From positions 8,617,001-8,681,000 of the forward strand of contig NZ_CP051006.1 in the NCBI RefSeq assembly GCF_014673495.1: a stretch of 64,000 nt of DNA, given 5' to 3'. A program made the position numbers and the translations under genes. Position 1 is the first letter of the stretch; the number at the start of each line of letters is the position of its first letter. The stretch comes from Streptomyces griseofuscus. GTDB lineage: Bacteria > Actinomycetota > Actinomycetes > Streptomycetales > Streptomycetaceae. Of the stretch, positions 1-64,000 are shown piece after piece. The notes under the pieces are model-generated. The model had not been told where the DNA came from. It saw nothing but the letters and a program-made list of their open reading frames with translations, and did no database searches.

Positions 1-819
1 GCCGGCACGGACCGGACCTGGCCGCAGCTCGCGCATCACACGATCCTCTTCGGCACGGCGTGGCACTCCACGTTCAACGAACTCACCCGCGCCGGACGAC
101 TGATGAGCGACCCCTCGCTGCTCGTCACACGCCCCACCGCCACCGATGCCCGCCTCGCGCCGCCGGGCCACCACCTGCACTACATCCTCGCGCCCTGTCC
201 CAACACCGACATCGGCCCGGACGCGGCTGCCTGGTCCGAGCTAGGCCCGCGCTACCGGGACACGCTGCTGGGCGAGCTGGAGCAGCGCGGGCTGGCCGGC
301 CTGGGAGCCGCCATCGAGCAGGAGTGCCTGGTCACCCCAGCCGACTGGCACGCGCAAGGGCATGCTGCGGGAACCCCGTTCTCGGCCGCTCACACCTTCA
401 CGCAGACCGGGCCCTTCCGGGCGCGCAACCTGGTGCGGGGCACCCAGAACGCGATCCTGGCCGGATGCGGCACCACACCCGGCGTCGGCGTGCCGACCGT
501 GCTGCTCTCGGGGAAGCTGGCCGCGGCCCGGATCACGGGCGTACCCAGACGCGGCGGCAGCCGCCGGAGTCACTCCGCAACCGCCACTGTCGCCGACCGG
601 ACCGGCGTCCCGGACGCCACGAGCTGCCCTGTCCCGCCCGTGTTCGAAGCCGTCGAGCGTAAGCCGCCGACCGTCCCGCGCGTGTACGAGGCACCTCGCA
701 CCTTGGCCGCCACCGTGCAGGAGCCGTCGGTCTCCCGGCCGGATCCCGAGGCTGCCGCCAGGCAGACCGAAGTGCCAGAGAACCCCACGGCCGTCCCGAC
801 CGAAGGCAGGGCAGAATGA
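1..819 (+). CDS. crtI: Phytoene desaturase CrtI, C-terminal part (gene starts before the window)
   Basis: FAD-dependent desaturase converting phytoene to lycopene-type carotenoids. The frame is open from base 1, so the N-terminal FAD-binding part lies outside the window. What is visible is the conserved CrtI C-terminus: a segment around [17 protein letters not shown], the [12 protein letters not shown] stretch, and the FAD-contacting end [20 protein letters not shown]. After this normal family end the protein continues for about 100 residues of Pro/Thr/Ser/Arg-rich sequence, probably disordered. The stop overlaps the crtB start by 4 bp (ATGA, 816-819), so the two are translationally coupled in a carotenoid operon. 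The long tail is unusual for the family. Confidence 0.9.
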
Positions 820-1841
820 CCGAGCGAGAGCTGGACGCAGCGAAGATCACCGATCCGCAGCTGCGCGCCGCCTACCGGCACTGCCGCGCCCTGAACGCAC
901 GACACGGCAGGACCTACTTCCTGGCCACGCGGCTGCTGCCCGTGGAGCGCCGATCCGCCGTGCACGCCCTCTACGGCTTCGCCCGCTGGGCTGACGACAT
1001 CGTCGACTCTCTCCACTCCGGCGCCGGGGCGGATGCGCGAGCGCGAGCGCTGACCCGGCTCCAGACGGAACTGGAGGAAGGACTGCGACAGGGCAGCAGC
1101 CGCGAGCCGGTGGTGCACGCACTCGCCGACACCGCCCGGCGCTACGCCATCGACCCCGCCCACTTCCAAGACTTCATGGCCGCGATGCGCTCCGACCTTG
1201 TCGTGACCTCCTACCCCACCTACGCCGACCTGCGCGCCTACATGCACGGGTCGGCCGCAGTGATCGGGCTCGAGATGCTCCCCGTACTGGGCACGGTCGG
1301 GCCGTGCAAAGAGGCCGCGCCCTACGCCGCGTCGCTCGGCGTCGCCTTCCAACTCACCAACTTCCTACGCGACGTCGGCGAGGACCTCGACCGCGGGCGC
1401 ATCTACCTGCCCACCGACCTGCTCGCCGCTCACGGCGTCGACCGGGCGCTTCTCAGATGGAGCCGCGCGACGCGCCGAACGGACCGCCGGATCACCGCCG
1501 CGCTCAGAGAGTTCGAGACATTGACCCGCAACGTGTACCGGGCCGCGATGCCCGGTGTCGAACTGCTCGACCCGGTGTCCCGCCCCTGCATCCGCACCGC
1601 ATCCGTCCTGTACGGCGGCATCCTGGACGCCATTGCCCGCGAGGGCTACACCGTGCTGTACCGGCGCGGGGTAGTACAGCGGCGGCGCAGAGCGGTGGTC
1701 GCCGCCGACGGGCTGGTCCGGATGACGGCCGCCCGCTTCCGCGCGCGACCCAGACCCGGACACGGCCCGCACCACCGTGCCCTACCCGCAACCGCGCTCC
1801 CGCCGACGGCACCCGATCACCGCGCTGGGGAGGTCGCGTGA
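816..1841 (+). CDS. crtB: Phytoene synthase CrtB
   Basis: Condenses two geranylgeranyl diphosphates to phytoene, the first committed carotenoid step. The 341-residue protein carries both Asp-rich magnesium/diphosphate motifs of the squalene/phytoene synthase family: DDIVD at about residues 60-64 and DVGED at about 186-190, within [20 protein letters not shown]. The start ATG overlaps the crtI stop (ATGA) and the stop overlaps the next start (GTGA), so crtI, crtB and the Rieske gene form one coupled operon. The last 40 residues are Arg/Pro-rich and beyond the family core. Assignment by motif and context is firm. Confidence 0.95.
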
Positions 1842-2830
1842 ACCGCCGCCTACCGCTGTCCCTGCGCCGCCACGCCGTGCCCTGGCAGGATCAGCGGCCC
1901 ACCTGGCCCGAGGCGCGGCCCGGGCTGATCGCCGGCGCGCTGAAGCGAGCCCAGAGCCGCGCGTCGGGGAACTGGTACGTCGTCGGCGCCTCCAGCACCC
2001 TGCGCGGAGACGGCAAGCTGGGGCGGGCCGTGGCGGGGCAGGAGGTCGTGGTGTGGCGAGGGCCTGACGGGCGCCTCGTCGGCGGACCAGGAACCTGCCC
2101 GCACATGGGGGCACCGCTGCGCGACAGCCCGGTGCGGTGTGGCGCGCTGGTGTGCCACTGGCACGGGCTCGCCCTGGACGGCCGCTCGCACGCAGGCTGG
2201 TCGCCGCTGCCGGTACACGACGACGGAGTGCTCGTCTGGACACGACTGGACGCGGTAGGCGGCGAGGAGCCGCTGGACGCACCGGTCCTACCGCGGCGAC
2301 CCGATCCCAGGCGTGCAGTGACAGCCGTCCACACCTGCGTGGGTGTCTGTGAGCCCGAGGACATCATGGCCAACCGGCTCGATCCGTGGCACGGGGCATG
2401 GTTCCACCCCTACTCTTTCGTCGACCTGACGGTGGTGAACGTACCCGGCTGTTCAGACGACGGCCCGGACGCCCTCACTGTCGACGTGTCCTTCAAGGTG
2501 GCGGGCCCGCTGGTCGTGCCGGTACGCGCCGTCTTCACCGCCCCCGAACCCCGCACTGTCGTCATGCACATCACCGAGGGTGAGGGCGCCGGCTCCACCG
2601 TGGAGACCCACGCCACACCACTTGGCGCGGACGACACGGGCCGACCTCGGACCGCCGTCATCGAGGCGGTGATCGCAGCCTCGAACCGCCCCGGATTCGG
2701 TGTCGCACGTTTGGCCGCACCTCTGTTGCGTCCCCTGGCGCGCGCCGCAGCCAGCCGACTGTGGCGGGACGACCTGGCCTACGCCGAGCGCCGCTGGCAA
2801 CTACGGTCGACCGGCCGGTTTCCAGGCTGA
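1838..2830 (+). CDS. Rieske [2Fe-2S] protein with DUF5914-type C-terminus, carotenoid operon
   Basis: A 330-residue protein with a Rieske cluster site near the N-terminus: C87-P-H89 (CPHMG) and C106-H-W-H109, the CxH/CxxH spacing of oxygenase-type Rieske domains. The C-terminal half looks like the DUF5914 region found after Rieske domains in actinobacterial carotenoid clusters, and has no obvious mononuclear-iron facial triad that I can point to. The GTG start at 1838 is chosen because it overlaps the crtB stop (GTGA); the frame is open further upstream but that part lies inside crtB. Context suggests it modifies a carotenoid or passes electrons to a carotenoid oxygenase; this is inference. 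Confidence 0.85.
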
Positions 2831-2910
2831 GCGGCCGCGGCGCAAGCCCCCGGTCAACGAGTACTCCACATCGAGCAGCGGCGCACCGCGATCTGTGAAA
2901 GGCGAACCAA

Positions 2911-3132
2911 ATGCGCATTCGACGTACCCTCGCCGCCGTCATCGCCACGGCAGCCCTCGCCGGGGTCGGCCTCGCAGGCGCCGCCACCGCCACAACCGCC
3001 ACCGTCACCCCCGCCAGCCTCACCCCGGGTGAGTGCGAGCAGGGTGGCGGAACGGTCGATCGGTCGAACTTGTCCGCGGCCAAGCTCCCGACCTGCAAGG
3101 GCGGCAAGTTCAACGGGCAGGAAGTCGACTAA
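2911..3132 (+). CDS. Small secreted protein of unknown function
   Basis: A 73-residue protein with a typical Sec signal peptide: basic MRIRRT, a hydrophobic Ala/Val/Gly core and an AXA-like cleavage region near residues 22-26. The mature part has two cysteines (in ECEQGG and PTCKGG) that could form one disulfide. GTGAAAGGCG upstream can serve as ribosome site. It lies 80 bp after the carotenoid operon on the same strand and its 3' end overlaps the convergent DUF5133 gene by 23 bp. No family recognised. Confidence 0.65.
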   Translation: MRIRRTLAAVIATAALAGVGLAGAATATTATVTPASLTPGECEQGGGTVDRSNLSAAKLPTCKGGKFNGQEVD

Positions 3133-3406
3133 ACCCCCTAGGCCAGGCCAGCTGAGGCGTGTGGGAGGCCGAGGGAAGTACGCGGTTCACAGGTGCGACC
3201 GGCGCGGTCGAGTCGCTCGTGGCGAGATAAGCGCGGGCTGCCTCGAGAGCGTGGGTGATGTCGCGTGTTCCGGTGGACACACAGAGCGTGTATGCGAGGT
3301 CGGCCAGGCGCGGGTCGGGAGCGCCGGTTCCAAGGTCCTCTTCCGCGAGGAGGGCCTCGTAGTGCGTGAAGAGTTCGTGCAGTCGGGCGGGCAGGGGCAT
3401 CAGCAT
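3110..3406 (-). CDS. DUF5133 family protein
   Basis: A 98-residue cytoplasmic protein starting MLMPLPARLHELFTHYEALL and containing LAYTLCVSTGTRDITHALEA, the signature of the small DUF5133 family of Streptomyces; function unknown. It lies 31 bp downstream of the sigma-factor gene on the same strand and may be cotranscribed with it. The last 20 residues (Arg/Pro-rich) exceed the usual family end and overlap the convergent small secreted gene. Confidence 0.75.
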   Translation of the reverse strand: MLMPLPARLHELFTHYEALLAEEDLGTGAPDPRLADLAYTLCVSTGTRDITHALEAARAYLATSDSTAPVAPVNRVLPSASHTPQLAWPRGFSRLPAR

Positions 3407-3437
3407 CAGAAAGTCTCCTCAGGCCAGGGAAGGGGCG

Positions 3438-4379
3438 TCACAGCGCGATGTGGCCGGCGGGCCGCGGTGGCGCCAGTGCCTCGTTGCGGACACGGGCGCA
3501 GCTGCGGCTGATCAGCCGGGACACGTGCATCTGGGAGATGCCGAGGCGTTCGGCGATGCGGCTCTGGGTCATGTCCTCGAAGAAGCGCATGTAGAGGATG
3601 GCCCGCTCCCGTTCGGGCAGTCGGCGCAGTCCCGCTTTGACGGCCTCTCGATCGATTACGACGTCGTACGAGGCGTCCGTCGCGCCCACGATCTCGGCGA
3701 GATTGTGGCCGTCGTCGTCGCCGGTGAGTTCGGCGTCCAGCGAGAGTGTGCTGAAGCTGTCGAGCGCCTCCAGGCCCGCGCGCACGTCGTCCTCGGAGAG
3801 CCCGGTGTGCGCGGCGATGTCCGCGCGGGTGGGTTCGGGAGTGCCGGGGACCTGGGTCAGTTCCCTGCGCGTCACCCGGACCCGGTTGCGCAGTTCCTGG
3901 ACCCGGCGGGGGACGCGCAGAACCCACAAGCGGTCGCGGAAGTGCCGCTTGATCTCCCCGGTGATCGTAGGTACGGCGTAACTCTCGAACGCCCCGCGAG
4001 AGGGGTCGAAACGGTCGACCGCCTTCACCAGTCCGAGCGCGGCGACCTGGCGCAGGTCCTCGATGGACTCGCCGCGGTCGCGGAAGCGGGAGGCGATGCG
4101 GTGGGCCATGGGCAGCCACAGAGCGACCAGCTCGTCGCGCAGAACGGTGCGCTCCGGGCCGTCCCTCAGCTCCGCCAGCCGGGCGAATTGCTCCGCCGTG
4201 GGGGGCGTCGTCGTGGGCGCGTCGGCCGGGCCCGTCGACGGCGGCGTTCGCTGCGGAGGGGGCGGCGGAAGAGGGTGAGTTGTTGGTGAGCACGCGGAAT
4301 CGCTCCTGAAACGTGTGTCCAGGGCACGACGGGAAGGGGGCGTTCGGTCGTACGGCCTGATCGGGGGAGTCAGGGTCAA
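3438..4379 (-). CDS. RNA polymerase sigma factor, SigB/SigF/SigG (group 3) family
   Basis: A 313-residue alternative sigma factor. After a roughly 75-residue Pro/Thr-rich N-terminal extension comes region 2 (RFRDRGESIEDLRQVAALGL, then GAFESYAVPTITGEIKRHFRD), region 3 (VPRRVQELR) and region 4 with the helix-turn-helix (LPERERAILYMRFFEDMTQS, then IAERLGISQMHVSRLI). These are the hallmarks of Streptomyces stress and development sigma factors. No anti-sigma gene is adjacent. The ATG at 4379 gives the longest version; an internal start before the conserved part is possible. Neighbouring SDR and flavodoxin-like genes suggest a stress group. Confidence 0.93.
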   Translation of the reverse strand: MTLTPPIRPYDRTPPSRRALDTRFRSDSACSPTTHPLPPPPPQRTPPSTGPADAPTTTPPTAEQFARLAELRDGPERTVLRDELVALWLPMAHRIASRFRDRGESIEDLRQVAALGLVKAVDRFDPSRGAFESYAVPTITGEIKRHFRDRLWVLRVPRRVQELRNRVRVTRRELTQVPGTPEPTRADIAAHTGLSEDDVRAGLEALDSFSTLSLDAELTGDDDGHNLAEIVGATDASYDVVIDREAVKAGLRRLPERERAILYMRFFEDMTQSRIAERLGISQMHVSRLISRSCARVRNEALAPPRPAGHIAL

Positions 4380-4694
4380 ACCGCGGGAGCAGACGCGGGC
4401 CGTGCCGGAAGGCGGGCCCAGGTGAAGTCTCTGCTCCCACTGGGCGCGCCTCCGGTCCGAAGCACGGATTCCGCTTGCCCCCGGCTCGAACGTGCAAACG
4501 TCGCGAGGTACCGATGATCCTGCTGGACGGCGCAGTCCGCACTCCGGGCGGCCCAGCTGATCTCCGCGCGGACGAAGGTCCGGCCCACGTGCAGCTGGCG
4601 TGCATCTCGCCGGTCATGGTCGACCGTCGGCTGGGGCAGCGGCGACAGGCTGAGCTGTACGAAGGGCGCCTGTGGTGGCCGCCCGGCGGCGCCG
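4380..4694. other. Intergenic region between sigma-factor gene and SDR gene
   Basis: About 315 bp with no supported gene. It must hold the promoter of the sigma-factor gene (reading left) and the terminator region of the SDR gene. I see no strong hairpin or clear promoter. Confidence 0.4.
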
Positions 4695-5588
4695 TCAGGG
4701 CAGGGGTGTGCCGCCCGTGGCATTGACGATCTCTCCGGTGATGTAGCTGGCCTGGGCAGAGGCGAGGAAGACGTATGCGGGTGCCATCTCGGCCGGCTGG
4801 GCGGGTCGGCCGAGCGGTGACTGTGCGCCGAATTCGGAGGTGTCCGGCATCGTCGAGGGGATCAGAGGGGTCCACACCGGGCCAGGGGCGACGGCGTTGA
4901 CGCGGATGCCGCGCTCGGCGACCATCTGGGCCAGGCCGTGCGTGAAGGAGATGATCGCCGACTTCGTCATCGCGTAGTCCAGAAGGTGCGGACTGGGCTG
5001 GAAGCCCTGGACGGACGTGGTGTTGATGACCGACCCGCCGCGCGGCATGTGCGCCAGTGCCCTGCGGGTCAGCCAGAACATCCCGTAGAGGTTGGTCTTC
5101 ATCACCCGGTCGAACTGCTCGGTGGTGATGGCCTCGATCCCGTCGGGCTGTGACATCTGGTACGCGGCGTTGTTCACGAGGATGTCGACACGCCCCAGCT
5201 CACTCACCGCCCGGTCGACGAGAGCGTTGCACTGGTCCTCGTCCCTGATGTCGCAGGCGACGGCCACGGCCTTGCGGCCCGCGTCCCGGATGAGCCGGGC
5301 GGTCTCCTCCGCTTCGTCCGCTTCCTCGGGCAGGTGGGTGAAGACGATGTCCGCGCCTTCCCTCGCGAAGGCCAGGCACACGGCCCGTCCGATCCCGGAG
5401 TCGCCGCCGGTGACCAGTGCCGCCCGGTCCAGCAGCACGTCATGGCCGCAGTAGGAATCCTCGCCGTGGTCCGGTCGGGGGTCCATCTCCTCGGTCGAGC
5501 CCGGGTGATCCTGTTCCTGGTCGGGAAGCGGCGAACGGGGGTGTCGGGTGACCGGGTCCGGCACGTCAGGGCTGACGGAGGCAGGCAC
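4695..5588 (-). CDS. SDR family oxidoreductase (general-stress type)
   Basis: NAD(P)-dependent short-chain dehydrogenase of 297 residues. An approximately 50-residue hydrophilic N-terminal extension precedes the Rossmann fold with TGGDSGIGRA (about 60-69), NNAAYQ and the catalytic Tyr/Lys in YAMTK. Extension plus GDSGIG is typical of the group around Bacillus general stress protein 39/E. coli YghA. Substrate unknown. It lies downstream of the flavodoxin-like gene on the same strand; if that gene's frameshift is repaired, the spacing is 47 bp rather than an overlap. The sigma gene nearby makes stress regulation plausible. Confidence 0.9.
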   Translation of the reverse strand: MPASVSPDVPDPVTRHPRSPLPDQEQDHPGSTEEMDPRPDHGEDSYCGHDVLLDRAALVTGGDSGIGRAVCLAFAREGADIVFTHLPEEADEAEETARLIRDAGRKAVAVACDIRDEDQCNALVDRAVSELGRVDILVNNAAYQMSQPDGIEAITTEQFDRVMKTNLYGMFWLTRRALAHMPRGGSVINTTSVQGFQPSPHLLDYAMTKSAIISFTHGLAQMVAERGIRVNAVAPGPVWTPLIPSTMPDTSEFGAQSPLGRPAQPAEMAPAYVFLASAQASYITGEIVNATGGTPLP

Positions 5589-5635
5589 GGTGTTCTCCTC
5601 TCGGGGTGAGTGGCGCAGAGGGGTCGGACGGGGTC

Positions 5636-6258
5636 TCAGCTCGCCGGGTATGGCGCGTCCTTGAGCCGGCGGGCGAAGTGGGCCGTGTTCGCCGCGAGCG
5701 TTCTGGTGGTGGCGGCGGTCTCTTCGGGGGTCTCTCCAAGTCCTGGTAGTCGCTGCCCTGCATGGCCGCGCCGACCCAGTAGGTGACCGCGTTCGGGGCG
5801 AGGGAGAATCCGATGTCGTTCAGCCCTTGGAAGAGATCGGAACTGACCTTGTGCGCGCCGTCCTCGTTACCTACGACGCACACGGCGGCGACCTTGCCGT
5901 ACGTGAGCATGCGGCCCTCGTCGTCGCTCTCGCCCAGCTCCGCGTCAAGGCGTTCCAGGACACGCTGGGCGATGCTGGAGGGGTGCCCGAGCCAGATCGG
6001 AGTGGACAGGACGAGAATGTCGCTGCCCAGGACCTCGGCCCGGATCTGCGGCCACTCGTCACCGTCGCCCATGTCGGTCTTCACACCGGGCTTCACGTCG
6101 TGGTCCGCGATCCGGATGGTCCTGCCCGTCACACCGTGTTCCGCGAGAGCGGTCATGGTCTGCTCGGCCAGCAGCTGCGAACTCGACCGCTCCGGAGAGG
6201 GAGACAGCGTGCAGACAAGCGCTACGGCGCGCAACGGCGCGTGATCACTAGGACTCAT
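5636..6258 (-). pseudogene. Flavodoxin-fold NAD(P)H:FMN reductase-like protein, frameshifted near the C-terminus
   Basis: The first about 170 residues form a normal flavodoxin/FMN-reductase fold: a beta strand VALVCTLSPSPERSSSQLL with a phosphate loop, LVLSTPIWLGHPSS, and CVVGNEDGAHKVSSDLFQGL. Near 5733-5738 the frame shifts: reading on gives Pro/Arg-rich sequence running into the SDR gene (stop 5566). Inserting one G restores a family-like end (EETAATTRTLAANTAHFARR) and a stop at 5636. The one-base deletion is either real inactivation of the tail or a sequencing error. Probable role: FMN-dependent redox protein. Confidence 0.7.
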
Positions 6259-6583
6259 GGTGAGCGGCTACCCGCCCCTGCAGCACCGATAGCGCCCGCA
6301 GGCTCGATTCACTCTCCGCAGCTCGGTCCTGGCTCCCTGCGTACGTGGGCTGCCGCGGTGTTTTTGGCCCGGGCGGACGCCTCTCAGCGCTCACTCCGCG
6401 GTGCGTCCGGTAGGGCAGTCAAGCAAGGTGATCGCGTTGACGCTTGCGGGTGTGTACACCCTTCAGAACGACACACGCTTGCCTGCTGATTGCCTTCCGT
6501 GAAGGGAATCAGCTCACCGAGGCCCGGGTGCTGGACGTCGGGCACTGGCTGCGGCTTGGGCGCCCGGCGGCCCGGAGGGATCT
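6259..6583. other. Intergenic region left of the IS3 element
   Basis: About 325 bp without a supported gene; it holds the promoter region of the flavodoxin-like gene. The last 80 bp, read on the plus strand, give FREGNQLTEARVLDVGHWLR, which looks protein-like and could be an end of a gene cut by the insertion sequence, but I cannot assign it. Confidence 0.35.
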
Positions 6584-6623
6584 TGAGCTTGTTCCGCTTT
6601 GACGGACACCGTTGGTGTGTTGG

Positions 6624-7496
6624 TCAGGCCGCCAAGGCTGTCTCGTATTCTGCGGGGCTGCGGTAGCCGAGGCTGCTGTGAAGCCGGTGCAAGTTGTACC
6701 AGCTCTCGATCCACTCGAATATCGCGGTGTGGGCAGCGGCTCTGGATGGCCAGGGCCGGTTGTCGCCGAGTTCGTTCTTGAGGGTGGAGAAGAACGATTC
6801 GGCGAGGGCGTTGTCCCAGCACTGGCCAGTCCGTCCGACCGACAGACGGACGTTGAACTCCGTTGCGAGGGTGGCGAGTTCACGGCTGGTGTATTGGCAG
6901 CCCCGGTCGGAGTGGAAGATCACCGGACTGTGCGGGCGGCGGGTGTGGCAAGCAGTCCGCAGGGCGTCGGCGACGAGCTCGGTTCGCAGGTGGTCGGCGG
7001 TGGCCCAGCCGACAACGCGTCGGGAGGCGATGTCGATGACGGTCGCCAGGTAGAGCCAGCCCTCCTGGGTGGCGATGTAGGTGATGTCGCCGCACCAGCG
7101 GGTGTCGAGGCCTGCCGGGTCGGGCCGGAAGTCGCGAAGGACCAGGTCAGGGCGGGTGACCGCGTGCGGATCGGGGATCGTGGTGCGGTGTCGCTGTCGG
7201 CGGTGCCGGCCGGTGAGGCCGGCCTGCCGCATCAGCCGGGCGACGCGGCGGCGTCCGCAGCCGGCGCCTTCACGCTGGAGGGCGGCGTGGATGCGTGGTG
7301 CCCCGTAGGTGCCGCGGGACCGCTGGTGGACGGCGGTGATCTGCTCGGTCAGCTCGGCATCCCGCACCGCGCGGGGGGCGGGGGTGCCTGTGCGGCGGGC
7401 GTAGTAGGCGGTCCGGGAGACCTTGAGGAGTTCACACGTCCGTTTTACGTTGTGACCTGCAGTTTTCTCCGCCTCGATGAACGGGTCGACGTTCAC
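6624..7496 (-). CDS. IS3-family transposase OrfB (DDE integrase domain)
   Basis: A 290-residue protein with an N-terminal HTH_21 segment (RGTYGAPRIHAALQREG) and an rve integrase core with the catalytic acids in WCGDITYI, HSDRGCQYTS and NALAESFFSTLKNE. The start overlaps the orfA stop by 4 bp (GTGA, 7493-7496), the usual arrangement, in which OrfAB may also arise by frameshifting. The gene looks intact. Confidence 0.95.
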   Translation of the reverse strand: MNVDPFIEAEKTAGHNVKRTCELLKVSRTAYYARRTGTPAPRAVRDAELTEQITAVHQRSRGTYGAPRIHAALQREGAGCGRRRVARLMRQAGLTGRHRRQRHRTTIPDPHAVTRPDLVLRDFRPDPAGLDTRWCGDITYIATQEGWLYLATVIDIASRRVVGWATADHLRTELVADALRTACHTRRPHSPVIFHSDRGCQYTSRELATLATEFNVRLSVGRTGQCWDNALAESFFSTLKNELGDNRPWPSRAAAHTAIFEWIESWYNLHRLHSSLGYRSPAEYETALAA

Positions 7497-7813
7497 CGGG
7501 TCTCCTTCGCGAAGAAAGCCGTCGCACGCTTGAGGATGTCGACGTCCTCCCGCAGCCGGCGGTTCTCCCGCCGCAGCGCGGCCAGTTCCTCACGCTCGCT
7601 GCTGGTCAGCCCATCGCGTTCGCCAGCGTCGATCTCGGCCTGCTTCACCCAGTCGCGGACCGCGGTCTCGGTCAGGTCGAAGTCCTTCGCGACCTGACCG
7701 ACCGAGCGGTCCCCACGCCGGCACAGCTCGACGATCTCGGCCTTGAACTCCGGCGTGAACGAGCGGCGAGGACGCGGCTTCTTCTTCCCCATACTCTCCA
7801 TGATGAACATCAT
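7493..7813 (-). CDS. IS3-family transposase OrfA (HTH protein)
   Basis: A 106-residue protein with the HTH_Tnp_1 pattern RRSFTPEFKAEIVELCRRGD and a C-terminal Leu-rich coiled coil (ELAALRRENRRLREDVDILK). It supplies DNA binding to the IS ends. The probable true start is the Met of MGKKKPRPRR a few codons inside. Intact. Confidence 0.93.
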   Translation of the reverse strand: MMFIMESMGKKKPRPRRSFTPEFKAEIVELCRRGDRSVGQVAKDFDLTETAVRDWVKQAEIDAGERDGLTSSEREELAALRRENRRLREDVDILKRATAFFAKETR

Positions 7814-7868
7814 CCTTCCGGGGCCGAAACCCCTGATCTCCGATGTCCGTCAAAGCGGATCAAGCCCA

Positions 7869-8738
7869 GTATGGCAGCACGGACAGGTCCAGGCCGCTGA
7901 GGTACGCCCACAGTCGGTCGTCGTCTAGGTAGTCGTGCACCCGCAGGGTCAGGGCCCCCGGTCGGCCAGTTCGCGCAACCGGGCCATGAGGCCCGGGTCG
8001 TAGGCGTGCGCGGCCGGGTCGGCCACCTCACGGTGGATGTTTACGGCCAGTTCTGCACCGACCAGTCCTGACACTGTCTCGGCCAGCACGCCTACGACCG
8101 GCAAGATCGCCATGTTGGCCCGCAGGCTCTTGGCATGTACCCTACCCGAAAGCCTTTCCGGGCCGGGCGGGGCGGGTGATCAGAGGTGGCTCCACCACGT
8201 GGGGATGGGGCAGCGCGGTCGCCCTGCGGTTCCAGCGGCTGGTGATCTCGGCCGCGGCGCCAGGTGTGAGTGTGATCAGTCGGTCAGCCGCCGGCACCAG
8301 CACGTCCAACGCGGCGAGATGTGGGTCAGGATCGGCTTGGTGCGGGTTGCGCAGGTCGTGCGCCGTGTACACGAGGGGCTTGCCGTGGCGGCGCAGGGCC
8401 GCGATCAGGGCCGTCAGCGCTGCGGGAGACTGAGCGTCGAAGCCGAAGTGCAGGTGACAGACATCGAATTCGGCCTCGTGGGCGTCCACCCAGGCCGGGT
8501 CGAGCATGGCCGGCGGCCACCAGCGCTGCGAGGTGCTTGGCGCGCCGTTAGGCCGAGGACCGGGCAGCCGCACTACGGCGTCCCCGTCGATCGGCGCGGC
8601 GCAATGCCGTACGTAGATGTGTCCGGCCGGCACGGATGCCACCCGCACCACGGCAAACGATCGGGCAGTTCGCGGAGCCGCTCCGGGGTCGGTGAGTGCC
8701 ATGGGCGGCGGTGGGTCTTCGCGGTGTCTTCCCGTCAC
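7869..8738 (-). pseudogene. Glycosyltransferase (GT4-like), disrupted by the IS3 element and two frameshifts
   Basis: From a GTG at 8738 the frame encodes a glycosyltransferase N-terminal half (EFDVCHLHFGFDAQSPAALT, then HGKPLVYTAHDLRNPH). A first frameshift near 8145 is followed by HAKSLRANMAILPVVGVLAE; a second at the C-run near 7955-7959 is followed by LTLRVHDYLDDDRLWAYLSG and DLSVLPYW, where the IS3 end begins at 7868. The missing acceptor-side C-terminus is not found on the other side of the IS. The start overlaps the stop of a 34-codon ORF (GTGA). The gene is dead by three lesions. Confidence 0.75.
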
Positions 8739-8839
8739 CGTTTAGTCCTCCGGATGTTTTCTCTTCGCGCGCGCCGGAGGTTCAGCTCCTCGTAGCGGGC
8801 CAGGACGCCTCGCAGCAACGTGGTGTGTGGTTTCAGCAT
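8735..8839 (-). CDS. Small ORF resembling the N-terminus of DUF5133 proteins
   Basis: Encodes 34 residues beginning MLKPHTTLLRGVLARYEELN, close to the start of DUF5133 proteins such as the one at 3110-3406, then a short basic tail. GGAG lies 9 bp before the ATG. The stop overlaps the glycosyltransferase start (GTGA), so translation of the two would be coupled. It is either a truncated DUF5133 gene or a short leader. No function can be given. Confidence 0.5.
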   Translation of the reverse strand: MLKPHTTLLRGVLARYEELNLRRARRENIRRTKR

Positions 8840-9127
8840 CGGCGTTCTCCACGGTCGCCCCCCTCCATGTCCGGGAGCGGCCTGGATAGCGGCGACCGCT
8901 CAGGGAGCCGTGTGCCCCTCCCAGTGGGTTGAGGGGCACACGGACGCACGCCGCAAGTGGCAGTCGGCGTGAGAGTGAGGCCACCAAGTCCGGTGCCCCT
9001 GGGCGTTGGTGGGCGGGCGACGGGCTTTTCGCGCAGGGCATCAGTCAGCGGTTCGGGAAGTGCCCACGCGAAAGCTGCTCCGCGCCACTTGCGGGCGTCC
9101 GCGTTGAACGCCGAATGTCATAGGGGA
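8840..9127. other. Intergenic region, no gene seen
   Basis: About 290 bp between the DUF5133-like leader and the small exported peptide gene. It must carry the leader/glycosyltransferase promoter. No convincing coding frame. Confidence 0.35.
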
Positions 9128-9152
9128 CGCCGCGACGGTGTACGTCGCGGCG
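9128..9152 (-). terminator. Hairpin after the small exported peptide gene
   Basis: Perfect 9-bp stem CGCCGCGAC / GTCGCGGCG with a 7-nt loop, 8 bp beyond the stop of the minus-strand gene 9161-9376. No T-run, as is common in high-GC actinobacteria. Confidence 0.6.
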
Positions 9153-9160
9153 CCCTCCGG

Positions 9161-9376
9161 TCACTTCTTGGTGCAGACCTTGTGCGACTTGACCCACACC
9201 TTCGTGCCGTTGTGGTTCGCGTAGTGACCCTTCACCTTGTGGCAGTGGTGCGCCGTCACGGCCGAAGCCGGGGCAACTTGCGGCGCTGCGGAGGCGGTTA
9301 CCACGGCGGCTGCGCCGCTTGCCAGCATGCCTGCAGTGAGACCGGTGGCCAGTATGCGTGCAATGCGACCTCGCAT
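9161..9376 (-). CDS. Small exported basic peptide with two cysteines
   Basis: A 71-residue protein: signal peptide MRGRIARILATGLTAGML followed by an Ala-rich core and cleavage near ASAAPQ, then a His/Lys-rich mature part with Cys in HHCHKVKGHY and HKVCTKK that may form a disulfide. AAGGAG lies upstream of the ATG at 9376 and decides this start; the frame is open further upstream but without family-like sequence. Unknown function; the mature peptide is very basic. Confidence 0.7.
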   Translation of the reverse strand: MRGRIARILATGLTAGMLASGAAAVVTASAAPQVAPASAVTAHHCHKVKGHYANHNGTKVWVKSHKVCTKK

Positions 9377-9598
9377 AGCTGCACTCTCCTTGCTGCTTGG
9401 CGTCAAGTCCCTCTCCGTACCCATCGTGCCCGCGCGTCTTTGCGTACGCATCTCCGCAGGAGCAGAGACCCGCAGAGCCAGCGGCGTCCTTGTCACCGCT
9501 GGGTGGCGGCCGGTCGGCCCGTGGCCGGCCCTACCCCTGCAGGCCCGCCCCCGGGCGTCAGATGTAGGGGGCCAGGCAGTGGCGAACGAAGGATTTGA

Positions 9599-9871
9599 AT
9601 GGCGGGCTATGCGGTCGATCCCATGATGACCGCGCGGGACATGAGAGAGAAGAAGGGAAGAAGTACCGCGCCGGTGGCGAAGCTGATCGCGTCGGAGTCG
9701 TCCAACAGCTCGAAGCCAGACAGCGGGCCGGCCGACTGTAAGCCCACGAACAAGACGTTCTGGTGCACGTACGCCGAGGATTACACGCACACCAAGTCCA
9801 TCTGGAAACGGACCACCACCGACAAAGAGAAGTCGGCCCTGTCATCCCTGCTGGACATGTGCACCAACTGA
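9599..9871 (+). pseudogene. C-terminal remnant of a secreted HNH (GmrSD/DUF1524-type) nuclease
   Basis: The last about 60 residues (NSSKPDSGPADCKPTN, then FWCTYAEDYTHTKSIWKRTT and a final cysteine) match the conserved tail of Streptomyces secreted HNH-family proteins, where a CxY...W.KxxW pattern precedes the end. The signal peptide and HNH core are absent; the sequence before residue 30 is not nuclease-like. A strong terminator hairpin follows. Judged to be a 5'-deleted gene end. Confidence 0.55.
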
Positions 9872-9886
9872 AGCACCGCACGGCAT

Positions 9887-9928
9887 CAGCACGCCGCTCA
9901 CCGGGTCGCTTCGGTGAGCGGCGTGCTG
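9887..9928. terminator. Strong hairpin terminator
   Basis: Perfect 16-bp stem (9887-9902 with 9913-9928) around a 10-nt loop, 16 bp after the HNH remnant and 8 bp beyond the 3' end of the tRNA-like gene. It could serve both directions. Confidence 0.7.
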
Positions 9929-9933
9929 CGTGG

Positions 9934-10032
<99 letters not shown>

Positions 10033-10265
10033 CTTGTTCCCGGCCCGTGGTGTCCTGGTCCGTTCACGTGAAAGAGAGTGACACGAGCCTCTGACAGGGA
10101 GCTGACGTGTCCGCTGCAGCTCGTAAGCCGGTCGCGGCCTGAGCGGGCCGGGCTCGGCCAGAGAGCACTTATGCATGACGAAAGGACGACATCTCCGTCA
10201 GGCAGCGCAGCAACACGTGCCTGGTGGAATGGTCCTACGCTGGTTGTAGGTTCTAAGACCGTGTC

Positions 10266-10735
10266 CTACATGGTCAGTTTGAGGAGTCGCTTGTAGCAGC
10301 AGAGGGCGGCGGCGAGTCCGAGGAAGGCCAGGTAGTTGCCTGGCTGACGCTCGTAGCGGTGGTTGAGACGTCGGTAGCCGGTCAGCCAGGACATCGTGCG
10401 CTCGATGACCCAGCGGCGGCGGCCCAGCCGCTCGCTGGACTCGATGCCCTTGCGCGCGATGCGGACGCCGATGTGCTTGCCCCATAGCCATCGCCGCAGG
10501 TGAGGGACGTCGTAGGCCTTGTCGGCGTGAAGCCGCCCAGGCTTGGAATCGTTCGCATGAGATTCGTGTCCCATGTGGAAATGGGACAGCATCGGCTTCA
10601 GGGCGAGGCTGTCGTGGGTGTTGGCCGCGGAGAGTCCGACGCGTAGGGGCAGTCCGTTCGCATCCGACAGGACATGCATCTTGGAACCGGGCTTACCCCG
10701 GTCCACGGGGCTCGGACCTGCAAGTTCGCCCCTTT
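10266..10735 (-). CDS. IS5-family transposase OrfB frame (DDE C-terminal half)
   Basis: Continues the transposase after the -1 slip: GELAGPSPVDRGKPGSKMHV, LHADKAYDVPHLRRWL (second Asp) and RRWVIERTMSWLTGYRRL (catalytic Glu). The frame is open up to the slippery run, so the full DDE protein is recoverable by programmed -1 frameshifting; an internal start at 10706 would miss the first Asp. The element is probably active rather than decayed. Confidence 0.88.
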
Positions 10736-11098
10736 TTTAGCGCGGACATGGGCCGAGTCGAGGACCGCTCGCGATAGATCGATCAGGCCTTGACCGTCCA
10801 GGAGTTGGAGCACCTTCTGGTGCAGTCGTCCCCACACACCAGCCCGGGACCAGATGAGAAACCGACGGTGCACGGTCGACTTCGACGCCCCGAAGCACGG
10901 CGGCAACGCCCGCCAGGCACAGCCACTGACCAGCACATAGATGATCGCGGCGAACACCGCTTCGTCATCGATGTTCGCGACCCCACCGCCCTGCGGACGC
11001 ACCTGCGCCGGCGGCAGCAGTGGCCTGGCGATCTCCCATAAGCCATCCGGAACGATCCATCCCCACCGCCCACTCCCCATAACCGAACCAACGACCAA
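10598..11098 (-). CDS. IS5-family transposase OrfA frame (DUF4096 part)
   Basis: Encodes the N-terminal transposase half: IVPDGLWEIARPLLPPAQVR, FAAIIYVLVSGCAWRALPP, and the first catalytic Asp in RAVLDSAHVRAKKG. At the slippery run A6G4 (10738-10729; GCT AAA AAA GGG) a -1 slip reads on as AGG GGC GAA into the second frame. Without slippage translation continues as non-family sequence to 10598. Confidence 0.9.
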   Translation of the reverse strand: MVVGSVMGSGRWGWIVPDGLWEIARPLLPPAQVRPQGGGVANIDDEAVFAAIIYVLVSGCAWRALPPCFGASKSTVHRRFLIWSRAGVWGRLHQKVLQLLDGQGLIDLSRAVLDSAHVRAKKGANLQVRAPWTGVSPVPRCMSCRMRTDCPYASDSPRPTPTTASP

Positions 11099-11260
11099 CT
11101 GGCCATGTAGGACACGGTCTAAGCTTCATTGTCAGGTGACGATGCTGTGACCTGGGGTTCTGCTCTTCGTCCCAGACGGTGTCGCTTGGCTGCTGTCTCA
11201 GGCGCGCGTCATTTCCTCAGGCTGAGGCTCGATCAGCGGCGATTGCCGACCTCTCGGAAT

Positions 11261-11280
11261 ACCCCCTCTTGTGAGGGGGT
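11261..11280. terminator. Hairpin between IS5 and the quinone reductase gene
   Basis: Perfect 8-bp stem ACCCCCTC / GAGGGGGT with loop TTGT. No associated gene end is clear; it may be a scar of earlier transcription units or a 5' leader element of the quinone reductase gene. Confidence 0.35.
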
Positions 11281-11357
11281 TCAGGAGGGGTGCCCCGTGC
11301 AGGGGCGCTGGGAGCAGTCAACTGCGTCCCAGGGGGCGAGCGAAGGACAGGTGAGAG

Positions 11358-12371
11358 ATGAAGTCCGTTCTGCGGACAGCTGCCGGTGACCCTGAGGTTC
11401 TGCAGCTCGTCGAGCGTCCGGTTCCCGAACCCGGCCCCGGCGAGGTACGAGTCCGGGTGCACGTCTCGGGCCTCAACCCGACCGACTGGCGCAGCCGCAG
11501 ACGCGCGCTGCCGCCGGGCATGACCGAGCAGGTGCCCCACCAGGACGGTGCCGGGGTGATCGACGCCGTCGGTCCGCAGGTGGATCCGGCGCGGATCGGG
11601 CAGCGGGTGTGGATCTGGGAGGCCGCGTGGGAGCGGCCCTGGGGAACGGCACAGCAGTACACGCTCGTCCCCGACCGGCACGCCGTCCAGCTGCCCGACC
11701 ACGCCCCCTTCGAACTCGGCGCCGCCCTGGGCATCCCAGCCCTGACTGCCCACCGCGCACTGACCGTTCACGACGGTGGACCGGGGCGTATCGCACCCGG
11801 CACTCTGCGGGGCGCGACCGTGCTGGTGGCAGGCGGCGCCGGCGCGGTCGGTAACGCCGCCATCCAGCTCGCCCGCTGGGCCGGGGCGCGGGTGGCCACC
11901 ACGGTCAGCAGCCCCGCCAAGGCCACGCTGGCGCGTGCAGCCGGCGCCCACCGGGTGGTCGACTACCGCACGCAGGACGCGGTCGCGGAGATCCTGGCCT
12001 TCGCCCCGGAGGGGGTCGACATCGTCGTGGAGGTCGCACCGGGTGCCAACGCCGCTCTCGACATCGCAGTGGCCGCGCCGGGGGCTGTGGTGGCCTACTA
12101 CTCGGGCGGCGAGGACGAACAACTGTCCATCCCCGTGCTCTCCTCGCTGCCGGCGAACCTGCGCTGGCAGAGCGTCTTCGTCTACACCGTGCCGCCTGCG
12201 GCGAAGCAACAGGCGCTCACCGACGTCGCCGCGGCCGTGGACGCGAGCGCGCTGCGCGTGGGTGAGGAGGCCGGACTGCCGTTGCACCGCTTCGCGTTGA
12301 AGCACGCCGCTGACGCCCATACCGCGCTCGAGCAGGGCGTCGTCGGGAAGGTCCTGCTCGACATCCCGTGA
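11358..12371 (+). CDS. Quinone oxidoreductase-like MDR protein (zinc-free alcohol dehydrogenase family)
   Basis: A 337-residue NADPH-dependent medium-chain reductase. The N-terminal GroES-like domain carries PVPEPGPGEVRVRVHVSGLN and DGAGVIDAVG; the Rossmann domain carries VLVAGGAGAVGNAAIQLARW. The structural and catalytic zinc Cys ligands are absent, as in the QOR/zeta-crystallin group. Likely reduces quinones or enones. AGGTGAGAG lies before the ATG. Stands alone, followed by a terminator hairpin. Confidence 0.92.
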   Translation: MKSVLRTAAGDPEVLQLVERPVPEPGPGEVRVRVHVSGLNPTDWRSRRRALPPGMTEQVPHQDGAGVIDAVGPQVDPARIGQRVWIWEAAWERPWGTAQQYTLVPDRHAVQLPDHAPFELGAALGIPALTAHRALTVHDGGPGRIAPGTLRGATVLVAGGAGAVGNAAIQLARWAGARVATTVSSPAKATLARAAGAHRVVDYRTQDAVAEILAFAPEGVDIVVEVAPGANAALDIAVAAPGAVVAYYSGGEDEQLSIPVLSSLPANLRWQSVFVYTVPPAAKQQALTDVAAAVDASALRVGEEAGLPLHRFALKHAADAHTALEQGVVGKVLLDIP

Positions 12372-12373
12372 CC

Positions 12374-12393
12374 GTCCGCGGCCAACCGCGGAC
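12374..12393 (+). terminator. Terminator hairpin of the quinone reductase gene
   Basis: Perfect 8-bp stem GTCCGCGG / CCGCGGAC with loop CCAA, 3 bp after the stop codon. Confidence 0.65.
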
Positions 12394-12545
12394 GTCTTCG
12401 AAAGTGTCCGCTATGGGGCAGCAGGCGGGAGCGACGCCTCTGCTACGGATTTGCAAGGCCGGTTCGCCCCCGGCGACACACCGCCGGGGGGGGGCATGCC
12501 TTCACACAAACGAACGATGGTCGCGACCAGTGGGTCTCATCTCAG

Positions 12546-12570
12546 TGTCGGATCCGGCTCAGATCCGACA
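12546..12570. promoter_or_regulatory. Inverted repeat upstream of the Ku gene
   Basis: Perfect 9-bp arms TGTCGGATC / GATCCGACA separated by 7 bp, about 75 bp before the Ku start; a related half (GATTCCGACA) follows at about 12581-12590. Position suits an operator or 5' leader structure. The binding protein is unknown. Confidence 0.4.
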
Positions 12571-12644
12571 TCGTCCGTGAGATTCCGACACGAAATTTGA
12601 GACCCTACACTGGTGATGCTCGGGGTGAGAGCGGAGGTCTGCCC

Positions 12645-13571
12645 ATGCCCCGGACGATCTGGAGCGGCGCGATCAGCTTCGGCCTGGTGACGGTGCCGAT
12701 CCATGTCGTGAGCGCCACCGAGGACCACTCGATCCACTTCCACCAGTACCACCTGGCCGATCAGGGGCGGATCCGCTACCGCAAGGTGTGCGAGCTGGAG
12801 GACCGCGAGGTCCCCGAGGACGAGATCGGCAAGGGCTACGAGCTGACCAAGACGCAGGTCATCCCGGTCACTGACGAGGACCTGAGCAGCCTGCCGCTGC
12901 CGACCGCGAAGGCGATCGAGATCGACGGTTTCGTGCCGCTGGAGTCCGTCGACCCGCTGAGGATCTCCGACGGCTACTACCTTCAGCCAGCCGGGCAGGT
13001 CGCGGCCAAGCCGTACCAGCTCCTGGTCAAAGCGCTCGGCCGCTCGGCCAAGGTGGCGGTCGCGAAGTACGCCTGGAGCGGGAGGGAGAGGTTGGGTCTG
13101 CTGCGGGTGAAAGGCGACGTCCTGGTCCTGCACGCGATGCGCTGGCCGGACGAGATCCGCGACCCCGCCGAGCTGCTGCCGCCACCGGTCCGGGTGTCCG
13201 ACCAAGAGGTCGAGGGCGCGCTCGCCCTGATGGACACCATGACCGTCGACGAGCTGGAAGGCCCCGAGTTCCACGACCGTTACACCGAGGCGGTCGCCGA
13301 GATCATCGAGGCCAAGCGCGAGGAGAAGCCCCTGCCAAAGGCGCCCGAGCCGGAGCAGCCGGACCGGGTGCTCGACCTGATGGCCGCCTTGCAGGAGTCG
13401 GTGACGAAGGCCAAGGCGGCCCGTGGCGAGGACGCCGGATCCGCCGAGGTGCATGAGCTGCCGGCAGCGAAGAAGAAGACGTCCGCCAAGAAGCAGCCGG
13501 CCCGGAAGACCGCGACCAAGGAGAAGACGACCGCGAAGAAGACGTTGGGCCGCCGGCCGCGCAGCGCCTAG
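12645..13571 (+). CDS. ku: Ku family DNA end-binding protein
   Basis: Binds double-strand DNA ends for non-homologous end joining and recruits LigD. The 308-residue protein starts MPRTIWSGAISFGLVTVPI, the invariant bacterial Ku N-terminus, contains RIRYRKVCELEDREVP and KGYELTKTQVIPV, and ends in a Lys/Ala-rich tail (about 260-308) typical of actinobacterial Ku that adds DNA binding. The ATG at 12645 follows GGAGG; the frame is open 16 codons upstream but without family similarity. No ligD is in the window. Confidence 0.96.
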   Translation: MPRTIWSGAISFGLVTVPIHVVSATEDHSIHFHQYHLADQGRIRYRKVCELEDREVPEDEIGKGYELTKTQVIPVTDEDLSSLPLPTAKAIEIDGFVPLESVDPLRISDGYYLQPAGQVAAKPYQLLVKALGRSAKVAVAKYAWSGRERLGLLRVKGDVLVLHAMRWPDEIRDPAELLPPPVRVSDQEVEGALALMDTMTVDELEGPEFHDRYTEAVAEIIEAKREEKPLPKAPEPEQPDRVLDLMAALQESVTKAKAARGEDAGSAEVHELPAAKKKTSAKKQPARKTATKEKTTAKKTLGRRPRSA

Positions 13572-13781
13572 GCAGCCCCCGGGGCGGGGAGAGTGTTGCC
13601 CGGCCGGCTGGTTGCGCCCCTGAGTCGGCGCAGGCGGCGAAAAAGAATGCGGGCGGCGGGAAGCCGGCGGCGAAGAAAGCGGTGCCGCCGCCGTGCGGTT
13701 CGGTGCGGGCCGGGCCGCGTGCCCCGGTGTCTGCCTGGCCTGCCTGCTTCAAGGAGTGCTGTGGTTGTCGGTGAGGGTGCT
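13572..13781. other. Ku downstream region with a Lys/Ala/Gly-rich remnant
   Basis: About 210 bp. Read on the plus strand, 13629-13688 gives AQAAKKNAGGGKPAAKKAVP, a second Ku- or HU-like basic tail in a broken context. A similar piece occurs at 45598-45655. Probably the end of a duplicated or deleted gene. Confidence 0.35.
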
Positions 13782-14210
13782 TCAGGATTCGGGATGCGCC
13801 AGGCGGCCGAGAAGGGTTATCGCCTTGTCGAGGGGCACCGGCTGGAAGAACCGGGCGTCGGCGCGCTCGACGGCGGCAATCGCGCGTGGGGCCAGGTCGG
13901 CGCCGGTGTCGGTGACGCGCAGTCGTTTGGCGCGGGTGTCGGCCGGGTCGACTTCACGCTCGATGAGTCCTTTGTGTTCCAGGGTGCGTAGTACCTGGGA
14001 GGTCATCTTGACGTCGGTGCCGACTTGGCGGGCGAGAGCCAGTTGGTTGGGATGCTCGCCCTGGGTGTTGAGCCACCAGGCGCGGGCGAGCAGCACGAAC
14101 TGCACGTGGGTGAGATCGAGCGGGGCCAGGGCTGTGGCGATGTCGCGCTGCCACCGCAGGGTGGCGTGCCACAGCAGGAATCCGGGGCTGTTGCTGGGGC
14201 TGAGGGGCAT
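13782..14210 (-). CDS. MarR family transcriptional regulator
   Basis: A 142-residue winged-helix regulator: ATLRWQRDIATALAPLDLTH, FVLLARAWWL, HPNQLALARQVGTDVKMTSQ (recognition helix), VLRTLEHKGLIEREVDPADT (wing). The start overlaps the stop of the upstream SRPBCC gene (TGATG), so the two form one operon and the regulator probably controls its own transcript in response to a small hydrophobic ligand handled by the SRPBCC protein (inference). Confidence 0.92.
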   Translation of the reverse strand: MPLSPSNSPGFLLWHATLRWQRDIATALAPLDLTHVQFVLLARAWWLNTQGEHPNQLALARQVGTDVKMTSQVLRTLEHKGLIEREVDPADTRAKRLRVTDTGADLAPRAIAAVERADARFFQPVPLDKAITLLGRLAHPES

Positions 14211-14626
14211 CAGCGAAGCGCCAGCTTGACCAGCGTGGCCATCGTGTGGGGCCAGTCGGCGGTGATGCCCGGGCCGATCTGCGGGCCGACCTCGTCGGCG
14301 TCGGCGCCGGTGATCTCCATCCGGTACACCACCCGGATCCGGTCTTGGTCGATGCGGTCGATGTGGTGGGTGGTGCGCAGCACCAGGCCGTTGAATCTGG
14401 CTTCGTCGACGAACAGTTCGTCTTCGACCGCCTCGGCGATGCGCAGCAGTACCGGGTCGTCCCCGGGCGGCGTCATCGTGATCTGCGTGCCTGCCGCGAA
14501 CGGGCCATTGATTTCGATCTTCTCGATCTCGGCGTTCCAGGTGCCCCAGTTCTCAACGTCGGCCCAGAGCCGCCAGATCGCCTCAGGGGTGGCGCTGGTC
14601 TCGATGCTGTGCTCGTACTCCCACAT
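14210..14626 (-). CDS. SRPBCC family protein (polyketide cyclase/dehydrase-like)
   Basis: A 138-residue START-like fold: SIETSATPEAIWRLWADVEN, WNAEIEKIEINGPFAAGTQI, LVLRTTHHIDRIDQDRIRVV. These proteins bind hydrophobic ligands in a deep pocket; some are cyclases. First gene of a two-gene operon with the MarR regulator. AGGAGAACACTC lies before the ATG. Resembles in layout the two SRPBCC genes of the carotenoid-oxygenase operon at 31586-34093, but in a different context. Confidence 0.9.
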   Translation of the reverse strand: MWEYEHSIETSATPEAIWRLWADVENWGTWNAEIEKIEINGPFAAGTQITMTPPGDDPVLLRIAEAVEDELFVDEARFNGLVLRTTHHIDRIDQDRIRVVYRMEITGADADEVGPQIGPGITADWPHTMATLVKLALR

Positions 14627-14643
14627 GAGTGTTCTCCTCGGGC

Positions 14644-14685
14644 AGATGATCTATCTATGGATTATCTGCGCAAAGAATATCTGTC
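14644..14685 (-). promoter_or_regulatory. AT-rich promoter/operator of the SRPBCC-marR operon
   Basis: On the minus strand AGATATTCTTTGCGCAGATA continues into ATCCATAGATAGATCATCTG, an AT-rich island in otherwise GC-rich DNA, with repeated AGAT/ATCT half-sites 20-60 bp before the start. This is the natural place for MarR autoregulation. Confidence 0.5.
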
Positions 14686-14901
14686 CAGGGGGTACGCGAC
14701 CCCGTCACGCGATGCCGCGAGCGCCCCCCGAATCACGGCCCGCGCCGCACCGCCGAGGAGCGGTCCTCGACCACCCATGAGAGCCCCGCCTCACCGCCAG
14801 GGGCCTCCTCCTGGTCCTCTAGCGCCTATCGCTGTGGAAATCCCCGAAGGAGGTCGAGAGTCGACCGCTAAGCGGGCAGGGCGGTGCGCGGGCGGCTGGG
14901 A

Positions 14902-17469
14902 TCATGTGCCTGGCACGCTGGGGCGTAGAGCGAGGAGAGCGATGTCGTCGGTGCTTCCGGCGCCGAGGCCGAGGATCAGTTCGTCGCAGAAGACATGGAG
15001 GGGTGCCTGGGCGAGGGCGGTGGTGTGTCGGCGCAGGCGGTTCAAGGCGTCGCTGAGGGATTCTCCTGGGCGTTCGATCAGGCCGTCGGTGAACATGAGC
15101 AGGGTGGACTGGGCCGGTAGTAGGTCGCGGGCGCTGAGCCGGGGAAGAGTGCTGTCCATGCCGATGAGGAGGCCGGAGGCGGAGTCGAGGTAGCGGGTGT
15201 CGCCGTTGGGGCGAGTCAGCAGCAGAGGGAGATGTCCGGCGGATGAGTGGTGCACTTCCCATAGGCCGTTGTGTGGGCCCTTGACGACGGCGTAGGCGCA
15301 GGTCGCGGTGGAGTGCGGGTAGAGGGTGAGGGTGGCGAGGTCGAGTCGGCGCAGTACCTCCGAGGGCTGGTCCTGGCAGTCGACGGCGATGCCGCGGAGC
15401 ATGTTGCGCAGTTGGCTCATCGTGACGGCGGCGTTCAGATCATGGCCGGCCACGTCTCCGATGACCAGTGCCGTGTCGCCGTCGGGCAGGGTGAAGGCGT
15501 CGAACCAGTCGCCGCCGACCTGGGCGGTGGTGCTGGAGGGCGCGTAGCGGGCGATGATCTCCATGGACGGGATGTGTGGGAGGCGGGGCAGCAGGGAGCG
15601 CTGAAGGCGTTCGGCCGTGTTACGGGTGTGCTGGTGCAGGCGGGCGTTGTCGACACTCAGCGAGATACTTTTGACGAGGTCGGCGACGAGGAGCGCGTCC
15701 TGTTCGGTGAAAGGGACGTCGTGGCCGGTGCGTACGATGATCAGAGCGCCCAGTACGTCGCGGCGGGCCCGCAGAGGGGCCATGATCGTACTGCCGGCGC
15801 CCAACTGTTCGAACAGTTCCAACTGCCGGGCGTCCAGGGCGCTTTCTGCTTGGTCCGGTGACGGGATTTCGTTGATCAGTAGGGGTCCTGCACCGTTCAG
15901 CACCCGGGCCAGCGGTCCTCGCGCGTTCTCGGAGACCGGGGGCAGTCTTCCGAGGTCCACCCCAGCACGCAGCGCCTGGGGCTCGCGGTGGACGACGCAG
16001 ATGCGTTCGGCGTCTCCGTGCTCGTCGAGCAGGTCGACCACGCACCAGACGGCCATCTGCTGAGTGAGGACGTGGCACACTCGGCGCAGTCCCTCGCGCA
16101 AGTCGAGTGTGCTCGAGAGCGCAGCGATGGTGTCGGCGAGCAGACTCAACCGCTCCCAGGCCGGTGCCGCCTTCTCACCGCCGGCCCGCGGCTCCGCTGC
16201 CGCGCCGGCGTGCAGCCGCAGCGGGGGCCCGGGGTCGGCATGTGTTACCGGCCGGTCCTCTTCGGGAGCCGTCGCTCTCGGCATGAACTGCCCGATACGC
16301 ACCGTGCGGCCGTCGACCGCCTCCTGGCTCTGGACGTGCAGACGCATAGGGACCAGGCTGCCGTCGCGGTGCAGCGCCGGGAGCGGGATGGAGCGGCCCA
16401 TGAGACGGGAGCGACCGGTCAGCCGGAGCGCGGTGAACCCGGCTCGATGACGCTCGCGCAAATGTTCGGGAATCAGCACGGTCAACGGTCGGCCGATCAG
16501 TTCGTCGGTCTGCCACCCCAGCAGCTCTGCCAGGGCGGCGTTGGCCGCGATGATCCGGCCGTCGTCGTCGGCCGCGGCGGTCGGGACCCTGCTGTCCTCC
16601 ACGTCGCCGGCGTCCCACGGCCCCAGTTCGACGGAGGTCGCGTCCGGCACGCCGGACAGCAGCGTCCACGCGGTGGGGGGACCCCCGGAGAGCTGCGTGA
16701 CCAGTTGATCCAGCACCCACTGGTAGTGATTCCGCAGGTGCGGCGGAGCCGGGAGAGTGAGCAGGGACTCCATCTGCGCCGCCGCGTCACCGCGTTCCAG
16801 GACGTGCCTCAACGTGTCCACGGCAGGTGCGGCGCCCGGCGGGACGGCGATGTCCAGGGTCACCGTGGCACCGCTGGTGACCGTTTGTTCCAGCGCGGAT
16901 GTCATGCACGCGCTGATCACATTGGCCACGTCGGTGGCGACGAGCAGCGCGGGACGCGACACTCCGGCGCGTTCCTCGACGTGTGCGGTCAACATCAGTT
17001 CGCGCAGCAGCTCGTCGGCGTGCCGCTGAGCGGCGAGGAACACGATGTACGGTACGTCGATCAGTGACACGGTCGCGGACCGCCCGTGCACGGGCGACGT
17101 CTCCCACCCGGACGTCGGCGGCGCCGGAGCCTTGGGCCACAGCTCGAACCAGACCGCCTTGCGGCCCTCCCCGGCGTGGGCACCATGACTGGACGCGAGC
17201 TCCGCGACGACAGCAAGGCCCCGCCCGGCGCCGGCATACGGGCGAAGCGCCCGCGGTACGAGCGGACGGTCCGGCCGGCCGTCGCCGACTCGCACGCGTA
17301 CTTGCCCCCCGTACGACCAGACCCGTACCTCTACCTCGGTACACGCATGCAGCACCGCATTGGTCACCAGCTCACTCGTGAGCAGCACGAACCGCCGGGC
17401 CAGCGGCACACTGCGCGCCTCGAGAGGAAAACGCCGAAAAAGACCTCCGGATGGACTCGAGCTACCCAT
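14902..17469 (-). CDS. SpoIIE-type PP2C phosphatase with HATPase, PAS and GAF domains
   Basis: An 855-residue signalling protein. Order: anti-sigma-type histidine-kinase-like ATPase (about 10-125; FVLLTSELVTNAVLHA, RPYAGAGRGLAVVAELA), a helical linker region, PAS domain (about 310-430; DDDGRIIAANAALAELLGWQ), GAF domain (about 480-620), and a SpoIIE/PP2C phosphatase (about 640-850; VGGDWFDAFTLPDGDTALVI and GDVAGHDLNAA with metal-binding Asp). It likely dephosphorylates an anti-anti-sigma factor and may also act as anti-sigma kinase. The ATG at 17469 is chosen because upstream codons are not family-like. The N-terminal W-GL segment common in such ATPase domains is missing. Could act on the SigF-type factor at 3438-4379 (inference). 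Confidence 0.9.
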   Translation of the reverse strand: MGSSSPSGGLFRRFPLEARSVPLARRFVLLTSELVTNAVLHACTEVEVRVWSYGGQVRVRVGDGRPDRPLVPRALRPYAGAGRGLAVVAELASSHGAHAGEGRKAVWFELWPKAPAPPTSGWETSPVHGRSATVSLIDVPYIVFLAAQRHADELLRELMLTAHVEERAGVSRPALLVATDVANVISACMTSALEQTVTSGATVTLDIAVPPGAAPAVDTLRHVLERGDAAAQMESLLTLPAPPHLRNHYQWVLDQLVTQLSGGPPTAWTLLSGVPDATSVELGPWDAGDVEDSRVPTAAADDDGRIIAANAALAELLGWQTDELIGRPLTVLIPEHLRERHRAGFTALRLTGRSRLMGRSIPLPALHRDGSLVPMRLHVQSQEAVDGRTVRIGQFMPRATAPEEDRPVTHADPGPPLRLHAGAAAEPRAGGEKAAPAWERLSLLADTIAALSSTLDLREGLRRVCHVLTQQMAVWCVVDLLDEHGDAERICVVHREPQALRAGVDLGRLPPVSENARGPLARVLNGAGPLLINEIPSPDQAESALDARQLELFEQLGAGSTIMAPLRARRDVLGALIIVRTGHDVPFTEQDALLVADLVKSISLSVDNARLHQHTRNTAERLQRSLLPRLPHIPSMEIIARYAPSSTTAQVGGDWFDAFTLPDGDTALVIGDVAGHDLNAAVTMSQLRNMLRGIAVDCQDQPSEVLRRLDLATLTLYPHSTATCAYAVVKGPHNGLWEVHHSSAGHLPLLLTRPNGDTRYLDSASGLLIGMDSTLPRLSARDLLPAQSTLLMFTDGLIERPGESLSDALNRLRRHTTALAQAPLHVFCDELILGLGAGSTDDIALLALRPSVPGT

Positions 17470-17828
17470 AGCACTATCAATCCCTCTGAGGATCGAAAAT
17501 CTAACTCGCCCGGCGAAGGCCATGCAGGCACACGGCTGCGGGCACCGGCGCGCAGGCGATTCCCCGGAAACGCGAGCCGACCACGCAAGAGGTACCGCCT
17601 GGAAGGCGGTGAGCCGAAGCTCGGCTGTTGCCGGCGGGCGGCTGAGCCAGGTGGCGGAGTACCGCATCCGGGTCAAGGCGCGTGACGACAGAACCGCTCA
17701 CCGGCAAGAGGGCATTCGCGCAGCCCGGAGTGCCGGGGTGGCCGGGCCCCCGGCCCGTACTGGCCGGCCGGTCTGGCGGATGATGTCCGGGAGCGCACAG
17801 GGAGGCGGCGGCCGGGACGAAGAACAGC
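17470..17828. other. Upstream region of the phosphatase gene
   Basis: About 360 bp with no supported gene; it includes the promoter of the SpoIIE-type gene, with an AT-richer stretch at about 17470-17510. Confidence 0.35.
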
Positions 17829-18029
17829 CCGATCATGCATGCCGCCCTCGTCGGCATCGCCCTGCCGAACGACGTGCCGGTGGCCCCGCACCGCAAGTTC
17901 GGCTTCGCCGGAATCGGAACCTTCAACGAATACGCCGTGAAGAACGGCCAGTACCTGAGCTCCCTGTGGATGCAGCGCCTGCAGTCCACTCCGTTCCCAG
18001 GACCGGACCGGAGCTGCCTGCTCCCGTGA
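17829..18029 (+). pseudogene. GNAT acetyltransferase remnant (phosphinothricin-acetyltransferase-like C-terminus)
   Basis: Encodes only the family C-terminus: LVGIALPNDVPVAPHRKFGF, AGIGTFNEYAVKNGQYLSSL, WMQRL. In this GNAT group the pattern N-x-x-S-x-x-L-H-x-x-x-GF-x-x-x-G-x-F is followed by a K-x-G-x-Y/W-x-D/S-x-x-W-M-Q end, as here. The N-terminal acetyl-CoA binding motif is missing, so this is a deletion remnant. Confidence 0.55.
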
Positions 18030-18505
18030 TCGTGTGCCAGGGTCCAACGAGAATACGGGGCGGCGCCCGCAAGAGGCGTGCGGTAGCCGCAGGCGGCCGC
18101 GTGTTCGTCGTCCCCGGGACGGGCCCGGTGGGAAAGCGGCTTCGAAGGGCCCTGTGCCGCCAGCGAGCGGATGGGCAGGTGGTCTCTCCCCAACCTGCTG
18201 CGCAGGTCGGACAGTTGGCGTGACAGACAGGTGAAACCCCTGGTAAGTGCGTTTTCAACCAAGAGGACCGGTCCCTGGCACCGTCGTTGGCCCACTCACG
18301 GGTGCCCGCCGATGATCGCCCGTCGCGAGTCCGCCACCGCGAAGGCCCGGTGGCGGACGCCCTTCGCCCGTCCGGCGGCTGCGGCCGGCCACGACGGCGC
18401 CGCAGCCCGGTCAGCGCACGGCCGGCACCGGCGCATGCGTAGGCGACTGGACGAAGGGCCGGCGTCCAGGGCGCGACAGGCCTCCGCGTCGGCGACCGCC
18501 TTGTG
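18030..18505. other. Non-coding region before the aldo/keto reductase gene end
   Basis: About 475 bp of GC-rich sequence; no frame gives a recognisable protein and no strong hairpin was found. Confidence 0.35.
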
Positions 18506-19549
18506 TCATGCAGCCGCGACAACCGGCGGGTTGAGGCGGGCGAAGCCTTCCTGGCGCTGGTAGGGGAAGTGCGGGTAGGGCGCGGTCTTCTCGCTCGCCG
18601 CATCGAGTCTCGCCTGCTGGTCGGGTGTGAGCGTCCAGCCGACGGCGCCGAGGTTCTGGCGAAGCTGCTTCTCGTCGCGGGCCCCGATGATGACGGAGGA
18701 GACGGTCGGTCGCTGCAGCAGCCAGTTGATGGCGATCTGCGGAAGGCTCTTGCCGGTCTCCTGCGCGATCTCGTCGAGGGCGTCGACCACGCGGTAGAGG
18801 TGTTCGTCCTCGACCGGCGGGCCGTAGTCCGCGGTGCTGTGCAGCCGGCTGTTGGCCGGCAGCGGCTGGCCGCGGCGGATCTTGCCGGTGAGCCGTCCCC
18901 AGCCGAGCGGGCTCCAGACGAGGGCTCCGAGCCCCTGATCGAGCCCGAGGGGCATCAGCTCCCATTCGTAGTCGCGGCCGAGGAGGGAGTAGTAGACCTG
19001 ATGTGCGACGTAGCGCGGGTGGCCGTACCTCTCCGCGACCGCGAGGGACTTCATCGCCTGCCAGCCGGAGAAGTTGGAGACGCCGAGGTAGCGGACCTTG
19101 CCCGCTCGGACAAGATCGTCGAGCGTGGACAGGACTTCCTCGACCGGCGTGCCGGCGTCGAAGGCGTGCAGCTGGAACAGGTCGATGTAGTCGGTGCCGA
19201 GCCGGCGCAGGGCGTCCTCACACGCGGCGATCAGGCGGGAACGGGAGGAGCCCGCGTCGCCGGGGCCGTCGCCCATCGGCAGGCTGGTCTTGGTGGACAC
19301 GATCACCTGATCCCTGCGGCCTTTGATCGCCTCGCCCAGCACCTCCTCGGAGGCCCCGTTGGAATAGACGTCGGCGGTGTCGAACATCGTGATCCCGGCG
19401 TCGAGGCAGATGTCCACCAGACGACGGGCTTCCTGCGCGTCGGTGCTGCCCCAGGCGCCGAACAGCGGCCCTCGGCCGCCGAAGGTGCCGGCGCCGAAGC
19501 TCAGTGCGGGGACCTTGAGGCCGGATGCGCCCAGCCGCCTGTACTCCAT
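18506..19549 (-). CDS. Aldo/keto reductase
   Basis: A 347-residue NADPH-dependent TIM-barrel reductase. Catalytic tetrad in sequence: Asp in MFDTADVYSNGASEEVLG, Tyr in the same motif, Lys in VIVSTKTSLPMG, His in IDLFQLHAFD; cofactor site in VIIGARDEKQLRQNLGA. Belongs to the YajO/general stress 69-like group; substrate unknown. Divergently transcribed from a TetR gene with a 105-bp shared promoter region, which points to local repression by that TetR. Confidence 0.95.
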   Translation of the reverse strand: MEYRRLGASGLKVPALSFGAGTFGGRGPLFGAWGSTDAQEARRLVDICLDAGITMFDTADVYSNGASEEVLGEAIKGRRDQVIVSTKTSLPMGDGPGDAGSSRSRLIAACEDALRRLGTDYIDLFQLHAFDAGTPVEEVLSTLDDLVRAGKVRYLGVSNFSGWQAMKSLAVAERYGHPRYVAHQVYYSLLGRDYEWELMPLGLDQGLGALVWSPLGWGRLTGKIRRGQPLPANSRLHSTADYGPPVEDEHLYRVVDALDEIAQETGKSLPQIAINWLLQRPTVSSVIIGARDEKQLRQNLGAVGWTLTPDQQARLDAASEKTAPYPHFPYQRQEGFARLNPPVVAAA

Positions 19550-19654
19550 GACTGTTCCTCTCGCGTTGCCCGATCTGGCTAATGGTCCTGTGGTTCCGTT
19601 AGCCTAGGCCTCAACATAACAGGTGCGAGCGATTAATGAAACTGGAGTCCCGTT

Positions 19655-20284
19655 ATGGGGATTGAGGATGCAGGCCCGGGGACCGTCCGCCCCGGTGGGC
19701 GTACGGCGCGGGTGCGGGCGTCGGTGCTGCGGGCGGCCGGGGACGCCTTGGCGGAACATGGCTTCGCCCACCTCGACCTCGTCGACGTCGCGCGCCGTGC
19801 CGAGGTGGGCAAGACCACCGTGTACCGCCGCTGGGGAACGGTGACCGGCCTCGTGGCCGACTTGCTGCTGGAAATGGCCGAGGAGTCACTGCCGCGCACC
19901 GAGACCGGATCGCTGCTCGGTGATCTCAAGGCCAACGCCCGGCTCGTGCAGCGCACTTTGGCCGATCCGCGGCAAGGAGCGCTGTTCAAGGCGGTGCTCG
20001 CCGCCGCCACCGGCGAGGAGAAGACGGCCGAGGCCCTGCACCGCTTCTACGACACCCGAGTCAAGGAGTGGGCACCCTGCGTCCAGCAGGCCGTCGACCG
20101 GGGCGAAATTCCCCAGGGCACCGATGCCCACGAGGTGATCCGCGCTGTCTCCGCCCCCCTCTACTACCGTCTGCTGACCAGCGGCGACCGCCTCGACGAA
20201 GCCGCCGCGGACCGGGCCGCCGAGGCAGCGGTGGCGGCAGCGCGCGCGGGAGCGTACCTGCGGGGCGACGACGGACATGCCTGA
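19655..20284 (+). CDS. TetR/AcrR family transcriptional regulator
   Basis: A 209-residue repressor with N-terminal HTH: RVRASVLRAAGDALAEHGFA, LDLVDVARRAEVGKTTVYRR. The C-terminal ligand-binding region resembles the TetR_C_11-type group. CTGGAG precedes the ATG. Divergent from the aldo/keto reductase; the intergenic palindrome TTAGCCTAGGCCTCA region (about 19597-19612) is a candidate operator. Confidence 0.92.
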   Translation: MGIEDAGPGTVRPGGRTARVRASVLRAAGDALAEHGFAHLDLVDVARRAEVGKTTVYRRWGTVTGLVADLLLEMAEESLPRTETGSLLGDLKANARLVQRTLADPRQGALFKAVLAAATGEEKTAEALHRFYDTRVKEWAPCVQQAVDRGEIPQGTDAHEVIRAVSAPLYYRLLTSGDRLDEAAADRAAEAAVAAARAGAYLRGDDGHA

Positions 20285-20659
20285 CCGGATTCGCGTCCGC
20301 CGCTGAGCGCGGGTCACCCCGCGTGATCTTCGACGGCATGGCGTCTCCGGGGTCCGCCGCGGCCGGGCGCCCTCCCGCGCCCCGCCCGCCCCCACCACTG
20401 CGGCCGCGGCCCGCCGCACTGCGACGGTCGCGGCCTCAGCCGTTGGCGAGCTCCCCTTGCCCCCTACGCCGGCCGCCCGGGCCGGTCGCGGCGACTGACT
20501 GCCCGCAGGACGGGGGCCATCGGCGGGGGACGGGCCGGTCGGCGCGGTTCGCCGGCGGACGTCGTGGTCCCGTCCCGCCAGTGGGTCCGGTGGATCCGGC
20601 GGTTCCTGCGGCAGCCAGGAGCGTGTCGTCACCCTGGCGGTCTCGCCGCGGACGGGCTC
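20285..20659. other. Intergenic region, no gene seen
   Basis: About 375 bp of very GC-rich sequence between convergent genes (TetR and DUF1801). It may hold both terminators; no clear long hairpin. Confidence 0.35.
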
Positions 20660-21142
20660 TCAGCCCACCGCCTTCCTGACGAGCGCGCCGATGCGCTCTT
20701 CGCCGGCTGAAGTCAGCTCCTTCAGGGCGTAGGAGGCCGGCCACATCGCGCCGTCGTCGAGTGCCGCCCGGTCGCTGAATCCGAGCATGGCGTACCTCGA
20801 CTTGAACTTCTGCGCGCTCTGGAAGTGGCAGAGGACCTTGCCGTCTCTGGCGTAAGCGGGCATCCCGTACCAGAGCTTGGGCGTGAGGTCCGGCGCGGCG
20901 GTCTTGATGATGGCGTGGATCCGCTCGGCGAGGACCCGGTCGGCTTCCGGCATCTCGGCGATCTTCGCGGGGACGTCATGCTCCGCTGCCGCCTCCTTCT
21001 CCGCCCGCGAACCGCGCCGCGACGCCGCCTTCTTCTGCTCCTGCGCGAGCTCCTTCATCGCGGCGCGCTCGTCGGCGCTGAAACCGTTGTACTGCTCGGC
21101 GGACGTGCCGGAATTGCCGGCGGACGAATTCGTGGTCGGCAT
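20660..21142 (-). CDS. DUF1801 family protein (YdhG-like)
   Basis: A 160-residue protein. The N-terminal half is charged and Ala/Lys/Glu-rich (DERAAMKELAQEQKKAASRR); the C-terminal half has the DUF1801 fold pattern LTPKLWYGMPAYARDGKVLC and FKSRYAMLGFSDRAALDDGA. Function uncertain; related proteins include the Bacillus iron chaperone Fra. Next gene on the same strand upstream is the broken VOC gene. Confidence 0.88.
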   Translation of the reverse strand: MPTTNSSAGNSGTSAEQYNGFSADERAAMKELAQEQKKAASRRGSRAEKEAAAEHDVPAKIAEMPEADRVLAERIHAIIKTAAPDLTPKLWYGMPAYARDGKVLCHFQSAQKFKSRYAMLGFSDRAALDDGAMWPASYALKELTSAGEERIGALVRKAVG

Positions 21143-21218
21143 GGCGGGTTTCCTCTTGTACGGGAAGGACGCGGGCCGGGGTGGTGCGAGGCCGGGCGTC
21201 AGAACGCTGCAGGAGTCA

Positions 21219-21872
21219 CTATGGGGCGGTGACGGGCGTCATGGCGGGCTGCCAGGTGAATCCGTCCGGGTCGGTGAAGGAGCCGGCGATACTGCCGAGG
21301 ACGACGCGGTGCGATCCGCTGCCCTCGGCGGAAACGCCGAGGTCCTTGGCCAGGCCGCGGCGCTTTTACAGTGCCAGCTTGACGGGGCTGGACTCGTCGG
21401 AGGCGAACTCGGCGTACTTGCCGCCGAAGCTCTTGGCCACGGTCAGGCCCCGGCTGACGTAGAACTGCTTGGCGGCCTTCACATCCTCGACGCCGAGCAG
21501 CAGGACGATCTCGTCGATCTCTTGGGTGGCCGGTTTGCCGTTCTTCTTCGCCGAGGTCGCGACCTTCCAGATCGTCCCGTCGGGAGCCTGGACGACGCCG
21601 CCGTAGCCCCACAGCGATTTCGCGGCGGGCTTCAGCACCGTGGCGCCGGCGTCCACCGCGGCGCCGACGAAGCTGTCGACGGTGGCGGGCCCGGACACCG
21701 TGAGCGCCAGGGTGAAGCCGCGGAACCCGAAGGAGGGCGCCTCGGACGTCCGCAGGCGCACGTACGTGTCCACTCCGAACGCGGTGTAGAAGCGGCGGGC
21801 GGCCTCGGGGTCGGCCACCTCAAGGGTGACGGATGCGACGGACGTGTGGGATGCGGTGGTTGCCATGGCCAT
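21219..21872 (-). pseudogene. VOC (glyoxalase-like) family protein with an internal TAA codon
   Basis: Two VOC modules: VTLEVADPEAARRFYTAFGV, and IDEIVLLLGVEDVKAAKQFY. Reading stops at a TAA (21366-21368) after residue 168, but the same frame continues without interruption for 48 codons (KRRGLAKDLGVSAEG, then GSIAGSFTDPDGFTWQPAM) to a TAG at 21219. The codon expected there is TAC (Tyr), so one C-to-A change explains the break. The truncated 168-residue protein lacks the last strand and its conserved W, and is probably inactive. Start: ATG at 21872 or 21866. Confidence 0.75.
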
Positions 21873-22210
21873 CACGCTAGAGGCTGCTCCGGGGCCGGGG
21901 CTTCTCGCTTCCTGACCGACTTCGCCACCCGCTGCACCACCCACGCCCGCGTCCTCTGCACGGCCACCACAACCCGCGCATTGATCCGGGCCGGCGGGCC
22001 GTTTCGCCATTCCTCCGCTCCGCGGAAGTCGTGAGGCCGGCCCGTCAACCGGGCGATGGTCTCGGAGATACCCCCTACGATCTCGACCGTGCCCATCGAG
22101 CGGAACCAGTCCCGCGACTCGACCGCGTGGTAGAGCCGTAGAGGTCGAGCCGCTCGGTGGCGTCGGCGGGAAGCAGTCCGTCGCCTTCGAGCAGGTCCGG
22201 CGCCCTCTAT
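21873..22210 (-). pseudogene. Possible phosphotransferase (APH-like) C-terminal remnant
   Basis: Two frames join to give DLLEGDGLLPADATERLDLY followed by LYHAVESRDWFRSMGTVEIV, which resembles the C-terminal helix region of aminoglycoside-phosphotransferase-like proteins (RLDLYxLYHALELWDWF pattern). There is a frame change near 22138 and no kinase core upstream. Weak assignment; it may instead be a hypothetical protein of up to 113 residues starting at 22213. Confidence 0.3.
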
Positions 22211-22536
22211 CACTGAGCCAGATCCTGCGGCTCCTCCTCGACAGGACCACCGGTGCGCTCAGGGTTGACGTCCCCTCACCTTCGGCCGCACACACCGCCG
22301 GCGGCGAGGGAGACATAGGCGGCGGCAGCCCCCGGCACACCGCTTCCCGCTTGGCGCGGACGTTCACTCCCTCACACCCGGGCAAGGGGCACGCGGATCC
22401 CGGGCGAACCCGTAGCGCCCGCGTCCCCCGGCTGGAGCAGCACCTCTGGCCACCGTCCGGGAATGATCGAAGCAAACGATCCCGCGGGGCGGGCGGACGG
22501 CTCCGTGCGTCGGACCGTGCGAGGGAGGCGGTGCCC
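22211..22536. other. Upstream region of the MSMEG_6728-like gene
   Basis: About 325 bp without a supported gene. The minus strand encodes a short stretch ending NPERTGGPVEEEPQDLAQ before a stop at about 22213, possibly the end of a lost gene. Confidence 0.3.
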
Positions 22537-23034
22537 ATGCAGACGTTTCTGCCCGATGCCGACTTCCGGCGCTCAGCACAGCTCCTCGACCGCCGACGCC
22601 TGGGCAAACAGCGGGTCGAGGCACTTCAGGTGCTGCGCGGCCTGACCGTCCCCGGCTACGGCTGGCGCAGACACCCGGCGGTGCGCATGTGGAGCGGGTA
22701 CGAGGAGGCGCTGGTCCGCTACGGCTTGGAGGTCTGCCGGGTCTGGCGCGAACTCGGCCACCAGGACAGCTGCGCTGCTTCCCTGGTGGCCGGGTACGGC
22801 GCCGCCCACCCGGGCGCTCACGTGCGCGATCAGGCCGCCCTCGCCGCTGCCGGGGAACTGCCGCCCTGGCTGGGCGACCGGGCCTTCCACCGCAGCCACC
22901 AGTCCGCACTCGTGCGCAAGGACCGGGACACCTACAGATCCGAGTTCCCCGACGTACCGGACGATCTGCCCTACGTGTGGCCGGCCTCCGACCGCGAGCG
23001 CGACGAGGACGACCGGAACCCGCGACACCCGTGA
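22537..23034 (+). CDS. MSMEG_6728 family protein (pyrimidine dimer DNA glycosylase-like)
   Basis: A 165-residue cytoplasmic protein starting MQTFLPDADFRRSAQLLDRR, with LGKQRVEALQVLRGL and WRRHPAVRMWSGYEEALVRY, then DRAFHRSHQSALVRKDRDTY. These are conserved blocks of the MSMEG_6728/Pyr_excise family, distantly related to endonuclease V-type pyrimidine-dimer glycosylases. GAGGGAGG lies 7 bp before the ATG. The acidic end is DRERDEDDRN. Activity is not established. Confidence 0.85.
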   Translation: MQTFLPDADFRRSAQLLDRRRLGKQRVEALQVLRGLTVPGYGWRRHPAVRMWSGYEEALVRYGLEVCRVWRELGHQDSCAASLVAGYGAAHPGAHVRDQAALAAAGELPPWLGDRAFHRSHQSALVRKDRDTYRSEFPDVPDDLPYVWPASDRERDEDDRNPRHP

Positions 23035-23689
23035 GCCGGGCCAAGTCGACCGCCAGCCGTCGGCAGCCGGCAGTGTCGGTTCGGGCGCTGCGGGGCCGGC
23101 GGGGTGCCGTCTGCCGGCTCCGCGGCGGGAAGGGAAGCCCACCTACGCGAGTGGCGGCGGGGACACAAGTGCCGGCCGGAGCTCGAGGCCGGGTACCGGC
23201 GCCTGCTGGCGGCCGGGGTGGGCAGCGTCGAGGCGTGCCGCGGCGATCCGGTGGCCGGGGTGGTCCTGACCGCGGCCCGGAGCGCCTCGGGGCCGCGGTC
23301 AGGGCCACCCGGTGGCTGCCCTTCTCATGGACTGCTCGTGGAATGCAGCGAACGGTTCGGTCTCGGTGTCGACGAGGGTAGGGGACGCAGCGGGGGAGAG
23401 GCCCGGCCGCGGCCAGGCGGCCGGAGTAGCCTGCCGGCCGCTGCAGCCACTCGCGCAGCAGAGCCGTCTCCGTGTCCCGCAGTGGTACCCCGGTGCCCGT
23501 AGCCGGGGACCCGGCGGCGAGGACGGATTCCAGTGCGGCGTCGAGGTGAGTGCGCGCGAGGCGAGGTCCGAACCGGATGAGGTGGGCGAGTCGGTGGTGA
23601 CCGAGGCGAGGACAGTGTCCCGCGGCCGTGCCGAAGTGGTCAGGTCCCGGCCTGAGGGCTCCTCGCCGATCAGCGCCAGCGTGGCACCC
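23035..23689. other. Remnant-rich region
   Basis: About 650 bp. On the minus strand about 23400-23690, two frames join to a protein-like stretch (HLIRFGPRLARTHLDAALES, then GVPLRDTETALLREWLQRPA) I cannot assign. It abuts the plus-strand aldo/keto reductase remnant, so two unrelated gene ends are joined here. Confidence 0.35.
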
Positions 23690-24053
23690 GCGGATTCCTC
23701 ACGGGTGCCGCTCGGCCCGCCGGCCAGTACGAAGCCACCGACATGCGCAACGCCGATCCGCGCTGGCAGCCAGGCAACTTCGAGAAGAACGGCGAGAGGC
23801 GGTCGACCGGCTCGCCGAGATCGCGGCGGCCAGCGGCTCCACCGTCTCCCAGCTCGCCCTGGCCTCGATCCTGACCCGGGGCGAGCACATCGTGCCCATC
23901 CCGGGCACCCGCAGCCCGCGGCGCATCCAGGAGAACACCGGCGCCGCCGACCTCACCCTCACCGACACCGAGATCGAGGCCATCGACGAGATCCTGCCGC
24001 GAGGCTGCTTCGGCGCCCGCTACACCAAGGGACACGTGCCCGTCTGGATCTGA
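23690..24053 (+). pseudogene. Aldo/keto reductase, C-terminal remnant with a frameshift
   Basis: Reads QYEATDMRNADPRWQPGNFE, then after a frame change near 23790 REAVDRLAEIAAASGSTVSQ, LALASILTRGEHIVPIPGTR and SPRRIQENTGAADLTLTDTE to a proper stop at 24053. This is the last third of a YakC/AKR13-type reductase; the barrel with the catalytic tetrad is gone. Confidence 0.7.
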
Positions 24054-24113
24054 AAGCCACCCTGGAAGACCTGGAACCGCGGCTCCCCACGAAGATCGAG
24101 CTCGGCCTCTCGC

Positions 24114-24437
24114 CTACCCTCGTGAAGCGGCCTCGAGCCACAGAACGGCGGTGCCGGTGCCGAAGACGACAAGATGCACGGTGAGCGTGCGCCACAGGCG
24201 GAGCAGCCCCGTCAGTACCGCGCCGACCGCGAGGATGCCGCATGCTGTCCGGGCGACATCCGCGGCGTCCCTGGCCGCTTGGGCGAGTTCGTACTGGTCG
24301 GGGACCCCGAAGGACAAGCTGCTCATCATCATGCTGTAGGCGAGCACGACCCACGTCACGACACCGAGAACACCGACGACGATCGCGCATGGCCGGTCTG
24401 CCGGCCGAAGGGCTTCGATCTTGGTCATGGTGCTCAT
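24114..24437 (-). CDS. Small integral membrane protein
   Basis: A 107-residue protein from ATG 24437 (MSTMTKIEALRPADRPCAIV). Hydrophobic segments at about 18-40 (VVGVLGVVTWVVLAYSMMM), 64-84 (ARTACGILAVGAVLTGLL) and 88-103 (TVHLVVFGTGTAVLWLEA) predict two or three helices. No family recognised. It stands alone; the ribosome site CCGGGAA is weak. Confidence 0.6.
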   Translation of the reverse strand: MSTMTKIEALRPADRPCAIVVGVLGVVTWVVLAYSMMMSSLSFGVPDQYELAQAARDAADVARTACGILAVGAVLTGLLRLWRTLTVHLVVFGTGTAVLWLEAASRG

Positions 24438-24681
24438 GATTCCCGGCGAGTGATCAGCGCACCTGAGCACTCGTACTCATGCGACCAGGCGGTGGGAGCC
24501 CAGCCGTCGGGCGCAGACGACCGAGGACGCCTCCGAACCGGCCGGCAGCACGGCGATACGCGCGCCTGCCGTTCCGGTGTTCAGCAGCGGGAGCGCTGGT
24601 TCGAAGTGTCACTGGAGCCCCGGCTCGTGCCTACTTCACGCTCACGCGGCGGGGCGCCTCGGTATGTCGGTGGCCCGCCCC
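24438..24681. other. Intergenic region, no gene seen
   Basis: About 245 bp between the small membrane protein gene and the saccharopine dehydrogenase-like gene end; nothing supported. Confidence 0.3.
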
Positions 24682-25716
24682 CTACACCCACAGCCGCACC
24701 TCGATGTGCGGGGACAGTGCGCGGAGGAAGTCGGGGGCGTCGAAGATCTCACCGGCCGAACCGACTCCGGCCGCCCTGGTCCGACCGGTGAGGAGACGGT
24801 CGGTCGCTTCCACCGCGAGCGGCGCGGTGACGGCGTAGATGTCCCGGCCCTTCGCGACGGCTCGCCGCTCGCGGCTCCCGGAGCGCACGACGGCGTCGAC
24901 GAGGAAGGTCTGGGCGGAGCGCCCGTGCTCGTCGGCCGCGGTCGGTGCCGGGGTGTCGGGGGCCGCTATGTCTCGGGCCGCTTCGACGGTCATGTAGGTG
25001 CGCACCTCGGGGATGTGCAGGTGGCTGGGGACGGTGACCACGTCAGCCATCGTGAACTCCCCGATGACGGCACGTGGGCCCATCGGGTCGGGGAAGGGCC
25101 AGTGCAGGGAGGCCGGTTCGTCCCGGTGGTACTCCAACTGCCCGTTGGTGTAACGGACTCCCCGGCCGCCGCGCCGCTGCCGGGAGACCGCGCCCGCGGC
25201 ACGCGTCCCGGCGGTGGGGTGCCAGTGGTTCAACCCGTAGGCGACGTGCGCCTCGTCGGCCTTCTCCCAGTCGCCCATCGCGGCCGTGATCAGCAGGTCG
25301 CCGAGGCCCCCGTAGAAGGCCATCGCGGGTACGACGGTCGTTCCCACGGCGTGGGCGCGGTCCGCGAAGTGCGCGAACGTGTCGACGTTGGCCTCGATCT
25401 CAGCCGCCACGTCCACGTACGGGACCCGGGCGCGCAGTGCCGCCTCGATGACGGGGGCGGCCGTCGCGGCGAAGGGTCCGGCGCAGTTGATCACGGCTGC
25501 CGCGCCGGCCAGTGCGCGGTCGAGCGAGGCCGGGTCGGTGACCGACGCCGGACGCACGTCCGGCTCGTTCCCGTATTCCGCCGACAGCTCCTTCAGCTTT
25601 CCGGCGTCGCGGCCGGAGAGGACCGGGACGTACCCGCGATCCCGCAACTGCGCCACCACAAAGCGCCCGGTGTGCCCGTACGCGCCGTAGACCGTGACCA
25701 CAAGCCCCGTTGTCAT
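24682..25716 (-). CDS. Saccharopine dehydrogenase-like NAD(P)-binding protein
   Basis: A 344-residue protein with an N-terminal Rossmann motif VVTVYGAYGHTGRFVVAQLR and SGRDAGKLKEL, followed by NCAGPFAATAAPVIEAALRA and YVDVAAEIEA, the pattern of the trans-acting enoyl reductase/saccharopine dehydrogenase-like family. Substrate unknown. Start at 25716 (MTTGLVVTVYGAYG) after GGAAG. Divergent from a GlxA/AraC regulator with 98 bp between the starts, so probably regulated by it. Confidence 0.88.
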   Translation of the reverse strand: MTTGLVVTVYGAYGHTGRFVVAQLRDRGYVPVLSGRDAGKLKELSAEYGNEPDVRPASVTDPASLDRALAGAAAVINCAGPFAATAAPVIEAALRARVPYVDVAAEIEANVDTFAHFADRAHAVGTTVVPAMAFYGGLGDLLITAAMGDWEKADEAHVAYGLNHWHPTAGTRAAGAVSRQRRGGRGVRYTNGQLEYHRDEPASLHWPFPDPMGPRAVIGEFTMADVVTVPSHLHIPEVRTYMTVEAARDIAAPDTPAPTAADEHGRSAQTFLVDAVVRSGSRERRAVAKGRDIYAVTAPLAVEATDRLLTGRTRAAGVGSAGEIFDAPDFLRALSPHIEVRLWV

Positions 25717-25814
25717 GAGTGCTTCCTTCGCTCGAATGCGCTCGAATGATCCACTTCGATCCGTCGCAGTCATCCTGACGGGGACCGGCACCCCGCACGA
25801 GTGTCCGGAACGAC

Positions 25815-26810
25815 ATGCCCCGTACAATTCCGGACGTGAGTACAGTCGCGCTTGCCGTCACCGACGGAATGCTGCACTTCGAGCTGTCCCTGGCGTACGA
25901 GATCTTCGGCTCCGCCCCTGACGGCGTCACGGGCCCCTGGTACGACGTGGCCCTGTGCGGGCCGGGCGCCGTGCGGGCCGGCCGGTTCGGGCTGGAGCCC
26001 GACCACGGCCTCGACCAACTCCCGTACGCCGACACCGTGATCGTCCCGGGTTGGGCCGACGTCGACGTCGATCCCCCCGCCGAACTGGTCGCCGCGGTAC
26101 GGGCGGCCCACGAAGCGGGTGCACGCGTGGCCTCCCTGTGCACGGGCGCGTTCGTGCTGGCCGCCGCCGGCCTGCTGGACGGGCTCCGCGCGACGACCCA
26201 CTGGGCGCACACCGACATCCTGGCCGCCCGCTACCCCCGCGTGACGGTGGACCCGGACGTCCTCTATGTGGACAACGGCCGCGTCCTCACGTCCGCGGGC
26301 AAGGCCGCCGCCATGGATCTGTGCCTGCACCTCGTCCGCCTGGACCACGGCTCGTCCGTCGCCAACATCACCGCCCGCCGCATGGTCGTACCGCCGCACC
26401 GGCACGGCGGACAGGCCCAGTTCGTCACCACCCCGGTGCCCGCCCCGGCGAACCACCCCCTCGCCGAACTGCTTCCCTGGGTCCTGCAACGCCTCGACCA
26501 GCCGCTGACCGTCGAGGACCTGGCACGCCAGGCGCGGATGAGCTCACGCAACCTGGGCCGCCACTTCAGGGCCGCGACCGGCACCACCCCTCTGCAGTGG
26601 CTGCTGACGCAACGCATACGCCGCGCACAGGAGTTGCTGGAGATCACCGGCGACAGCGTCGACACCATCGCGGCGGCCACCGGCATGGGCACCGCCACGA
26701 CGTTGCGCCGGCACTTCAACCGCACGGTCGGCGTGCCTCCGGACGCCTACCGCCGCACGTTCCGCTCGCGGACCGGTCCCAGCCTCGACGACGACGGGCG
26801 CCGCCCCTGA
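25815..26810 (+). CDS. GlxA family (DJ-1/PfpI plus AraC HTH) transcriptional regulator
   Basis: A 331-residue regulator. Residues about 10-180 form the DJ-1/PfpI-like sensor domain (DTVIVPGWADVDVD, ARVASLCTGAFVLAAAGLLD with the nucleophile-elbow Cys, TTHWAHTDILAARYP). Residues about 220-315 carry the double AraC HTH (LTVEDLARQARMSSRNLGRH, then GMGTATTLRRHFNRTVGVPP). Probable activator of the divergent saccharopine-dehydrogenase-like gene. Confidence 0.93.
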   Translation: MPRTIPDVSTVALAVTDGMLHFELSLAYEIFGSAPDGVTGPWYDVALCGPGAVRAGRFGLEPDHGLDQLPYADTVIVPGWADVDVDPPAELVAAVRAAHEAGARVASLCTGAFVLAAAGLLDGLRATTHWAHTDILAARYPRVTVDPDVLYVDNGRVLTSAGKAAAMDLCLHLVRLDHGSSVANITARRMVVPPHRHGGQAQFVTTPVPAPANHPLAELLPWVLQRLDQPLTVEDLARQARMSSRNLGRHFRAATGTTPLQWLLTQRIRRAQELLEITGDSVDTIAAATGMGTATTLRRHFNRTVGVPPDAYRRTFRSRTGPSLDDDGRRP

Positions 26811-26989
26811 ACCGCCAGGTGTGTCGGGCCGAGGTGAACTCGGTCCGGTCCGCTCAGGGGTGACCGGGCGCATGGCGAAGCGTCAGCGTCACCCCGGCGG
26901 CCTCGCTCCGCCGGCCCCTTCAGGATGCGGTTCTCGAAGTTGGGGCGCGGCTGCGCGGCCACCATCTCGGCCCGCTGCCGCCCGGTGAT
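26811..26989. other. Short gap after the GlxA gene
   Basis: No gene supported; it contains the downstream end of the neighbouring GlxA-like remnant on the minus strand (ENRILKGPAERG). Confidence 0.3.
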
Positions 26990-27345
26990 CTGCGTGAGGT
27001 CGAGGCCTGATCCGGCCCTTGTCGTTACTCGGGTGGCGGCGAACCGGGCCCGGTAGCCGGTCGCTGAGACCCCCAGCCGGGCCACGAAGGTGCGGCGCGT
27101 CGTCTCCGGGCTCCCGCTCCCCGGGGTCCGCGCCGCCTTCGACGTGACCCCGCCGGCAACACGTCCGGCTGCTCGCCCATACCCACCCCGATGCCCAGTG
27201 CACCCGTGCAGGAGCCGCATCGCCTCGGTCAGCCCGGCGGAGGCGGCCCGGTTGACCAGCGCGTCGACGCCCGGTGCGACGATCGTGTCCGCCTCCGCCC
27301 CGCCGTGGCTGCCGCCCCGTCGACGGGCAGGCGCAGGCCGACGGA
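26990..27345 (-). pseudogene. GlxA/AraC-type regulator remnant
   Basis: The minus strand encodes EADTIVAPGVDALVNR, the nucleotide-sugar-like PfpI strand of GlxA proteins, then after unrelated residues SPETTRRTFVARLGVSATGY and RARFAATR, the last helix-turn-helix of an AraC domain. About 200 residues between these are missing, so this is an internally deleted regulator. It is not a copy of the neighbour at 25815-26810 (different wording of the motifs). Confidence 0.55.
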
Positions 27346-27377
27346 GGTGACGACCTGTACGAGGGCCTGACAGGAGG

Positions 27378-28106
27378 TCAGACGGGCGGCGCGCCACCGT
27401 CCGCCGCGAGGCGCGTGAGCCACTCACGCAGGAGGCGCTGCTCGGCGTCGCTCAGGACATCGGCGTCGTCCGGGAGGGCGGCACGCAGCGCGCGGGCCGC
27501 CGCGGCGGGACCGGACTCCGCGGCGGGGACCGCCGGCTCGGCGCGGGTGACCGCCGCGACCATGGACTCGCGCAGGACGGTCAGCAGTTCCGGATCACGG
27601 CGGTCCGCAGGGGTGGAGTGCCAGGTGGTGACCGCGCCCAGCCCGGTTGCCCGGATGATCTGGGCGGCCAGTTCCTCGTCGACCCGCAGCCAGCCCCCCG
27701 CCGCCAGCCGGCGCACCCGCCCCTGGAGTATCTCCAGGCCCGCGCGGTGTGCCGCGTCCGATCCCCGGCCAGTGGCCCGGTTCATCACCGCGAACAACTC
27801 GGGGCGTGAGACCCCGAACTCGACCACCATGTCCCAGCCGCAGCGCAACTCCTGTACCGGATCCAGCGGGGCGGGGTCGAGCTGGGCGCGCTTTCTCTCC
27901 AGGAACTGCGCGTAGCCGTGCTCGGCGACGGCCTCGAGGAGCCCCTCCTTGTCGCCGAAGAGGCGGTAGATCGCCGGCGGCTGCATGCCGGCCGCGGCGG
28001 CGACCGCGCGGGTGCTCACCGCGTCAGGGCCGCCGTTCTCCAAGAGCGCGACGGCCGCATCGACGATGCGGCGCCGAGGGCTGTCGGGGGACTCACGCGT
28101 AGCCAT
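27378..28106 (-). CDS. TetR/AcrR family transcriptional regulator
   Basis: A 242-residue repressor: RRRIVDAAVALLENGGPDAV, STRAVAAAAGMQPPAIYRLF (HTH), GDKEGLLEAVAEHGYAQFLE. Divergent from the NmrA-type gene; two matching 13-bp palindromic sites lie in the 89-bp intergenic region and are its likely operators. Confidence 0.93.
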   Translation of the reverse strand: MATRESPDSPRRRIVDAAVALLENGGPDAVSTRAVAAAAGMQPPAIYRLFGDKEGLLEAVAEHGYAQFLERKRAQLDPAPLDPVQELRCGWDMVVEFGVSRPELFAVMNRATGRGSDAAHRAGLEILQGRVRRLAAGGWLRVDEELAAQIIRATGLGAVTTWHSTPADRRDPELLTVLRESMVAAVTRAEPAVPAAESGPAAAARALRAALPDDADVLSDAEQRLLREWLTRLAADGGAPPV

Positions 28107-28128
28107 GAATCGATGATACCAAAAATTT

Positions 28129-28176
28129 GATTCCGCTGGAACTTTCGGTGTTAACGTTTGAATGATTCCATTGGAA
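28129..28176. promoter_or_regulatory. Two copies of a palindromic operator between tetR and the NmrA-type gene
   Basis: GATTCCGCTGGAA (28129-28141) and GATTCCATTGGAA (28164-28176), 35 bp apart, share GATTCC-NN-TGGAA with the palindromic core TTCC-NNN-GGAA. They overlap the AT-rich promoter zone of both genes, so one TetR dimer pair could repress both. Confidence 0.65.
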
Positions 28177-28195
28177 ACAACGTTGGGAGAACCCC

Positions 28196-29056
28196 ATGAT
28201 CATCGTGACCGGAGCCACCGGGAAACTCGGCCGCCGCATCGTCGAGCGCCTCGTGCACCGCGTCCCCGCCGACCGCGTCGGGGTCAGCGTCCGCGACCCC
28301 CGCAAGGCCCAGGACCTCGCCGACCGCGGCGTCCGCGTCCGGCAGGGCAACTTCGACGACCCCGCCTCGCTCGCGCATTCCTTCGAAGGCGCCGAGCAAC
28401 TGCTTCTCGTCTCCCTCGACCGCACGGGCCAAGAGTGCGTCAGCGGCCATCGCGCCGCCATCGACGCCGCCGTACAGGTCGGCGTCGATCGCATCCTCTA
28501 CACCAGCCAGATGGGCGCCGCCCGCGACTCCCGCTTCCAGGCGTGCCGCGACCACGCCCAGACCGAGGACCTGCTGCGCGCCACCGGCCTGCCCTGGACC
28601 GCGCTGCGCAACGGCTTCTACGCGTCCAGCGCCCTGCAGTTCCTGGAATCCGCCCGCCACACCGGCGACATCGCCCTCCCCGCCGACGGTCCCGTCGCTT
28701 GGACCGGCCATGACGACCTCGCCGAGGCCACCGCGGTGATCCTCGCCGGAGAGGCCCGCTTCGAGGGGCCGACCCCGCCGCTCACCGGCCCGGCGGCGCT
28801 CGACTTCGCCACCGTCGCCGAGATCGCGTCCCAGACCACCGGACGGCCCTTCACCCGCACCGTCGTCCCCGACGGCGCCTTCCGTGAGCAGGTCCTGGCG
28901 CACGGCACTCCGGGGCCGATCGCCGACCTGATGCTGAGCATCTTCGCCGCAGCGCGCAACGGCGAGTTCACCGCTGTCGACTCGACGCTGGCCGGGCTGA
29001 TCGGGCGGGAGCCCGCCACCTTCCGCACCCAACTGGAGCGCGCCTGGGCCAACTGA
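28196..29056 (+). CDS. NmrA-like NAD(P)H-binding oxidoreductase (QOR2-type)
   Basis: A 286-residue atypical SDR: MIIVTGATGKLGRRIVERLV (GxxGxxG), GVRVRQGNFDDPASLAHSFE, RILYTSQMGAARDS, then ALRNGFYASSALQFL. It lacks a canonical YxxxK pair, as NmrA/QOR2 proteins do. Probable NADPH-dependent quinone or carbonyl reductase or a redox sensor. GGGAGAACCCC precedes the ATG. Controlled by the divergent TetR (inference from operators). Confidence 0.92.
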   Translation: MIIVTGATGKLGRRIVERLVHRVPADRVGVSVRDPRKAQDLADRGVRVRQGNFDDPASLAHSFEGAEQLLLVSLDRTGQECVSGHRAAIDAAVQVGVDRILYTSQMGAARDSRFQACRDHAQTEDLLRATGLPWTALRNGFYASSALQFLESARHTGDIALPADGPVAWTGHDDLAEATAVILAGEARFEGPTPPLTGPAALDFATVAEIASQTTGRPFTRTVVPDGAFREQVLAHGTPGPIADLMLSIFAAARNGEFTAVDSTLAGLIGREPATFRTQLERAWAN

Positions 29057-29441
29057 CTCCAGCGAGTGCGCGGCCCTGCTCACCGGAAGCCGTGGGCGTA
29101 CGGCCGGCTCCCTGCGCCCGCCGGTAGTCGGGGAGGGGCGTCGGCGTGGTCGCCGCGACCAAAACGGCGTCCGAGGCCGACGCGGGGAGGATCGCGTGAG
29201 ACGTGCTCAGGGGCTGCGTCGGTGTGGGGCCGGCGGCAGCGGCCGGACCAGTCAGCCGCCGCCCCGCTGAGGTGCCATGGGCAGGTGGTCATTTCATGGC
29301 AGCGCACGGATAGCGAACAATTCGCGTACGAAGCTGCTCTGGACGCGCAGGGCACGCGGTCGGCTGCTTCGTCACCGATCTGTCCGGCCCCCGAAAACTG
29401 CAGTTCAAAGCCAGAGTTGGGTTCTCCAGGAGCGGCCGGGC
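29057..29441. other. Intergenic region, no gene seen
   Basis: About 385 bp, less GC-rich towards 29290-29350; no frame looks coding and no strong hairpin was found. Confidence 0.35.
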
Positions 29442-29990
29442 CTACGTTGTGTTGGGTGGTCCCGGCACTGAGAACACCAGGGGGAGCTGCCAGGTCAGGG
29501 CGCCGTTCGGGCTAGTGACCCGTTGGACGTCGGTGTCGAAGGGGACCCGGTAGGCAGCCGGTTCGCCGGCCGCCCGCCAGCGGGCGGCGGCGTCCTGGAT
29601 CTCCGCCCAGATGTCCCGGGGGCCGTAGGTCCCAACGTCCCACTGGCGGGAGCCGACGGCTCGCACGCGTACCCCCGATCCGCACTCGGGCGCGCCGATC
29701 GCAAGGTGCTTGGCCCCGAAGTGGCGCACCAGCCCGGGGTACAGGCCGTCGAGGGCCAGCCACATGCCGCGCGCCGTGTCCGCCGGCGGCGCGACTTGGG
29801 TTCGCCGTGTTGGCCCCTCGGCAGCGTTGATCGTGTCGCGGAAGGAGGGGGACAGGAACAGCCGGCCGAAGCCGACACCGGCGCGGTGCCCGAACTCGAC
29901 CGCGCGCAGCTCCGCCTCTGCCGTCCCGTGCTCATCGCGGTACGCGGACTGATCGTGTTCGCCGTCGGAGCGGGTGTCAGAAGGCGAACT
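29442..29990 (-). pseudogene. Unassigned protein, 5'-truncated
   Basis: The minus-strand frame is coherent from about 29990 to 29442: RAVEFGHRAGVGFGRLFLSP, TINAAEGPTRRTQVAPPADT, MWLALDGLYPGLVRHFGAKH, TYGPRDIWAEIQDAAARWRA. Codon usage is normal, but the upstream part runs head-on into the plus-strand DNase remnant with no good start codon; the first ATG in frame is at 29765. I do not recognise the family. Either a gene truncated by rearrangement or a short gene starting at 29765 (107 residues). Confidence 0.5.
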
Positions 29991-30624
29991 CCGCGAACTG
30001 GTCGGAGAAGTTCCACGTCTCCAAGGCGTGGACCACCCGCGCGGGCAGCGGTGTCGCCGTCCACATCACCGCCGCTACCGCAGGCGGCACCAAGGCCACG
30101 CTTCACTTCCCGCAGGGCCACATCCTCAGCAGCAACACGGCCGACGGCACCGTCGGCTACGCGATCAGCATCGCGCCGAAGAAGATCGACCCCAACGCGA
30201 AGGCCACGTACGCCTACACCTTCACCAAGCCCGGCTACAGCCCGGGCAGCGTCACCTACAACTCGGCCGTCTACCGCTGCGACGACTACTACGGCAGCAG
30301 CAAGGCCAGCCACGCCGGCTGCGCCGTTCCGGACGTTCTTACCGGCGTGAGCATGGTGGGCCTGGCCCGCATCGACGCGGGCATCCGCAAACTCCGCGCC
30401 AACGGCGGCCACTACGGCGACCCCAACGGCGGCAAGCCGCTGCACTGGATGATCAACAAGAAGCGACGAGTATCCCTTCGCCCCTCCCATGAAGGCGTCC
30501 CGCCAAGCAGCGCGAGATCACCTGGGTGAAGGTCCAGGAGAACAAGTCCCAGGGTGGACGCATCACCGCCTGGCGCGGCCAGATGCACGTCATGGACGGT
30601 GATTCCTTCTACGTGCTCGCCTAA
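29970..30624 (+). pseudogene. NucA/NucB-type secreted DNase, 5'-truncated and frameshifted
   Basis: The first frame gives SEKFHVSKAWTTRAGSGVAV, YAYTFTKPGYSPGSVTYNSA, VYRCDDYYGSSKASHAGCAV and KPLHWMINKK. After a frame change near 30465 comes DEYPFAPPMK, the NucA/NucB catalytic motif (CDEYPFA) minus its Cys codon, and after a second change near 30500 REITWVKVQENKSQGGRITA and MHVMDGDSFYVLA to a TAA at 30622. No signal peptide or start remains. The gene end abuts an orphan IS701-type terminal repeat. Confidence 0.6.
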
Positions 30625-30650
30625 TACTCCAGTGTGGTTTCGTGCTCAGG
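30622..30650 (-). repeat. Orphan IS701-type terminal repeat
   Basis: TAATACTCCAGTGTGGTTTC plus the next 8 bases matches the right end of the IS701-type element at 40328-40357 in reverse orientation (TACTCCAGTGCGGTTTCGCG). No transposase body follows, so this is a solo end left by deletion of an insertion. Confidence 0.6.
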
Positions 30651-30652
30651 GG

Positions 30653-30745
30653 AGCCTCGCGACTGGTGAAGTACCGGTGGACCGCGAACGGGGCCATTCC
30701 TATGTCTCGGGCGACGGCGCGCAGGGCCAGCCCGTGGGGTGCCGT
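30653..30745 (-). pseudogene. TetR N-terminal HTH remnant
   Basis: The minus strand encodes HGLALRAVARDIGMAPFAVH followed by RYFTSREAPLS, a TetR recognition helix, and is cut by the IS701-type end. The ligand domain is missing. Confidence 0.5.
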
Positions 30746-31099
30746 GTTGTGTGAGGGGCTGGTGCGCGACGGTTCGGACTTCTTACAGGAAGTCATCGCA
30801 GGGTGCGCTGGCGAATGTTGTGGGCGCTGGTGATGACGGGTCCTCCAAGTCGGTGAGCCCCGCTCGCAGGGGCGGGCGGGGCTGGGTGCGCATCGTCTGC
30901 AGGGAGTGCGCGTGTTCCCCTTCCCGGTCGGGGGTTCCGGGCGGGGGCCTGTGGCGGTTACGCCCGGCTCACGGGCTTGGCTCGGGTCGGCGGTTGCGGG
31001 TCAGTCGTGCGGTGAGGGTGCCGGTGAGGTTTTGGGCGGCCAGAAGGGTGAGGGCGAGGTCCGTATCTCGCTTGGCGAGCATGTCGGTGAGGACGCTGG
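30746..31099. other. Gap downstream of the membrane protein gene
   Basis: About 350 bp. The minus strand at 30969-31130 can encode TRTGVVASVLTDMLAKRDTD and LALTLLAAQNLTGTLTARLT in a different frame from the membrane gene; it is protein-like, but no start or family is evident. Confidence 0.3.
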
Positions 31100-31519
31100 C
31101 TACCACTCCGGTGCGGGTGTGGACGGAGGACTTACAGGCGCGGGTGGTGGATCTCGGCCGTGAGTTTGGGGGGGCAGGGCGTCGCTCTTGCTCGTGGCTT
31201 TGGCCATGGTGCGCAGGTCGTTGCCGGTCAGGGGTTCGCCGAGGAGGACGAGGACGGTCCATGCGGCGAGTCCGGCGATGATCCAGCCGGTCCAGTGGCC
31301 GGCGTCGATGGCGAGCCAGAGTCCGGCGGCCAGGGTGATCAGGCGGGCCCAGGCGCCGAAAAGCGCCGACCGTTCGAGGGTGGTGACGCCTTCAGGGGCG
31401 TGGGGAAGCGCGCTGGTCCGTCGGAGCCGTAGGACGCCGATCCAGTCGAGGGAGAGGCTGGCGAGCATTACGAGGGCGGCGACGACGTGGATCGTGAGGA
31501 GCGCGCTGTCGAACGACAT
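31100..31519 (-). CDS. Four-helix integral membrane protein (DUF2269-like), frame uncertain at the C-terminus
   Basis: From ATG 31519 (MSFDSALLTIHVVAALVMLA) the protein has hydrophobic segments LLTIHVVAALVMLASLSL, ALFGAWARLITLAAGLWLAI and WTGWIIAGLAAWTVLVLLGE. GGAGAGGG precedes this start. At a run of seven C (about 31168-31174) the frame leaves a plausible end: with one C fewer it would read PPKLTAEIHHPRL and stop at about 31134. Either a real indel or a homopolymer sequencing error. It lies last on the strand of the SRPBCC/carotenoid-oxygenase/MFS operon. Role unknown. Confidence 0.65.
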   Translation of the reverse strand: MSFDSALLTIHVVAALVMLASLSLDWIGVLRLRRTSALPHAPEGVTTLERSALFGAWARLITLAAGLWLAIDAGHWTGWIIAGLAAWTVLVLLGEPLTGNDLRTMAKATSKSDALPPQTHGRDPPPAPVSPPSTPAPEW

Positions 31520-31585
31520 GGTGGCCCTCTCCGGCAATGGGCGCCTCCGGAGCTGGTGAGGGCTCCGGAGGCTGGGGCAGGGGGG

Positions 31586-32167
31586 TTACTTGGCGGCCTG
31601 GGCCTCGGCCTCATGCTTGAGGTTGTTGACCCAGTTCTGGAGGGAGTTGTCCAGGGCCGCCTGCAGGTAGGCGGTGTTGGCCACGACCGGGGCGCCGGTC
31701 CACGACTCCTCGGTGCGCACGAGCACGCCGTCTGCGGTCGGGGTGAACGTCCACACGTGGATGGCGTCGATGCCCTGGGCGGGGCCGCCCCAGGCCAGGC
31801 ACTTGTCGTGTTCGACCTTCTTGACGGTGGAGGTGATGTCCAGGCCCTCGGTGGCCCAGTGGAACACCGACCCGGACCGCAGAGCGCCAGGGGTGTCCTT
31901 CACCAGCGACGTGACATTGGGCTGCCAGGCAGGCCAGTTCTCGACGTCCGTCTGCACCTTCCAGACGGTCTTCAGCGGTGCGTGGATCACGATGCTCTTG
32001 CGGGTGATCACGGGTGCGGACTCGTCGGGGTGGACGCCGTCGCAGGTCAGCGACTGGCTGGAGGAGACAGCCGGCTGGTCGTCGCTGAGGGCGTAGGCGG
32101 TGCCGGTGGCGAGGAGGAGGGCGCCGGTGGTGGCGGCGAGGAACTTGGTGGCGGTGAGGATGTGCAT
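31586..32167 (-). CDS. SRPBCC family protein with signal peptide
   Basis: A 193-residue exported START-like protein. Signal peptide MHILTATKFLAATTGALLLA; the mature part has SIVIHAPLKTVWKVQTDVEN, WPAWQPNVTSLVKDTP and HVWTFTPTADGVLVRTEESW. The same EESW-GAPV and WGGPA-GI-AIHVWTF blocks occur in the cytoplasmic SRPBCC protein at 33653-34093, so the two are paralogues, one secreted. It may bind a hydrophobic product outside the membrane. Confidence 0.9.
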   Translation of the reverse strand: MHILTATKFLAATTGALLLATGTAYALSDDQPAVSSSQSLTCDGVHPDESAPVITRKSIVIHAPLKTVWKVQTDVENWPAWQPNVTSLVKDTPGALRSGSVFHWATEGLDITSTVKKVEHDKCLAWGGPAQGIDAIHVWTFTPTADGVLVRTEESWTGAPVVANTAYLQAALDNSLQNWVNNLKHEAEAQAAK

Positions 32168-32245
32168 GGTCAGGTCCTTGTGTGGAGGTGGGTCGGTCGG
32201 GGGCTTGCCGGCGGCGGGGTGGGTCCGCCCCGCCGCAGGGGTGGG

Positions 32246-33601
32246 TCAGTTGTGTGGCGCGCTGTCGGGGATCCAGGAGCCGTGGATGCCGGCGGTGACG
32301 CGGCGCGGGAGGTGGACGGTGGCGATCTTGTCGAGGCCGGAGGCGTCCAGGACCAGGAGTTGGGAGGCGTCCTGCTTGAGGTCGGAGACGACGGTGAGCA
32401 GGTAGCCGTCGTCTTCGCGGGTGGCTCCGGCGGTGGGGACGAAGACGGCCTCGCTGGGCAGGCGGGCGTCGCCGACCTGATGGATGCGGCGGGCGCCGGT
32501 GGTGCGGTCGTACTTGACGACGCCGTAGCCGCCGAAGCCCTGCTGGTCGGGGAAGGAGACGGCGTACTGGTAGCGGTTCTCGGCGCCGAGGAAGTCGTCG
32601 TTGAGGGTCGGGAATTCGACGGCGAGGTCGTCGATGATCTGCTCGTCGACGCTGCTCGCTTCGAGGTCGATGGTCCAGCGGCGGGTGTAGGAGCGGGTGT
32701 TGGGCTCGGTGCCGCGGCCGGGGGCGCCGACCCACCAGTTCCAGGAGAGCTGGAAGCCTTCCCGGTCGACGGTGGGGCCCTCCAGGACGATCCGGCCCTG
32801 GCCGTCCTCGTAGGCGTTGGCGGCGTGGAGCATGTTGCCCGGCTCGATGGAGAACCAGCGGATCTTCCCGGCGCCCTCCTCGCCGCGGGGCATGACGCCG
32901 ATCCGGGCCGGCTGGTCGTCGTTCCAGCCGTACGGGATGCCGGAGTGCTCGGTGGGGTCGAAGGTGACGGTGCCCTCGACGAAGACCACATAGTGGCGGG
33001 TGATCGCGAAGTCGTGCTTGAGGGAGGCGGTCGCTCCGGGGATCTCGGCGCTGTGCGTGATCTGCCCCTTGGTGTCGGCGACGTAGTAGATCAGGTGGGG
33101 CGGGAATGGGGAGGAGCCGAAGAAGTGCAGCTCGCCGGTGACCGGGTCCGTCTTCGGGTGCGCGGTCATGGCGCTGCGCAGCTTGCCGTTGAAGTCGAAG
33201 GCGCCGACGGCGTCGAGTTCGGGGGTGAGTTCGAAGGGGAAGTTGGCCTCGCAGAGGGCGAGCAGGCGGCCGGCGTGCTCGATGACGTGGGTGCCGGCGG
33301 TGCTGGCGGTCAGGTCGGGTCCGTGGTCGGTCATGTAGGGGGCGCCGTCGAGGGCGGGGGTGCGGACCCAGCGGTTGCGGTACCACTCGGCGCGGCCTTC
33401 GCGCAGCCGGATGCCGTGGACCATGCCGCTGCCCTTGAACCAGTGGCCGGGGGTGACGCCGGGCTTGGGGTTGTGGCTGTTGCGGATCAGGCGGCCGGTC
33501 AGTTCCGGCGGGAGGGTGCCTTCGACGGTCAGGTCGGTGGCGGTGATCTCGTCGACGGCGGGCGTGTAGTGGCCGGTGAGGTAGGGCTTGTCGGCGGTCA
33601 T
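32246..33601 (-). CDS. Carotenoid cleavage oxygenase (RPE65/CCD family)
   Basis: Non-heme iron dioxygenase of 451 residues that cleaves carotenoids or stilbenoids. The family starts with LPPELTGRLIRNSHNPKPGV; conserved His ligand contexts are MTAHPKTDPVTGELHFFG, SLKHDFAITRHYVVFVEG, NMLHAANAYEDGQGRIVLEG and AGIHGSWIPD at the C-terminus, giving the four-His iron site. It sits between two SRPBCC genes and downstream of an MFS pump under a TetR operator. The substrate may be a product of the crt operon at 1-2830 (inference). Confidence 0.95.
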   Translation of the reverse strand: MTADKPYLTGHYTPAVDEITATDLTVEGTLPPELTGRLIRNSHNPKPGVTPGHWFKGSGMVHGIRLREGRAEWYRNRWVRTPALDGAPYMTDHGPDLTASTAGTHVIEHAGRLLALCEANFPFELTPELDAVGAFDFNGKLRSAMTAHPKTDPVTGELHFFGSSPFPPHLIYYVADTKGQITHSAEIPGATASLKHDFAITRHYVVFVEGTVTFDPTEHSGIPYGWNDDQPARIGVMPRGEEGAGKIRWFSIEPGNMLHAANAYEDGQGRIVLEGPTVDREGFQLSWNWWVGAPGRGTEPNTRSYTRRWTIDLEASSVDEQIIDDLAVEFPTLNDDFLGAENRYQYAVSFPDQQGFGGYGVVKYDRTTGARRIHQVGDARLPSEAVFVPTAGATREDDGYLLTVVSDLKQDASQLLVLDASGLDKIATVHLPRRVTAGIHGSWIPDSAPHN

Positions 33602-33652
33602 GGCAGGAACCTCGCTTCGTGGATGCGGTGTGGGCAGGAGCTGAGGCGGGTG

Positions 33653-34093
33653 TCAGTCGCTCTGCTCGGCGCGGGCCTTGAGGCTGGCGAGCCAGGTGGT
33701 CAGGGACTGCTGCAGGGCCTGGTGGAGCTGGTCGGCGGCGGCGTCGACGGGGGCGCCGCTCCAGGACTCCTCGGTGTGGACGGTGACCTGGCTGCCGGTC
33801 TGCTCGAAGGTCCACACGTGGACGCCTTCGATGCCGTTGGCGGGGCCGCCCCAGACCAGGCGCCGTCCGGGGACGATCTCGCGGATGGTGGAGGTGATGT
33901 CCAGGCCGTGGGTCTTCCAGCGGAAGGAGTTGCCGGGCAGGAGGGGGCCGTCGAGCTCGGCCTGGTCGACGTCCGCGTTCCACCGGGCCCAGGTGTCGAT
34001 GTCGGTGTGCAGGGCCCAGATGCGCTCCAGGGGGGCGTCGATGACGGTGGACAGACGGACGATGACGGGAGCGGTCTCATCGATGGTGAACAT
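33653..34093 (-). CDS. SRPBCC family protein (cytoplasmic)
   Basis: A 146-residue protein (MFTIDETAPVIVRLSTVIDA, LERIWALHTDIDTWARWNAD, LVWGGPANGIEGVHVWTFEQ, HTEESWSGAPVDAAADQLHQ). No signal peptide, unlike the paralogue at 31586-32167. The ATG at 34093 is 50 bp after the MFS stop. Probable ligand-binding or cyclase-like role in the carotenoid-oxygenase operon. Confidence 0.9.
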   Translation of the reverse strand: MFTIDETAPVIVRLSTVIDAPLERIWALHTDIDTWARWNADVDQAELDGPLLPGNSFRWKTHGLDITSTIREIVPGRRLVWGGPANGIEGVHVWTFEQTGSQVTVHTEESWSGAPVDAAADQLHQALQQSLTTWLASLKARAEQSD

Positions 34094-34143
34094 GGCAGTG
34101 GTTTCTTTCGGTTGACGTGGTGTCAGGGGCTGGGGGCGGTGGG

Positions 34144-35592
34144 TCAGTGATGGGCCGCGGGCTGCGGGACGGGCTGGTCGGGCGCCGGGGCGGCGGGGGT
34201 GCGTTGGCGGGACAGCCCGAGTGCGAGGGCGGCGGTGGCGGCCAGGACCGCGGAGCTGATGGCGAAGGCGGTGCGGTAGCCGGCGGTCAGTGCTTCCAGG
34301 TGCGGTTGGTGGGTGGCCGCGTGGGTGGTGGCGGTGCCGGCGAGGGTGACCAGGACGGCCAGGCCGATGGCGCCGCCGACCTGGCGGGTGGTGTTGACCA
34401 GGCCGCCGGCCAGTCCTGCGTCCTGGGCGGGGATGCCCTCGACGGACAGGGCGGTCAGCTGGACGAAGGCGATGCTCAGGCCGAGGCCGATCAGGATGCT
34501 GGGGCCCAGGACGTCGACGGCGTAGCTGCCGTGGGGGTTGAGCCCGGACAGCCATAGCAGTCCGGCTGCCTCGGCCAGCAGTGCGCCGGTGACCGTGGCG
34601 GTGGCGCCGATGCGGCGTGAGATCCGTGGTGCGAGGGTGGAACCGAGCATGTTGGCGAAGGCGAGGGGGAGCTGGCCGAGCCCGGTGGTCAGCGGGCTGT
34701 CGCCGAGGACCTGCTGCTGGTAGAGCGGCAGGAAGAAGAACAGGGCGATCCACACCGATCCCAGCAGCGCCATCAGCGCGTTGCCGGTGGCGACCCGGCC
34801 TGTCTGGAACAGGTGGGGCGGCAGCAGCGGGTGCGGGTGGCGGCGCTCGACCAGGACGAAGGCGGTCAGCAGTGCGGCGGCGACGGCGAAGCTCCCCAGG
34901 ACGAAGGAATCACCCCAGCCGGTGCGGCGTGCAGTGGTCAGACCCCACACCAGGGCGGTGAGGGCGAGGGTCACGGTGGCGGTGCCGAGGGCGTCGAAGC
35001 GTCCGGTCGCCTGGGCGGGCACCTTCGGTACGGTGGCGGAGGCGGCGGCCAAGACCATGGCGGCGCCGATCGCGACCGTGTAGAAGATCCACGGCCAGCC
35101 CCATGCCTGGGTGAGCACGCCGCCGAGGAGGACTCCGGCCGCGCCTCCCGCACCGGATACCGCGCCCCACACGCCGAGCGCCTTCCCGCGAGCGGGGCCC
35201 GCAGGGAACACTTCCATCACCAGGGCCAGTGCTGCGGGGGCGATCGCCGCCGCCCCCAAGCCCTGCACCGCCCGGGCCGCGATCAGTGCTGCGGACGAGG
35301 CGGCGAGCCCCGCGGCCAGCGAGGACGCGGCGAAGACCCCGAGACCCGCCAGCAGGATCCGCCGTCGGCCCAGCAGGTCCGCCGCCCGGCCCCCCGCCAG
35401 CAGCAGGGCTCCGAAGGCCAGGCCGTAGGCGTTGACCACCCAGGTGGTCGCCCCGTCCGACAGGCCCACGCCCGACCGGATCTGCGGCAGCGCCACGTTC
35501 ACGATCGAGGTGGCCAGCATGACGGTGAACTGCGCCCCGGCCAGCGCCGCGAGAGCGGCTCCAGGGCTGCGGGTGGTGCCAGTGGTCTTCAC
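34144..35592 (-). CDS. MFS transporter, DHA2 (14-helix) drug-resistance type
   Basis: A 482-residue proton-driven exporter: QFTVMLATSIVNVALPQIRS (motif D1 region), GRAADLLGRRRILLAGLGVF (motif A), ARAVQGLGAAAIAPAALALV (motif B), GPARGKALGVWGAVSGAGGA (motif C). GTG 35592 is chosen as start because AAGGAG lies 7 bp upstream; the ATG at 35619 lies inside the operator. First gene of the operon with both SRPBCC proteins and the carotenoid oxygenase, suggesting export of the operon's product. Confidence 0.92.
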   Translation of the reverse strand: MKTTGTTRSPGAALAALAGAQFTVMLATSIVNVALPQIRSGVGLSDGATTWVVNAYGLAFGALLLAGGRAADLLGRRRILLAGLGVFAASSLAAGLAASSAALIAARAVQGLGAAAIAPAALALVMEVFPAGPARGKALGVWGAVSGAGGAAGVLLGGVLTQAWGWPWIFYTVAIGAAMVLAAASATVPKVPAQATGRFDALGTATVTLALTALVWGLTTARRTGWGDSFVLGSFAVAAALLTAFVLVERRHPHPLLPPHLFQTGRVATGNALMALLGSVWIALFFFLPLYQQQVLGDSPLTTGLGQLPLAFANMLGSTLAPRISRRIGATATVTGALLAEAAGLLWLSGLNPHGSYAVDVLGPSILIGLGLSIAFVQLTALSVEGIPAQDAGLAGGLVNTTRQVGGAIGLAVLVTLAGTATTHAATHQPHLEALTAGYRTAFAISSAVLAATAALALGLSRQRTPAAPAPDQPVPQPAAHH

Positions 35593-35604
35593 GAAGACAC
35601 TCCT

Positions 35605-35624
35605 TGTGTGGTTAACCACTCACA
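35605..35624. promoter_or_regulatory. Palindromic operator before the MFS/carotenoid-oxygenase operon
   Basis: TGTGTGGTTAACCACTCACA with a perfect core GTGGTTAACCAC (35608-35619), directly upstream of the MFS ribosome site. The half TGTGAGTGGTT recurs before the adjacent tetR gene. Confidence 0.7.
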
Positions 35625-35692
35625 TCTGCGGGTCAAAAGGAGGCGGGGCTCTGGGGCCCCGCCGATGGTCCGGTCGCGCCGTCGCGCCCGGC

Positions 35693-36259
35693 TCAGTAGT
35701 GCCTGATGCCGGCCGAAAGCGTCCTGGTCCAGGGGGCGTCCACCTCTTCGGCCCCCATGGAGACGATCAGATGGCACAGCATGCCCAGTGCGAAGAACTC
35801 CTGGACCTGCTGCTCGCTGCCGCCCGAGGAGCCGCGCACGTACTCCACCAGCCGGGCGTAGCCCTGCCGCACGGCCTCGCGCACGGCCGGCTCGGACACC
35901 GCCGCCGCCTGGGCGTGGAGCTGGATCAGCATCAGGTCGTTGTCGCTGATCAGCCGGGCGTACGCCTCGCCCATGGCCTTGAGGACCACCTCGGAGGAGC
36001 TGCCGGTGGCGTCGGCGGCGGCTTGCTCCAGGGCTGCCCTCACCTGCACGAAGCAGTGCTCGACCACCGCCGTGAACAGCAGTTCCTTGCTCGGGAACAG
36101 CCGGTAGACGTAGGCCTGCGAGATGCCCGCCGCCTTGGCCACCTCGGTCGTGGTGGTGCCCCAGTAGCCGCGGGCGGCGAAGGCGCCGATGGCGGTGCGC
36201 AGCACCGTCTCGCGGCGCTCCTCGGCGGTGGACAACTGGCGGGATCGTTCGCTCTTCAT
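35693..36259 (-). CDS. TetR/AcrR family regulator of the carotenoid-oxygenase operon
   Basis: A 188-residue repressor: EERRETVLRTAIGAFAARGY, WGTTTTEVAKAAGISQAYVY, RLFPSKELLFTAVVEH. ATG 36259 (MKSERSRQLSTAEERR). It lies 100 bp upstream of the MFS gene on the same strand; matching operator halves before both genes indicate autoregulation and control of the operon. Confidence 0.93.
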   Translation of the reverse strand: MKSERSRQLSTAEERRETVLRTAIGAFAARGYWGTTTTEVAKAAGISQAYVYRLFPSKELLFTAVVEHCFVQVRAALEQAAADATGSSSEVVLKAMGEAYARLISDNDLMLIQLHAQAAAVSEPAVREAVRQGYARLVEYVRGSSGGSEQQVQEFFALGMLCHLIVSMGAEEVDAPWTRTLSAGIRHY

Positions 36260-36280
36260 GTGAGTACTCAACCACTCACA
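36259..36280. promoter_or_regulatory. Operator overlapping the tetR start
   Basis: Inverted repeat TGTGAGT (36259-36265) / ACTCACA (36274-36280), with internal TGAGTACTCA. It overlaps the first base of the tetR start codon and shares TGTGAGTGGTT with the MFS operator. Confidence 0.65.
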
Positions 36281-36490
36281 CTTTGCGGAGTCAACCCGGG
36301 CCCTCGGAGTCAGCGGCCGGTGAGGCTCACGGTCGGGCGGTGCCCGCCCTGGGTCGCCGGGGCGGGATCGTCGTGGCTTGCAGCCGGTGGGGTTCATGAC
36401 TCATAGCCTGGCCCCATCGGCTGTCCACTTCCAAGCCCCGGCGCTGTCCGTCGCTGTCCACGCCTGTCCACTTGGCCAGCACCGGAGGAC

Positions 36491-38490
36491 TCAGTTCGTG
36501 CCGTACAGCTCCCTCTCCCACAGCGACGCGCACAGCAGGTCCAGACCCTGCCGCATGTGCCGCCGGAACGTGCCGTAGGGAAGGCCCAGACGCCGCGCCG
36601 CGGCTTCCTGCGTCGGCGCACCCGAGAAGAACGCGGTCGCCAGGGCCTCCTTGGCCCGCACACCGCGCGGGTCGCCGGCCAGCGCCTCAACTGCCTCTTG
36701 CAGCAGCTCTTTCAGGTCCTGCGCCGGGTTGTCGCAGTCGGCCACCAGGCGGGTGCGCAGCAGGGCGCAGGCGGCGAACGCGCCGGGGTCCCGCCACAGT
36801 TGCAGTGCCTCGCGGACGGCCTGGTCGAAGGCCGGGCGCGGTGTTCCGGACGGGCCTGACAGGGGCGGCATCTCGGTGGCGTCGATCAGGTGCCGAATCC
36901 ACTTCTCCACCGGGATCTTGCGCCAGTCGATGGTGAACAGCCCGTACTCGCGGCCGCCGACATCGCAGCGGACGCCGGAATCGGCCAGGACGCCCTGCAG
37001 CCGGTCCGCCCAGGCCGTGTGGTCGTGGTAGACGAGGAAGCCGTGCGCGCGCCCGCGTGCCCGCATAGCTTCCGCCTGAACCCTGGAGTTGCTCAAGTCG
37101 ATGACTCGGGAAGGAACTTGGTAGCGGTCGGGATATATCGAGAACCGGGTCATGGCGATGTGCTCGCCCGGCCTCACCGGCGCGGTCTCCTGGCTGTACC
37201 GCCACGCCGCAGCCACGACCGGATCGGTGTCGGTGTCGGTGAAGTCCGGCGGGGCCGGCAGAACCAGGCGCGTGGTGAACGCGACGATGCGCCCGCTGGA
37301 GATCAGCCGGAAAACGCTGAAGCCCTGCGGTTGCCGCGTCAGCCAGTAACGCACCAGCTCGGCCGATTGTGGCCCCTCAGCCTGCTCGGCCATGGACAGC
37401 ACCAGGCCGTGGCCTCGATTTCAAGCACATCCTCGTACAGGTCTTCCTCGGCGCTGACCCACACCCTCGTCCGCTGCAACTTCTGGACGTCCCGGAACAG
37501 GTAGAACAGATCGCCGGTGACCGCCCGCACCCGCTCCGGCCGTGCCTCGCGCAACAGACCCAAGTACTCCTCCGCCAGACGCTGCCGCATCGCCTGGAAC
37601 GTGGTGGGCGCCCGCCATCGCAGGTCGGCCATCAACGTCTCCCGCGCAGCGTCGTGCGGATACAGCCCCAAGGGCGTCGATTCGACGAACGGCAGCTCAC
37701 GCAACCACTGGAACAACCCCGACGCGTCCTGCTCGGCGAGCACTGCCGCGAGCAATTCCTCGGTCGTCGAGTGAGCCTGCGCTGCCACCTCAAGGGCTCG
37801 CCGATGAGCCGCTGAGGGGACCTCTCCGACCAGTCCGGCCACCAACGTGCGGAGCACCTCGGCAGATGGGGTCCACTCACTGCCCACCCGCCCAGCGGAG
37901 TCGGCTGCGGCCGCCAGGGTCAACGCCAGGGGATTGCCCCCAGCAAAACGCAGCACAGCGTCCCGCCGCTCCGGCCGCACCGATGCCGCCTCCAGCAACG
38001 CCCCGGCCTCGCCACCGCTGAGCGGCCGCAGCTCCCGGACCTGCAGCAGGCCTGCCCACGCCGGATCGGCTGTCCACTGCGGCAGCGGAGCGAGGCGCCC
38101 GGCCAACACCACCAGTGCCCCTGGAGCGGCCCGCGGCAGGAAACGCTGCCACAGACGGCTCTCCAGCCACTGGCATTGCTCGAACGAGTCGATGAACAGC
38201 ACCGTTCCCGGGACGCTCACGAACGCGTCCGCCGCATCCTCAAAGTCCGCCGGGTCTCGTCCCAGGAACCGGCCGTCCAACTCGACCAGCACCCGCCCCT
38301 CGGCCCGCGCCTGATCCCCAAGACGCCGCAGCAAAGCCGACTTCCCGATCCCGCCCGGCCCGAACAGCCAGAACACGAACGGCGCATCGACGTCCCCACG
38401 CAGGGCTTTGCCGAAGCAGTCCAGTTCGATCTCACGCCCCACGAAAGCACGTGCCCGGGCAGTGCTGAGCCTGGCACCCAGCGAGTGCAT
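36491..38490 (-). pseudogene. AAA+ ATPase with GNAT-like middle and HTH C-terminus, split by a frameshift
   Basis: First part (38490 down to about 37425): P-loop ATPase with FVFWLFGPGGIGKSALLRRL (Walker A), TVLFIDSFEQCQWLESRLW (Walker B) and AAHRRALEVAAQAHSTTEEL. Second part (about 37405 down to 36491): acetyltransferase-like segment VLSMAEQAEGPQSAELVRYW, GRIVAFTTRLVLPAPPD, then a LuxR/sigma-type end TQEAAARRLGLPYGTFRRHM. A one-base shift between 37405 and 37425 separates them; without it the first frame would run to 37339 with nonsense residues. Known relatives are single STAND-like regulatory ATPases of about 660 residues, so the gene is broken or misread. The C-terminal half could be expressed as a 303-residue protein from 37402. 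Confidence 0.7.
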
Positions 38491-38674
38491 CCGGCCTCCT
38501 CTGTCTTCGAAGAATCCGCGACGGACCCACTGACGTCAGTAACCGCCCGCCCCATCATCGCCGCAGGCCAGAGGGCAGATTATCCCCCGCGACTCCGGCG
38601 ACCGGGTTGGGGCGCCGGCCCTCATGTTTCGGGCACTCGACACATAGCCCAAGCGGCATCCTCAAGAACCCCCG

Positions 38675-38944
38675 ATGACGTACAGCGGCGGACGATCATG
38701 GAACCATGCCGATCCCGACCTGGTGATGGTCATTCCTGACGGTGGCTGGCCCGGAGAGCGGCGATGGATCGCCGAGCTGGTGGTGAGCCCGGAGGAGACG
38801 GAGCCCGGAGGGGCTCTGTACTGGCGGGATGGGCGGATCGCGGCCAAGCATCCGAGCGACGTGCGGCTCGCCAAGATGTGCCAGATGGCGAGGGTGCTGG
38901 ACACCCGGGTCCAGGGCGACGACGGCGAGGATTACGACGCCTGA
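38675..38944 (+). CDS. Hypothetical protein, acidic, 89 residues
   Basis: MTYSGGRSWNHADPDLVMVI, PDGGWPGERRWIAELVVSPE, LAKMCQMARVLDTRVQGDDG. Coherent codon use and a small soluble protein pattern, without a recognised domain. Its last codon lies at the left edge of the IS701-type element, so the end may have been set by the insertion. Confidence 0.6.
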   Translation: MTYSGGRSWNHADPDLVMVIPDGGWPGERRWIAELVVSPEETEPGGALYWRDGRIAAKHPSDVRLAKMCQMARVLDTRVQGDDGEDYDA

Positions 38945-40357
38945 CGGGTGCGCCACCGCGAGATGATCAAGGGTTGTGTGGACTCTTGAAGATCGTGCGG
39001 TGGCCGCGGGCCATGGCGAAGGCCCTGTCCGCTGGCGGGAGTTGTTCGACCAGGCCATGGCCCGCATCGTCGGCCTGTTCGGCCGGGTGGAACCGCGTGC
39101 GGCTGCCCGCGCCTACCTGCTTGGACTGCTGTCCGGCACCGAGCGAAAGAACTGCTGGCGGCTGGCCGAGCACGCCGGGGACGCCCGGCCCGGAGCGATG
39201 CAGCGACTGCTCCGCACTGCCCGCTGGGACGCGCGGACGCGCTGCGCGACCAGGTCCGCCGCTGCGTCGTCGACCACCTCGGCGCCGACGACGGCATCCT
39301 GGTCGTGGACGAGACGGGCTTCTTGGAGAAGGGCCGCGCCTCCGCGGGCGTCCAGCGGCAGTACACCGGCACCGCCGACCGGATCGAGAACAGCCGAGTC
39401 GGGGTCTTCCTCGCCTACGCCTCCAGCAGGGGACGGGCGTTGATGGGCCGTCAGCTCTACCTACCTGAGCAGACCTGGTGCCAGGATCCCGAGCGGCGCC
39501 GCCTGGCCGGTGTTCCGGCAGAGGTCGTGTTCGTGACCAAGCCCCGCCTGGCTCTCCAGATGATCGCGGCGGCCCTCGACGCCGGAGCGGCCGCGTCGTG
39601 GGTGACCGGAGACGAGGCCTACGGGCAAGACCCCAGCCTGCGAGCCGGCCTGGAGGCCCGCAGGGTCGGCTACGTGCTGGCGGTCTCCTGCGCGACCAGG
39701 GTCCGGATCAGCTCCGGCCGCACCGCGATCCGCGCGGACGAAGCCGCGCGCCGGCTGCCCGCCGCTGCCTGGCACCGGCACAGCGCCGGCTCCGGTGCCA
39801 AGGGCCCGCGCTACTACGACTGGGCCTGGGTGCACACCGGAACCGACGAACATCGTCACCTGCTCGTCCGCCGCAACCCCACCACTGGTGAGCTCGCCTT
39901 CTACGTCTGCTGGTCACCAAGGAACGTGCCGCTTCCGGAGCTGGTGCGGGTCGCCGGGGCCCGCTGGAGCATCGAGGAGTGCTTCCAGGCGGCCAAGGGC
40001 CAGGTCGGCCTGGACCACTACCAAGTCCGTAACTGGACCGCCTGGCACCGGCACATCACCTTGGCCATGCTCGCCCTCGCGTTCCTCGCCGTCGCAGTGG
40101 ACGACGCGAGGCCGAGCAGACCAGCGGACCCGAACCGCGCCGCCCGCAGCGGGGAACCGTTCGACCTGACCGTCCCGGAGATCCGCCGCCTGGTCGACGC
40201 TCTGCTGAGCCCACCCCCCAGCTCCCTCAGCAGGCTCCTGCAGTGGTCGCACCGGCGCAGAAGCCACCAGGCCTCAGCGCGCCGCAGCCACTACCGACGG
40301 CGACTCTCCGCGCCCTCATCCACCTAGATCGCGAAACCGCACTGGAGTACTAACCGC
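38943..40357 (+). mobile_element. IS701-type insertion sequence
   Basis: The right end reads TAGATCGCGAAACCGCACTG then GAGTACTAA; the left end near 38947-38975 (GGGTGCGCCACCGCGAGATG) matches its reverse complement imperfectly. Contains one transposase gene with a frameshift. The exact left boundary is uncertain by several bases and no clear target duplication was seen. Confidence 0.7.
38976..40327 (+). pseudogene. IS701-family transposase (DDE_5), frameshifted
   Basis: Two frames: from GTG 38976, FDQAMARIVGLFGRVEPRAA, LLGLLSGTERKNCWRLAEHA; after a one-base shift near 39230-39240, DQVRRCVVDHLGADDGILVV, DETGFLEKGRASAGVQRQYT (catalytic Asp), SWVTGDEAYGQDPSLRAGLE, AGARWSIEECFQAAKGQVGL (Glu), ending SHQASARRSHYRRRL. 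The second frame alone is open from 39305 with a weak start. Inactive unless a frameshift suppresses it. Confidence 0.85.
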
Positions 40358-40380
40358 GCCTAAACTCACGCCGGCCCAGG

Positions 40381-40413
40381 TGCCCCACTCCCGACCTCTC
40401 CGGGAGCGGGGCA
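40381..40413. terminator. Hairpin between the IS701 element and the next gene
   Basis: TGCCCC-A-CTCCCG pairs with CGGGAG-C-GGGGCA around a 7-nt loop: 12 pairs with one mismatch. It lies just upstream of the gene at 40439 and may be a terminator of readthrough or a leader structure. Confidence 0.5.
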
Positions 40414-40438
40414 CTCTCTCCGTGGAAGGAGGATCCCC

Positions 40439-41032
40439 ATGCTGATCCGCGAAGTGAGCTTCACCGTCGACCTCGGCGAACACGGCTACCTCATCGGCTT
40501 CGACGACGACTACGACTTCCCCTCCGAGATGCCGTTCGGATGGCGCTGTGGCCCGGCCACACCGGCCACCGCTGTCGTCCTGCCCACCACCGACACCGGC
40601 CCCCTGCAGATGACCGTCCAGACGCACGACAGCCCCCCCGATACCGAACCCGGGGATGGCTGGGAGCCGGCGGAGGAGATGAGCCTGCTCGCCGATACCC
40701 CCACGCTCTGCCTCGCCACCATCGGGCAGGGCGACTTCTGGGACGCATGGCCCGAAGACCAACCGCCCCTCGAAGCACCTGAGGCTGCCGACAGCGGCGG
40801 CTGGGTCCACATGCGCCTCTACTGCCATGTTGACGACCTCGAGCCGGGCATCGGCGATCACGGGGAAAGACACCTCATCCAGCTCTGGCCAGCACCCCAG
40901 GCACCCGCCGTGCATCCGGACATCAGCGACGCGGACCGGCAGGCACGAGCCGCGTACGCCGCGGACATGGCCAGGCCCGTGGAGGACTACACGGTCGCAT
41001 ACCCCTTCACCTACGGCGACGAGGCCGGCTGA
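40439..41032 (+). CDS. Hypothetical protein, 197 residues
   Basis: MLIREVSFTVDLGEHGYLIG, FDDDYDFPSEMPFGWRCGPA, GWVHMRLYCHVDDLEPGIGD, MARPVEDYTVAYPFTYGDEA. Acidic and soluble, with no signal peptide or transmembrane segment; family not recognised. A strong ribosome site GGAAGGAGG lies 8 bp before the ATG. It stands alone between IS scars. Confidence 0.75.
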   Translation: MLIREVSFTVDLGEHGYLIGFDDDYDFPSEMPFGWRCGPATPATAVVLPTTDTGPLQMTVQTHDSPPDTEPGDGWEPAEEMSLLADTPTLCLATIGQGDFWDAWPEDQPPLEAPEAADSGGWVHMRLYCHVDDLEPGIGDHGERHLIQLWPAPQAPAVHPDISDADRQARAAYAADMARPVEDYTVAYPFTYGDEAG

Positions 41033-41084
41033 TGTCCGTAAGGTGATCACGGGCCATCACGCGAATTCAGAGCGAAGGGGGCTG

Positions 41085-41204
41085 ATGGTGCAGCAGCCCC
41101 CGTACCTCGACCGCGTGACTGCCCGCCGCACACTTGGTGCTGGCCCTCAGGCCCCGCACAGCATCCGCGCCGCCCAGGGCGACCTGCTCGACGCCCTCTC
41201 TTGA
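41085..41204 (+). CDS. Possible small ORF, 39 residues
   Basis: MVQQPPYLDRVTARRTLGAG and QAPHSIRAAQGDLLDALS, with GAAGGGGG upstream. It could be a translated peptide or the end of a lost gene. No other support. Confidence 0.3.
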   Translation: MVQQPPYLDRVTARRTLGAGPQAPHSIRAAQGDLLDALS

Positions 41205-41394
41205 GTCCGTCTGCCCGACGTGGAGGAACTGCGGACCTGTGGCGTACTCGGCGCTCAGCCGCCGGCGTCCCCGGCTTCACGGCGGACTCTCGGCGCCGGC
41301 GTAAGTGCCGACGCGGCCCCCCGATCTCGCCAGCTGACGCTGGGCGGGCAGCCGGGCGCTACGAGCACGTCCCCCCTGTTTGCCAGGCGGGCGC
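41205..41394. other. Gap, no gene seen
   Basis: Short GC-rich stretch; the left part of a remnant-rich zone reaching to 41860. Confidence 0.3.
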
Positions 41395-41620
41395 TCATTG
41401 CCGTAGCCGTGCCGTGTGGTGCTGCTGGGCCGGGGGCCGTTTGCGGGCCCGGCGCTCGCGGTGCCGCATCCACGCCAGCAGCACGTCCCGCTTGTGCTAG
41501 GACTCCTGGGGCACGAGAGTCTGGACCAGCGCGAGAAGACCAGCCACTGCGACACCGACGATCACGGTGACGGCCACGAGCCACCAGGGCAGCGGTCGTC
41601 CGCGCCGACGAAGGCGCCCG
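41395..41620 (-). pseudogene. Small membrane protein remnant with an internal TAG
   Basis: The minus strand reads PLPWWLVAVTVIVGVAVAGL, LALVQTLVPQES, a TAG (about 41497-41499), then HKRDVLLAWMRHRERRARKR and QQHHTARLRQ to a stop at 41395. One transmembrane helix followed by a basic tail is sensible as one protein, so the TAG looks like a nonsense mutation. No start is evident. Confidence 0.35.
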
Positions 41621-41639
41621 CCATCCCGTGCCGGGCGAT

Positions 41640-41803
41640 CTGAGCCCGCTTACCTGCAGCGAGATCGCACGTCTGTTCATTATGCTCATCGCCCAGCACG
41701 TCCACGACACGGCCCACCGGCTCCGCTGGTCCCACTGGAGACGCCGCCACCAGGCCCGATCCCGAGCAAGCCATTACCGTCGTCAGGCTGCCGCCCCAGC
41801 GTG
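41640..41803 (+). pseudogene. IS701-type transposase C-terminal remnant
   Basis: Reads LTCSEIARLFIMLIAQHVHD, TAHRLRWSHWRRRHQARSRA, SHYRRQAAAPA. The WSHWRRRHQA-SR-SHYRR end matches the C-terminus of the element at 38976-40327 (WSHRRRSHQASARRSHYRRR). The rest of the element is gone. GTGATCACGGGCCA occurs both at 41044-41057 and at 41802-41815, possibly scars of the event. Confidence 0.6.
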
Positions 41804-41860
41804 ATCACGGGCCACATGCTTTCTGCTCTCGCAGCAGCCCGACCTCTGGTCATGCATCAG

Positions 41861-42304
41861 TCACCCTTGCTGGTCCAGCGCGGCGAGCAACTGGCTCGCG
41901 CGTCCGTCCGCTGCGGCGAAGGTGAGGTGGTCGTGGAAGTCGCGGGTCTCGACGATCAAGCCGTCCCTGATGCGCAGGACCTGGATGTTGGCGGTACGGA
42001 AGGTGCGGCCGGTGTCGGGGTACAGGCCCTCGTAGTCGAACTCCGCGATCACGACCTCGGGGTCGTCGGTCTTGTGGACGTGGATGTTCTCGGCGCGCAG
42101 GCGGATCGCGTCGGCGGCCTCCAGGGCGGCGAAGCGCTTACGGAGTTCGGCTCGGCCGTGGATACGGCGTGGGGGAACCGGCGAGAAGACGATCTCCACC
42201 TCGGCGTCCTCCGCGTAGAGTTCAGTGAGTTCGCCCCACTTGCCCGCAGAGATGAGACCGATCAACCGCCCGAAGATCTCCTGCGGCGTAGTTGGTGCAG
42301 ACAT
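41861..42304 (-). CDS. NTF2-like/SnoaL-type nuclear transport factor 2 family protein
   Basis: A 147-residue cone-shaped alpha+beta barrel protein: EIFGRLIGLISAGKWGELTE, LYAEDAEVEIVFSPVPPRRI, HGRAELRKRFAALEAADAIR, VIAEFDYEGLYPDTGRTF. Members bind or isomerise small molecules. The ATG at 42304 is preferred to 42328. Divergent from a TetR gene, with repeats between them. Confidence 0.88.
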   Translation of the reverse strand: MSAPTTPQEIFGRLIGLISAGKWGELTELYAEDAEVEIVFSPVPPRRIHGRAELRKRFAALEAADAIRLRAENIHVHKTDDPEVVIAEFDYEGLYPDTGRTFRTANIQVLRIRDGLIVETRDFHDHLTFAAADGRASQLLAALDQQG

Positions 42305-42342
42305 GGCTGACCTCCGTGACCCTGCCACCTATAATCGGATAG

Positions 42343-42383
42343 GTGACTCCGTTTCCGAACGATACGGATACGTGACTCCGTTT
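42343..42383. promoter_or_regulatory. Direct repeats in the SnoaL/TetR intergenic region
   Basis: GTGACTCCGTTT at 42343-42354 and again at 42372-42383, 29 bp apart, beside TATAAT (about 42330). Probably TetR-binding half-sites within the shared promoter. Confidence 0.5.
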
Positions 42384-42405
42384 GTCCAGGCATAGTGAGG
42401 CCCAC

Positions 42406-43041
42406 TTGACGACTGATCAGACTCCCCCCGTCGCGGGCGCGAAGCCCTTGCGCGCCGACGCACGGCGAAACCGCGCGCGGCTGCTGGAGGTCGCTGAGGC
42501 GGTCTTCACCGCGCGGGGCACCGGCGCGTCCACGGAGGAGATCGCCCGCCATGCGAACGTCGGAATCGCCACCGTGTTCCGGCATTTCCCCACCAAGGAA
42601 GCCCTGTTGGAAGCGGTGCTCGTCCGGCGATTGGAACGGCTGGCCGAGGAGGGACGGCGTTTGGCGGCCGAGATAGGCCCAACGGACGCTCTCTTCGCGT
42701 TCTTCGACCTGGTGCTGGATCAGTCTCCGGTTAGGAATGCCTTCGCTGCGGCGCTCGCGGACGCGGGAGTCGATGTCCGGGCCGCCACCTCCGAGGCTGG
42801 ACGTGCCCTGGGCCAGGTGCTTATCGCGCTCCTCGATGGCGCCCAGCGGGCTGGCGTGGTGCGACGGGACCTGGAGGTACCGGAGCTGACGGCGATCCTG
42901 GTGGGCACCTGCCGCATGTTGGAGCACCTGGACGGCCACCCGGAGTCAGCGAAGCGCGCCCGCGCGGTCGTCCGCGACGGGCTGAAGGCGTGCACCGGGA
43001 GCGTTGAAGGACCCTCGCCGCACGGACATTGCCGCCCCTGA
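42406..43041 (+). CDS. TetR/AcrR family transcriptional regulator
   Basis: A 211-residue repressor: RRNRARLLEVAEAVFTARGT, GASTEEIARHANVGIATVFR, HFPTKEALLEAVLVRRLERL; C-terminal domain of the SbtR-type group (LDQSPVRNAFAAALADAGVD). TTG 42406 is preferred as start since GTGAGG lies 6 bp upstream; TTG 42382 is the alternative. Divergent from the SnoaL-type gene, which it probably represses. Confidence 0.9.
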   Translation: MTTDQTPPVAGAKPLRADARRNRARLLEVAEAVFTARGTGASTEEIARHANVGIATVFRHFPTKEALLEAVLVRRLERLAEEGRRLAAEIGPTDALFAFFDLVLDQSPVRNAFAAALADAGVDVRAATSEAGRALGQVLIALLDGAQRAGVVRRDLEVPELTAILVGTCRMLEHLDGHPESAKRARAVVRDGLKACTGSVEGPSPHGHCRP

Positions 43042-43235
43042 AAGCGGAGCGGACAGCCTACGCTCCGGGCAGCCTGAAACCGTAAGGATCACGATCTACG
43101 GCTGGAGTACGGACCCTAGACGCGTCACCGAGGTTCGCACGGAGTTCACACGGCCGTCAGAACGTGTTGGTACCAACTCGCCGGATGGGCTGTCTAACGT
43201 GCGCTGATCACTCCCGAAGTTGGAAGGACACGCAC

Positions 43236-44399
43236 ATGAGACGCGCCACCAAGGTCTCCTCTGCAGCTGTCGGCCTGGCCGTCCTCGCGGTCACCGGCAC
43301 CGCCGTCGCCGCCGCGAACCAGAGCGACAACCACTGGCCCTACGCCCACCACAGCGCGGCCTCGTACACCCTGGCGGCTGTCGGCGACATCGCCTGCGAG
43401 CCCGACGACGACGAGAACGCCGCCACCCCGGCGTCGCTCAAGTGCGGCAGCCCCACCCTGGGCGGCATGAGCGCCGAGTTCGCCACCGCAAAGCAGGCCA
43501 CGGACATGCACCCCGATGCCGTGGCACTGCTGGGCGACGAGCAGTACCAGGTCGGCAAGCTGACCGACTTCGAGAAATCCTTCGAGCAGGCATGGGGAGG
43601 ACTGAAGATGCTGGAGCGTCCGGCGCCCGGCAACCACGAGTACTACCCGTACACGAAGAAGGGCGACGACGAGAAGGGGCAGAACGGCGCCGGCTACTTC
43701 GGCTACTTCAACGGCCACGACCAGGCCGGCACGCCGAACACCCAGGGCCAGGCCGGCGACGACACCGCCGACAACCAGGGGTGGTACTCCTACGACCTCG
43801 GCAATTGGCACATCATCTCGCTCAACGCCGAGTGCGACTCCGACGCCTTCACACACGACTGCTCCACGACGGACAACGGCCTCCTCGGCCAGGAAACCCA
43901 GTGGCTCTCGAACGACCTGGCCGCCAACAACCGTCCGTGCACGATCGCGTACTGGCACCAGGCGACCTTCAGCGCCACGACGGCCTCGACCGCCACGGTG
44001 CCCGCGTCCGCGCCGGGCGCCGGCGGCGCGGAGGGCGCAGCGACCGACGCGTGGTGGAAGCTCCTCTACCAGCACCACGCCACGCTCATCCTCAACGGTC
44101 ACGAGCACGCGTACGCCCGGCTGCGCCCGATGAACCCCGCCGGCCAGTCCGACCCGGCCCACGGCATCCCGGAGTTCATCGTGGGCTCCGGCGGCGAGGC
44201 CCTCGACACCCTCGCCGGCTCGCCCGGCGACTACGACAACCCCAATGTGGTCACCGCCCAGGCCGGCGCCTTCGGCGTCATGAAGCTCACCCTCAAGCCC
44301 CACAGTTACAGCTGGGACTACAAACCCGTCCTGCCCGGCCCCGGCTTCGACTCCACGGCGCTGAAGTACAGCGACTCCGGGAGCGGCACCTGCAAGTGA
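43236..44399 (+). CDS. Secreted metallophosphoesterase (calcineurin-like)
   Basis: A 387-residue exported phosphoesterase. Signal peptide MRRATKVSSAAVGLAVLAVT with cleavage near AVAAAN. The five metal/active-site motifs are visible: AAVGDIACEP (D), ALLGDEQYQ (D), APGNHEYYPY (N, H), IAYWHQATFS (H), LILNGHEHAYARLRP (H, H). Cys pairs (ECDSDAFTHDCS) suggest disulfides outside the cell. GGAAGGACAC lies before ATG 43236; the longer frame upstream is not coding. Probably scavenges phosphate from an unknown ester. Confidence 0.93.
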   Translation: MRRATKVSSAAVGLAVLAVTGTAVAAANQSDNHWPYAHHSAASYTLAAVGDIACEPDDDENAATPASLKCGSPTLGGMSAEFATAKQATDMHPDAVALLGDEQYQVGKLTDFEKSFEQAWGGLKMLERPAPGNHEYYPYTKKGDDEKGQNGAGYFGYFNGHDQAGTPNTQGQAGDDTADNQGWYSYDLGNWHIISLNAECDSDAFTHDCSTTDNGLLGQETQWLSNDLAANNRPCTIAYWHQATFSATTASTATVPASAPGAGGAEGAATDAWWKLLYQHHATLILNGHEHAYARLRPMNPAGQSDPAHGIPEFIVGSGGEALDTLAGSPGDYDNPNVVTAQAGAFGVMKLTLKPHSYSWDYKPVLPGPGFDSTALKYSDSGSGTCK

Positions 44400-44792
44400 C
44401 GCCCCGCCCGGGCGGAACAGGCACCGGCTGCACACGCACGGGAGACGGCCTCACGGCGACGCTGTCGAGCCCACCATATGTCCAGACACGCGGCATGGGG
44501 CGCCTGGCCAGGGAAGATGCCGCGAGGCCGCGGTGAAATCTGCCGGACTACTCGACGGTCGCCGCCTGGAAAGTGGGCTTCAGCCGCAGGACATGGGTGG
44601 GGGCGAAGGGGATCAGGTTCTCGTGCCGGTCCGGCAGAGCGGCGTCGTTGCCCCTGTGAGAGCGCACCGCCCAGGGCCCGTCGCGGTGGCTGCTGTTCCG
44701 GAGCTGCGGCCCGAAGCGTGTCGTCGTCCGCGCCCGGGGCGGCCTGCCGGAGGTTCTCGGCGACGGTCGCGTCGGCGATCTACTCCTCCGCT
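44400..44792. other. Remnant-rich gap
   Basis: About 390 bp. The minus strand near 44548-44700 reads PQLRNSSHRDGPWAVRSHRG and LIPFAPTHVLRLKPTFQAAT to a stop, protein-like but unassigned and without a start. Confidence 0.3.
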
Positions 44793-45560
44793 TCAACGAG
44801 GGTGAGCGAGTCGGCGATCGCATGGGCGGGCAAAGACTCGACAGGTACGCCATCGAGCAGCACCGACCGGGAGCGGCAGTCGAGACGCGTCCGGCCAGAG
44901 TCTGGCCAGGTCGTCCAAGATCTGCGCGGCGACGTCCTCTCCGGGCAGTGCGGTCTGCTGGGCCCCAGCAGCTGCGATCGCTGTGGCCGCGACGGTGTCG
45001 GCATCGCGCACGCTGCGGTTGGCCAGCCAGGCCGTCAGCCTCGCCCGGCCACGGCGGCTGAGGGCGGCAGGAGTCTGGTAGCCGGTCGGCAAGACGAGCG
45101 CGCCCTTGTGGACGGAGGAGTCGAAAGCACGCTCCAGCGCCCGGAAGACACCGGTGAGCACGTCACGCAGCTGGTTGTCGCTCGGCCACCAGGTACGACC
45201 GGCGCGCGGTCAGCATCGCGAGATCGGCGGCCAGCTGGGCAGGCACCTCGATGGCGGTAAGTCGCTGCGGTGACGGGCGGTTTCGGCGATGACGTAGGCG
45301 TCGCGGGCATCAACGGAGGCCATCGCGGAGCGCACTGCGAGCGGAGTCCACTCGGTGCGCCCCACTGGGTGGGGGGTGCGTTCCATGGCGCGCAACTCAG
45401 CGCACCGCCCGCGCCGGTCCGCACCCGCGCGCCACCGCCCCGGCCATCCGGTGCACGCGTAGCGCATGCCGCCCGCGTCGCGTCGGCCTCTACGATCTGC
45501 GCGCGGGACAGACCCCGGCACAGAAGGCCGCGAGGGCGGCATGCGGGCAGCAGCCGAAGA
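44793..45560 (-). pseudogene. IS110-family transposase remnant, multiply frameshifted
   Basis: Pieces in several minus-strand frames: SVDARDAYVIAETARHRSDL, then EVPAQLAADLAML in another frame, then LTGVFRALERAFDSSVHKGA and LVLPTGYQTPAALSRRGRAR with LPGEDVAAQI. The DAxDAYVIAETARHRSD block is the DEDD-domain motif of IS110/IS116 transposases. The C-terminal Transposase_20 domain is missing. Different from the intact IS110 element at 46219-47433. Confidence 0.65.
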
Positions 45561-45675
45561 AGCGGCCCGGCAAGGCGCAGCGCGAGGCGACCAAGCGGGC
45601 GCAGGCGGCGAAGAAGACGGGCGGCGGGAAGGGCGCGAAGAAGACGGCGGCTTCGTTCCGGACCCGGACTGAAAC
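45561..45675 (+). pseudogene. Lys/Ala-rich basic tail remnant
   Basis: Reads KKRPGKAQREATKRAQAAKK, TGGGKGAKKTAASFRTRT, resembling C-terminal tails of Ku or HU-like proteins; similar to 13629-13688. No globular domain upstream. Confidence 0.3.
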
Positions 45676-46145
45676 CCAGGGCGAACTGGCTCCCCATCCG
45701 CAGCCCGAAGACCTCCTCGAGCACCGAGCCCAGGACGGTCCGGGTCGTGCCCAGGTAGCTGGTGGACTCCAGTACCACCAACGCCCCCTCGTGCAGGTAG
45801 CGGCCCAAGGTCCGGCCGGCCGCGATCACCTCGTCGTGCAGTGCGTCGGCCCCGCGATCACCGCCACGTCGAACCCGGCCGCGTCGTCCGGCGTCGCGGT
45901 GGGTTGGTAAGTGCCGTCACGCAGCAGCGGCCCCAACTGCGCCGCGGTGATGTCCTCGACCGGCGAACTGCCGCAGGCCAGGTCCTCGGCCCGTTGCGCA
46001 TCAATGTCAGCCCCACCACGCGATGGCCATCTGAGCGGCGCGTAACGCCAGCGGAAGACGCACATAGCCCTGGCCGACCACCACGACCCGTAAGAAAGCC
46101 ACATCCGCGGGACAGCCGGCCTCCTGCCGGCTGACCAAGGTCGTC
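45676..46145 (-). pseudogene. Nucleotide-sugar dehydrogenase (UDP-ManNAc/UDP-Glc type), N-terminal fragment
   Basis: Minus-strand frames join to VAFLRVVVVGQGYVRLPLAL (Rossmann GxGYVGLP with G-to-R), then DIDAQRAEDLACGSSPVEDI, FDVAVIAGPT (AVPTP region), AGRTLGRYLHEGALVVLEST, SYLGTTRTVLGSVLEEVFGL and FALGFSP. Two frame changes (near 46020 and 45845) and loss of the catalytic Cys domain make it dead. Its 5' end abuts the IS110 element, so the insertion may have started the decay. Confidence 0.65.
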
Positions 46146-46148
46146 CGT

Positions 46149-46161
46149 GCGGGGGGGGGGG
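46149..46161. repeat. Poly-G tract
   Basis: A run of about 12-13 G beside the IS110 left boundary. Such tracts are prone to slippage and to sequencing error, and this one lies at the junction of IS110 and the dehydrogenase fragment. Confidence 0.6.
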
Positions 46162-46218
46162 GTGTCTCTATGTCCTTCGTCAAGGACGTGGTGCCTGGTA
46201 TGCGGGTGTTTGGGGCGG

Positions 46219-47433
46219 TCATGCGGCGAGAGTGACGTCGGGGGTCCGGGATTCGTAGAAGGTGCCGTCGCGGAGCATGGCGAACAGGACGCTGATGCGT
46301 TGGCGGGCGAGTCGGAGGAGGGCCTGGGTGTGGGTTTTGCCGCGGGCTCTTTGCCGGTCGTAGTAGGTGCGCGATGCCGGGTCGGCGTTCATGCAGGCGA
46401 AGGCGGAGAGGAACATTGCGCGTTTGAGCTGTCTGTTTCCTCCTCGTGGTGCGTGCTCGCCATGAATCGAGGTTCCCGACGACCTGGTCGTGGGGGCGAG
46501 GCCGGCGTAGGAGGCGAGGTGGGCGGCACTGGCGAAGCTGGTGCCGTCGCCGACGGTGACCAGCAGGACGGCGGCGGTCCTGACTCCGACTCCCGGCATC
46601 GAAGTCAGGACCTGGTGAAGAGGGTGAGCCTCCAGCAGACTGTTGATCTGGGCTTCCAGGGCCCGGCGCTGGTCGTGGACCGCGGCCAGCGAGCGGGCCA
46701 GCGACGGGATGACCACGTCGAGGGTGCCGGTTCCCGGGACCACGACGGTCTGCTCGTCGAGTGCGGTGAAGACGTCGTCGATCAGCCGGGCGGCCATGCG
46801 AGGGGCCTTGGGCCGGATCACCTCGACGAGTCTGCGACGGCCGGCCTTCCGTAGTGCGGCCGGGGATCCGTATCGCTCGAGGAGCCAGGTGACGGCGGCG
46901 TGGTCCAGTCTCGGGCCGAGCACGCGCTCAAGGCTGGGGTGGAACTGGGTGAGCAGGCCGCGGATCCGGTTGGAGGTTCGGGTGGCTTCGGCGGCGAGGT
47001 CCTGGTCGAAGCCGGTCAGCACCGTGAGCTCGGCAGTGATCTCGTCGGTCAGCTCCAGCGACCGCAGAGTGTGAGGCATCGTCCGGGCGGCGTCCGCGAT
47101 GACGGCCGCGTCCTTCGCGTCGGTTTTCGCCTCTCCCGGATAGAGGTCGGCGATCCGTCGCATCGCGAGTCCGGGCAGGTAGGCGACCTCGCAGTCCGCA
47201 TCGCGGGCGACGGTCAGGGGCAGGGCGCCGATCGAGGCGGGCTGGTCCACGATCACCAGGACAGTGCCGAACTTGGCCTTGAGTTTGTCGAACACGGCCC
47301 GCAGCTTCGGTTCGCTGTTGGGCATCGGCTTGTCGAAGACCTTCTTCCCGGCCGGCGTGAGCCCGTGGCCATGGTGGGCTGTCTTGCCGACGTCCAACCC
47401 GAGGAAGACGCCTATGTCTTCGGTGTCTAACAT
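46219..47433 (-). CDS. IS110-family transposase
   Basis: A 404-residue DEDD recombinase. N-terminal RuvC-like domain: VFLGLDVGKTAHHGHGLTPA (first Asp), VLVIVDQPASIGALPLTVAR, YPGEAKTDAKDAAVIADAAR (Asp pair). C-terminal Transposase_20 domain with the catalytic Ser region: LTSMPGVGVRTAAVLLVTVG, AHLASYAGLAPTTRSSGTSI. The ATG at 47433 is chosen; the frame is open upstream but is not family-like. It directs RNA-guided transposition in this family. Intact. Confidence 0.94.
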   Translation of the reverse strand: MLDTEDIGVFLGLDVGKTAHHGHGLTPAGKKVFDKPMPNSEPKLRAVFDKLKAKFGTVLVIVDQPASIGALPLTVARDADCEVAYLPGLAMRRIADLYPGEAKTDAKDAAVIADAARTMPHTLRSLELTDEITAELTVLTGFDQDLAAEATRTSNRIRGLLTQFHPSLERVLGPRLDHAAVTWLLERYGSPAALRKAGRRRLVEVIRPKAPRMAARLIDDVFTALDEQTVVVPGTGTLDVVIPSLARSLAAVHDQRRALEAQINSLLEAHPLHQVLTSMPGVGVRTAAVLLVTVGDGTSFASAAHLASYAGLAPTTRSSGTSIHGEHAPRGGNRQLKRAMFLSAFACMNADPASRTYYDRQRARGKTHTQALLRLARQRISVLFAMLRDGTFYESRTPDVTLAA

Positions 47434-47700
47434 CGCACGACTCCAGAGGTGTTGACCGCGCCGGCCTCGGCGGTGGCACCGTGCTCGCGCATCCACGTTA
47501 TGCAGACCTGCCGCCCGCGAACTGCCCGGCATTGCGCCGGGCCGGGCGGTGGCCGGGTCTCTCATCAGCGTCTCCGACGGCACCTCCCGGGCCCGGCGAC
47601 ACCACCCCCCAGGTCATTCGTTCGACAGAGGGGACACAGTCATACCGGGCCCGGAGGCCAGCGGCCCCATTGCAGGACCGCGAAAAACATAACGGGGGGA
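47434..47700 (-). ncRNA. Candidate bridge RNA region of the IS110 element
   Basis: Non-coding DNA directly upstream of the transposase, with short hairpins (for example TGCCCGGCATTGCGCCGGGC near 47523-47542). By family knowledge, the IS110-group bridge RNA lies in this left-end region. Neither target- nor donor-binding loop can be assigned by eye, so this is a positional call. Confidence 0.35.
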
Positions 47701-47849
47701 GAGAGAGAGTGGCACACGGCCCGGGGTGGCCGTGACTGGTAGGGGAATCAGTCATACAGGTGTCCCAGGAGGGCGCCCTGTCCGGACTGCAAGGACGTGG
47801 GCGTTCTCCTGGCCCATCCACCGCTCCGGTGCGGGCTCGGTCAGCTCAG

Positions 47850-48030
47850 TTCGGCTTCCAGAGCTCGGGCGTGCTCGTCGCCGGGCTGGCGCGGGAGGGG
47901 CGGACGGCGTTCAAATACGTGGCGGCCGACACCGGCGAGGTCAAGGAAGCGGCTCAGCCCGTCCGCGAGAGAGGGATCCCGCACGACAAGGTGTGGATCA
48001 TGCAGCTGGCCGCGAATGATGTGCCGGTTC
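47850..48030 (+). pseudogene. Radical-SAM 7-carboxy-7-deazaguanine synthase-like (QueE) remnant
   Basis: Reads FQSSGVLVAGLAREGRTAFK, YVAADTGEVKEAAQPVRERG, IPHDKVWIMQ, resembling the C-terminal third of QueE proteins (TAFKFVAA...G.P...VW.MP). The CxxxCxxC cluster part is missing. Weak assignment. Confidence 0.3.
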
Positions 48031-48213
48031 GGTGGCGCGGCGCGTGCCGAGTGTGCGGCGCTGGTCGTGGCGGCGGACGTGGACGCCGAGGTGCCACCAT
48101 GTCCCAGTTTGCCTGCCGACCAGGGGCAGCGTGTCAGGGAGCGACGATGTCGTCTCAGAGGGGTCCTGAGAGCACTCGTGAGCGCCGGAACAGCCGACGA
48201 GGAGGTTCCGGTC

Positions 48214-48530
48214 ATGAAGGAGTCGTCGCAGAGCGCTACGGTCGTGGCTCTCCTGGCGGATCCGGACGCGCCGACGGAAGTCGCGCAGCGCATGGCGCGG
48301 ATACTTCCTGCTCGGCTCGCCGACAAGTCGGACCAGGGGCGACAGTTCGACGTAGAGGTGATCAGTGATCAGTGAGCCCTTCACTGCGGGGACCGAGGAG
48401 CTGTCCACGTCGAGGCGCCGGATCATGGACCGCAGGCATGCGGAGCATTGGGACATCGTCGTGGCCATCACCGATCTTCCGCTGTACTCGCACGGGCGCA
48501 AGCTCGTGGATCGAAACCGGTCGTGCGCGC
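48214..48530 (+). pseudogene. Conserved hypothetical protein, broken by a 7-bp tandem duplication
   Basis: From ATG 48214 (MKESSQSATVVALLADPDAP, RMARILPARLADKSDQGRQF, DVEVIS) the frame hits GATCAGTGATCAGT (48360-48373), a direct duplication of GATCAGT. Removing one copy joins VEVIS to EPFTAGTEELSTSRRRIMDR, AEHWDIVVAITDLPLYSHGR in one frame. The sequence is also truncated after RKLV (about 48513). GAGGAGG lies before the start. Relatives are multi-helix membrane proteins; only the N-terminal soluble part remains. Confidence 0.6.
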
Positions 48531-48602
48531 ACGGCACGTTGGTGTCGCGAGCGGGAACGGGCCGGACGGGGTGGTGTCCGGGTCCGGCCCGTCTGTGGGT
48601 TG

Positions 48603-49577
48603 TCAGAGGTCGAGTTGGTATTGGTGGGTGGTGTGGGTGGGTGTGTAACCGAGGCTGTCGTTGATCTGCCTCATGTGGGTGTTGCTGTCGGCGGTGTCGG
48701 TCAGGAGGCCGCCGAGGTCGGGGTGGTGCTGGTGGGCATGTCGGATCGATTCGGCCTTCATCCATCGGCCGAGGCCGTGTCCACGGTGCTCGGGCAGTAC
48801 GCCGGTGCCGTAGTGCTGGCCGTCGCCTCTGCCGTCACCGGGAACGACCAACTCGGTGAACCCGGCGATGGAGCCGTCGGACGTGTCGACGGCCGCGACG
48901 GTGTGCAGGTGGTCGCCGCGCTGTTCGACGGCCTTGGCCGCGGCCCTGACACGGTCCACGTCCCAGGTGACCGTGCCGTAGTCGGTGTCGTCCATGGGCA
49001 TGTCGTCCATGGCGCGACGCGAGGCGGCGAACGTCTCGGCGAGGTGGTCGGGCACGGTCTTGTTCCATGACGTCAGCCGGTAGCCGGGATGCGCGCGCTC
49101 GATGATGCGGGCGAGGGCGGTGGTGTCCACATCGGCCAGGGGCAAGCGGGAGTACCTCAGGGTGAGGACCTTCCTGAAGCCGTGTGCCGGCAGGAAGTGG
49201 TCGCCCGGAGATCCGGCGTCTGCCTGCGCGATGACGCAGCGTCGGGCGTCGGCCCGGGCAGCGGCGACGGCGGTGTCGAGGAGCTGCGAGCCGACGTGCC
49301 GGCGTCGTTCCGCGGGATGGACAGCGAGGTTCAGTTCGGTCAGGTGTTCCTGCCCTGGACTGTTGAACAGGCGGAGAAAGGCGGTCCCGAGGGGGACGGA
49401 ATCGGCGTCGGATGCCAGCCATGCGAGGCGCCGGCTGTTCGGCCCGTGAATGGGGTCGGTCAGGGCAGTGATGCGAGACGACAAGGTGTCTCCGTGGTGA
49501 GGAAGTGGCGAAGGTCGGTACGCGGGCTCAACTGCTGGGCACTCCTGCGCATGTGCTCCACACCTCCTCGTCGACAT
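48603..49577 (-). CDS. Tandem GNAT-domain acetyltransferase
   Basis: A 324-residue protein with two GNAT modules. First (about 40-160): TELNLAVHPAERRRHVGSQL and DTAVAAARADARRCVIAQAD (acetyl-CoA loop RRRHVG). Second (about 200-320): VVPGDGRGDGQHYGTGVLPE, HRGHGLGRWMKAESIRHAHQ (loop HRGHGLG). Such tandem proteins include mycothiol-synthase-like enzymes; the substrate is unknown. ATG 49577 is the first start in frame. A fragment related to the first module recurs at about 50130-50215. Confidence 0.85.
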   Translation of the reverse strand: MSTRRCGAHAQECPAVEPAYRPSPLPHHGDTLSSRITALTDPIHGPNSRRLAWLASDADSVPLGTAFLRLFNSPGQEHLTELNLAVHPAERRRHVGSQLLDTAVAAARADARRCVIAQADAGSPGDHFLPAHGFRKVLTLRYSRLPLADVDTTALARIIERAHPGYRLTSWNKTVPDHLAETFAASRRAMDDMPMDDTDYGTVTWDVDRVRAAAKAVEQRGDHLHTVAAVDTSDGSIAGFTELVVPGDGRGDGQHYGTGVLPEHRGHGLGRWMKAESIRHAHQHHPDLGGLLTDTADSNTHMRQINDSLGYTPTHTTHQYQLDL

Positions 49578-49731
49578 CGCCGGTCCCTGACGACACCGGA
49601 CGGCTGGGAGAACCTAGCTGGCCGGTCGGCTCCTTTGCAAAGGGTTAACGAGGGGCGGTGCGGGCGTCCGGTCACCGCCACTCGTGATCCGCTTCGCCGC
49701 ACGCTCTGGCCGAAGAGCGGGAAGCGATCGG
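49578..49731. other. Short gap, no gene seen
   Basis: The end of the maleylpyruvate-isomerase-like remnant reads through here in one frame without family similarity. Confidence 0.3.
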
Positions 49732-50110
49732 CGTCATCGCCGAGTCGTTCCCTCTCGACGGCGGTCAGCGGTAGCCGGCCGGTGGCCGCTCGTGCGTAGT
49801 GCCGGTCGCTCCAGTCCAGCGGGAGCGGTCCAGCAGAGCGTCGAGGGTGGCCCGTACGCATGCCAGGCCATCTTTTGCGGGCTGTAGGGCCGTTGGCAGG
49901 TGCGCCACGAGGTCGAGGTGGTGGACCGTGGCCTCGACGGCGAGTGTCCGCATCCAGTCGCCGCTGCTGAGCACATGCCCCTGGGTGCCGACCACGAACC
50001 GGGGATCGACGTCCTCGGCAGCTGTGACGAGGGCCGAGGCTGTCTCCAGGTACGACGCGCGCGATGCGTCGAAGCGGCCACGTGGCGGGCGTGTGCAACG
50101 CCACCGGCCC
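49732..50110 (-). pseudogene. Mycothiol-dependent maleylpyruvate isomerase-like (DinB superfamily) remnant
   Basis: The minus strand reads RFDASRASYLETASALVTAA, VVGTQGHVLSSGDWMRTLAV, EATVHHLDLVAHLPTALQPA (metal-binding His region) and RATLDALLDRS, then after a frame change near 49805-49815 RHYARAATGRLPLTAVERER and DDADRFPLFG. The N-terminal third with the first His is missing, so the gene is both truncated and frameshifted. Confidence 0.6.
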
Positions 50111-50129
50111 TCGCCGGCTATCGCTCAGA

Positions 50130-50215
50130 CAGTGGAAGACGAGATCGCGCAGGCGTCGGCCTGCGCGCTGACGCAGCGTCGCGCTTCGACCCGGGCAGCG
50201 GCGACGGCACTCGGC
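50130..50215 (-). repeat. Fragment duplicated from the GNAT gene family
   Basis: GCCTGCGCGCTGACGCAGCG and the following CGGGCAGCGGCGACGGC match 49223-49278 inside the tandem GNAT gene (GCCTGCGCGATGACGCAGCG). It is a remnant of a second, related acetyltransferase gene in the same orientation. Confidence 0.55.
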
Positions 50216-50963
50216 CCGTCCGGCCACCGTGGAGGAAGCCTCACTGGCAGACTTCTGCCAGGAATCTTGGGTGTGAACAGCCCTTTTCGGGCTCGGCGGG
50301 TCCGGCCTCCTGGGCGCTGGACACGCCGGGCGCACCGCGATCCTCATCGGCTACGCGCGTCTCTACCGGCGGACCGAACCTCAAGCAACGCTCGACGCCT
50401 GGGGCGGTCGAAGTGTGGCTGCCTGCCCGTGGGTTCGGGTGCCGGGGGAGGGGAGGCGCGGGCGGGCTGGCCGGGGTGCACAGCTTGCCTGCCCGGGGGG
50501 CGGGGCCGCCGGTGGGCTTCGCCTGGGGCATCGTGAACACCTGGACAGGGGCCGCCCCTCTTTGGCCGGCCGGCCCCCGCGGTCTCCCGGATACGGCCCG
50601 CGCGCCCTCGTCCTTCAACCCAGGCCCTTGTCTACGGCTCCTTCGCCCCCGAACCTGAGCCCCGGCCTTGGTTCTAGTCCCTGGCCCTGGCCCTGGCCCT
50701 GGTCCCGGGCCTGAGCCCTCGGGCCCGGGACCCTGGCTCCTGGCTTCGCTCCGGGCCTCGGGCCGTCAGCCTTTGCGGGGCGTTCGCCCGCGTGGCCTGT
50801 CCGATCCGTATCCCGGGCTTTCGTCCCTGCCCTCCGGCCCCCGCCCTCCCCCTCCTCCTGGGTCTTTCCGGGGGGGCCTTCTTGTGAGGGGTGTTGGAGT
50901 CGTCTTTTCGGGTTCCCCTCTGCGGTGGTGCCAGAGTCGTGTGGGGGTGTGGGGGGCAGATGT
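50216..50963. other. Long non-coding, low-complexity stretch downstream of the biosynthetic cluster
   Basis: About 750 bp with no gene. 50670-50730 is a CCTGGC/CCTGGT-type short tandem repeat; 50780-50880 is pyrimidine-rich. It separates the lipid/polyyne-type cluster from the remnant zone and may hold the terminator of the rubredoxin end of the operon, though no single clean hairpin stands out. Confidence 0.5.
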
Positions 50964-51146
50964 TCAGAGTTGTTCCATGACGAAGTCTTCCTTGCTTGCT
51001 CCGCAGGTGGGGCATTGCCAGGTGTCGGGGATGTTTTCCCAGGGGGTGCCGGGGGGGATGCCTTCTTCGGGGAGGCCGAGGGTTTCGTAGTAGACCCAGC
51101 CGCACAGCAGGCACATCCAGGCGCGTTTGCCGGGGGTGTCGTTCAT
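50964..51146 (-). CDS. Rubredoxin
   Basis: A 60-residue electron carrier with one iron bound by four Cys: CLLCGWVYYE and CPTCGASKEDF (two CxxCG knuckles), separated by the usual stretch GTPWENIPDTWQ. It would deliver electrons to the diiron desaturases/acetylenases of the cluster. The start overlaps the stop of the upstream hydrolase gene (ATGA, 51143-51146). Rubredoxin as last gene of the ligase-desaturase-ACP operon is a hallmark of polyyne-type clusters. Confidence 0.96.
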   Translation of the reverse strand: MNDTPGKRAWMCLLCGWVYYETLGLPEEGIPPGTPWENIPDTWQCPTCGASKEDFVMEQL

Positions 51147-52042
51147 GCGATTCCTTCGTGGTGCGTGTGCGTGTGCAGGTGCGTGTGCGGGCCGTGGGGG
51201 GCGGTGAGGTGTTCGGTGGTGAAGTGGGTGAGGTGGGCGGCGGTGGTGCGGGACATGAGGATGCCCATGTGGCCGCCGTCGGCGTCGGTGAGTTGGGCGT
51301 TTTTCAGGCTGGCGGTGACGGTGCGGGCGTCTTCGTAGGGGACCATGGGGTCGCCTGGGTCGTGGAGGATGAGCGTGGGCAGGTCGAGTGCGGCGCCGAG
51401 CGCGGTCAGGTCCCAGTGGCTGACGGGGACGCCGTTGCGGTGGTGCAGTTCGTGGTAGATCCCCTGGACCAGCGGGGGAGTCAGGCGCAGCCCGCCGCCG
51501 TCCCAGCGTTCGAGGACGTTGCCGAGTGTGGCGGGTGGGGCGATGAGGACCGCGCATTCGGGCTGGTGTCCGGTGTGCTGTGCGATGGCGGCGATCGCGG
51601 CGATGGACCCCAGCGAGTGCGCCACGACCACCCGCACGTCGCCGAGTGTGTCCAGGACGGCGCCGGTGGCGTGGGTGTACTGGGTCATGGTGGCCTGGTC
51701 GCCTTTGCGGACTCCGTGGGCGGGTCCGTCGAAGGCGGCGACGCGCAGGCCCTGGGCGCGCAGTGGGGGGACGAGGGAGTGCATGCTGCTGCTGTTGGCG
51801 GCCCATCCGTGGACGAGGAGGGCGCTGCCCTGGGTGGCGTTCTCGTTCCACAGGAAGCCGTCGGTGACGTTCTGGTCGCCGTGGACGGTGAAGGGGACCG
51901 CGCCCAGTGGCAGGACGTCGTCGGGGCGCAGTCCGTAGGTGCGGGTGCTGGAGAACACGTCGGTGGCCCAGCGTGCTGCCAGCCGGGGTGCCAGTGCGCC
52001 TGCTGTGCGGTGTGCGTGGCGGCGCAGCCACCGGCTGGTCAC
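51143..52042 (-). CDS. Alpha/beta hydrolase (putative acyl-ACP thioesterase of the cluster)
   Basis: A 299-residue hydrolase with an intact triad: Ser143 in VVVAHSLGSIAA, Asp231 in LILHDPGDPMVP and His258 in DADGGHMGILMS; oxyanion region ALLVHGWAANSS. GTG start at 52042 overlaps the desaturase stop (GTGA). Position after the third desaturase matches the release hydrolase of bacterial polyyne clusters; probable role is hydrolysis of the finished acyl-ACP thioester (inference). Confidence 0.88.
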   Translation of the reverse strand: MTSRWLRRHAHRTAGALAPRLAARWATDVFSSTRTYGLRPDDVLPLGAVPFTVHGDQNVTDGFLWNENATQGSALLVHGWAANSSSMHSLVPPLRAQGLRVAAFDGPAHGVRKGDQATMTQYTHATGAVLDTLGDVRVVVAHSLGSIAAIAAIAQHTGHQPECAVLIAPPATLGNVLERWDGGGLRLTPPLVQGIYHELHHRNGVPVSHWDLTALGAALDLPTLILHDPGDPMVPYEDARTVTASLKNAQLTDADGGHMGILMSRTTAAHLTHFTTEHLTAPHGPHTHLHTHTHHEGIA

Positions 52043-53142
52043 GGGGTGCCCTTCGCGGCCGAGGGCAGGGCTGTCTTCGGTTCGACCTTGTTGCGGGCGA
52101 GGTCGGCGTAGTACCCGGACTCGGTGTCGTAGAAGTGGAGGTGGCGGACGATGTCCCACATCTGCCCGAAGGAGAACCGGCGTTCGCGGACCATTCCCGG
52201 GTAGCGGGCCTTCAGTGTCTCCTGGGCCTTGGGCAGGTTGTAGTAGGGGATGACGGGGGCGACGTGGTGGGCGGTGTGGATGGAGATGTTGTGGGTGAGG
52301 AACAGCAGCCAGCGCGGGTAGACGTAGTCGGTGGTCACCAGCAGCCGGCTGGCGTTGCGGGTCCAGTACTCGGCGGTCAGGTAGGGGATGTCGCTGGCGC
52401 TGTGGTGCATGAGGGTGGTGGCGCTGAACCAGGCGTGGGTGGCGATCCAGGGGGCGACGAAGTAGATCAGCAGTCCGGTGAAGCCGGTGAAGTACACCAG
52501 CACGGCCGCGTAGGGCAGGGCCACCGCGGCGACGAACAGCATGGAGCGCCGTACCTCGCGCCGCTGGCCGGCCTTGGGGAAGAAGCCGGGGCGCAGGGCG
52601 GATTCGGCCCAGTAGTTGATGGTGCCGCCCCAGAACGCCCACGTACGCGTGGAGACGTACACCGTCTTGTCCCACAGCGACATCCGCTCGAACATGCCGG
52701 CGGGTATGGGGCGCCAGTCGGTGTCGAACTCCAGGTGGTTGGTGCTGGAGTGGTGCATGTTGTGGACGTGCCGCCAGGCGTGGAAGGGGTAGATCAGCGG
52801 CAGCAGGGAGATGTGCCCGATCGCGTAGTTGAACCTGCGTGAACGCGAGAACGAGCCGTGTCCGCAGTCGTGGGCGATGCAGTGCAGCCCCCAGCCGCCG
52901 AGTCCGGCCACGATCCACAGCGGGATCCACAGCAGCGGGCTCGGCGCGTACGCCACGCCCACGATCGCGCCCGCGTACAGCAGCCAGCTGACCGCGAACC
53001 CGATCAGGCCGCGGCTGACGCGCGGTTCGAAGTACTCCTTGGGTATCGCGCCGGCCAGGCGTTCCCCCTCCAGCTGTTCCGCCTGGCGCATAAAGGCCCG
53101 GAAGTTGTCCTGCGGTGCCGAAGGGAAGTCGAATGCCCCCAT
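52039..53142 (-). CDS. Membrane fatty acid desaturase/acetylenase (delta-12/omega-type)
   Basis: A 367-residue integral membrane diiron enzyme. His boxes: HDCGHGS (91-97), HNMHH (127-131, preceded by HAWRH) and HTAHH in the C-terminal part. Hydrophobic spans LIGFAVSWLLYAGAIVGVAY and LLWIPLWIVAGLGGWGLHCI flank the first box. HDCGHG/HxxHH/HxxHH are those of delta-12-type acyl-lipid or acyl-ACP desaturases, distinct from the two neighbours. In polyyne-type clusters this third enzyme is thought to work as desaturase/acetylenase on ACP-bound chains. 22 bp downstream of the ACP gene. Confidence 0.93.
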   Translation of the reverse strand: MGAFDFPSAPQDNFRAFMRQAEQLEGERLAGAIPKEYFEPRVSRGLIGFAVSWLLYAGAIVGVAYAPSPLLWIPLWIVAGLGGWGLHCIAHDCGHGSFSRSRRFNYAIGHISLLPLIYPFHAWRHVHNMHHSSTNHLEFDTDWRPIPAGMFERMSLWDKTVYVSTRTWAFWGGTINYWAESALRPGFFPKAGQRREVRRSMLFVAAVALPYAAVLVYFTGFTGLLIYFVAPWIATHAWFSATTLMHHSASDIPYLTAEYWTRNASRLLVTTDYVYPRWLLFLTHNISIHTAHHVAPVIPYYNLPKAQETLKARYPGMVRERRFSFGQMWDIVRHLHFYDTESGYYADLARNKVEPKTALPSAAKGTP

Positions 53143-53164
53143 GGTGGTCGTCGTCCTTTCGGTG

Positions 53165-53446
53165 TCAGAGCTTGAGTTCGGCGGCGAGGTGGGCGGTGAG
53201 GGCGTCGATGGACTGGTACTCGTACAGGAGGCCGGGGGAGAGGCGGCGTTCGATGACTTTCTCCAGGGCGCCGGAGACCTGGACGGCTACGCGGGAGTCG
53301 AGGCCGTAGGCCTCGAAGGTCTTGGCGGTGTCGATGTCCTCACGCGGTATCTCGACGTGGACGACCAGGTAGTCCACGAGCCACTGGCGCAGGGCCTGCT
53401 CGGTGAGGGGCCCCTGGGGGCGCTGGACCTTCTTGCGGTTGAACAT
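53165..53446 (-). CDS. Acyl carrier protein
   Basis: A 93-residue stand-alone carrier domain; the phosphopantetheine Ser is Ser51 in FEAYGLDSRVAV (GxDS motif). N-terminal basic extension MFNRKKVQRPQG; C-terminal helix SIDALTAHLAAELKL. The ATG at 53446 fits the family. It would receive the fatty acyl group from the acyl-AMP ligase and present it to the desaturases. GxDSR instead of GxDSL is typical of ACPs paired with such ligases. Confidence 0.94.
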   Translation of the reverse strand: MFNRKKVQRPQGPLTEQALRQWLVDYLVVHVEIPREDIDTAKTFEAYGLDSRVAVQVSGALEKVIERRLSPGLLYEYQSIDALTAHLAAELKL

Positions 53447-53517
53447 GGTGTGCCTTTCCTCGTCGTACTGCCTCGTGCTGCCGGTGCCGGGTGGCGTGTT
53501 GTGTGTGTGCTGTTGTG

Positions 53518-54459
53518 TCAGGTGGTGGTTCTGGCTTCTTGCCTGCGCCGGGTGATGGTGGTTTTGTCGGGTTCGCGGAGGTTCCATACGATGTGGAGTT
53601 TGCCGAGGGCCATGAGGAGCCAGCCGCTGAGGTCGGGTTCCCACCAGGTGACGCCGTGGCGGTAGGAGCCGGGGAAGGCGTGGTGGTTGTTCTGGAGTCC
53701 TTCGCCGAAGGTGAGCAGGGCGACGGGCCAGTTGTTGGCGCTGTGGTCCTCGTTGTCGAAGGGCCGTCCGCCGAAGGCGTGGCAGATCGAGCCGACGCAC
53801 CAGGCGGCCTGGTTGGCGACGAAGATCCGGGCGAGGCCGCCGAAGACGAGTCCGCCGAGCAGTGCCATCGGGGTGCGGACGATCGCGTAGTCGATGAGGG
53901 CGGGCAGGGCGAGGCCGAGCAGTACCCACTGCGGGTAGGTGCGGTTGAAGTACATCAGGCGCCGGCTGCGCAGGACGTCGGGTCCGAAGACGGTGACCTT
54001 GCTGGCTTCGGGGCTGAGCATCCAGGGCATGTGGGCGTACCACAGGCCGTGCAGGCGGGCTTTGAGGGCCCAGCCGTGGAGGTTGGGGGAGTGGGGGTCG
54101 CCTTCCTGGTCGCTGAAGCGGTGGTGGCGGCGGTGGGTGATGACCCAGAACATGAGGGGGCCCTGGGCGCCCATGGATCCGGTGATCATCATGAGGGCTT
54201 CGAAGGCGGGTGAGGTCTTGAAGGCTTTGTGGGCGAGGTAGCGGTGGAAGCCCACGGTGATGCCGAACATGTGGACGAAGTACATGGCGGCGAACAGCCA
54301 CAGGTCGGTCGCGGTGTAGTGGCCGCTCCACAGCAGGTAGGCGGCGGCCGCGGTTCCGATCAGTGGCAGGGTCATGGTGGTCAGGGCGGAGAACCGTTTG
54401 ATCCGCAGGCTGACGGGGTCGAGCCTGACGACGGCGTTCGCGGCCGCGGTCGCGGACAT
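53518..54459 (-). CDS. Fatty acid desaturase/acetylenase, acyl-CoA delta-9 type (second)
   Basis: A 313-residue membrane diiron enzyme with His boxes HRYLAH (HxxxxH), HRRHH and NNHH. Spans: LTTMTLPLIGTAAAAYLL, LWLFAAMYFVHMFGITVGF, ALLGGLVFGGLARIFV. Paralogue of the next gene upstream. It lies 2 bp downstream of that gene and 71 bp upstream of the ACP. Likely desaturates or acetylenates the ACP-bound chain. Confidence 0.93.
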   Translation of the reverse strand: MSATAAANAVVRLDPVSLRIKRFSALTTMTLPLIGTAAAAYLLWSGHYTATDLWLFAAMYFVHMFGITVGFHRYLAHKAFKTSPAFEALMMITGSMGAQGPLMFWVITHRRHHRFSDQEGDPHSPNLHGWALKARLHGLWYAHMPWMLSPEASKVTVFGPDVLRSRRLMYFNRTYPQWVLLGLALPALIDYAIVRTPMALLGGLVFGGLARIFVANQAAWCVGSICHAFGGRPFDNEDHSANNWPVALLTFGEGLQNNHHAFPGSYRHGVTWWEPDLSGWLLMALGKLHIVWNLREPDKTTITRRRQEARTTT

Positions 54460-54461
54460 CG

Positions 54462-55607
54462 TCAACTCCCTTCCTCTCGGTGTGAGACGGGCTTCGGGGC
54501 GTGCCCCGTGTGGTGCGGTGCGGGCGCGGACTGCTCCGGTGTGCGGGGGGCGGGCTCCGGTGCGGGTTCGGGCCGGTCTGGCGTGGGCGTGGTCCGGTTG
54601 TCCGGTGCGGGGGTGGCCGGGTCGTCCGGTGCGGGTGTGTGCGGGTCGGGTGGGTGTGGGGTTGGGTGCCGGGTGGTGGGGTGGGGGCGCATGCGGTCGG
54701 GGTAGCGGGCGTCGTGGACGAGTCCGAGGGCGTCCAGGGCCCGGATGACGGCTCCGGTGGGGTCGATCTGGAGGAGGTTGTGCCGGTTGTGGGCCAGGGA
54801 GGGGCGGGCGTGGTGGTTGTTGTGCCAGGAGCCGCCGACCGAGATCGCCGCGAGGGGGGCCACGTTGCGGCTGGTGTCGCGGGTGCGGTAGGGGCGGTGG
54901 CCGATGGTGTGGCCGATGGAGTTGACGGCCCAGGTGACGTGGTCGAGGAGGAAGATGCGGGCCAGTCCGCCCCACAGCAGTCCGCCCACCGCGCCGTGTG
55001 TCGTTCCTCCCGACAGGAGCCAGCCCGCGAGTGCCGGCAGCGCGAGCCCGGCCAGCACCCACACGAAGTAGTACTGGTTCAGGCGCATGACGAGGCGGTC
55101 GCGGACCATGTCGGGGGCGCGGCGGGCCCAGTCCTGGCGCTGGACGGTGAAGAGCCAGCCGACGTGTCCGTGCCAGAATCCGCGCAGCCGTCCGGCCAGT
55201 CCCGGGCCGAGCGCCCGCGGGGAGTGCGGGTCGCCGTCCTTGTCGGTGAAGGCGTGGTGCTGGCGGTGGATGGCCACCCAGAACACGACCGGTCCCTGTG
55301 CGGCCATGCTTCCGGCGATGCCCCACAGGGTGGTGACGACGGGGCCGGCGGCGAAGGAGCGGTGGGAGAAGAAGCGGTGGAAGCCGCCTTCCACGCCCAG
55401 TGAGGTGATCGCGTACATCACCACCAGCAGCAGGGCGTCAATCCAGGTGAAGCCGTAGTGTGCGGCGAAGACGATCGCGGCGGCGGTGCCGAGGGTGGGG
55501 ACGCCGACGGTGACCCAGGCGAGGTTGCGGGCTTGCCGGTCGATCCGGGCGGGGGCCGTGGTGGTGCGGGGCGGTGCCTGGCCGGCCCCGGTGCGGGCGC
55601 TGCTCAT
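54462..55607 (-). CDS. Fatty acid desaturase/acetylenase, acyl-CoA delta-9 type (first), with Pro-rich tail
   Basis: A 381-residue membrane diiron enzyme: His boxes HRFFSH, HRQHH and HNNHH; spans AWVTVGVPTLGTAAAIVFAA and LLLVVMYAITSLGVEGGF. The catalytic part ends near residue 295; the last about 85 residues are a Pro/Thr/Ala/His-rich repeat tail (PDPHTPAPDDPATPAP), unusual for the family and encoded by a low-complexity stretch. The start overlaps the ligase stop (ATGA, 55604-55607). Paralogue of the gene at 53518-54459. Confidence 0.92.
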   Translation of the reverse strand: MSSARTGAGQAPPRTTTAPARIDRQARNLAWVTVGVPTLGTAAAIVFAAHYGFTWIDALLLVVMYAITSLGVEGGFHRFFSHRSFAAGPVVTTLWGIAGSMAAQGPVVFWVAIHRQHHAFTDKDGDPHSPRALGPGLAGRLRGFWHGHVGWLFTVQRQDWARRAPDMVRDRLVMRLNQYYFVWVLAGLALPALAGWLLSGGTTHGAVGGLLWGGLARIFLLDHVTWAVNSIGHTIGHRPYRTRDTSRNVAPLAAISVGGSWHNNHHARPSLAHNRHNLLQIDPTGAVIRALDALGLVHDARYPDRMRPHPTTRHPTPHPPDPHTPAPDDPATPAPDNRTTPTPDRPEPAPEPAPRTPEQSAPAPHHTGHAPKPVSHREEGS

Positions 55608-57424
55608 GACACCCCCGCCGGGGCGGCCGCGGTGTCTGCGGGTGCGGGGAAGGTTTTGAGGGTGCCGTCGAGGTAGGCCTTGCGGGTGTCGCGGCGGCGG
55701 ACTTTGCCGCTGGTGGTCATCAGGACGCATCCGGGGGGTCCGATGTGGATGCGGCCGGGGCGTACGCCGTGGTCCTCGGTGACCGCGGCGGTCATTTTCT
55801 CGAGGAGTTCTTTCTCCTGGGCGGCGAATTCTCTGGCGGTGCCGCGGAATTCGGCGACGAGGACGACTTCTTCCTCGTCGCGTGTGGCGTGGGGCAGGGC
55901 GAACGCGGCGATGCGGCGCAGGTCCTGGTGGGCGCGCAGGACGGAGTGTTCGATGTCCTGGGGGTGGAGGTTGCGGCCGCTGATGACGATGAGGTCCTTG
56001 AGGCGTCCGGTGACGAAGAGTTCCGCGTCGAGGAGGAAGCCGAGGTCTCCGGTGCGCAGGTAGGTGCGGTGGTCGTCGGTGGCGTGGGCGGGGCGGGCGC
56101 CGAAGGTGCGGGCGGTCAGTTCGGGGCGCCCCAGGTAGCCGGCGGCGACGCTGGGGCCGTTGACCCAGATCTCGCCGCTCTCGCCGTCGGGCAACGGGGT
56201 GAGGGTGTGGGGGTCGACGATGAGGACCTCGTGGCCGTCGGCGATGATTCCGCAGCTGACGACCTTGACCGTGCCCGTGTCGGCCGCACCGCTGTCGGCG
56301 CCGTCGCTGTCAGCGGCGTCGCTGTGGGGGTGGGTGCGGTGGGCGTGGCCTTGTTCGAGGGCGGTCTTGTCGAGTTGTTCGGTGCGGATGGTGTCGGCGG
56401 TTTCGGGTTTGCCGGAGACGAAGAGGGTGGCTTCGGCGAGTCCGTAGCAGGGGATGAGGCTGCCGGGGTCGAAGCCGACGGGGGCGAAGCGTTCCTCGAA
56501 GCGTTCCATGGTGTTGCCGGAGACGGGTTCGCTGCCGCAGAACACCTGGCGCAGGCGGCTGAGGTCGAGGGTGGTGAGTTCTTCGTCGGTGATGTTCTGG
56601 GCGCACAGGTCGAACGCGAAGTTCGGGCCGACGGAGATGGTGACCTTGTGGTCGGTGATGGCTTTGAGCCAGCGGTAGGGGTCCTGCACGAAGTGGATGG
56701 GGGAGAGCATGACCAGGGGCCAGCCGCCGTGCAGGGCGAGCATGATGGTGCCCATCAGGCCCATGTCGTGGTAGGGGGGCAGCCAGGAGCAGCCGACGCG
56801 GTCCTCCTCGTAGCCCATGTGGGTGTCCAGGACCCGGCAGTTGCTGAGCAGGTTCTCGTGGGTGAGGACGATGCCCTTGGGGTCGCCGGTCGATCCCGAG
56901 CTGTACTGGATCAGTGCCGGCTCCACCACCCGTGAGGGCACGGGCCCGTTGGCCGGCGGCTGGTAGAAGTCCGGTTCGGGGAAGATCCACTGGGGGTGTT
57001 CGGTGGTGGGGGTGAGCTGCTGGTGGAAGTGGTCGACCTGGGGGGCGAAGCGGGGGTCGGTCAGGACGGCGCGTGGGTTGCAGTCGTCCAGGACGGACAG
57101 GAAGCGGGCGGTGGCGCGTCGTCCGAACGGCGGGAAGCAGGGTACGGCGGTGCAGCCGGCCTGCATGATGCCGAAGAGTCCGGCGACGTAGTCGAGTCCG
57201 GGGTCCAGGGCGAGGACGACGTGGCCCTGGGTGAGGCCGCGTTCGTTGAGGTGGGCGGCGACCGCGCCGGCGCGGTCGGCGAGTTCGCGGTAGGTCCAGT
57301 CGATCGGGTGGTCGCCGGTCCCGTCGGGCAGGAAGCGGAACGCGAGCCGGTCGGGTGTCCGGGTCGCGCGGTGTTCGAGGACGTGGACCAGCGAGGTGTG
57401 GGCGGACGGTGGCAGCGGACTCAC
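55604..57424 (-). CDS. Fatty acyl-AMP ligase (FAAL) that loads the ACP
   Basis: A 606-residue adenylate-forming enzyme: YSSGSTGDPKGIVLTH (P-loop-like A3), WLPPYHDMGLMGTIMLALHG (FAAL hallmark), CYGLAEATLFVSGKP (A5), TYLRTGDLGFLLDAELFVTG (A7), GRLKDLIVISGRNLHPQDIE (hinge). These are FAAL rather than acyl-CoA ligase features, so acyl-AMP goes to a carrier protein, here the ACP at 53165. An Asp/Ala-rich insertion (SDAADSDGADSGAAD) lies before the last third. GTG 57424 with GGAAGG upstream is chosen; the ATG at 57505 would read into the repeat region. First gene of the tightly coupled ligase-to-rubredoxin operon. Confidence 0.95.
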   Translation of the reverse strand: MSPLPPSAHTSLVHVLEHRATRTPDRLAFRFLPDGTGDHPIDWTYRELADRAGAVAAHLNERGLTQGHVVLALDPGLDYVAGLFGIMQAGCTAVPCFPPFGRRATARFLSVLDDCNPRAVLTDPRFAPQVDHFHQQLTPTTEHPQWIFPEPDFYQPPANGPVPSRVVEPALIQYSSGSTGDPKGIVLTHENLLSNCRVLDTHMGYEEDRVGCSWLPPYHDMGLMGTIMLALHGGWPLVMLSPIHFVQDPYRWLKAITDHKVTISVGPNFAFDLCAQNITDEELTTLDLSRLRQVFCGSEPVSGNTMERFEERFAPVGFDPGSLIPCYGLAEATLFVSGKPETADTIRTEQLDKTALEQGHAHRTHPHSDAADSDGADSGAADTGTVKVVSCGIIADGHEVLIVDPHTLTPLPDGESGEIWVNGPSVAAGYLGRPELTARTFGARPAHATDDHRTYLRTGDLGFLLDAELFVTGRLKDLIVISGRNLHPQDIEHSVLRAHQDLRRIAAFALPHATRDEEEVVLVAEFRGTAREFAAQEKELLEKMTAAVTEDHGVRPGRIHIGPPGCVLMTTSGKVRRRDTRKAYLDGTLKTFPAPADTAAAPAGVS

Positions 57425-57511
57425 AGGAATACGGCCTTCCGGGTCGGTCTGCGTGTGGGACACGTGCGTGATCTGTGGGCGAACCCCCAACCCCCAACCC
57501 CCCAAGCCCCC

Positions 57512-57620
57512 GAGCCTCCAGGCCCCGAGGCCGAGGCCCCGAGTTGGAGGCCCCGAGCCTCCAGGCCCCGAGGCCGAGGCCCCGAGTTGGAGGCCCCGAG
57601 CCTCCAGGCCCCGAGGCCCT
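57512..57620. repeat. 43-bp tandem repeat, 2.5 copies
   Basis: The unit starts GAGCCTCCAGGCCCCGAGGC and ends GAGTTGGAGGCCCC; copies begin at 57512, 57555 and 57598 (partial). It lies just upstream of the acyl-AMP ligase start, followed by degenerate GAGGCCC-type repeats to about 57780. Confidence 0.85.
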
Positions 57621-58101
57621 GAGCCTTTGAGGCCCTGAGCTCCTGAGCCCCTGAGGCCCCGAGGTCCCGAGGCTCCTGGGCCCCGAACCCCCGAGCCTTT
57701 GCGGCCCTGAGCTCCTGAGCCCCTGAGGCCCCGGGCTCCCGGGCCTCCGAGGCTGCGAGCCCCCGAACCCCCCGAGGCCGTGGGGCCGGGAGAGCGGGAG
57801 GGCCCCTTGCGGTGCGTGGCCCGTGGCGCGCGGGCCCGCGGCCGGGAGGTTGTGGCGCCGGGGCCCGGACGTGTGGCCTGTGACGGGGCTGTGGCGCCGC
57901 CTTCCCGCGGCGCGCGGGCGTGTGACGCCGGGACTTGTGACGCCGCGTTCCCGCGGGGGCGGGCGCGTGGCGCGTGTCACCGGTGCCCGTGGTGCCGGGG
58001 CTCGTGGTGCCGTGGTGCGTGGTGCCGGGGCTCGTGATGTGCGGGCCTGTGGCGTGTGGGTGTGCGGAGGGGGTGCGGGTGGTGCTGGGGTGGGGGTGGT
58101 G
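57621..58101. other. Low-complexity region between ligase and thioesterase genes
   Basis: About 480 bp made of degenerate CCTGAGGCCCCGAG and GTGGTGCCGGGG/CGTGGTGCC-type repeats (57621-58080). No gene. It separates the ligase operon from the thioesterase, so the ligase operon must have a promoter inside or be read through it. Confidence 0.5.
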
Positions 58102-58896
58102 TCAGAGGGTGCGGACCACGCGTAGTTGCTGGGCGCTGCCCAGGTGGGTGCCGTCGGGTGTCCAGGCGTCGATCTGTTCGTCGACCCAGCCGTCGGGTCC
58201 GGCGGTGCGGGTGGTGGCCCGCAGCAGGATCCAGGGGGAGGTGGCGGTGGCCAGTCCCGGGGCGGGGCGTACGGTCAGTTCGACGGTGGGGACGACGGCG
58301 AGGGTGGACAGGATCGCCGCGTAGGAGGGGGCGAGGGCGTCCATCAGCAGGACGAGGCGGAGCGGGTCGGGGGCTTCGTCGTCCTCGGTCAGCCGTACCC
58401 AGGCGAGGAGTTCGGGCTGCGGGCCGCCGGCGTAGGGGCGGGCGGTGCCGACGGGGCGGATCTCCATGCTGGTGGCGATGGGTACGAACTCCGCGGGGAT
58501 GGCGAACACTTCGCACTCGGCGGGGGGCGGTGCGGGCGGGGCCTGGGGGGTGACGGGCTGCCAGGTGTTCTCGCCGCGGCGGGCGAACACGGCGCTCGCC
58601 TCGATCGCGGTGCCCTTCTCGCTCTGGGCCTGGGCGCGGACCACGCTGAGGGTCCGTCCGGCCCGTACCAGGGCGGCGTCCACGGTGAAGCCGGGGTCGA
58701 CGGGCCGGTCGAACCGGCCGGTGACGCTCTGGAGTTCGAGTCCGGGTGCGTGTTCGCGCATCGCGGAGGTCAGCAGGGCGAGGGCGAGACCGCCGTGGAA
58801 CCCGCCGAAGCCGCGCAGGTGCGCGTCCGCTTGCAGCCACCCGTTCACCGGTTTTCTCAGGAGGGCTCCCGGTGTCGCCCCGTCAGTGTTCAGCAT
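58102..58896 (-). CDS. Double-hotdog thioesterase (acyl-CoA thioesterase II/TesB-like)
   Basis: A 264-residue protein with two hotdog halves: GFGGFHGGLALALLTSAMRE and LQSVTGRFDRPVDPGFTVDA in the first, VLLMDALAPSYAAILSTLAV in the second. Members hydrolyse acyl thioesters; the residues for catalysis are variable. It lies between the hydrolase-fold gene and the ligase; could be a proofreading or release thioesterase alongside the alpha/beta hydrolase (inference). An extra compared with the minimal polyyne gene set. Confidence 0.85.
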   Translation of the reverse strand: MLNTDGATPGALLRKPVNGWLQADAHLRGFGGFHGGLALALLTSAMREHAPGLELQSVTGRFDRPVDPGFTVDAALVRAGRTLSVVRAQAQSEKGTAIEASAVFARRGENTWQPVTPQAPPAPPPAECEVFAIPAEFVPIATSMEIRPVGTARPYAGGPQPELLAWVRLTEDDEAPDPLRLVLLMDALAPSYAAILSTLAVVPTVELTVRPAPGLATATSPWILLRATTRTAGPDGWVDEQIDAWTPDGTHLGSAQQLRVVRTL

Positions 58897-59001
58897 GCGA
58901 AGACAGCGTCCCGTCCGAGTGTGTGGAAAAGAGGGGGGTGTGCGGGGGTGCCGGCCCCGGGGCGGGCTGTACAGGAGCCTGCCCCGGGCCGGGGGTGGGG
59001 G

Positions 59002-59892
59002 TCAGCCGAAGAAGGCGGTCAGTTCGGCCGCGACGGTCTCGGGCTGTTCCTCGACCATGTAGTTGCGGGTGTTCTTGACCTCGATGACGCGTACGTCGCT
59101 GCCGCAGGTGGGCAGGACGCGGTTCATGTAGTCGTAGAACCCGCCGTAGGCGAGGCCGAGGACGGGCACGGACAGCTTGCCGTAGCCGCGGAAGTCGTCG
59201 ATGTCCTGCTGGTAGGCCTGGAACCAGCCCTGGCTGGCGCGGATGGCTTCGGGTGTGTCGTACGCGTGCGCGTACACGTCGCGGTCCTGCGGCAGGACGG
59301 CGTCGGGGTTGACCAGGCTCAGGCCGAGCATGTAGTCGATCATGATGCGGTAGCGGCCGGCGAGTGCCTGTTCGGGGAAGCCGGGCACGATGTTGAAGGC
59401 GAGCCACCAGCGGTGCGGGGGGGTGTCCTCGGGCTTCGGCATCAGGCGGAAGTTCTGGTAGCTGTCGTCGATGTGCGTGGTGTTGATGATGGCGAGGCGG
59501 TTGGTGGCCGCTTCGTGGTTCGCGGCGTAGGCGAAGGCGACCATGGCGCCGATGCCGTGTCCGGCGATGTTGATCCGCTTGTGGCCGAGGTGTTCGGCCA
59601 GGGCGCGGATGTCGGCGGCCATGTTTTTCTTCTCGTAGCCAAAGCCGGGGCGGCTGGAGCCGCCCATGCCGCGGATGTCGACCGCGACGACGCGGAAGTG
59701 TTCCGCGAGGGCGGGCATCACCTTGCGGTACTCCCACCAGGTCTCCGGCCAGCCCGGCAGCAGGAACAGCGGTTCGCCCTGCCCGCCGGTGACGTAGTGC
59801 AGCCGCACCCCGTTGACGTCGGCGTACTCGCTGGTGAAGCCGCCCTCAAGGGACGCGGCGAGTTCCTCGTCGGACGGTACGTTCGTGCCCAT
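59002..59892 (-). CDS. Epoxide-hydrolase-like alpha/beta-hydrolase fold protein lacking catalytic residues
   Basis: A 296-residue intact gene, closest to epoxide hydrolase/haloalkane dehalogenase-type proteins: NGVRLHYVTGGQGEPLFLLP, GWPETWWEYRKVMPALAEHF, RVVAVDIRGMGGSSRPGFGY. The nucleophile elbow reads GHGIG (111-115) with Gly113 where Asp (or Ser) should be; the usual HGxP oxyanion motif is PGWP (46-49); the catalytic His position near the end (usually GHW) is RNY with Asn277. So hydrolysis by the normal mechanism is impossible. Relatives with this loss may act as lyases, binding proteins or cyclases. Ribosome site AGGGAGAG before ATG 59892. Confidence 0.85.
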   Translation of the reverse strand: MGTNVPSDEELAASLEGGFTSEYADVNGVRLHYVTGGQGEPLFLLPGWPETWWEYRKVMPALAEHFRVVAVDIRGMGGSSRPGFGYEKKNMAADIRALAEHLGHKRINIAGHGIGAMVAFAYAANHEAATNRLAIINTTHIDDSYQNFRLMPKPEDTPPHRWWLAFNIVPGFPEQALAGRYRIMIDYMLGLSLVNPDAVLPQDRDVYAHAYDTPEAIRASQGWFQAYQQDIDDFRGYGKLSVPVLGLAYGGFYDYMNRVLPTCGSDVRVIEVKNTRNYMVEEQPETVAAELTAFFG

Positions 59893-60171
59893 CAGTGTGC
59901 TCTCCCTCGTTGCTGTGGTGCGGTCGGGACGGCTCTGCCCGGGGGACCGCCCCGGGACCGCCGTCCCCCTCCGGACCCCGGCCGGGCCGGGAACCTCCGC
60001 CCCGAAGGACCGCCGGGACCCCGAAAGGCCGTCCCGGCCAGGCCGTCCCGGCGGGGTCGTCCCCGGGGTCGCCCGGGTCCTGCCGTGGGCGGTCCCGGGG
60101 GGTCCGGGGCGGTCCGGGGCGGTGGGATCCCGGGGGTCGGGGTCGGGGTTGGGGTTGGGTGGGGGGTGTGG
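59893..60171. other. GC-rich spacer between P450 and hydrolase-like genes
   Basis: About 280 bp of GGGACCGCC-type low-complexity sequence; no gene or clear terminator. Confidence 0.4.
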
Positions 60172-61404
60172 TCAGTCGGCCGTGACCGGGAGCCGGCCGT
60201 GGCCGCGCTGGACGATCTGGTCGCGGAACGTGGCCTCGCCGGCGAGCCGCAGCCCGGGCAGCCGGCGCAGCAGCAGGGGCACCGCCGTCTCCGCGGACAT
60301 CCGGGCCAGGGCCGCGCCCAGGCAGAAGTGCGCGCCGCCGCTGAAGGTGAGCGGGCTGTTGTCGCGGCGGGCGGGGTCGAAGACGTCCGGGTCCGTGAAG
60401 CGGCGCGGGTCGCGGTTGCCGGCGGCGATGAGCAGGGTCAGCGGCACGCCCTGGGCGACCTTGACGCCGAAGAAGTCCAGGTCGCGTGAGGCGACGCGGT
60501 TCAGGATCTGGGCGGCGGGGTCGAAGCGCAGGGTCTCGTCGGTGAAGCCGGCCGCGAACCCGGGTTCGGTGCGCAGCCGTTCGGCCTCGGCGGGGTGGGT
60601 GAGGGCGAGACGGACCATGTTGCTGAGCAGGTCCTGGGGTGCCTCGGTCGCGGCGACCAGGAGCAGCATGAGGTTGGCGACCAGTTCGGTCTCGCTCAGT
60701 TCGCCGCCCGCGTCGCGGGCGGCGGTGAAGGAGCTGGTCAGGTCGGTGGTGGGGTGGGCGCGGCGGCGGGCGACGAGGTCGTGGAAGTAGACGGCGAGGC
60801 GTTCCATGGCCGCGTCGCCGGCGGTGAGCTGGCCCATGTCGCGGATCGGTTCCAGGGTCAGCGTGATGTCGCCGACGTCCGCGCGGAACGCGTCGTGGTC
60901 CTCGTCGGGGATGCCGAGCAGTTCCCCGATGACGCCGGCGGCCATCGGGAAGGAGAACTCCGCGACCACGTCGACCGCCTCCCCGCCCGCGGCGAGGCGG
61001 GCGACGCGTTCGACGGCGTACGCGGCCCGCCGTTCGACCAGGGGCCGCCAGGCCTCCACGCTGCGCGCGGAGAAGGCGCTGGAGAAGAAGCGCCGGTAGC
61101 GCTCGTGGTCGGGGTCGTTGGAGAACAGCATGTTCTTCGTCAGCCAGGACCAGGAGGCGTGTTCGCGCCAGCCGGGCAGCTTGCCGTCCTGGACGGCGGC
61201 GTCGGTCGACAGCAGGTCCGGCTCGCGCAGTGCCCGCGCGCACTCGGCGTGGCCGGTGACGAAGAGGTGGGCTCCGCCCACGTCGACGACCGGCCCGTGG
61301 GCCCGCATCTGCTCGTACAGCGGGTAGGGGTCCTGTTTGCCCTCGAAGGACAGCAGACGGCCCATCACGTCGATCGGGTCTGCCAGGGTTTTCGTGGGAC
61401 TCAC
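60172..61404 (-). CDS. Cytochrome P450
   Basis: A 410-residue bacterial class I P450. Heme ligand Cys361 in FSGGAHFCLGAALAR; ExxR in DETLRFDP (Glu290, Arg293); I-helix LLLVAATEAPQDLL, where Glu254 is kept but the usual Thr is Ala255, followed by Pro. GTG 61404 is chosen, with GGAG 5 bp upstream. Probably hydroxylates or otherwise oxidises the fatty acid product; P450s are regular members of polyyne clusters. No ferredoxin gene is adjacent. First gene of the minus-strand P450/hydrolase-like/thioesterase group. Confidence 0.94.
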   Translation of the reverse strand: MSPTKTLADPIDVMGRLLSFEGKQDPYPLYEQMRAHGPVVDVGGAHLFVTGHAECARALREPDLLSTDAAVQDGKLPGWREHASWSWLTKNMLFSNDPDHERYRRFFSSAFSARSVEAWRPLVERRAAYAVERVARLAAGGEAVDVVAEFSFPMAAGVIGELLGIPDEDHDAFRADVGDITLTLEPIRDMGQLTAGDAAMERLAVYFHDLVARRRAHPTTDLTSSFTAARDAGGELSETELVANLMLLLVAATEAPQDLLSNMVRLALTHPAEAERLRTEPGFAAGFTDETLRFDPAAQILNRVASRDLDFFGVKVAQGVPLTLLIAAGNRDPRRFTDPDVFDPARRDNSPLTFSGGAHFCLGAALARMSAETAVPLLLRRLPGLRLAGEATFRDQIVQRGHGRLPVTAD

Positions 61405-61988
61405 TCTCACTCCGGGTATTCGACGGCAGCCGGGCATGCGGTGCGTGCGGTACAGGGGTGGTGTCCTTGCGGGCGGTACAGGGCGAGTTCGGTAATTGCC
61501 GGTGGTGCGCGGTGCATCAGCGTGTCCGAGGCAGGTGATCCGGGCCGGACACGTGGTTCGCGGTGCAATGGTGCAGAGCCCGAACTCAATGGGCTCTGTG
61601 TACTCGTCGTACTCGTCGAGTTGGAATGTCCAACTCGATTGTTCGAGCGACAATAACAATCTTCTTCGCCCCCGGGCAATCCCCGCGATCAGCGGATACG
61701 CAAGAGTTACGCGCCGGTAAGGTCGCGTCCGCCGGGAATGTGTATCGAGGGCATGAAACCGCTGCGCGGGCCCGTGAACACCCGGACGGAATACGGCAGT
61801 CCGCCTCCGCGGAAGCAAAGACACCGTTGTCAGTGATCCACTCCGCATTACCGGTGTGGCGTACGTCATGTCTCCGTGATGTCTCCATGTGTCGAACGGA
61901 TGTGACGGTCGTGAATCCCCGTCCTCTCCATGGGCCGAACGCGCCGCGCAAAACCGGAATTCGGTGCCGCGGTTCCCGGAAAGAGCTG
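61405..61988. promoter_or_regulatory. Promoter region of the P450 gene
   Basis: About 580 bp without genes, lower in GC than its surroundings (61560-61900), as expected for a regulatory region. It contains the perfect inverted repeat at 61616-61638 and an inverted pair AGAGCCC / GGGCTCT around 61574-61597. Confidence 0.5.
61616..61638. promoter_or_regulatory. Perfect palindromic operator upstream of P450
   Basis: 10-bp arms TCGAGTTGGA / TCCAACTCGA with a 3-bp spacer. The core GAGTTGGA-ATTCCAA type recurs immediately before the MFS start (63570-63586), pointing to one regulator for biosynthesis and export. Confidence 0.7.
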
Positions 61989-62024
61989 ACGGCCGGTCAG
62001 ATCGGTTGATCTGACCGGCCGTCG
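61989..62024 (-). terminator. Strong terminator after the MFS exporter gene
   Basis: Perfect 16-bp stem GACGGCCGGTCAGATC / GATCTGACCGGCCGTC with loop GGTT, 55 bp beyond the MFS stop. Confidence 0.85.
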
Positions 62025-62079
62025 CACACGGTTCCCGCCCTCCCCCGGCCCGGGCCGGGGGACGGTGACTACGGGCTGT

Positions 62080-63555
62080 TCACGCCCCGCCGGCCCCCGC
62101 GGCCCCGCCGGCTTCGGTGGTTTCGGCGGGCCGGGCGGGCTGGGTGGTGCGGGGGGTCTTGCCGACGCTGCCGACGAAGAAGCAGGCGATCGCGGCGGCC
62201 GCGGTGGCCGTCAGCGTCATCTCCCAGCCCCGGTCGAAGGAGTCCGCCTGGTGGGCGGCGCCGGAGCCCATGGTGGCCACCAGCAGCGAGATGCCCAGGA
62301 CGGTGCCGGCCTGGCGGGCCATGGTGATGACACCGGAACCGGTGGAGAAGCTCTGCGGCGGCAGGCCGGAGACACCGGCGCTGATCAGCGTGGGCAGGGT
62401 CAGGCCGACCCCGATGCCGGTGAGCAGCATGCCGGGCAGCATCCCGCCCGCGTAGCCGGCGTCCGGCCCCAGCAGGACCAGCCACCAGGCGATGCCCGCG
62501 CCGAAGACGACGCACCCGGTGAAGGCGACCACGCTGGAGCCGAAGCGGTGGATGACCGGCCCGATGCTCATGGCCAGCGCGGGCGGCAGTAGCGTGCCCG
62601 GGAAGATCGCGAGCCCGGTCCGCACCGCCGACCAGTGCCACACGTCCTGGCACCACAGCACGCTCGACAGCAGCATCGCCGCGAAGGCGACGGCGAACAG
62701 CACGTTGGAGAACGCGGACGGGCTGAAACCGCGGAACTTGAACAGCGGCAGCGGCAGCACCGGCGAGGCGTGGCGGGCGGAGCGCACCGTGAACCAGACC
62801 AGCCCCAGCACCCCCAGCACGAGGGCGCCGAGGAACTTCTGTGACGCCCAGCCCCAGTCGTCGCCCCTGACCAGGCCGAGCGCGATCAGCGCGATGGACA
62901 CGGTCAGCACGGCGGCACCGAGCACGTCCGCCCGCGGCAGGTCCCGGGCGGCAACACGCGGCAGCACCCGCAGACCGCCCAGCAGCGCGGCCACCCCGAT
63001 CGGCACGTTCACCAGGAACACCCAGTGCCAGCTCAGATCGGTCAGCAGCCCGCCCAGCACCGGACCCAGCGCACTGGCCACACCGCTGATCGCCGTCCAC
63101 CCCCGCACCGACGCGAGCCGCTTCTCGGGCGGCGCGGTCGCCAGCAGCAGACCCAGCGAGGAGGGGATCAGCATCGCCGCGCCGACCGCTTGCAGCACCC
63201 GCGCCCCGACCAGCAGCCAGATCCCCGGCGCCAGCGCGCACAGCACCGAGGAGAGCGTGAAGAGCGCGATGCCCGACAGATAGGCGATCCGCGGATTGAC
63301 CCGGTCCGCGAAATTGCCCGCCGGCACCAGCAGCGCGGCGAACACCACCGCGTACGCGTTCAGCACCCACGACAGGGACGCCAGCGACGTCCCCGAGAAC
63401 TGGTGCCCGATGTCCGGCAGCGCCACATTGACGATGAACACGTCCAGGTTGGCCATCGCCACCCCGGCGGCGATCACCGTGAAGACCACCCCGAGCCGCG
63501 GTCGTTGCTCTGTGGGACCGGGGGTATCGGCGGTCCGGCCGTCAGGGAGGCTCAT
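62080..63555 (-). CDS. MFS transporter, DHA2 type (probable product exporter)
   Basis: A 491-residue 14-helix exporter: VIAAGVAMANLDVFIVNVAL (motif D1), PAGNFADRVNPRIAYLSGIA (motif A), ARVLQAVGAAMLIPSSLGLL (motif B), GWTAISGVASALGPVLGGLL (motif C). The operator at 63570-63586 lies directly before its start. It likely exports the cluster product and gives self-resistance (inference). Confidence 0.93.
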   Translation of the reverse strand: MSLPDGRTADTPGPTEQRPRLGVVFTVIAAGVAMANLDVFIVNVALPDIGHQFSGTSLASLSWVLNAYAVVFAALLVPAGNFADRVNPRIAYLSGIALFTLSSVLCALAPGIWLLVGARVLQAVGAAMLIPSSLGLLLATAPPEKRLASVRGWTAISGVASALGPVLGGLLTDLSWHWVFLVNVPIGVAALLGGLRVLPRVAARDLPRADVLGAAVLTVSIALIALGLVRGDDWGWASQKFLGALVLGVLGLVWFTVRSARHASPVLPLPLFKFRGFSPSAFSNVLFAVAFAAMLLSSVLWCQDVWHWSAVRTGLAIFPGTLLPPALAMSIGPVIHRFGSSVVAFTGCVVFGAGIAWWLVLLGPDAGYAGGMLPGMLLTGIGVGLTLPTLISAGVSGLPPQSFSTGSGVITMARQAGTVLGISLLVATMGSGAAHQADSFDRGWEMTLTATAAAAIACFFVGSVGKTPRTTQPARPAETTEAGGAAGAGGA

Positions 63556-63569
63556 GTTCGTCCCATCTC

Positions 63570-63586
63570 AGTTTGGAATTCCAACT
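63570..63586. promoter_or_regulatory. Operator before the MFS exporter
   Basis: AGTTTGGAATTCCAACT, a near-perfect palindrome 15 bp from the start codon, sharing GTTGGA/TCCAAC halves with the P450 operator at 61616-61638. Typical of TetR-family sites; the cognate regulator is not in the window. Confidence 0.7.
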
Positions 63587-64000
63587 CACTTGCGCAGTGA
63601 AGCTAGCAACGAACGAACACACACGGCAACGCCCGCCGGTGTGCTGTGACGCGTACCTCTTCCGGCACGTCAGACAGGTCCCGCAAGGACAATGACGACC
63701 CGTCAGACAACAAAGGACACCATTTCGAACACACCGGCACCCCCGGCTCCGGAAAGCGCCACCCGGAGCGGGCACGGCCCCCGGTCCGCGGGCCGTCCCA
63801 ATCACGCCGCGACGCGGTTCATCGGTCGTTCAGGGCCGGGCGGCAACCTCTACCGGTGTCGGAACACGACTCCTGAGCGTTGCGGGCTCCACCAAGACGA
63901 CCGGGAACCCGGCGGGACCACGTTGCCGCGTGCCCCCGCAGCCGGCGCCCTCACCGGAGGGCGCCGGCGGGACGACACCGCGCCCCGCCCGGCCCCGCGG
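63587..64000. other. Window end, no gene seen
   Basis: About 410 bp with no convincing coding frame. A divergent regulator gene could start beyond base 64000. Confidence 0.35.

Follow-up and report, generated by a model that had tools for sequence, protein, structure and literature searches.

Mycomycin is an older actinobacterial polyyne. The published core order of bacterial polyyne clusters is fatty acyl-AMP ligase (FAAL), two desaturases (des1 and des2), acyl carrier protein (ACP), a third desaturase (des3), thioesterase (TE) and rubredoxin (PMC9098870), and the text of PMC8406139 (2021) gives a seven-gene polyyne set; both are matched by the locus studied here. The passages of PMC8406139 also map an actinobacterial polyyne clade, mostly Streptomyces, describe a subclade of 10 genomes with a P450 in place of TE and rubredoxin, and report no actinobacterial polyyne as yet tied to a cluster. 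In this study, we analyzed a window of 64,000 nucleotides from Streptomyces griseofuscus (contig NZ_CP051006.1), which carries the following genes.

50964..51146, minus strand: rubredoxin, predicted electron carrier for the desaturases (PF00301, 1.8e-20; both CxxC pairs conserved; 4-bp overlap with TE)
51143..52042, minus strand: alpha/beta-hydrolase thioesterase, cayF-like H/TE (Pfam Abhydrolase; Ser-His-Asp motifs AHSLG, DPGD and GGH; syntenic in polyyne clusters)
52039..53142, minus strand: third membrane desaturase/acetylenase (des3), cayE-like, HDCGHG type (PF00487, 1e-33)
53165..53446, minus strand: acyl carrier protein with YGLDS phosphopantetheine site (PF00550, 3.7e-11)
53518..54459, minus strand: desaturase/acetylenase 2 (des2; PF00487, 8.8e-17; HRYLAH, HRRHH, NNHH; placed by the desaturase tree)
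54462..55607, minus strand: desaturase/acetylenase 1 (des1; PF00487, 9.3e-19; HRFFSH, HRQHH, HNNHH; placed by the desaturase tree)
55604..57424, minus strand: fatty acyl-AMP ligase (AMP-binding, 1.5e-71)
58102..58896, minus strand: double-hotdog acyl thioesterase, polyyne-associated (4HBT_3 and 4HBT_3C)
59002..59892, minus strand: pseudo-epoxide hydrolase, Alp1U family (Asp to Gly113, His to Asn277, Tyr to Phe224)
60172..61404, minus strand: cytochrome P450 (Pfam P450; intact FSGGAHFCLG heme motif; AATEAP in the I-helix; placed by trees)
62080..63555, minus strand: MFS transporter (PF07690, 2.9e-35; adjoins the cluster in many relatives)

The seven-gene core spans 50964-57424. All of the named genes are intact minus-strand open reading frames that match their expected Pfam families above the gathering cut-offs (rubredoxin, alpha/beta hydrolase twice, FA_desaturase three times, PP-binding, AMP-binding, 4HBT_3/4HBT_3C, P450 and MFS_1). 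The gene list of an earlier sequence-only reading (FAAL, three desaturases, ACP, hydrolase, rubredoxin, hotdog and hydrolase-fold proteins, P450 and MFS pump) was thereby borne out. That reading had also counted four 4-bp overlaps; three were confirmed (FAAL/des1, des3/TE and TE/rubredoxin), but des1 and des2 lie 2 bp apart. The upstream gaps are 675 bp (MFS to P450), 279 bp (P450 to pseudo-hydrolase), 105 bp (pseudo-hydrolase to hotdog) and 677 bp (hotdog to FAAL). Putative starts were placed by overlap and homology, giving frames shorter than the longest open reading frames for P450 (GTG 61404), FAAL (GTG 57424), TE (GTG 52042), des1 (55607), des2 (54459), ACP (53446) and rubredoxin (51146). 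Motif reading and alignments showed intact catalytic residues in the desaturases, ACP, TE and rubredoxin, with ACP D50 and S51 conserved at 95% or more (49 rows). FAAL models were among the best NCBIfam matches of the ligase, every one below its own cut-off.

The core order is identical in eight Burkholderia loci, one Collimonas locus and one Xenorhabdus locus; a second Collimonas locus, on a short contig, lacks FAAL. Since the same seven genes recur in the same order in these loci, the arrangement is not due to chance. The des3 protein was 56-64% identical to matches from Burkholderia, Collimonas, Xenorhabdus, Ramlibacter and Aquabacterium, and 54% to Alteromonas. Thirteen cyanobacterial des3 matches (L083-L095; 33-37% identity), at loci with none of the other core genes, were excluded from the trees. 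References in the core and desaturase trees came from Collimonas, Burkholderia and Xenorhabdus genomes and not from characterised cay, pgn, jam or ttu clusters. The core-gene tree placed the window inside an actinobacterial group of 33 of 47 rows (SH-aLRT 100), split from the Burkholderia, Collimonas and Xenorhabdus clusters, and the split returned (32/43 rows, SH-aLRT 100) without four doubtful rows (L062, L077, L079 and L051). Whether the desaturases group with housekeeping lipid enzymes had been raised as a check, and they do not: window des1 and des2 fell inside the polyyne des1 and des2 groups, and the genome's own paralogue lay outside both, but on a long branch. In the desaturase tree the B. 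peredens des1 row, a 645-aa frame and perhaps a fusion, was aligned over its des2 part, and this row was also in the first core tree; the Xenorhabdus des3 row has 643 aa. The three window desaturases scored 54-89 bits against NCBIfam DesA/DesB, whose cut-offs are 400-500. An identity as housekeeping lipid desaturases was rejected on these scores and on the lack of grouping with the paralogue. The core tree, the desaturase grouping and the published gene order support the earlier assignment to the polyyne type, and the locus is very probably a polyyne cluster of the known kind, within the actinobacterial clade and with the pathway proposed below.

A stretch that begins in the window and runs on beyond it matched the other end of the contig (C1:1-52882) in inverted orientation over 52,898 columns with 99.95% identity, in a comparison that stopped 898 bases short of the right end and excluded the telomeres. 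The cluster copies lie near opposite ends of the 8.72 Mb contig, inverted, with unrelated inner flanks. Such near-identical inverted sequence at both chromosome ends is what defines a Streptomyces terminal inverted repeat. Its parts in the window are as follows.

50945..64000, no strand: the terminal inverted repeat as far as it lies in the window (its inner edge, 50945, is 19 bp beyond the stop of the rubredoxin gene; the repeat extends past the window)
51268..64000, no strand: repeat stretch with identical arms (the 25 columns that differ are confined to 50951-51267)

The TE C-termini of the two copies are distinct, and both are intact. These results indicate that, of the genes in a terminal inverted repeat of about 53 kb, the cluster forms the innermost block, and thus that the genome holds two intact copies. 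This location with two cluster copies is new here.

The hydrolase-fold protein matched PDB 6kxh, 6kxr and 7clz over residues 5-296 (E 1e-99); these entries, titled 'Putative hydrolase', we take to be Alp1U, the kinamycin epoxide hydrolase. The Alp1U alignment shows the nucleophile Asp replaced by Gly113 and the catalytic His by Asn277, in agreement with the earlier description of an inactive protein, and Phe224 was read against Asp-type relatives. The Tyr at this position activates the oxirane in epoxide hydrolases. Since Phe also occurs there in four of the 32 Asp/His relatives, this change alone is not decisive. With Asp nucleophile, His base and Tyr all missing, the window protein is a fold relative and not a working epoxide hydrolase, and cannot carry out the covalent reaction. 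Gly113, Asn277 and Phe224 were present in 16/16 rows (14/14 distinct sequences), including Actinomadura, and the Gly/Asn proteins form one clade with full support. The frame is open, with a mean column identity of 80% among 11 sequences. Structure prediction from 11 close homologues was poor (mean pLDDT 45.8).

We found the Gly/Asn form in 10 of 392 Streptomyces genomes, all of them among the 14 with des3 (hypergeometric 5e-17, ignoring relatedness; the carriers G060, G241 and G303 are related, so the 10 are not independent). The other 32 matches of this search retain Asp and His. Absence in the genome searches means no strong match among the roughly 5-6 candidates scored per genome. In three of the 10 genomes the pseudo-hydrolase is unlinked from the cluster and stands beside different genes; where linked, it adjoins the P450. 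Among the 14 des3 genomes it is missing from G009, G062 and G125, which have the P450, and from G285, which has no P450 within the 20 kb retrieved, and is therefore not needed by every such cluster. G009 and G285 have the full core, and G062 and G125 a core without TE and rubredoxin. In a 396-genome sample of the phylum, des3 and the pseudo-hydrolase matched only in the window's own genome, so this sample is silent on the association. Outside Streptomyces, the pair was found only at three Actinomadura loci, among loci retrieved by des3. A plasmid search with the pseudo-hydrolase returned 257 records, all below 60% identity and known by identity alone, not by residue form. In the genomes searched, the Gly/Asn form occurs only in those that also have the polyyne gene set.

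The hotdog thioesterase was present in 12 of the 392 Streptomyces genomes, every one of them among the 14 des3 carriers, and its D186, T204 and Q257, a TesB-like Asp/Thr/Gln set, occur in 26/26 rows. As 12 and 10 of the 14 des3 genomes carry the hotdog protein and the pseudo-hydrolase, neither is peculiar to the window strain. The extra thioesterase and the inactive hydrolase may mean a product unlike the known ones. The P450 I-helix reads AAxEAP in 11/11 P450s with a pseudo-hydrolase alongside and has AG there in the other 19 rows. P450 and core tree histories conflict (p-AU 0.0009 and 0.0046, for groups chosen after the trees were seen); one analysis excluded L071 as a distant P450, and the other used 25 chosen rows. 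The conflict is consistent with P450 exchange between polyyne clusters. Three loci (L035, L036 and L063) fit the TE/rubredoxin-less subclade; their P450s share 45-47% identity with the window P450.

On the model of the cay, mas and pgn pathways, the ligase would adenylate a fatty acid of C16 or C18 and load it onto the ACP. The three di-iron membrane desaturases/acetylenases, with electrons from rubredoxin, would convert the tail to conjugated triple bonds, the TE would release the chain, and the P450 would oxidise it. The hotdog protein probably cleaves CoA or ACP off an acyl precursor or product. The Alp1U-type protein may guide an intramolecular attack (e.g. of carboxylate on epoxide) or sequester the product, and the MFS pump would export it. 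For the pseudo-hydrolase, the polyyne oxidised by the P450 is the most likely substrate or ligand. It is possible, though somewhat short of an even chance, that its clade is polyyne-dedicated, gave up hydrolysis and took on a new function (non-covalent epoxide/enyne cyclisation or sequestration) and was exchanged together with a matched P450 among actinobacterial clusters, altering the end product.

We considered whether the cluster could instead make a single triple bond and pass the acid on, as jamABC does. The gene set does contain jamABC (FAAL, desaturase and ACP; passages of PMC8406139), but the locus has all four polyyne-specific additions (two more desaturases, TE and rubredoxin), arranged as published, desaturase mutants of cay and pgn lose the polyyne, and neither PKS nor NRPS was found among the 10 neighbouring proteins scanned. 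A mono-alkyne cluster is thus highly unlikely, and we retain the polyyne reading. An assembly duplication would also account for 99.95% identity across 52.9 kb; the inverted placement at opposite contig ends with unrelated inner flanks, the 25 columns in which the arms differ at their inner edge and the two distinct, intact TE C-termini make it just as improbable, and argue for a true terminal inverted repeat.

The loss of three catalytic positions could mark the pseudo-hydrolase as a decaying hitchhiker without a role. We consider this very unlikely given its open, conserved frame, the identical replacements in all distinct sequences, Actinomadura included, and its retention away from the cluster in three genomes. 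A rather stronger candidate, still doubtful on balance, is a polyyne-binding protein for self-protection and not a biosynthetic catalyst. It would fit the co-occurrence with polyyne genes even where unlinked, the scan of 10 neighbouring proteins that turned up no masL-type thiolase, and the hydrophobic pocket of the epoxide-hydrolase fold; however, linked copies stand beside the P450, four des3 genomes lack the protein (two with the full core, two without TE and rubredoxin), and the MFS pump could already protect the cell. Action on, or binding of, the P450-oxidised polyyne is the reading we prefer. Tracking polyyne genes even when unlinked, the protein is a good candidate for a new function, either in tailoring or in self-protection. 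The product question for actinobacterial polyynes is directly testable here: the strain has two intact copies and the extended gene set, and S. malaysiense MUSC 136 and S. hygroscopicus NBRC 3401 carry clusters very much like it.

The locus resembles the cay, ccn, col, pgn and mas core cassettes in seven-gene order and catalytic residues, and the tree places it with the Collimonas and Burkholderia clusters. Unlike them, it is actinobacterial and adds the hotdog thioesterase, P450 and pseudo-epoxide hydrolase, and no masL thiolase was found among its 10 scanned neighbours. The pseudo-hydrolase is a fold relative of Alp1U of kinamycin biosynthesis but differs from it in the nucleophile and the His, and from Asp-type relatives also in the Tyr. 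A plasmid search with des3 gave seven Streptomyces records; the one inspected, linear NZ_CP108058.1 of S. goshikiensis, resembles the window in carrying Hotdog-FAAL-des-des-ACP-des-TE-rubredoxin-P450-MFS, but lacks the pseudo-hydrolase in the 29 kb viewed, and its cluster has pabB, two AMP-binding genes, flavin oxidases and an aminotransferase as neighbours. In PMC8406139, Mullins et al. (2021) describe an actinobacterial clade with the same gene set as the window; judged by this description and not by sequence, the window cluster would belong to it. In having a P450 the window is like the subclade where this enzyme takes the place of TE and rubredoxin, but the window keeps both of these genes. 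The abstract and text passages of PMC8406139 describe no hotdog protein, pseudo-hydrolase or terminal-repeat location. Beyond the known clade, the terminal-repeat duplication, the residue losses and co-occurrence of the pseudo-hydrolase, the co-occurrence of the hotdog protein and the conflict between P450 and core histories are new.

The conserved gene order of bacterial polyyne clusters is FAAL-2xFAD-ACP-FAD-H/TE-Rd in the accessible part of Lin et al. (PMC9098870), where FAD stands for a desaturase or acetylenase. The same seven genes define the bacterial polyyne set in the available text of Mullins et al. (PMC8406139), in which mutants of cayB, cayC, cayE and cayF, and of pgnE, pgnF and pgnH, gave no polyyne. 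In this study, we found that the gene order in the window matched the order in the former text exactly. The genes of the locus are as follows.

62080-63555, minus strand, MFS pump
60172-61404, minus strand, P450
59002-59892, minus strand, a/b-hydrolase-fold protein (pseudo-hydrolase)
58102-58896, minus strand, hotdog thioesterase
55604-57424, minus strand, FAAL
54462-55607, minus strand, desaturase 1
53518-54459, minus strand, desaturase 2
53165-53446, minus strand, ACP
52039-53142, minus strand, desaturase 3
51143-52042, minus strand, hydrolase/thioesterase (TE)
50964-51146, minus strand, rubredoxin

The minus-strand run described in the sequence-only reading was confirmed, with every frame open and every product in its expected Pfam family; three 4-bp overlaps were counted, not the four claimed. 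The window proteins contained the heme motif, the His boxes, the ACP serine, the Ser-His-Asp motifs of TE and both rubredoxin CxxC pairs. Key residues of the cluster proteins were at least 95% conserved in orthologue alignments.

When species genomes were scanned with an alignment of 14 desaturase 3 sequences, 58 loci were obtained, 45 of them non-cyanobacterial. The seven core genes (FAAL to rubredoxin) occurred in identical order in eight Burkholderia, one Collimonas and one Xenorhabdus loci. A core tree was constructed from FAAL, desaturases 1 and 2, ACP and desaturase 3, using 47 rows, none of which lacked more than one of these five genes. The window was one of 33 rows that formed an actinobacterial group (SH-aLRT 100), and its nearest neighbor was Streptomyces malaysiense (90% identity). 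Removal of four doubtful rows left the split unchanged (32 actinobacterial versus 11 proteobacterial rows, support 100). The grouping of the desaturases had been proposed as a check on the polyyne interpretation; desaturases 1 and 2 clustered with polyyne desaturases 1 and 2, and the genome's own paralogue lay outside both on a long branch. Gene order and tree position thus support that interpretation, and the window locus is a polyyne cluster of an already known kind. The available text of Mullins et al. (PMC8406139) states that no cluster had yet been tied to any actinobacterial polyyne, and no report of one was found among titles and the beginnings of abstracts, with subscription journals mostly outside coverage.

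Several compared loci showed unusual features. The FAAL gene of L027 (genome G174) and the hotdog gene of L026 (genome G340) were each read in two frames, perhaps through sequencing error or decay. The desaturase 3 frame of a Xenorhabdus locus (L067, 643 aa) and the desaturase 1 frame of a B. peredens locus (L062, 645 aa) were of double length and are perhaps fusions, like the desaturase-thioesterase PgnH in the text seen of PMC8406139. A record titled Streptosporangium nondiastaticum (L046) grouped with the S. roseoverticillatus and S. klenkii clusters, so it is either misnamed or a recent transfer.

The solved structures closest to the pseudo-hydrolase were 7clz, 6kxh and 6kxr (E about 1e-99), which we take to be Alp1U. 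Alp1U performs epoxide hydrolysis in kinamycin biosynthesis, according to the accessible part of PMC9391479. The solved protein has an Asp nucleophile and a His, whereas the aligned positions in the window protein are Gly113 and Asn277. A search of 392 Streptomyces genomes (E<=1e-60) gave 43 matches in 40 genomes. The 11 best, from 10 genomes and including the window's own gene, were 64-100% identical to the window protein and had the Gly/Asn form; the remaining 32, from 30 genomes, had Asp/His in all cases. When the residue comparison was widened by five Actinomadura and Streptomyces loci, Gly113, Asn277 and Phe224 were found in 16/16 Gly-form rows (14 distinct sequences), and Asp, His and Tyr in the 20/20 Asp-type rows aligned beside them. 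In 12 further Asp/His matches, the Tyr position held Tyr in eight and Phe in four. The Gly form was a single clade (100/100). Since nucleophile and base are both lost, the sequence argues against covalent epoxide hydrolysis.

All 10 genomes with the Gly form were among the 14 of the 392 that carry desaturase 3; the other four (G009, G062, G125 and G285) lacked it. In G060, G241 and G303, the pseudo-hydrolase and the polyyne cluster were on separate contigs, and the unlinked gene adjoined an M4 peptidase gene in two genomes and a SpoIIE-type gene in the remaining one. Because the protein accompanies polyyne genes in 10/10 genomes, even when unlinked, its distribution argues for a function within the polyyne pathway or in tolerating the product.

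The hotdog family was present in 12 of the 392 genomes (E<=1e-40), all carrying desaturase 3. The two desaturase 3 genomes lacking it, G062 and G125, also lacked TE and rubredoxin. D186, T204 and Q257 were invariant in 26/26 rows and presumably correspond to the TesB catalytic set. Relatives with 43-47% identity were found in clusters of two Burkholderia, one Mycobacterium and one unclassified actinobacterium; therefore, the hotdog protein is not a Streptomyces invention.

The 11 P450s adjoining the pseudo-hydrolase came from the window group, Actinomadura, S. ureilyticus and S. phyllanthi. Together with two goshikiensis-type P450s they formed one group (100/99), separate from the eurocidicus type, but by core genes the window group and the eurocidicus type belonged together. 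With groups picked post hoc from the trees, the P450 data rejected the core grouping (p-AU 0.0009) and the core data rejected the P450 grouping (p-AU 0.0046). Support for a branch of only these 11 P450s was weak (80/63). Their I-helix read AAxEAP in 11/11, and the other 19 rows had AG. The usual I-helix Thr (E/D-T) was missing in 29/30 polyyne P450 rows, which had EAP or QSP; the exception was the distant P450 of locus L071.

By analogy with cay, pgn and mas genetics, the core would act as in those clusters up to the released polyyne acid. The P450 may oxidize the chain, the pseudo-hydrolase may act on the oxidized product, the hotdog protein may release acyl groups and the MFS pump may export the product. 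An HTH/MarR-type gene (L022:9930-10733), roughly 10 kb from the MFS gene on its outer side, is a possible cluster regulator. The intervening ~10 kb at this locus hold another MFS gene, a flavin hydroxylase and an SDR; in S. malaysiense (L025), the regulator's counterpart lies ~1.2 kb from the MFS gene.

Searching the genome itself (contig of 8,721,740 bases) revealed two desaturase 3 copies with identical protein, one in the window and one at 50701-51801 (plus strand) of the same contig. Alignment of the chromosome ends, up to 898 bases short of the right arm's end, paired them in inverted orientation over 52,898 columns with 99.95% identity. On its inner side, the repeat ended at window position 50945, 19 bp past the rubredoxin stop. 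All 25 differing columns lay at 50951-51267, covering sequence past rubredoxin, rubredoxin itself and the 3' portion of the TE gene; farther out, the arms were identical. Both TE versions were intact, with different C-termini. The likeliest reading is that a crossover or conversion within the TE gene joined or homogenized two previously diverged copies. An IS110-family transposase (46219-47583) lies 3.4 kb inward of the repeat's inner edge. Outside the terminal repeat, 1287 bp at window 6584-7870 were inverted and 99.9% identical to contig positions 87056-88342 on the other arm.

Each of the 13 other desaturase 3 genomes had a single copy, a count that draft assemblies may lower by collapsing repeats. 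The cluster was also plasmid-borne in S. goshikiensis and two other Streptomyces species (7 records; the one inspected was linear), and it may have spread via chromosome ends and linear plasmids. On the S. goshikiensis linear plasmid (L037), the core was flanked by pabB, two AMP-binding genes, flavin oxidases, an aminotransferase class IV gene and gamma-butyrolactone-type regulators; its product is possibly an aromatic-amine-linked polyyne.

As far as seen in the literature compared, four features are new: the polyyne-associated clade of pseudo-epoxide hydrolases, the regular presence of the hotdog partner, a possible P450 exchange between clusters and the terminal-repeat duplication.
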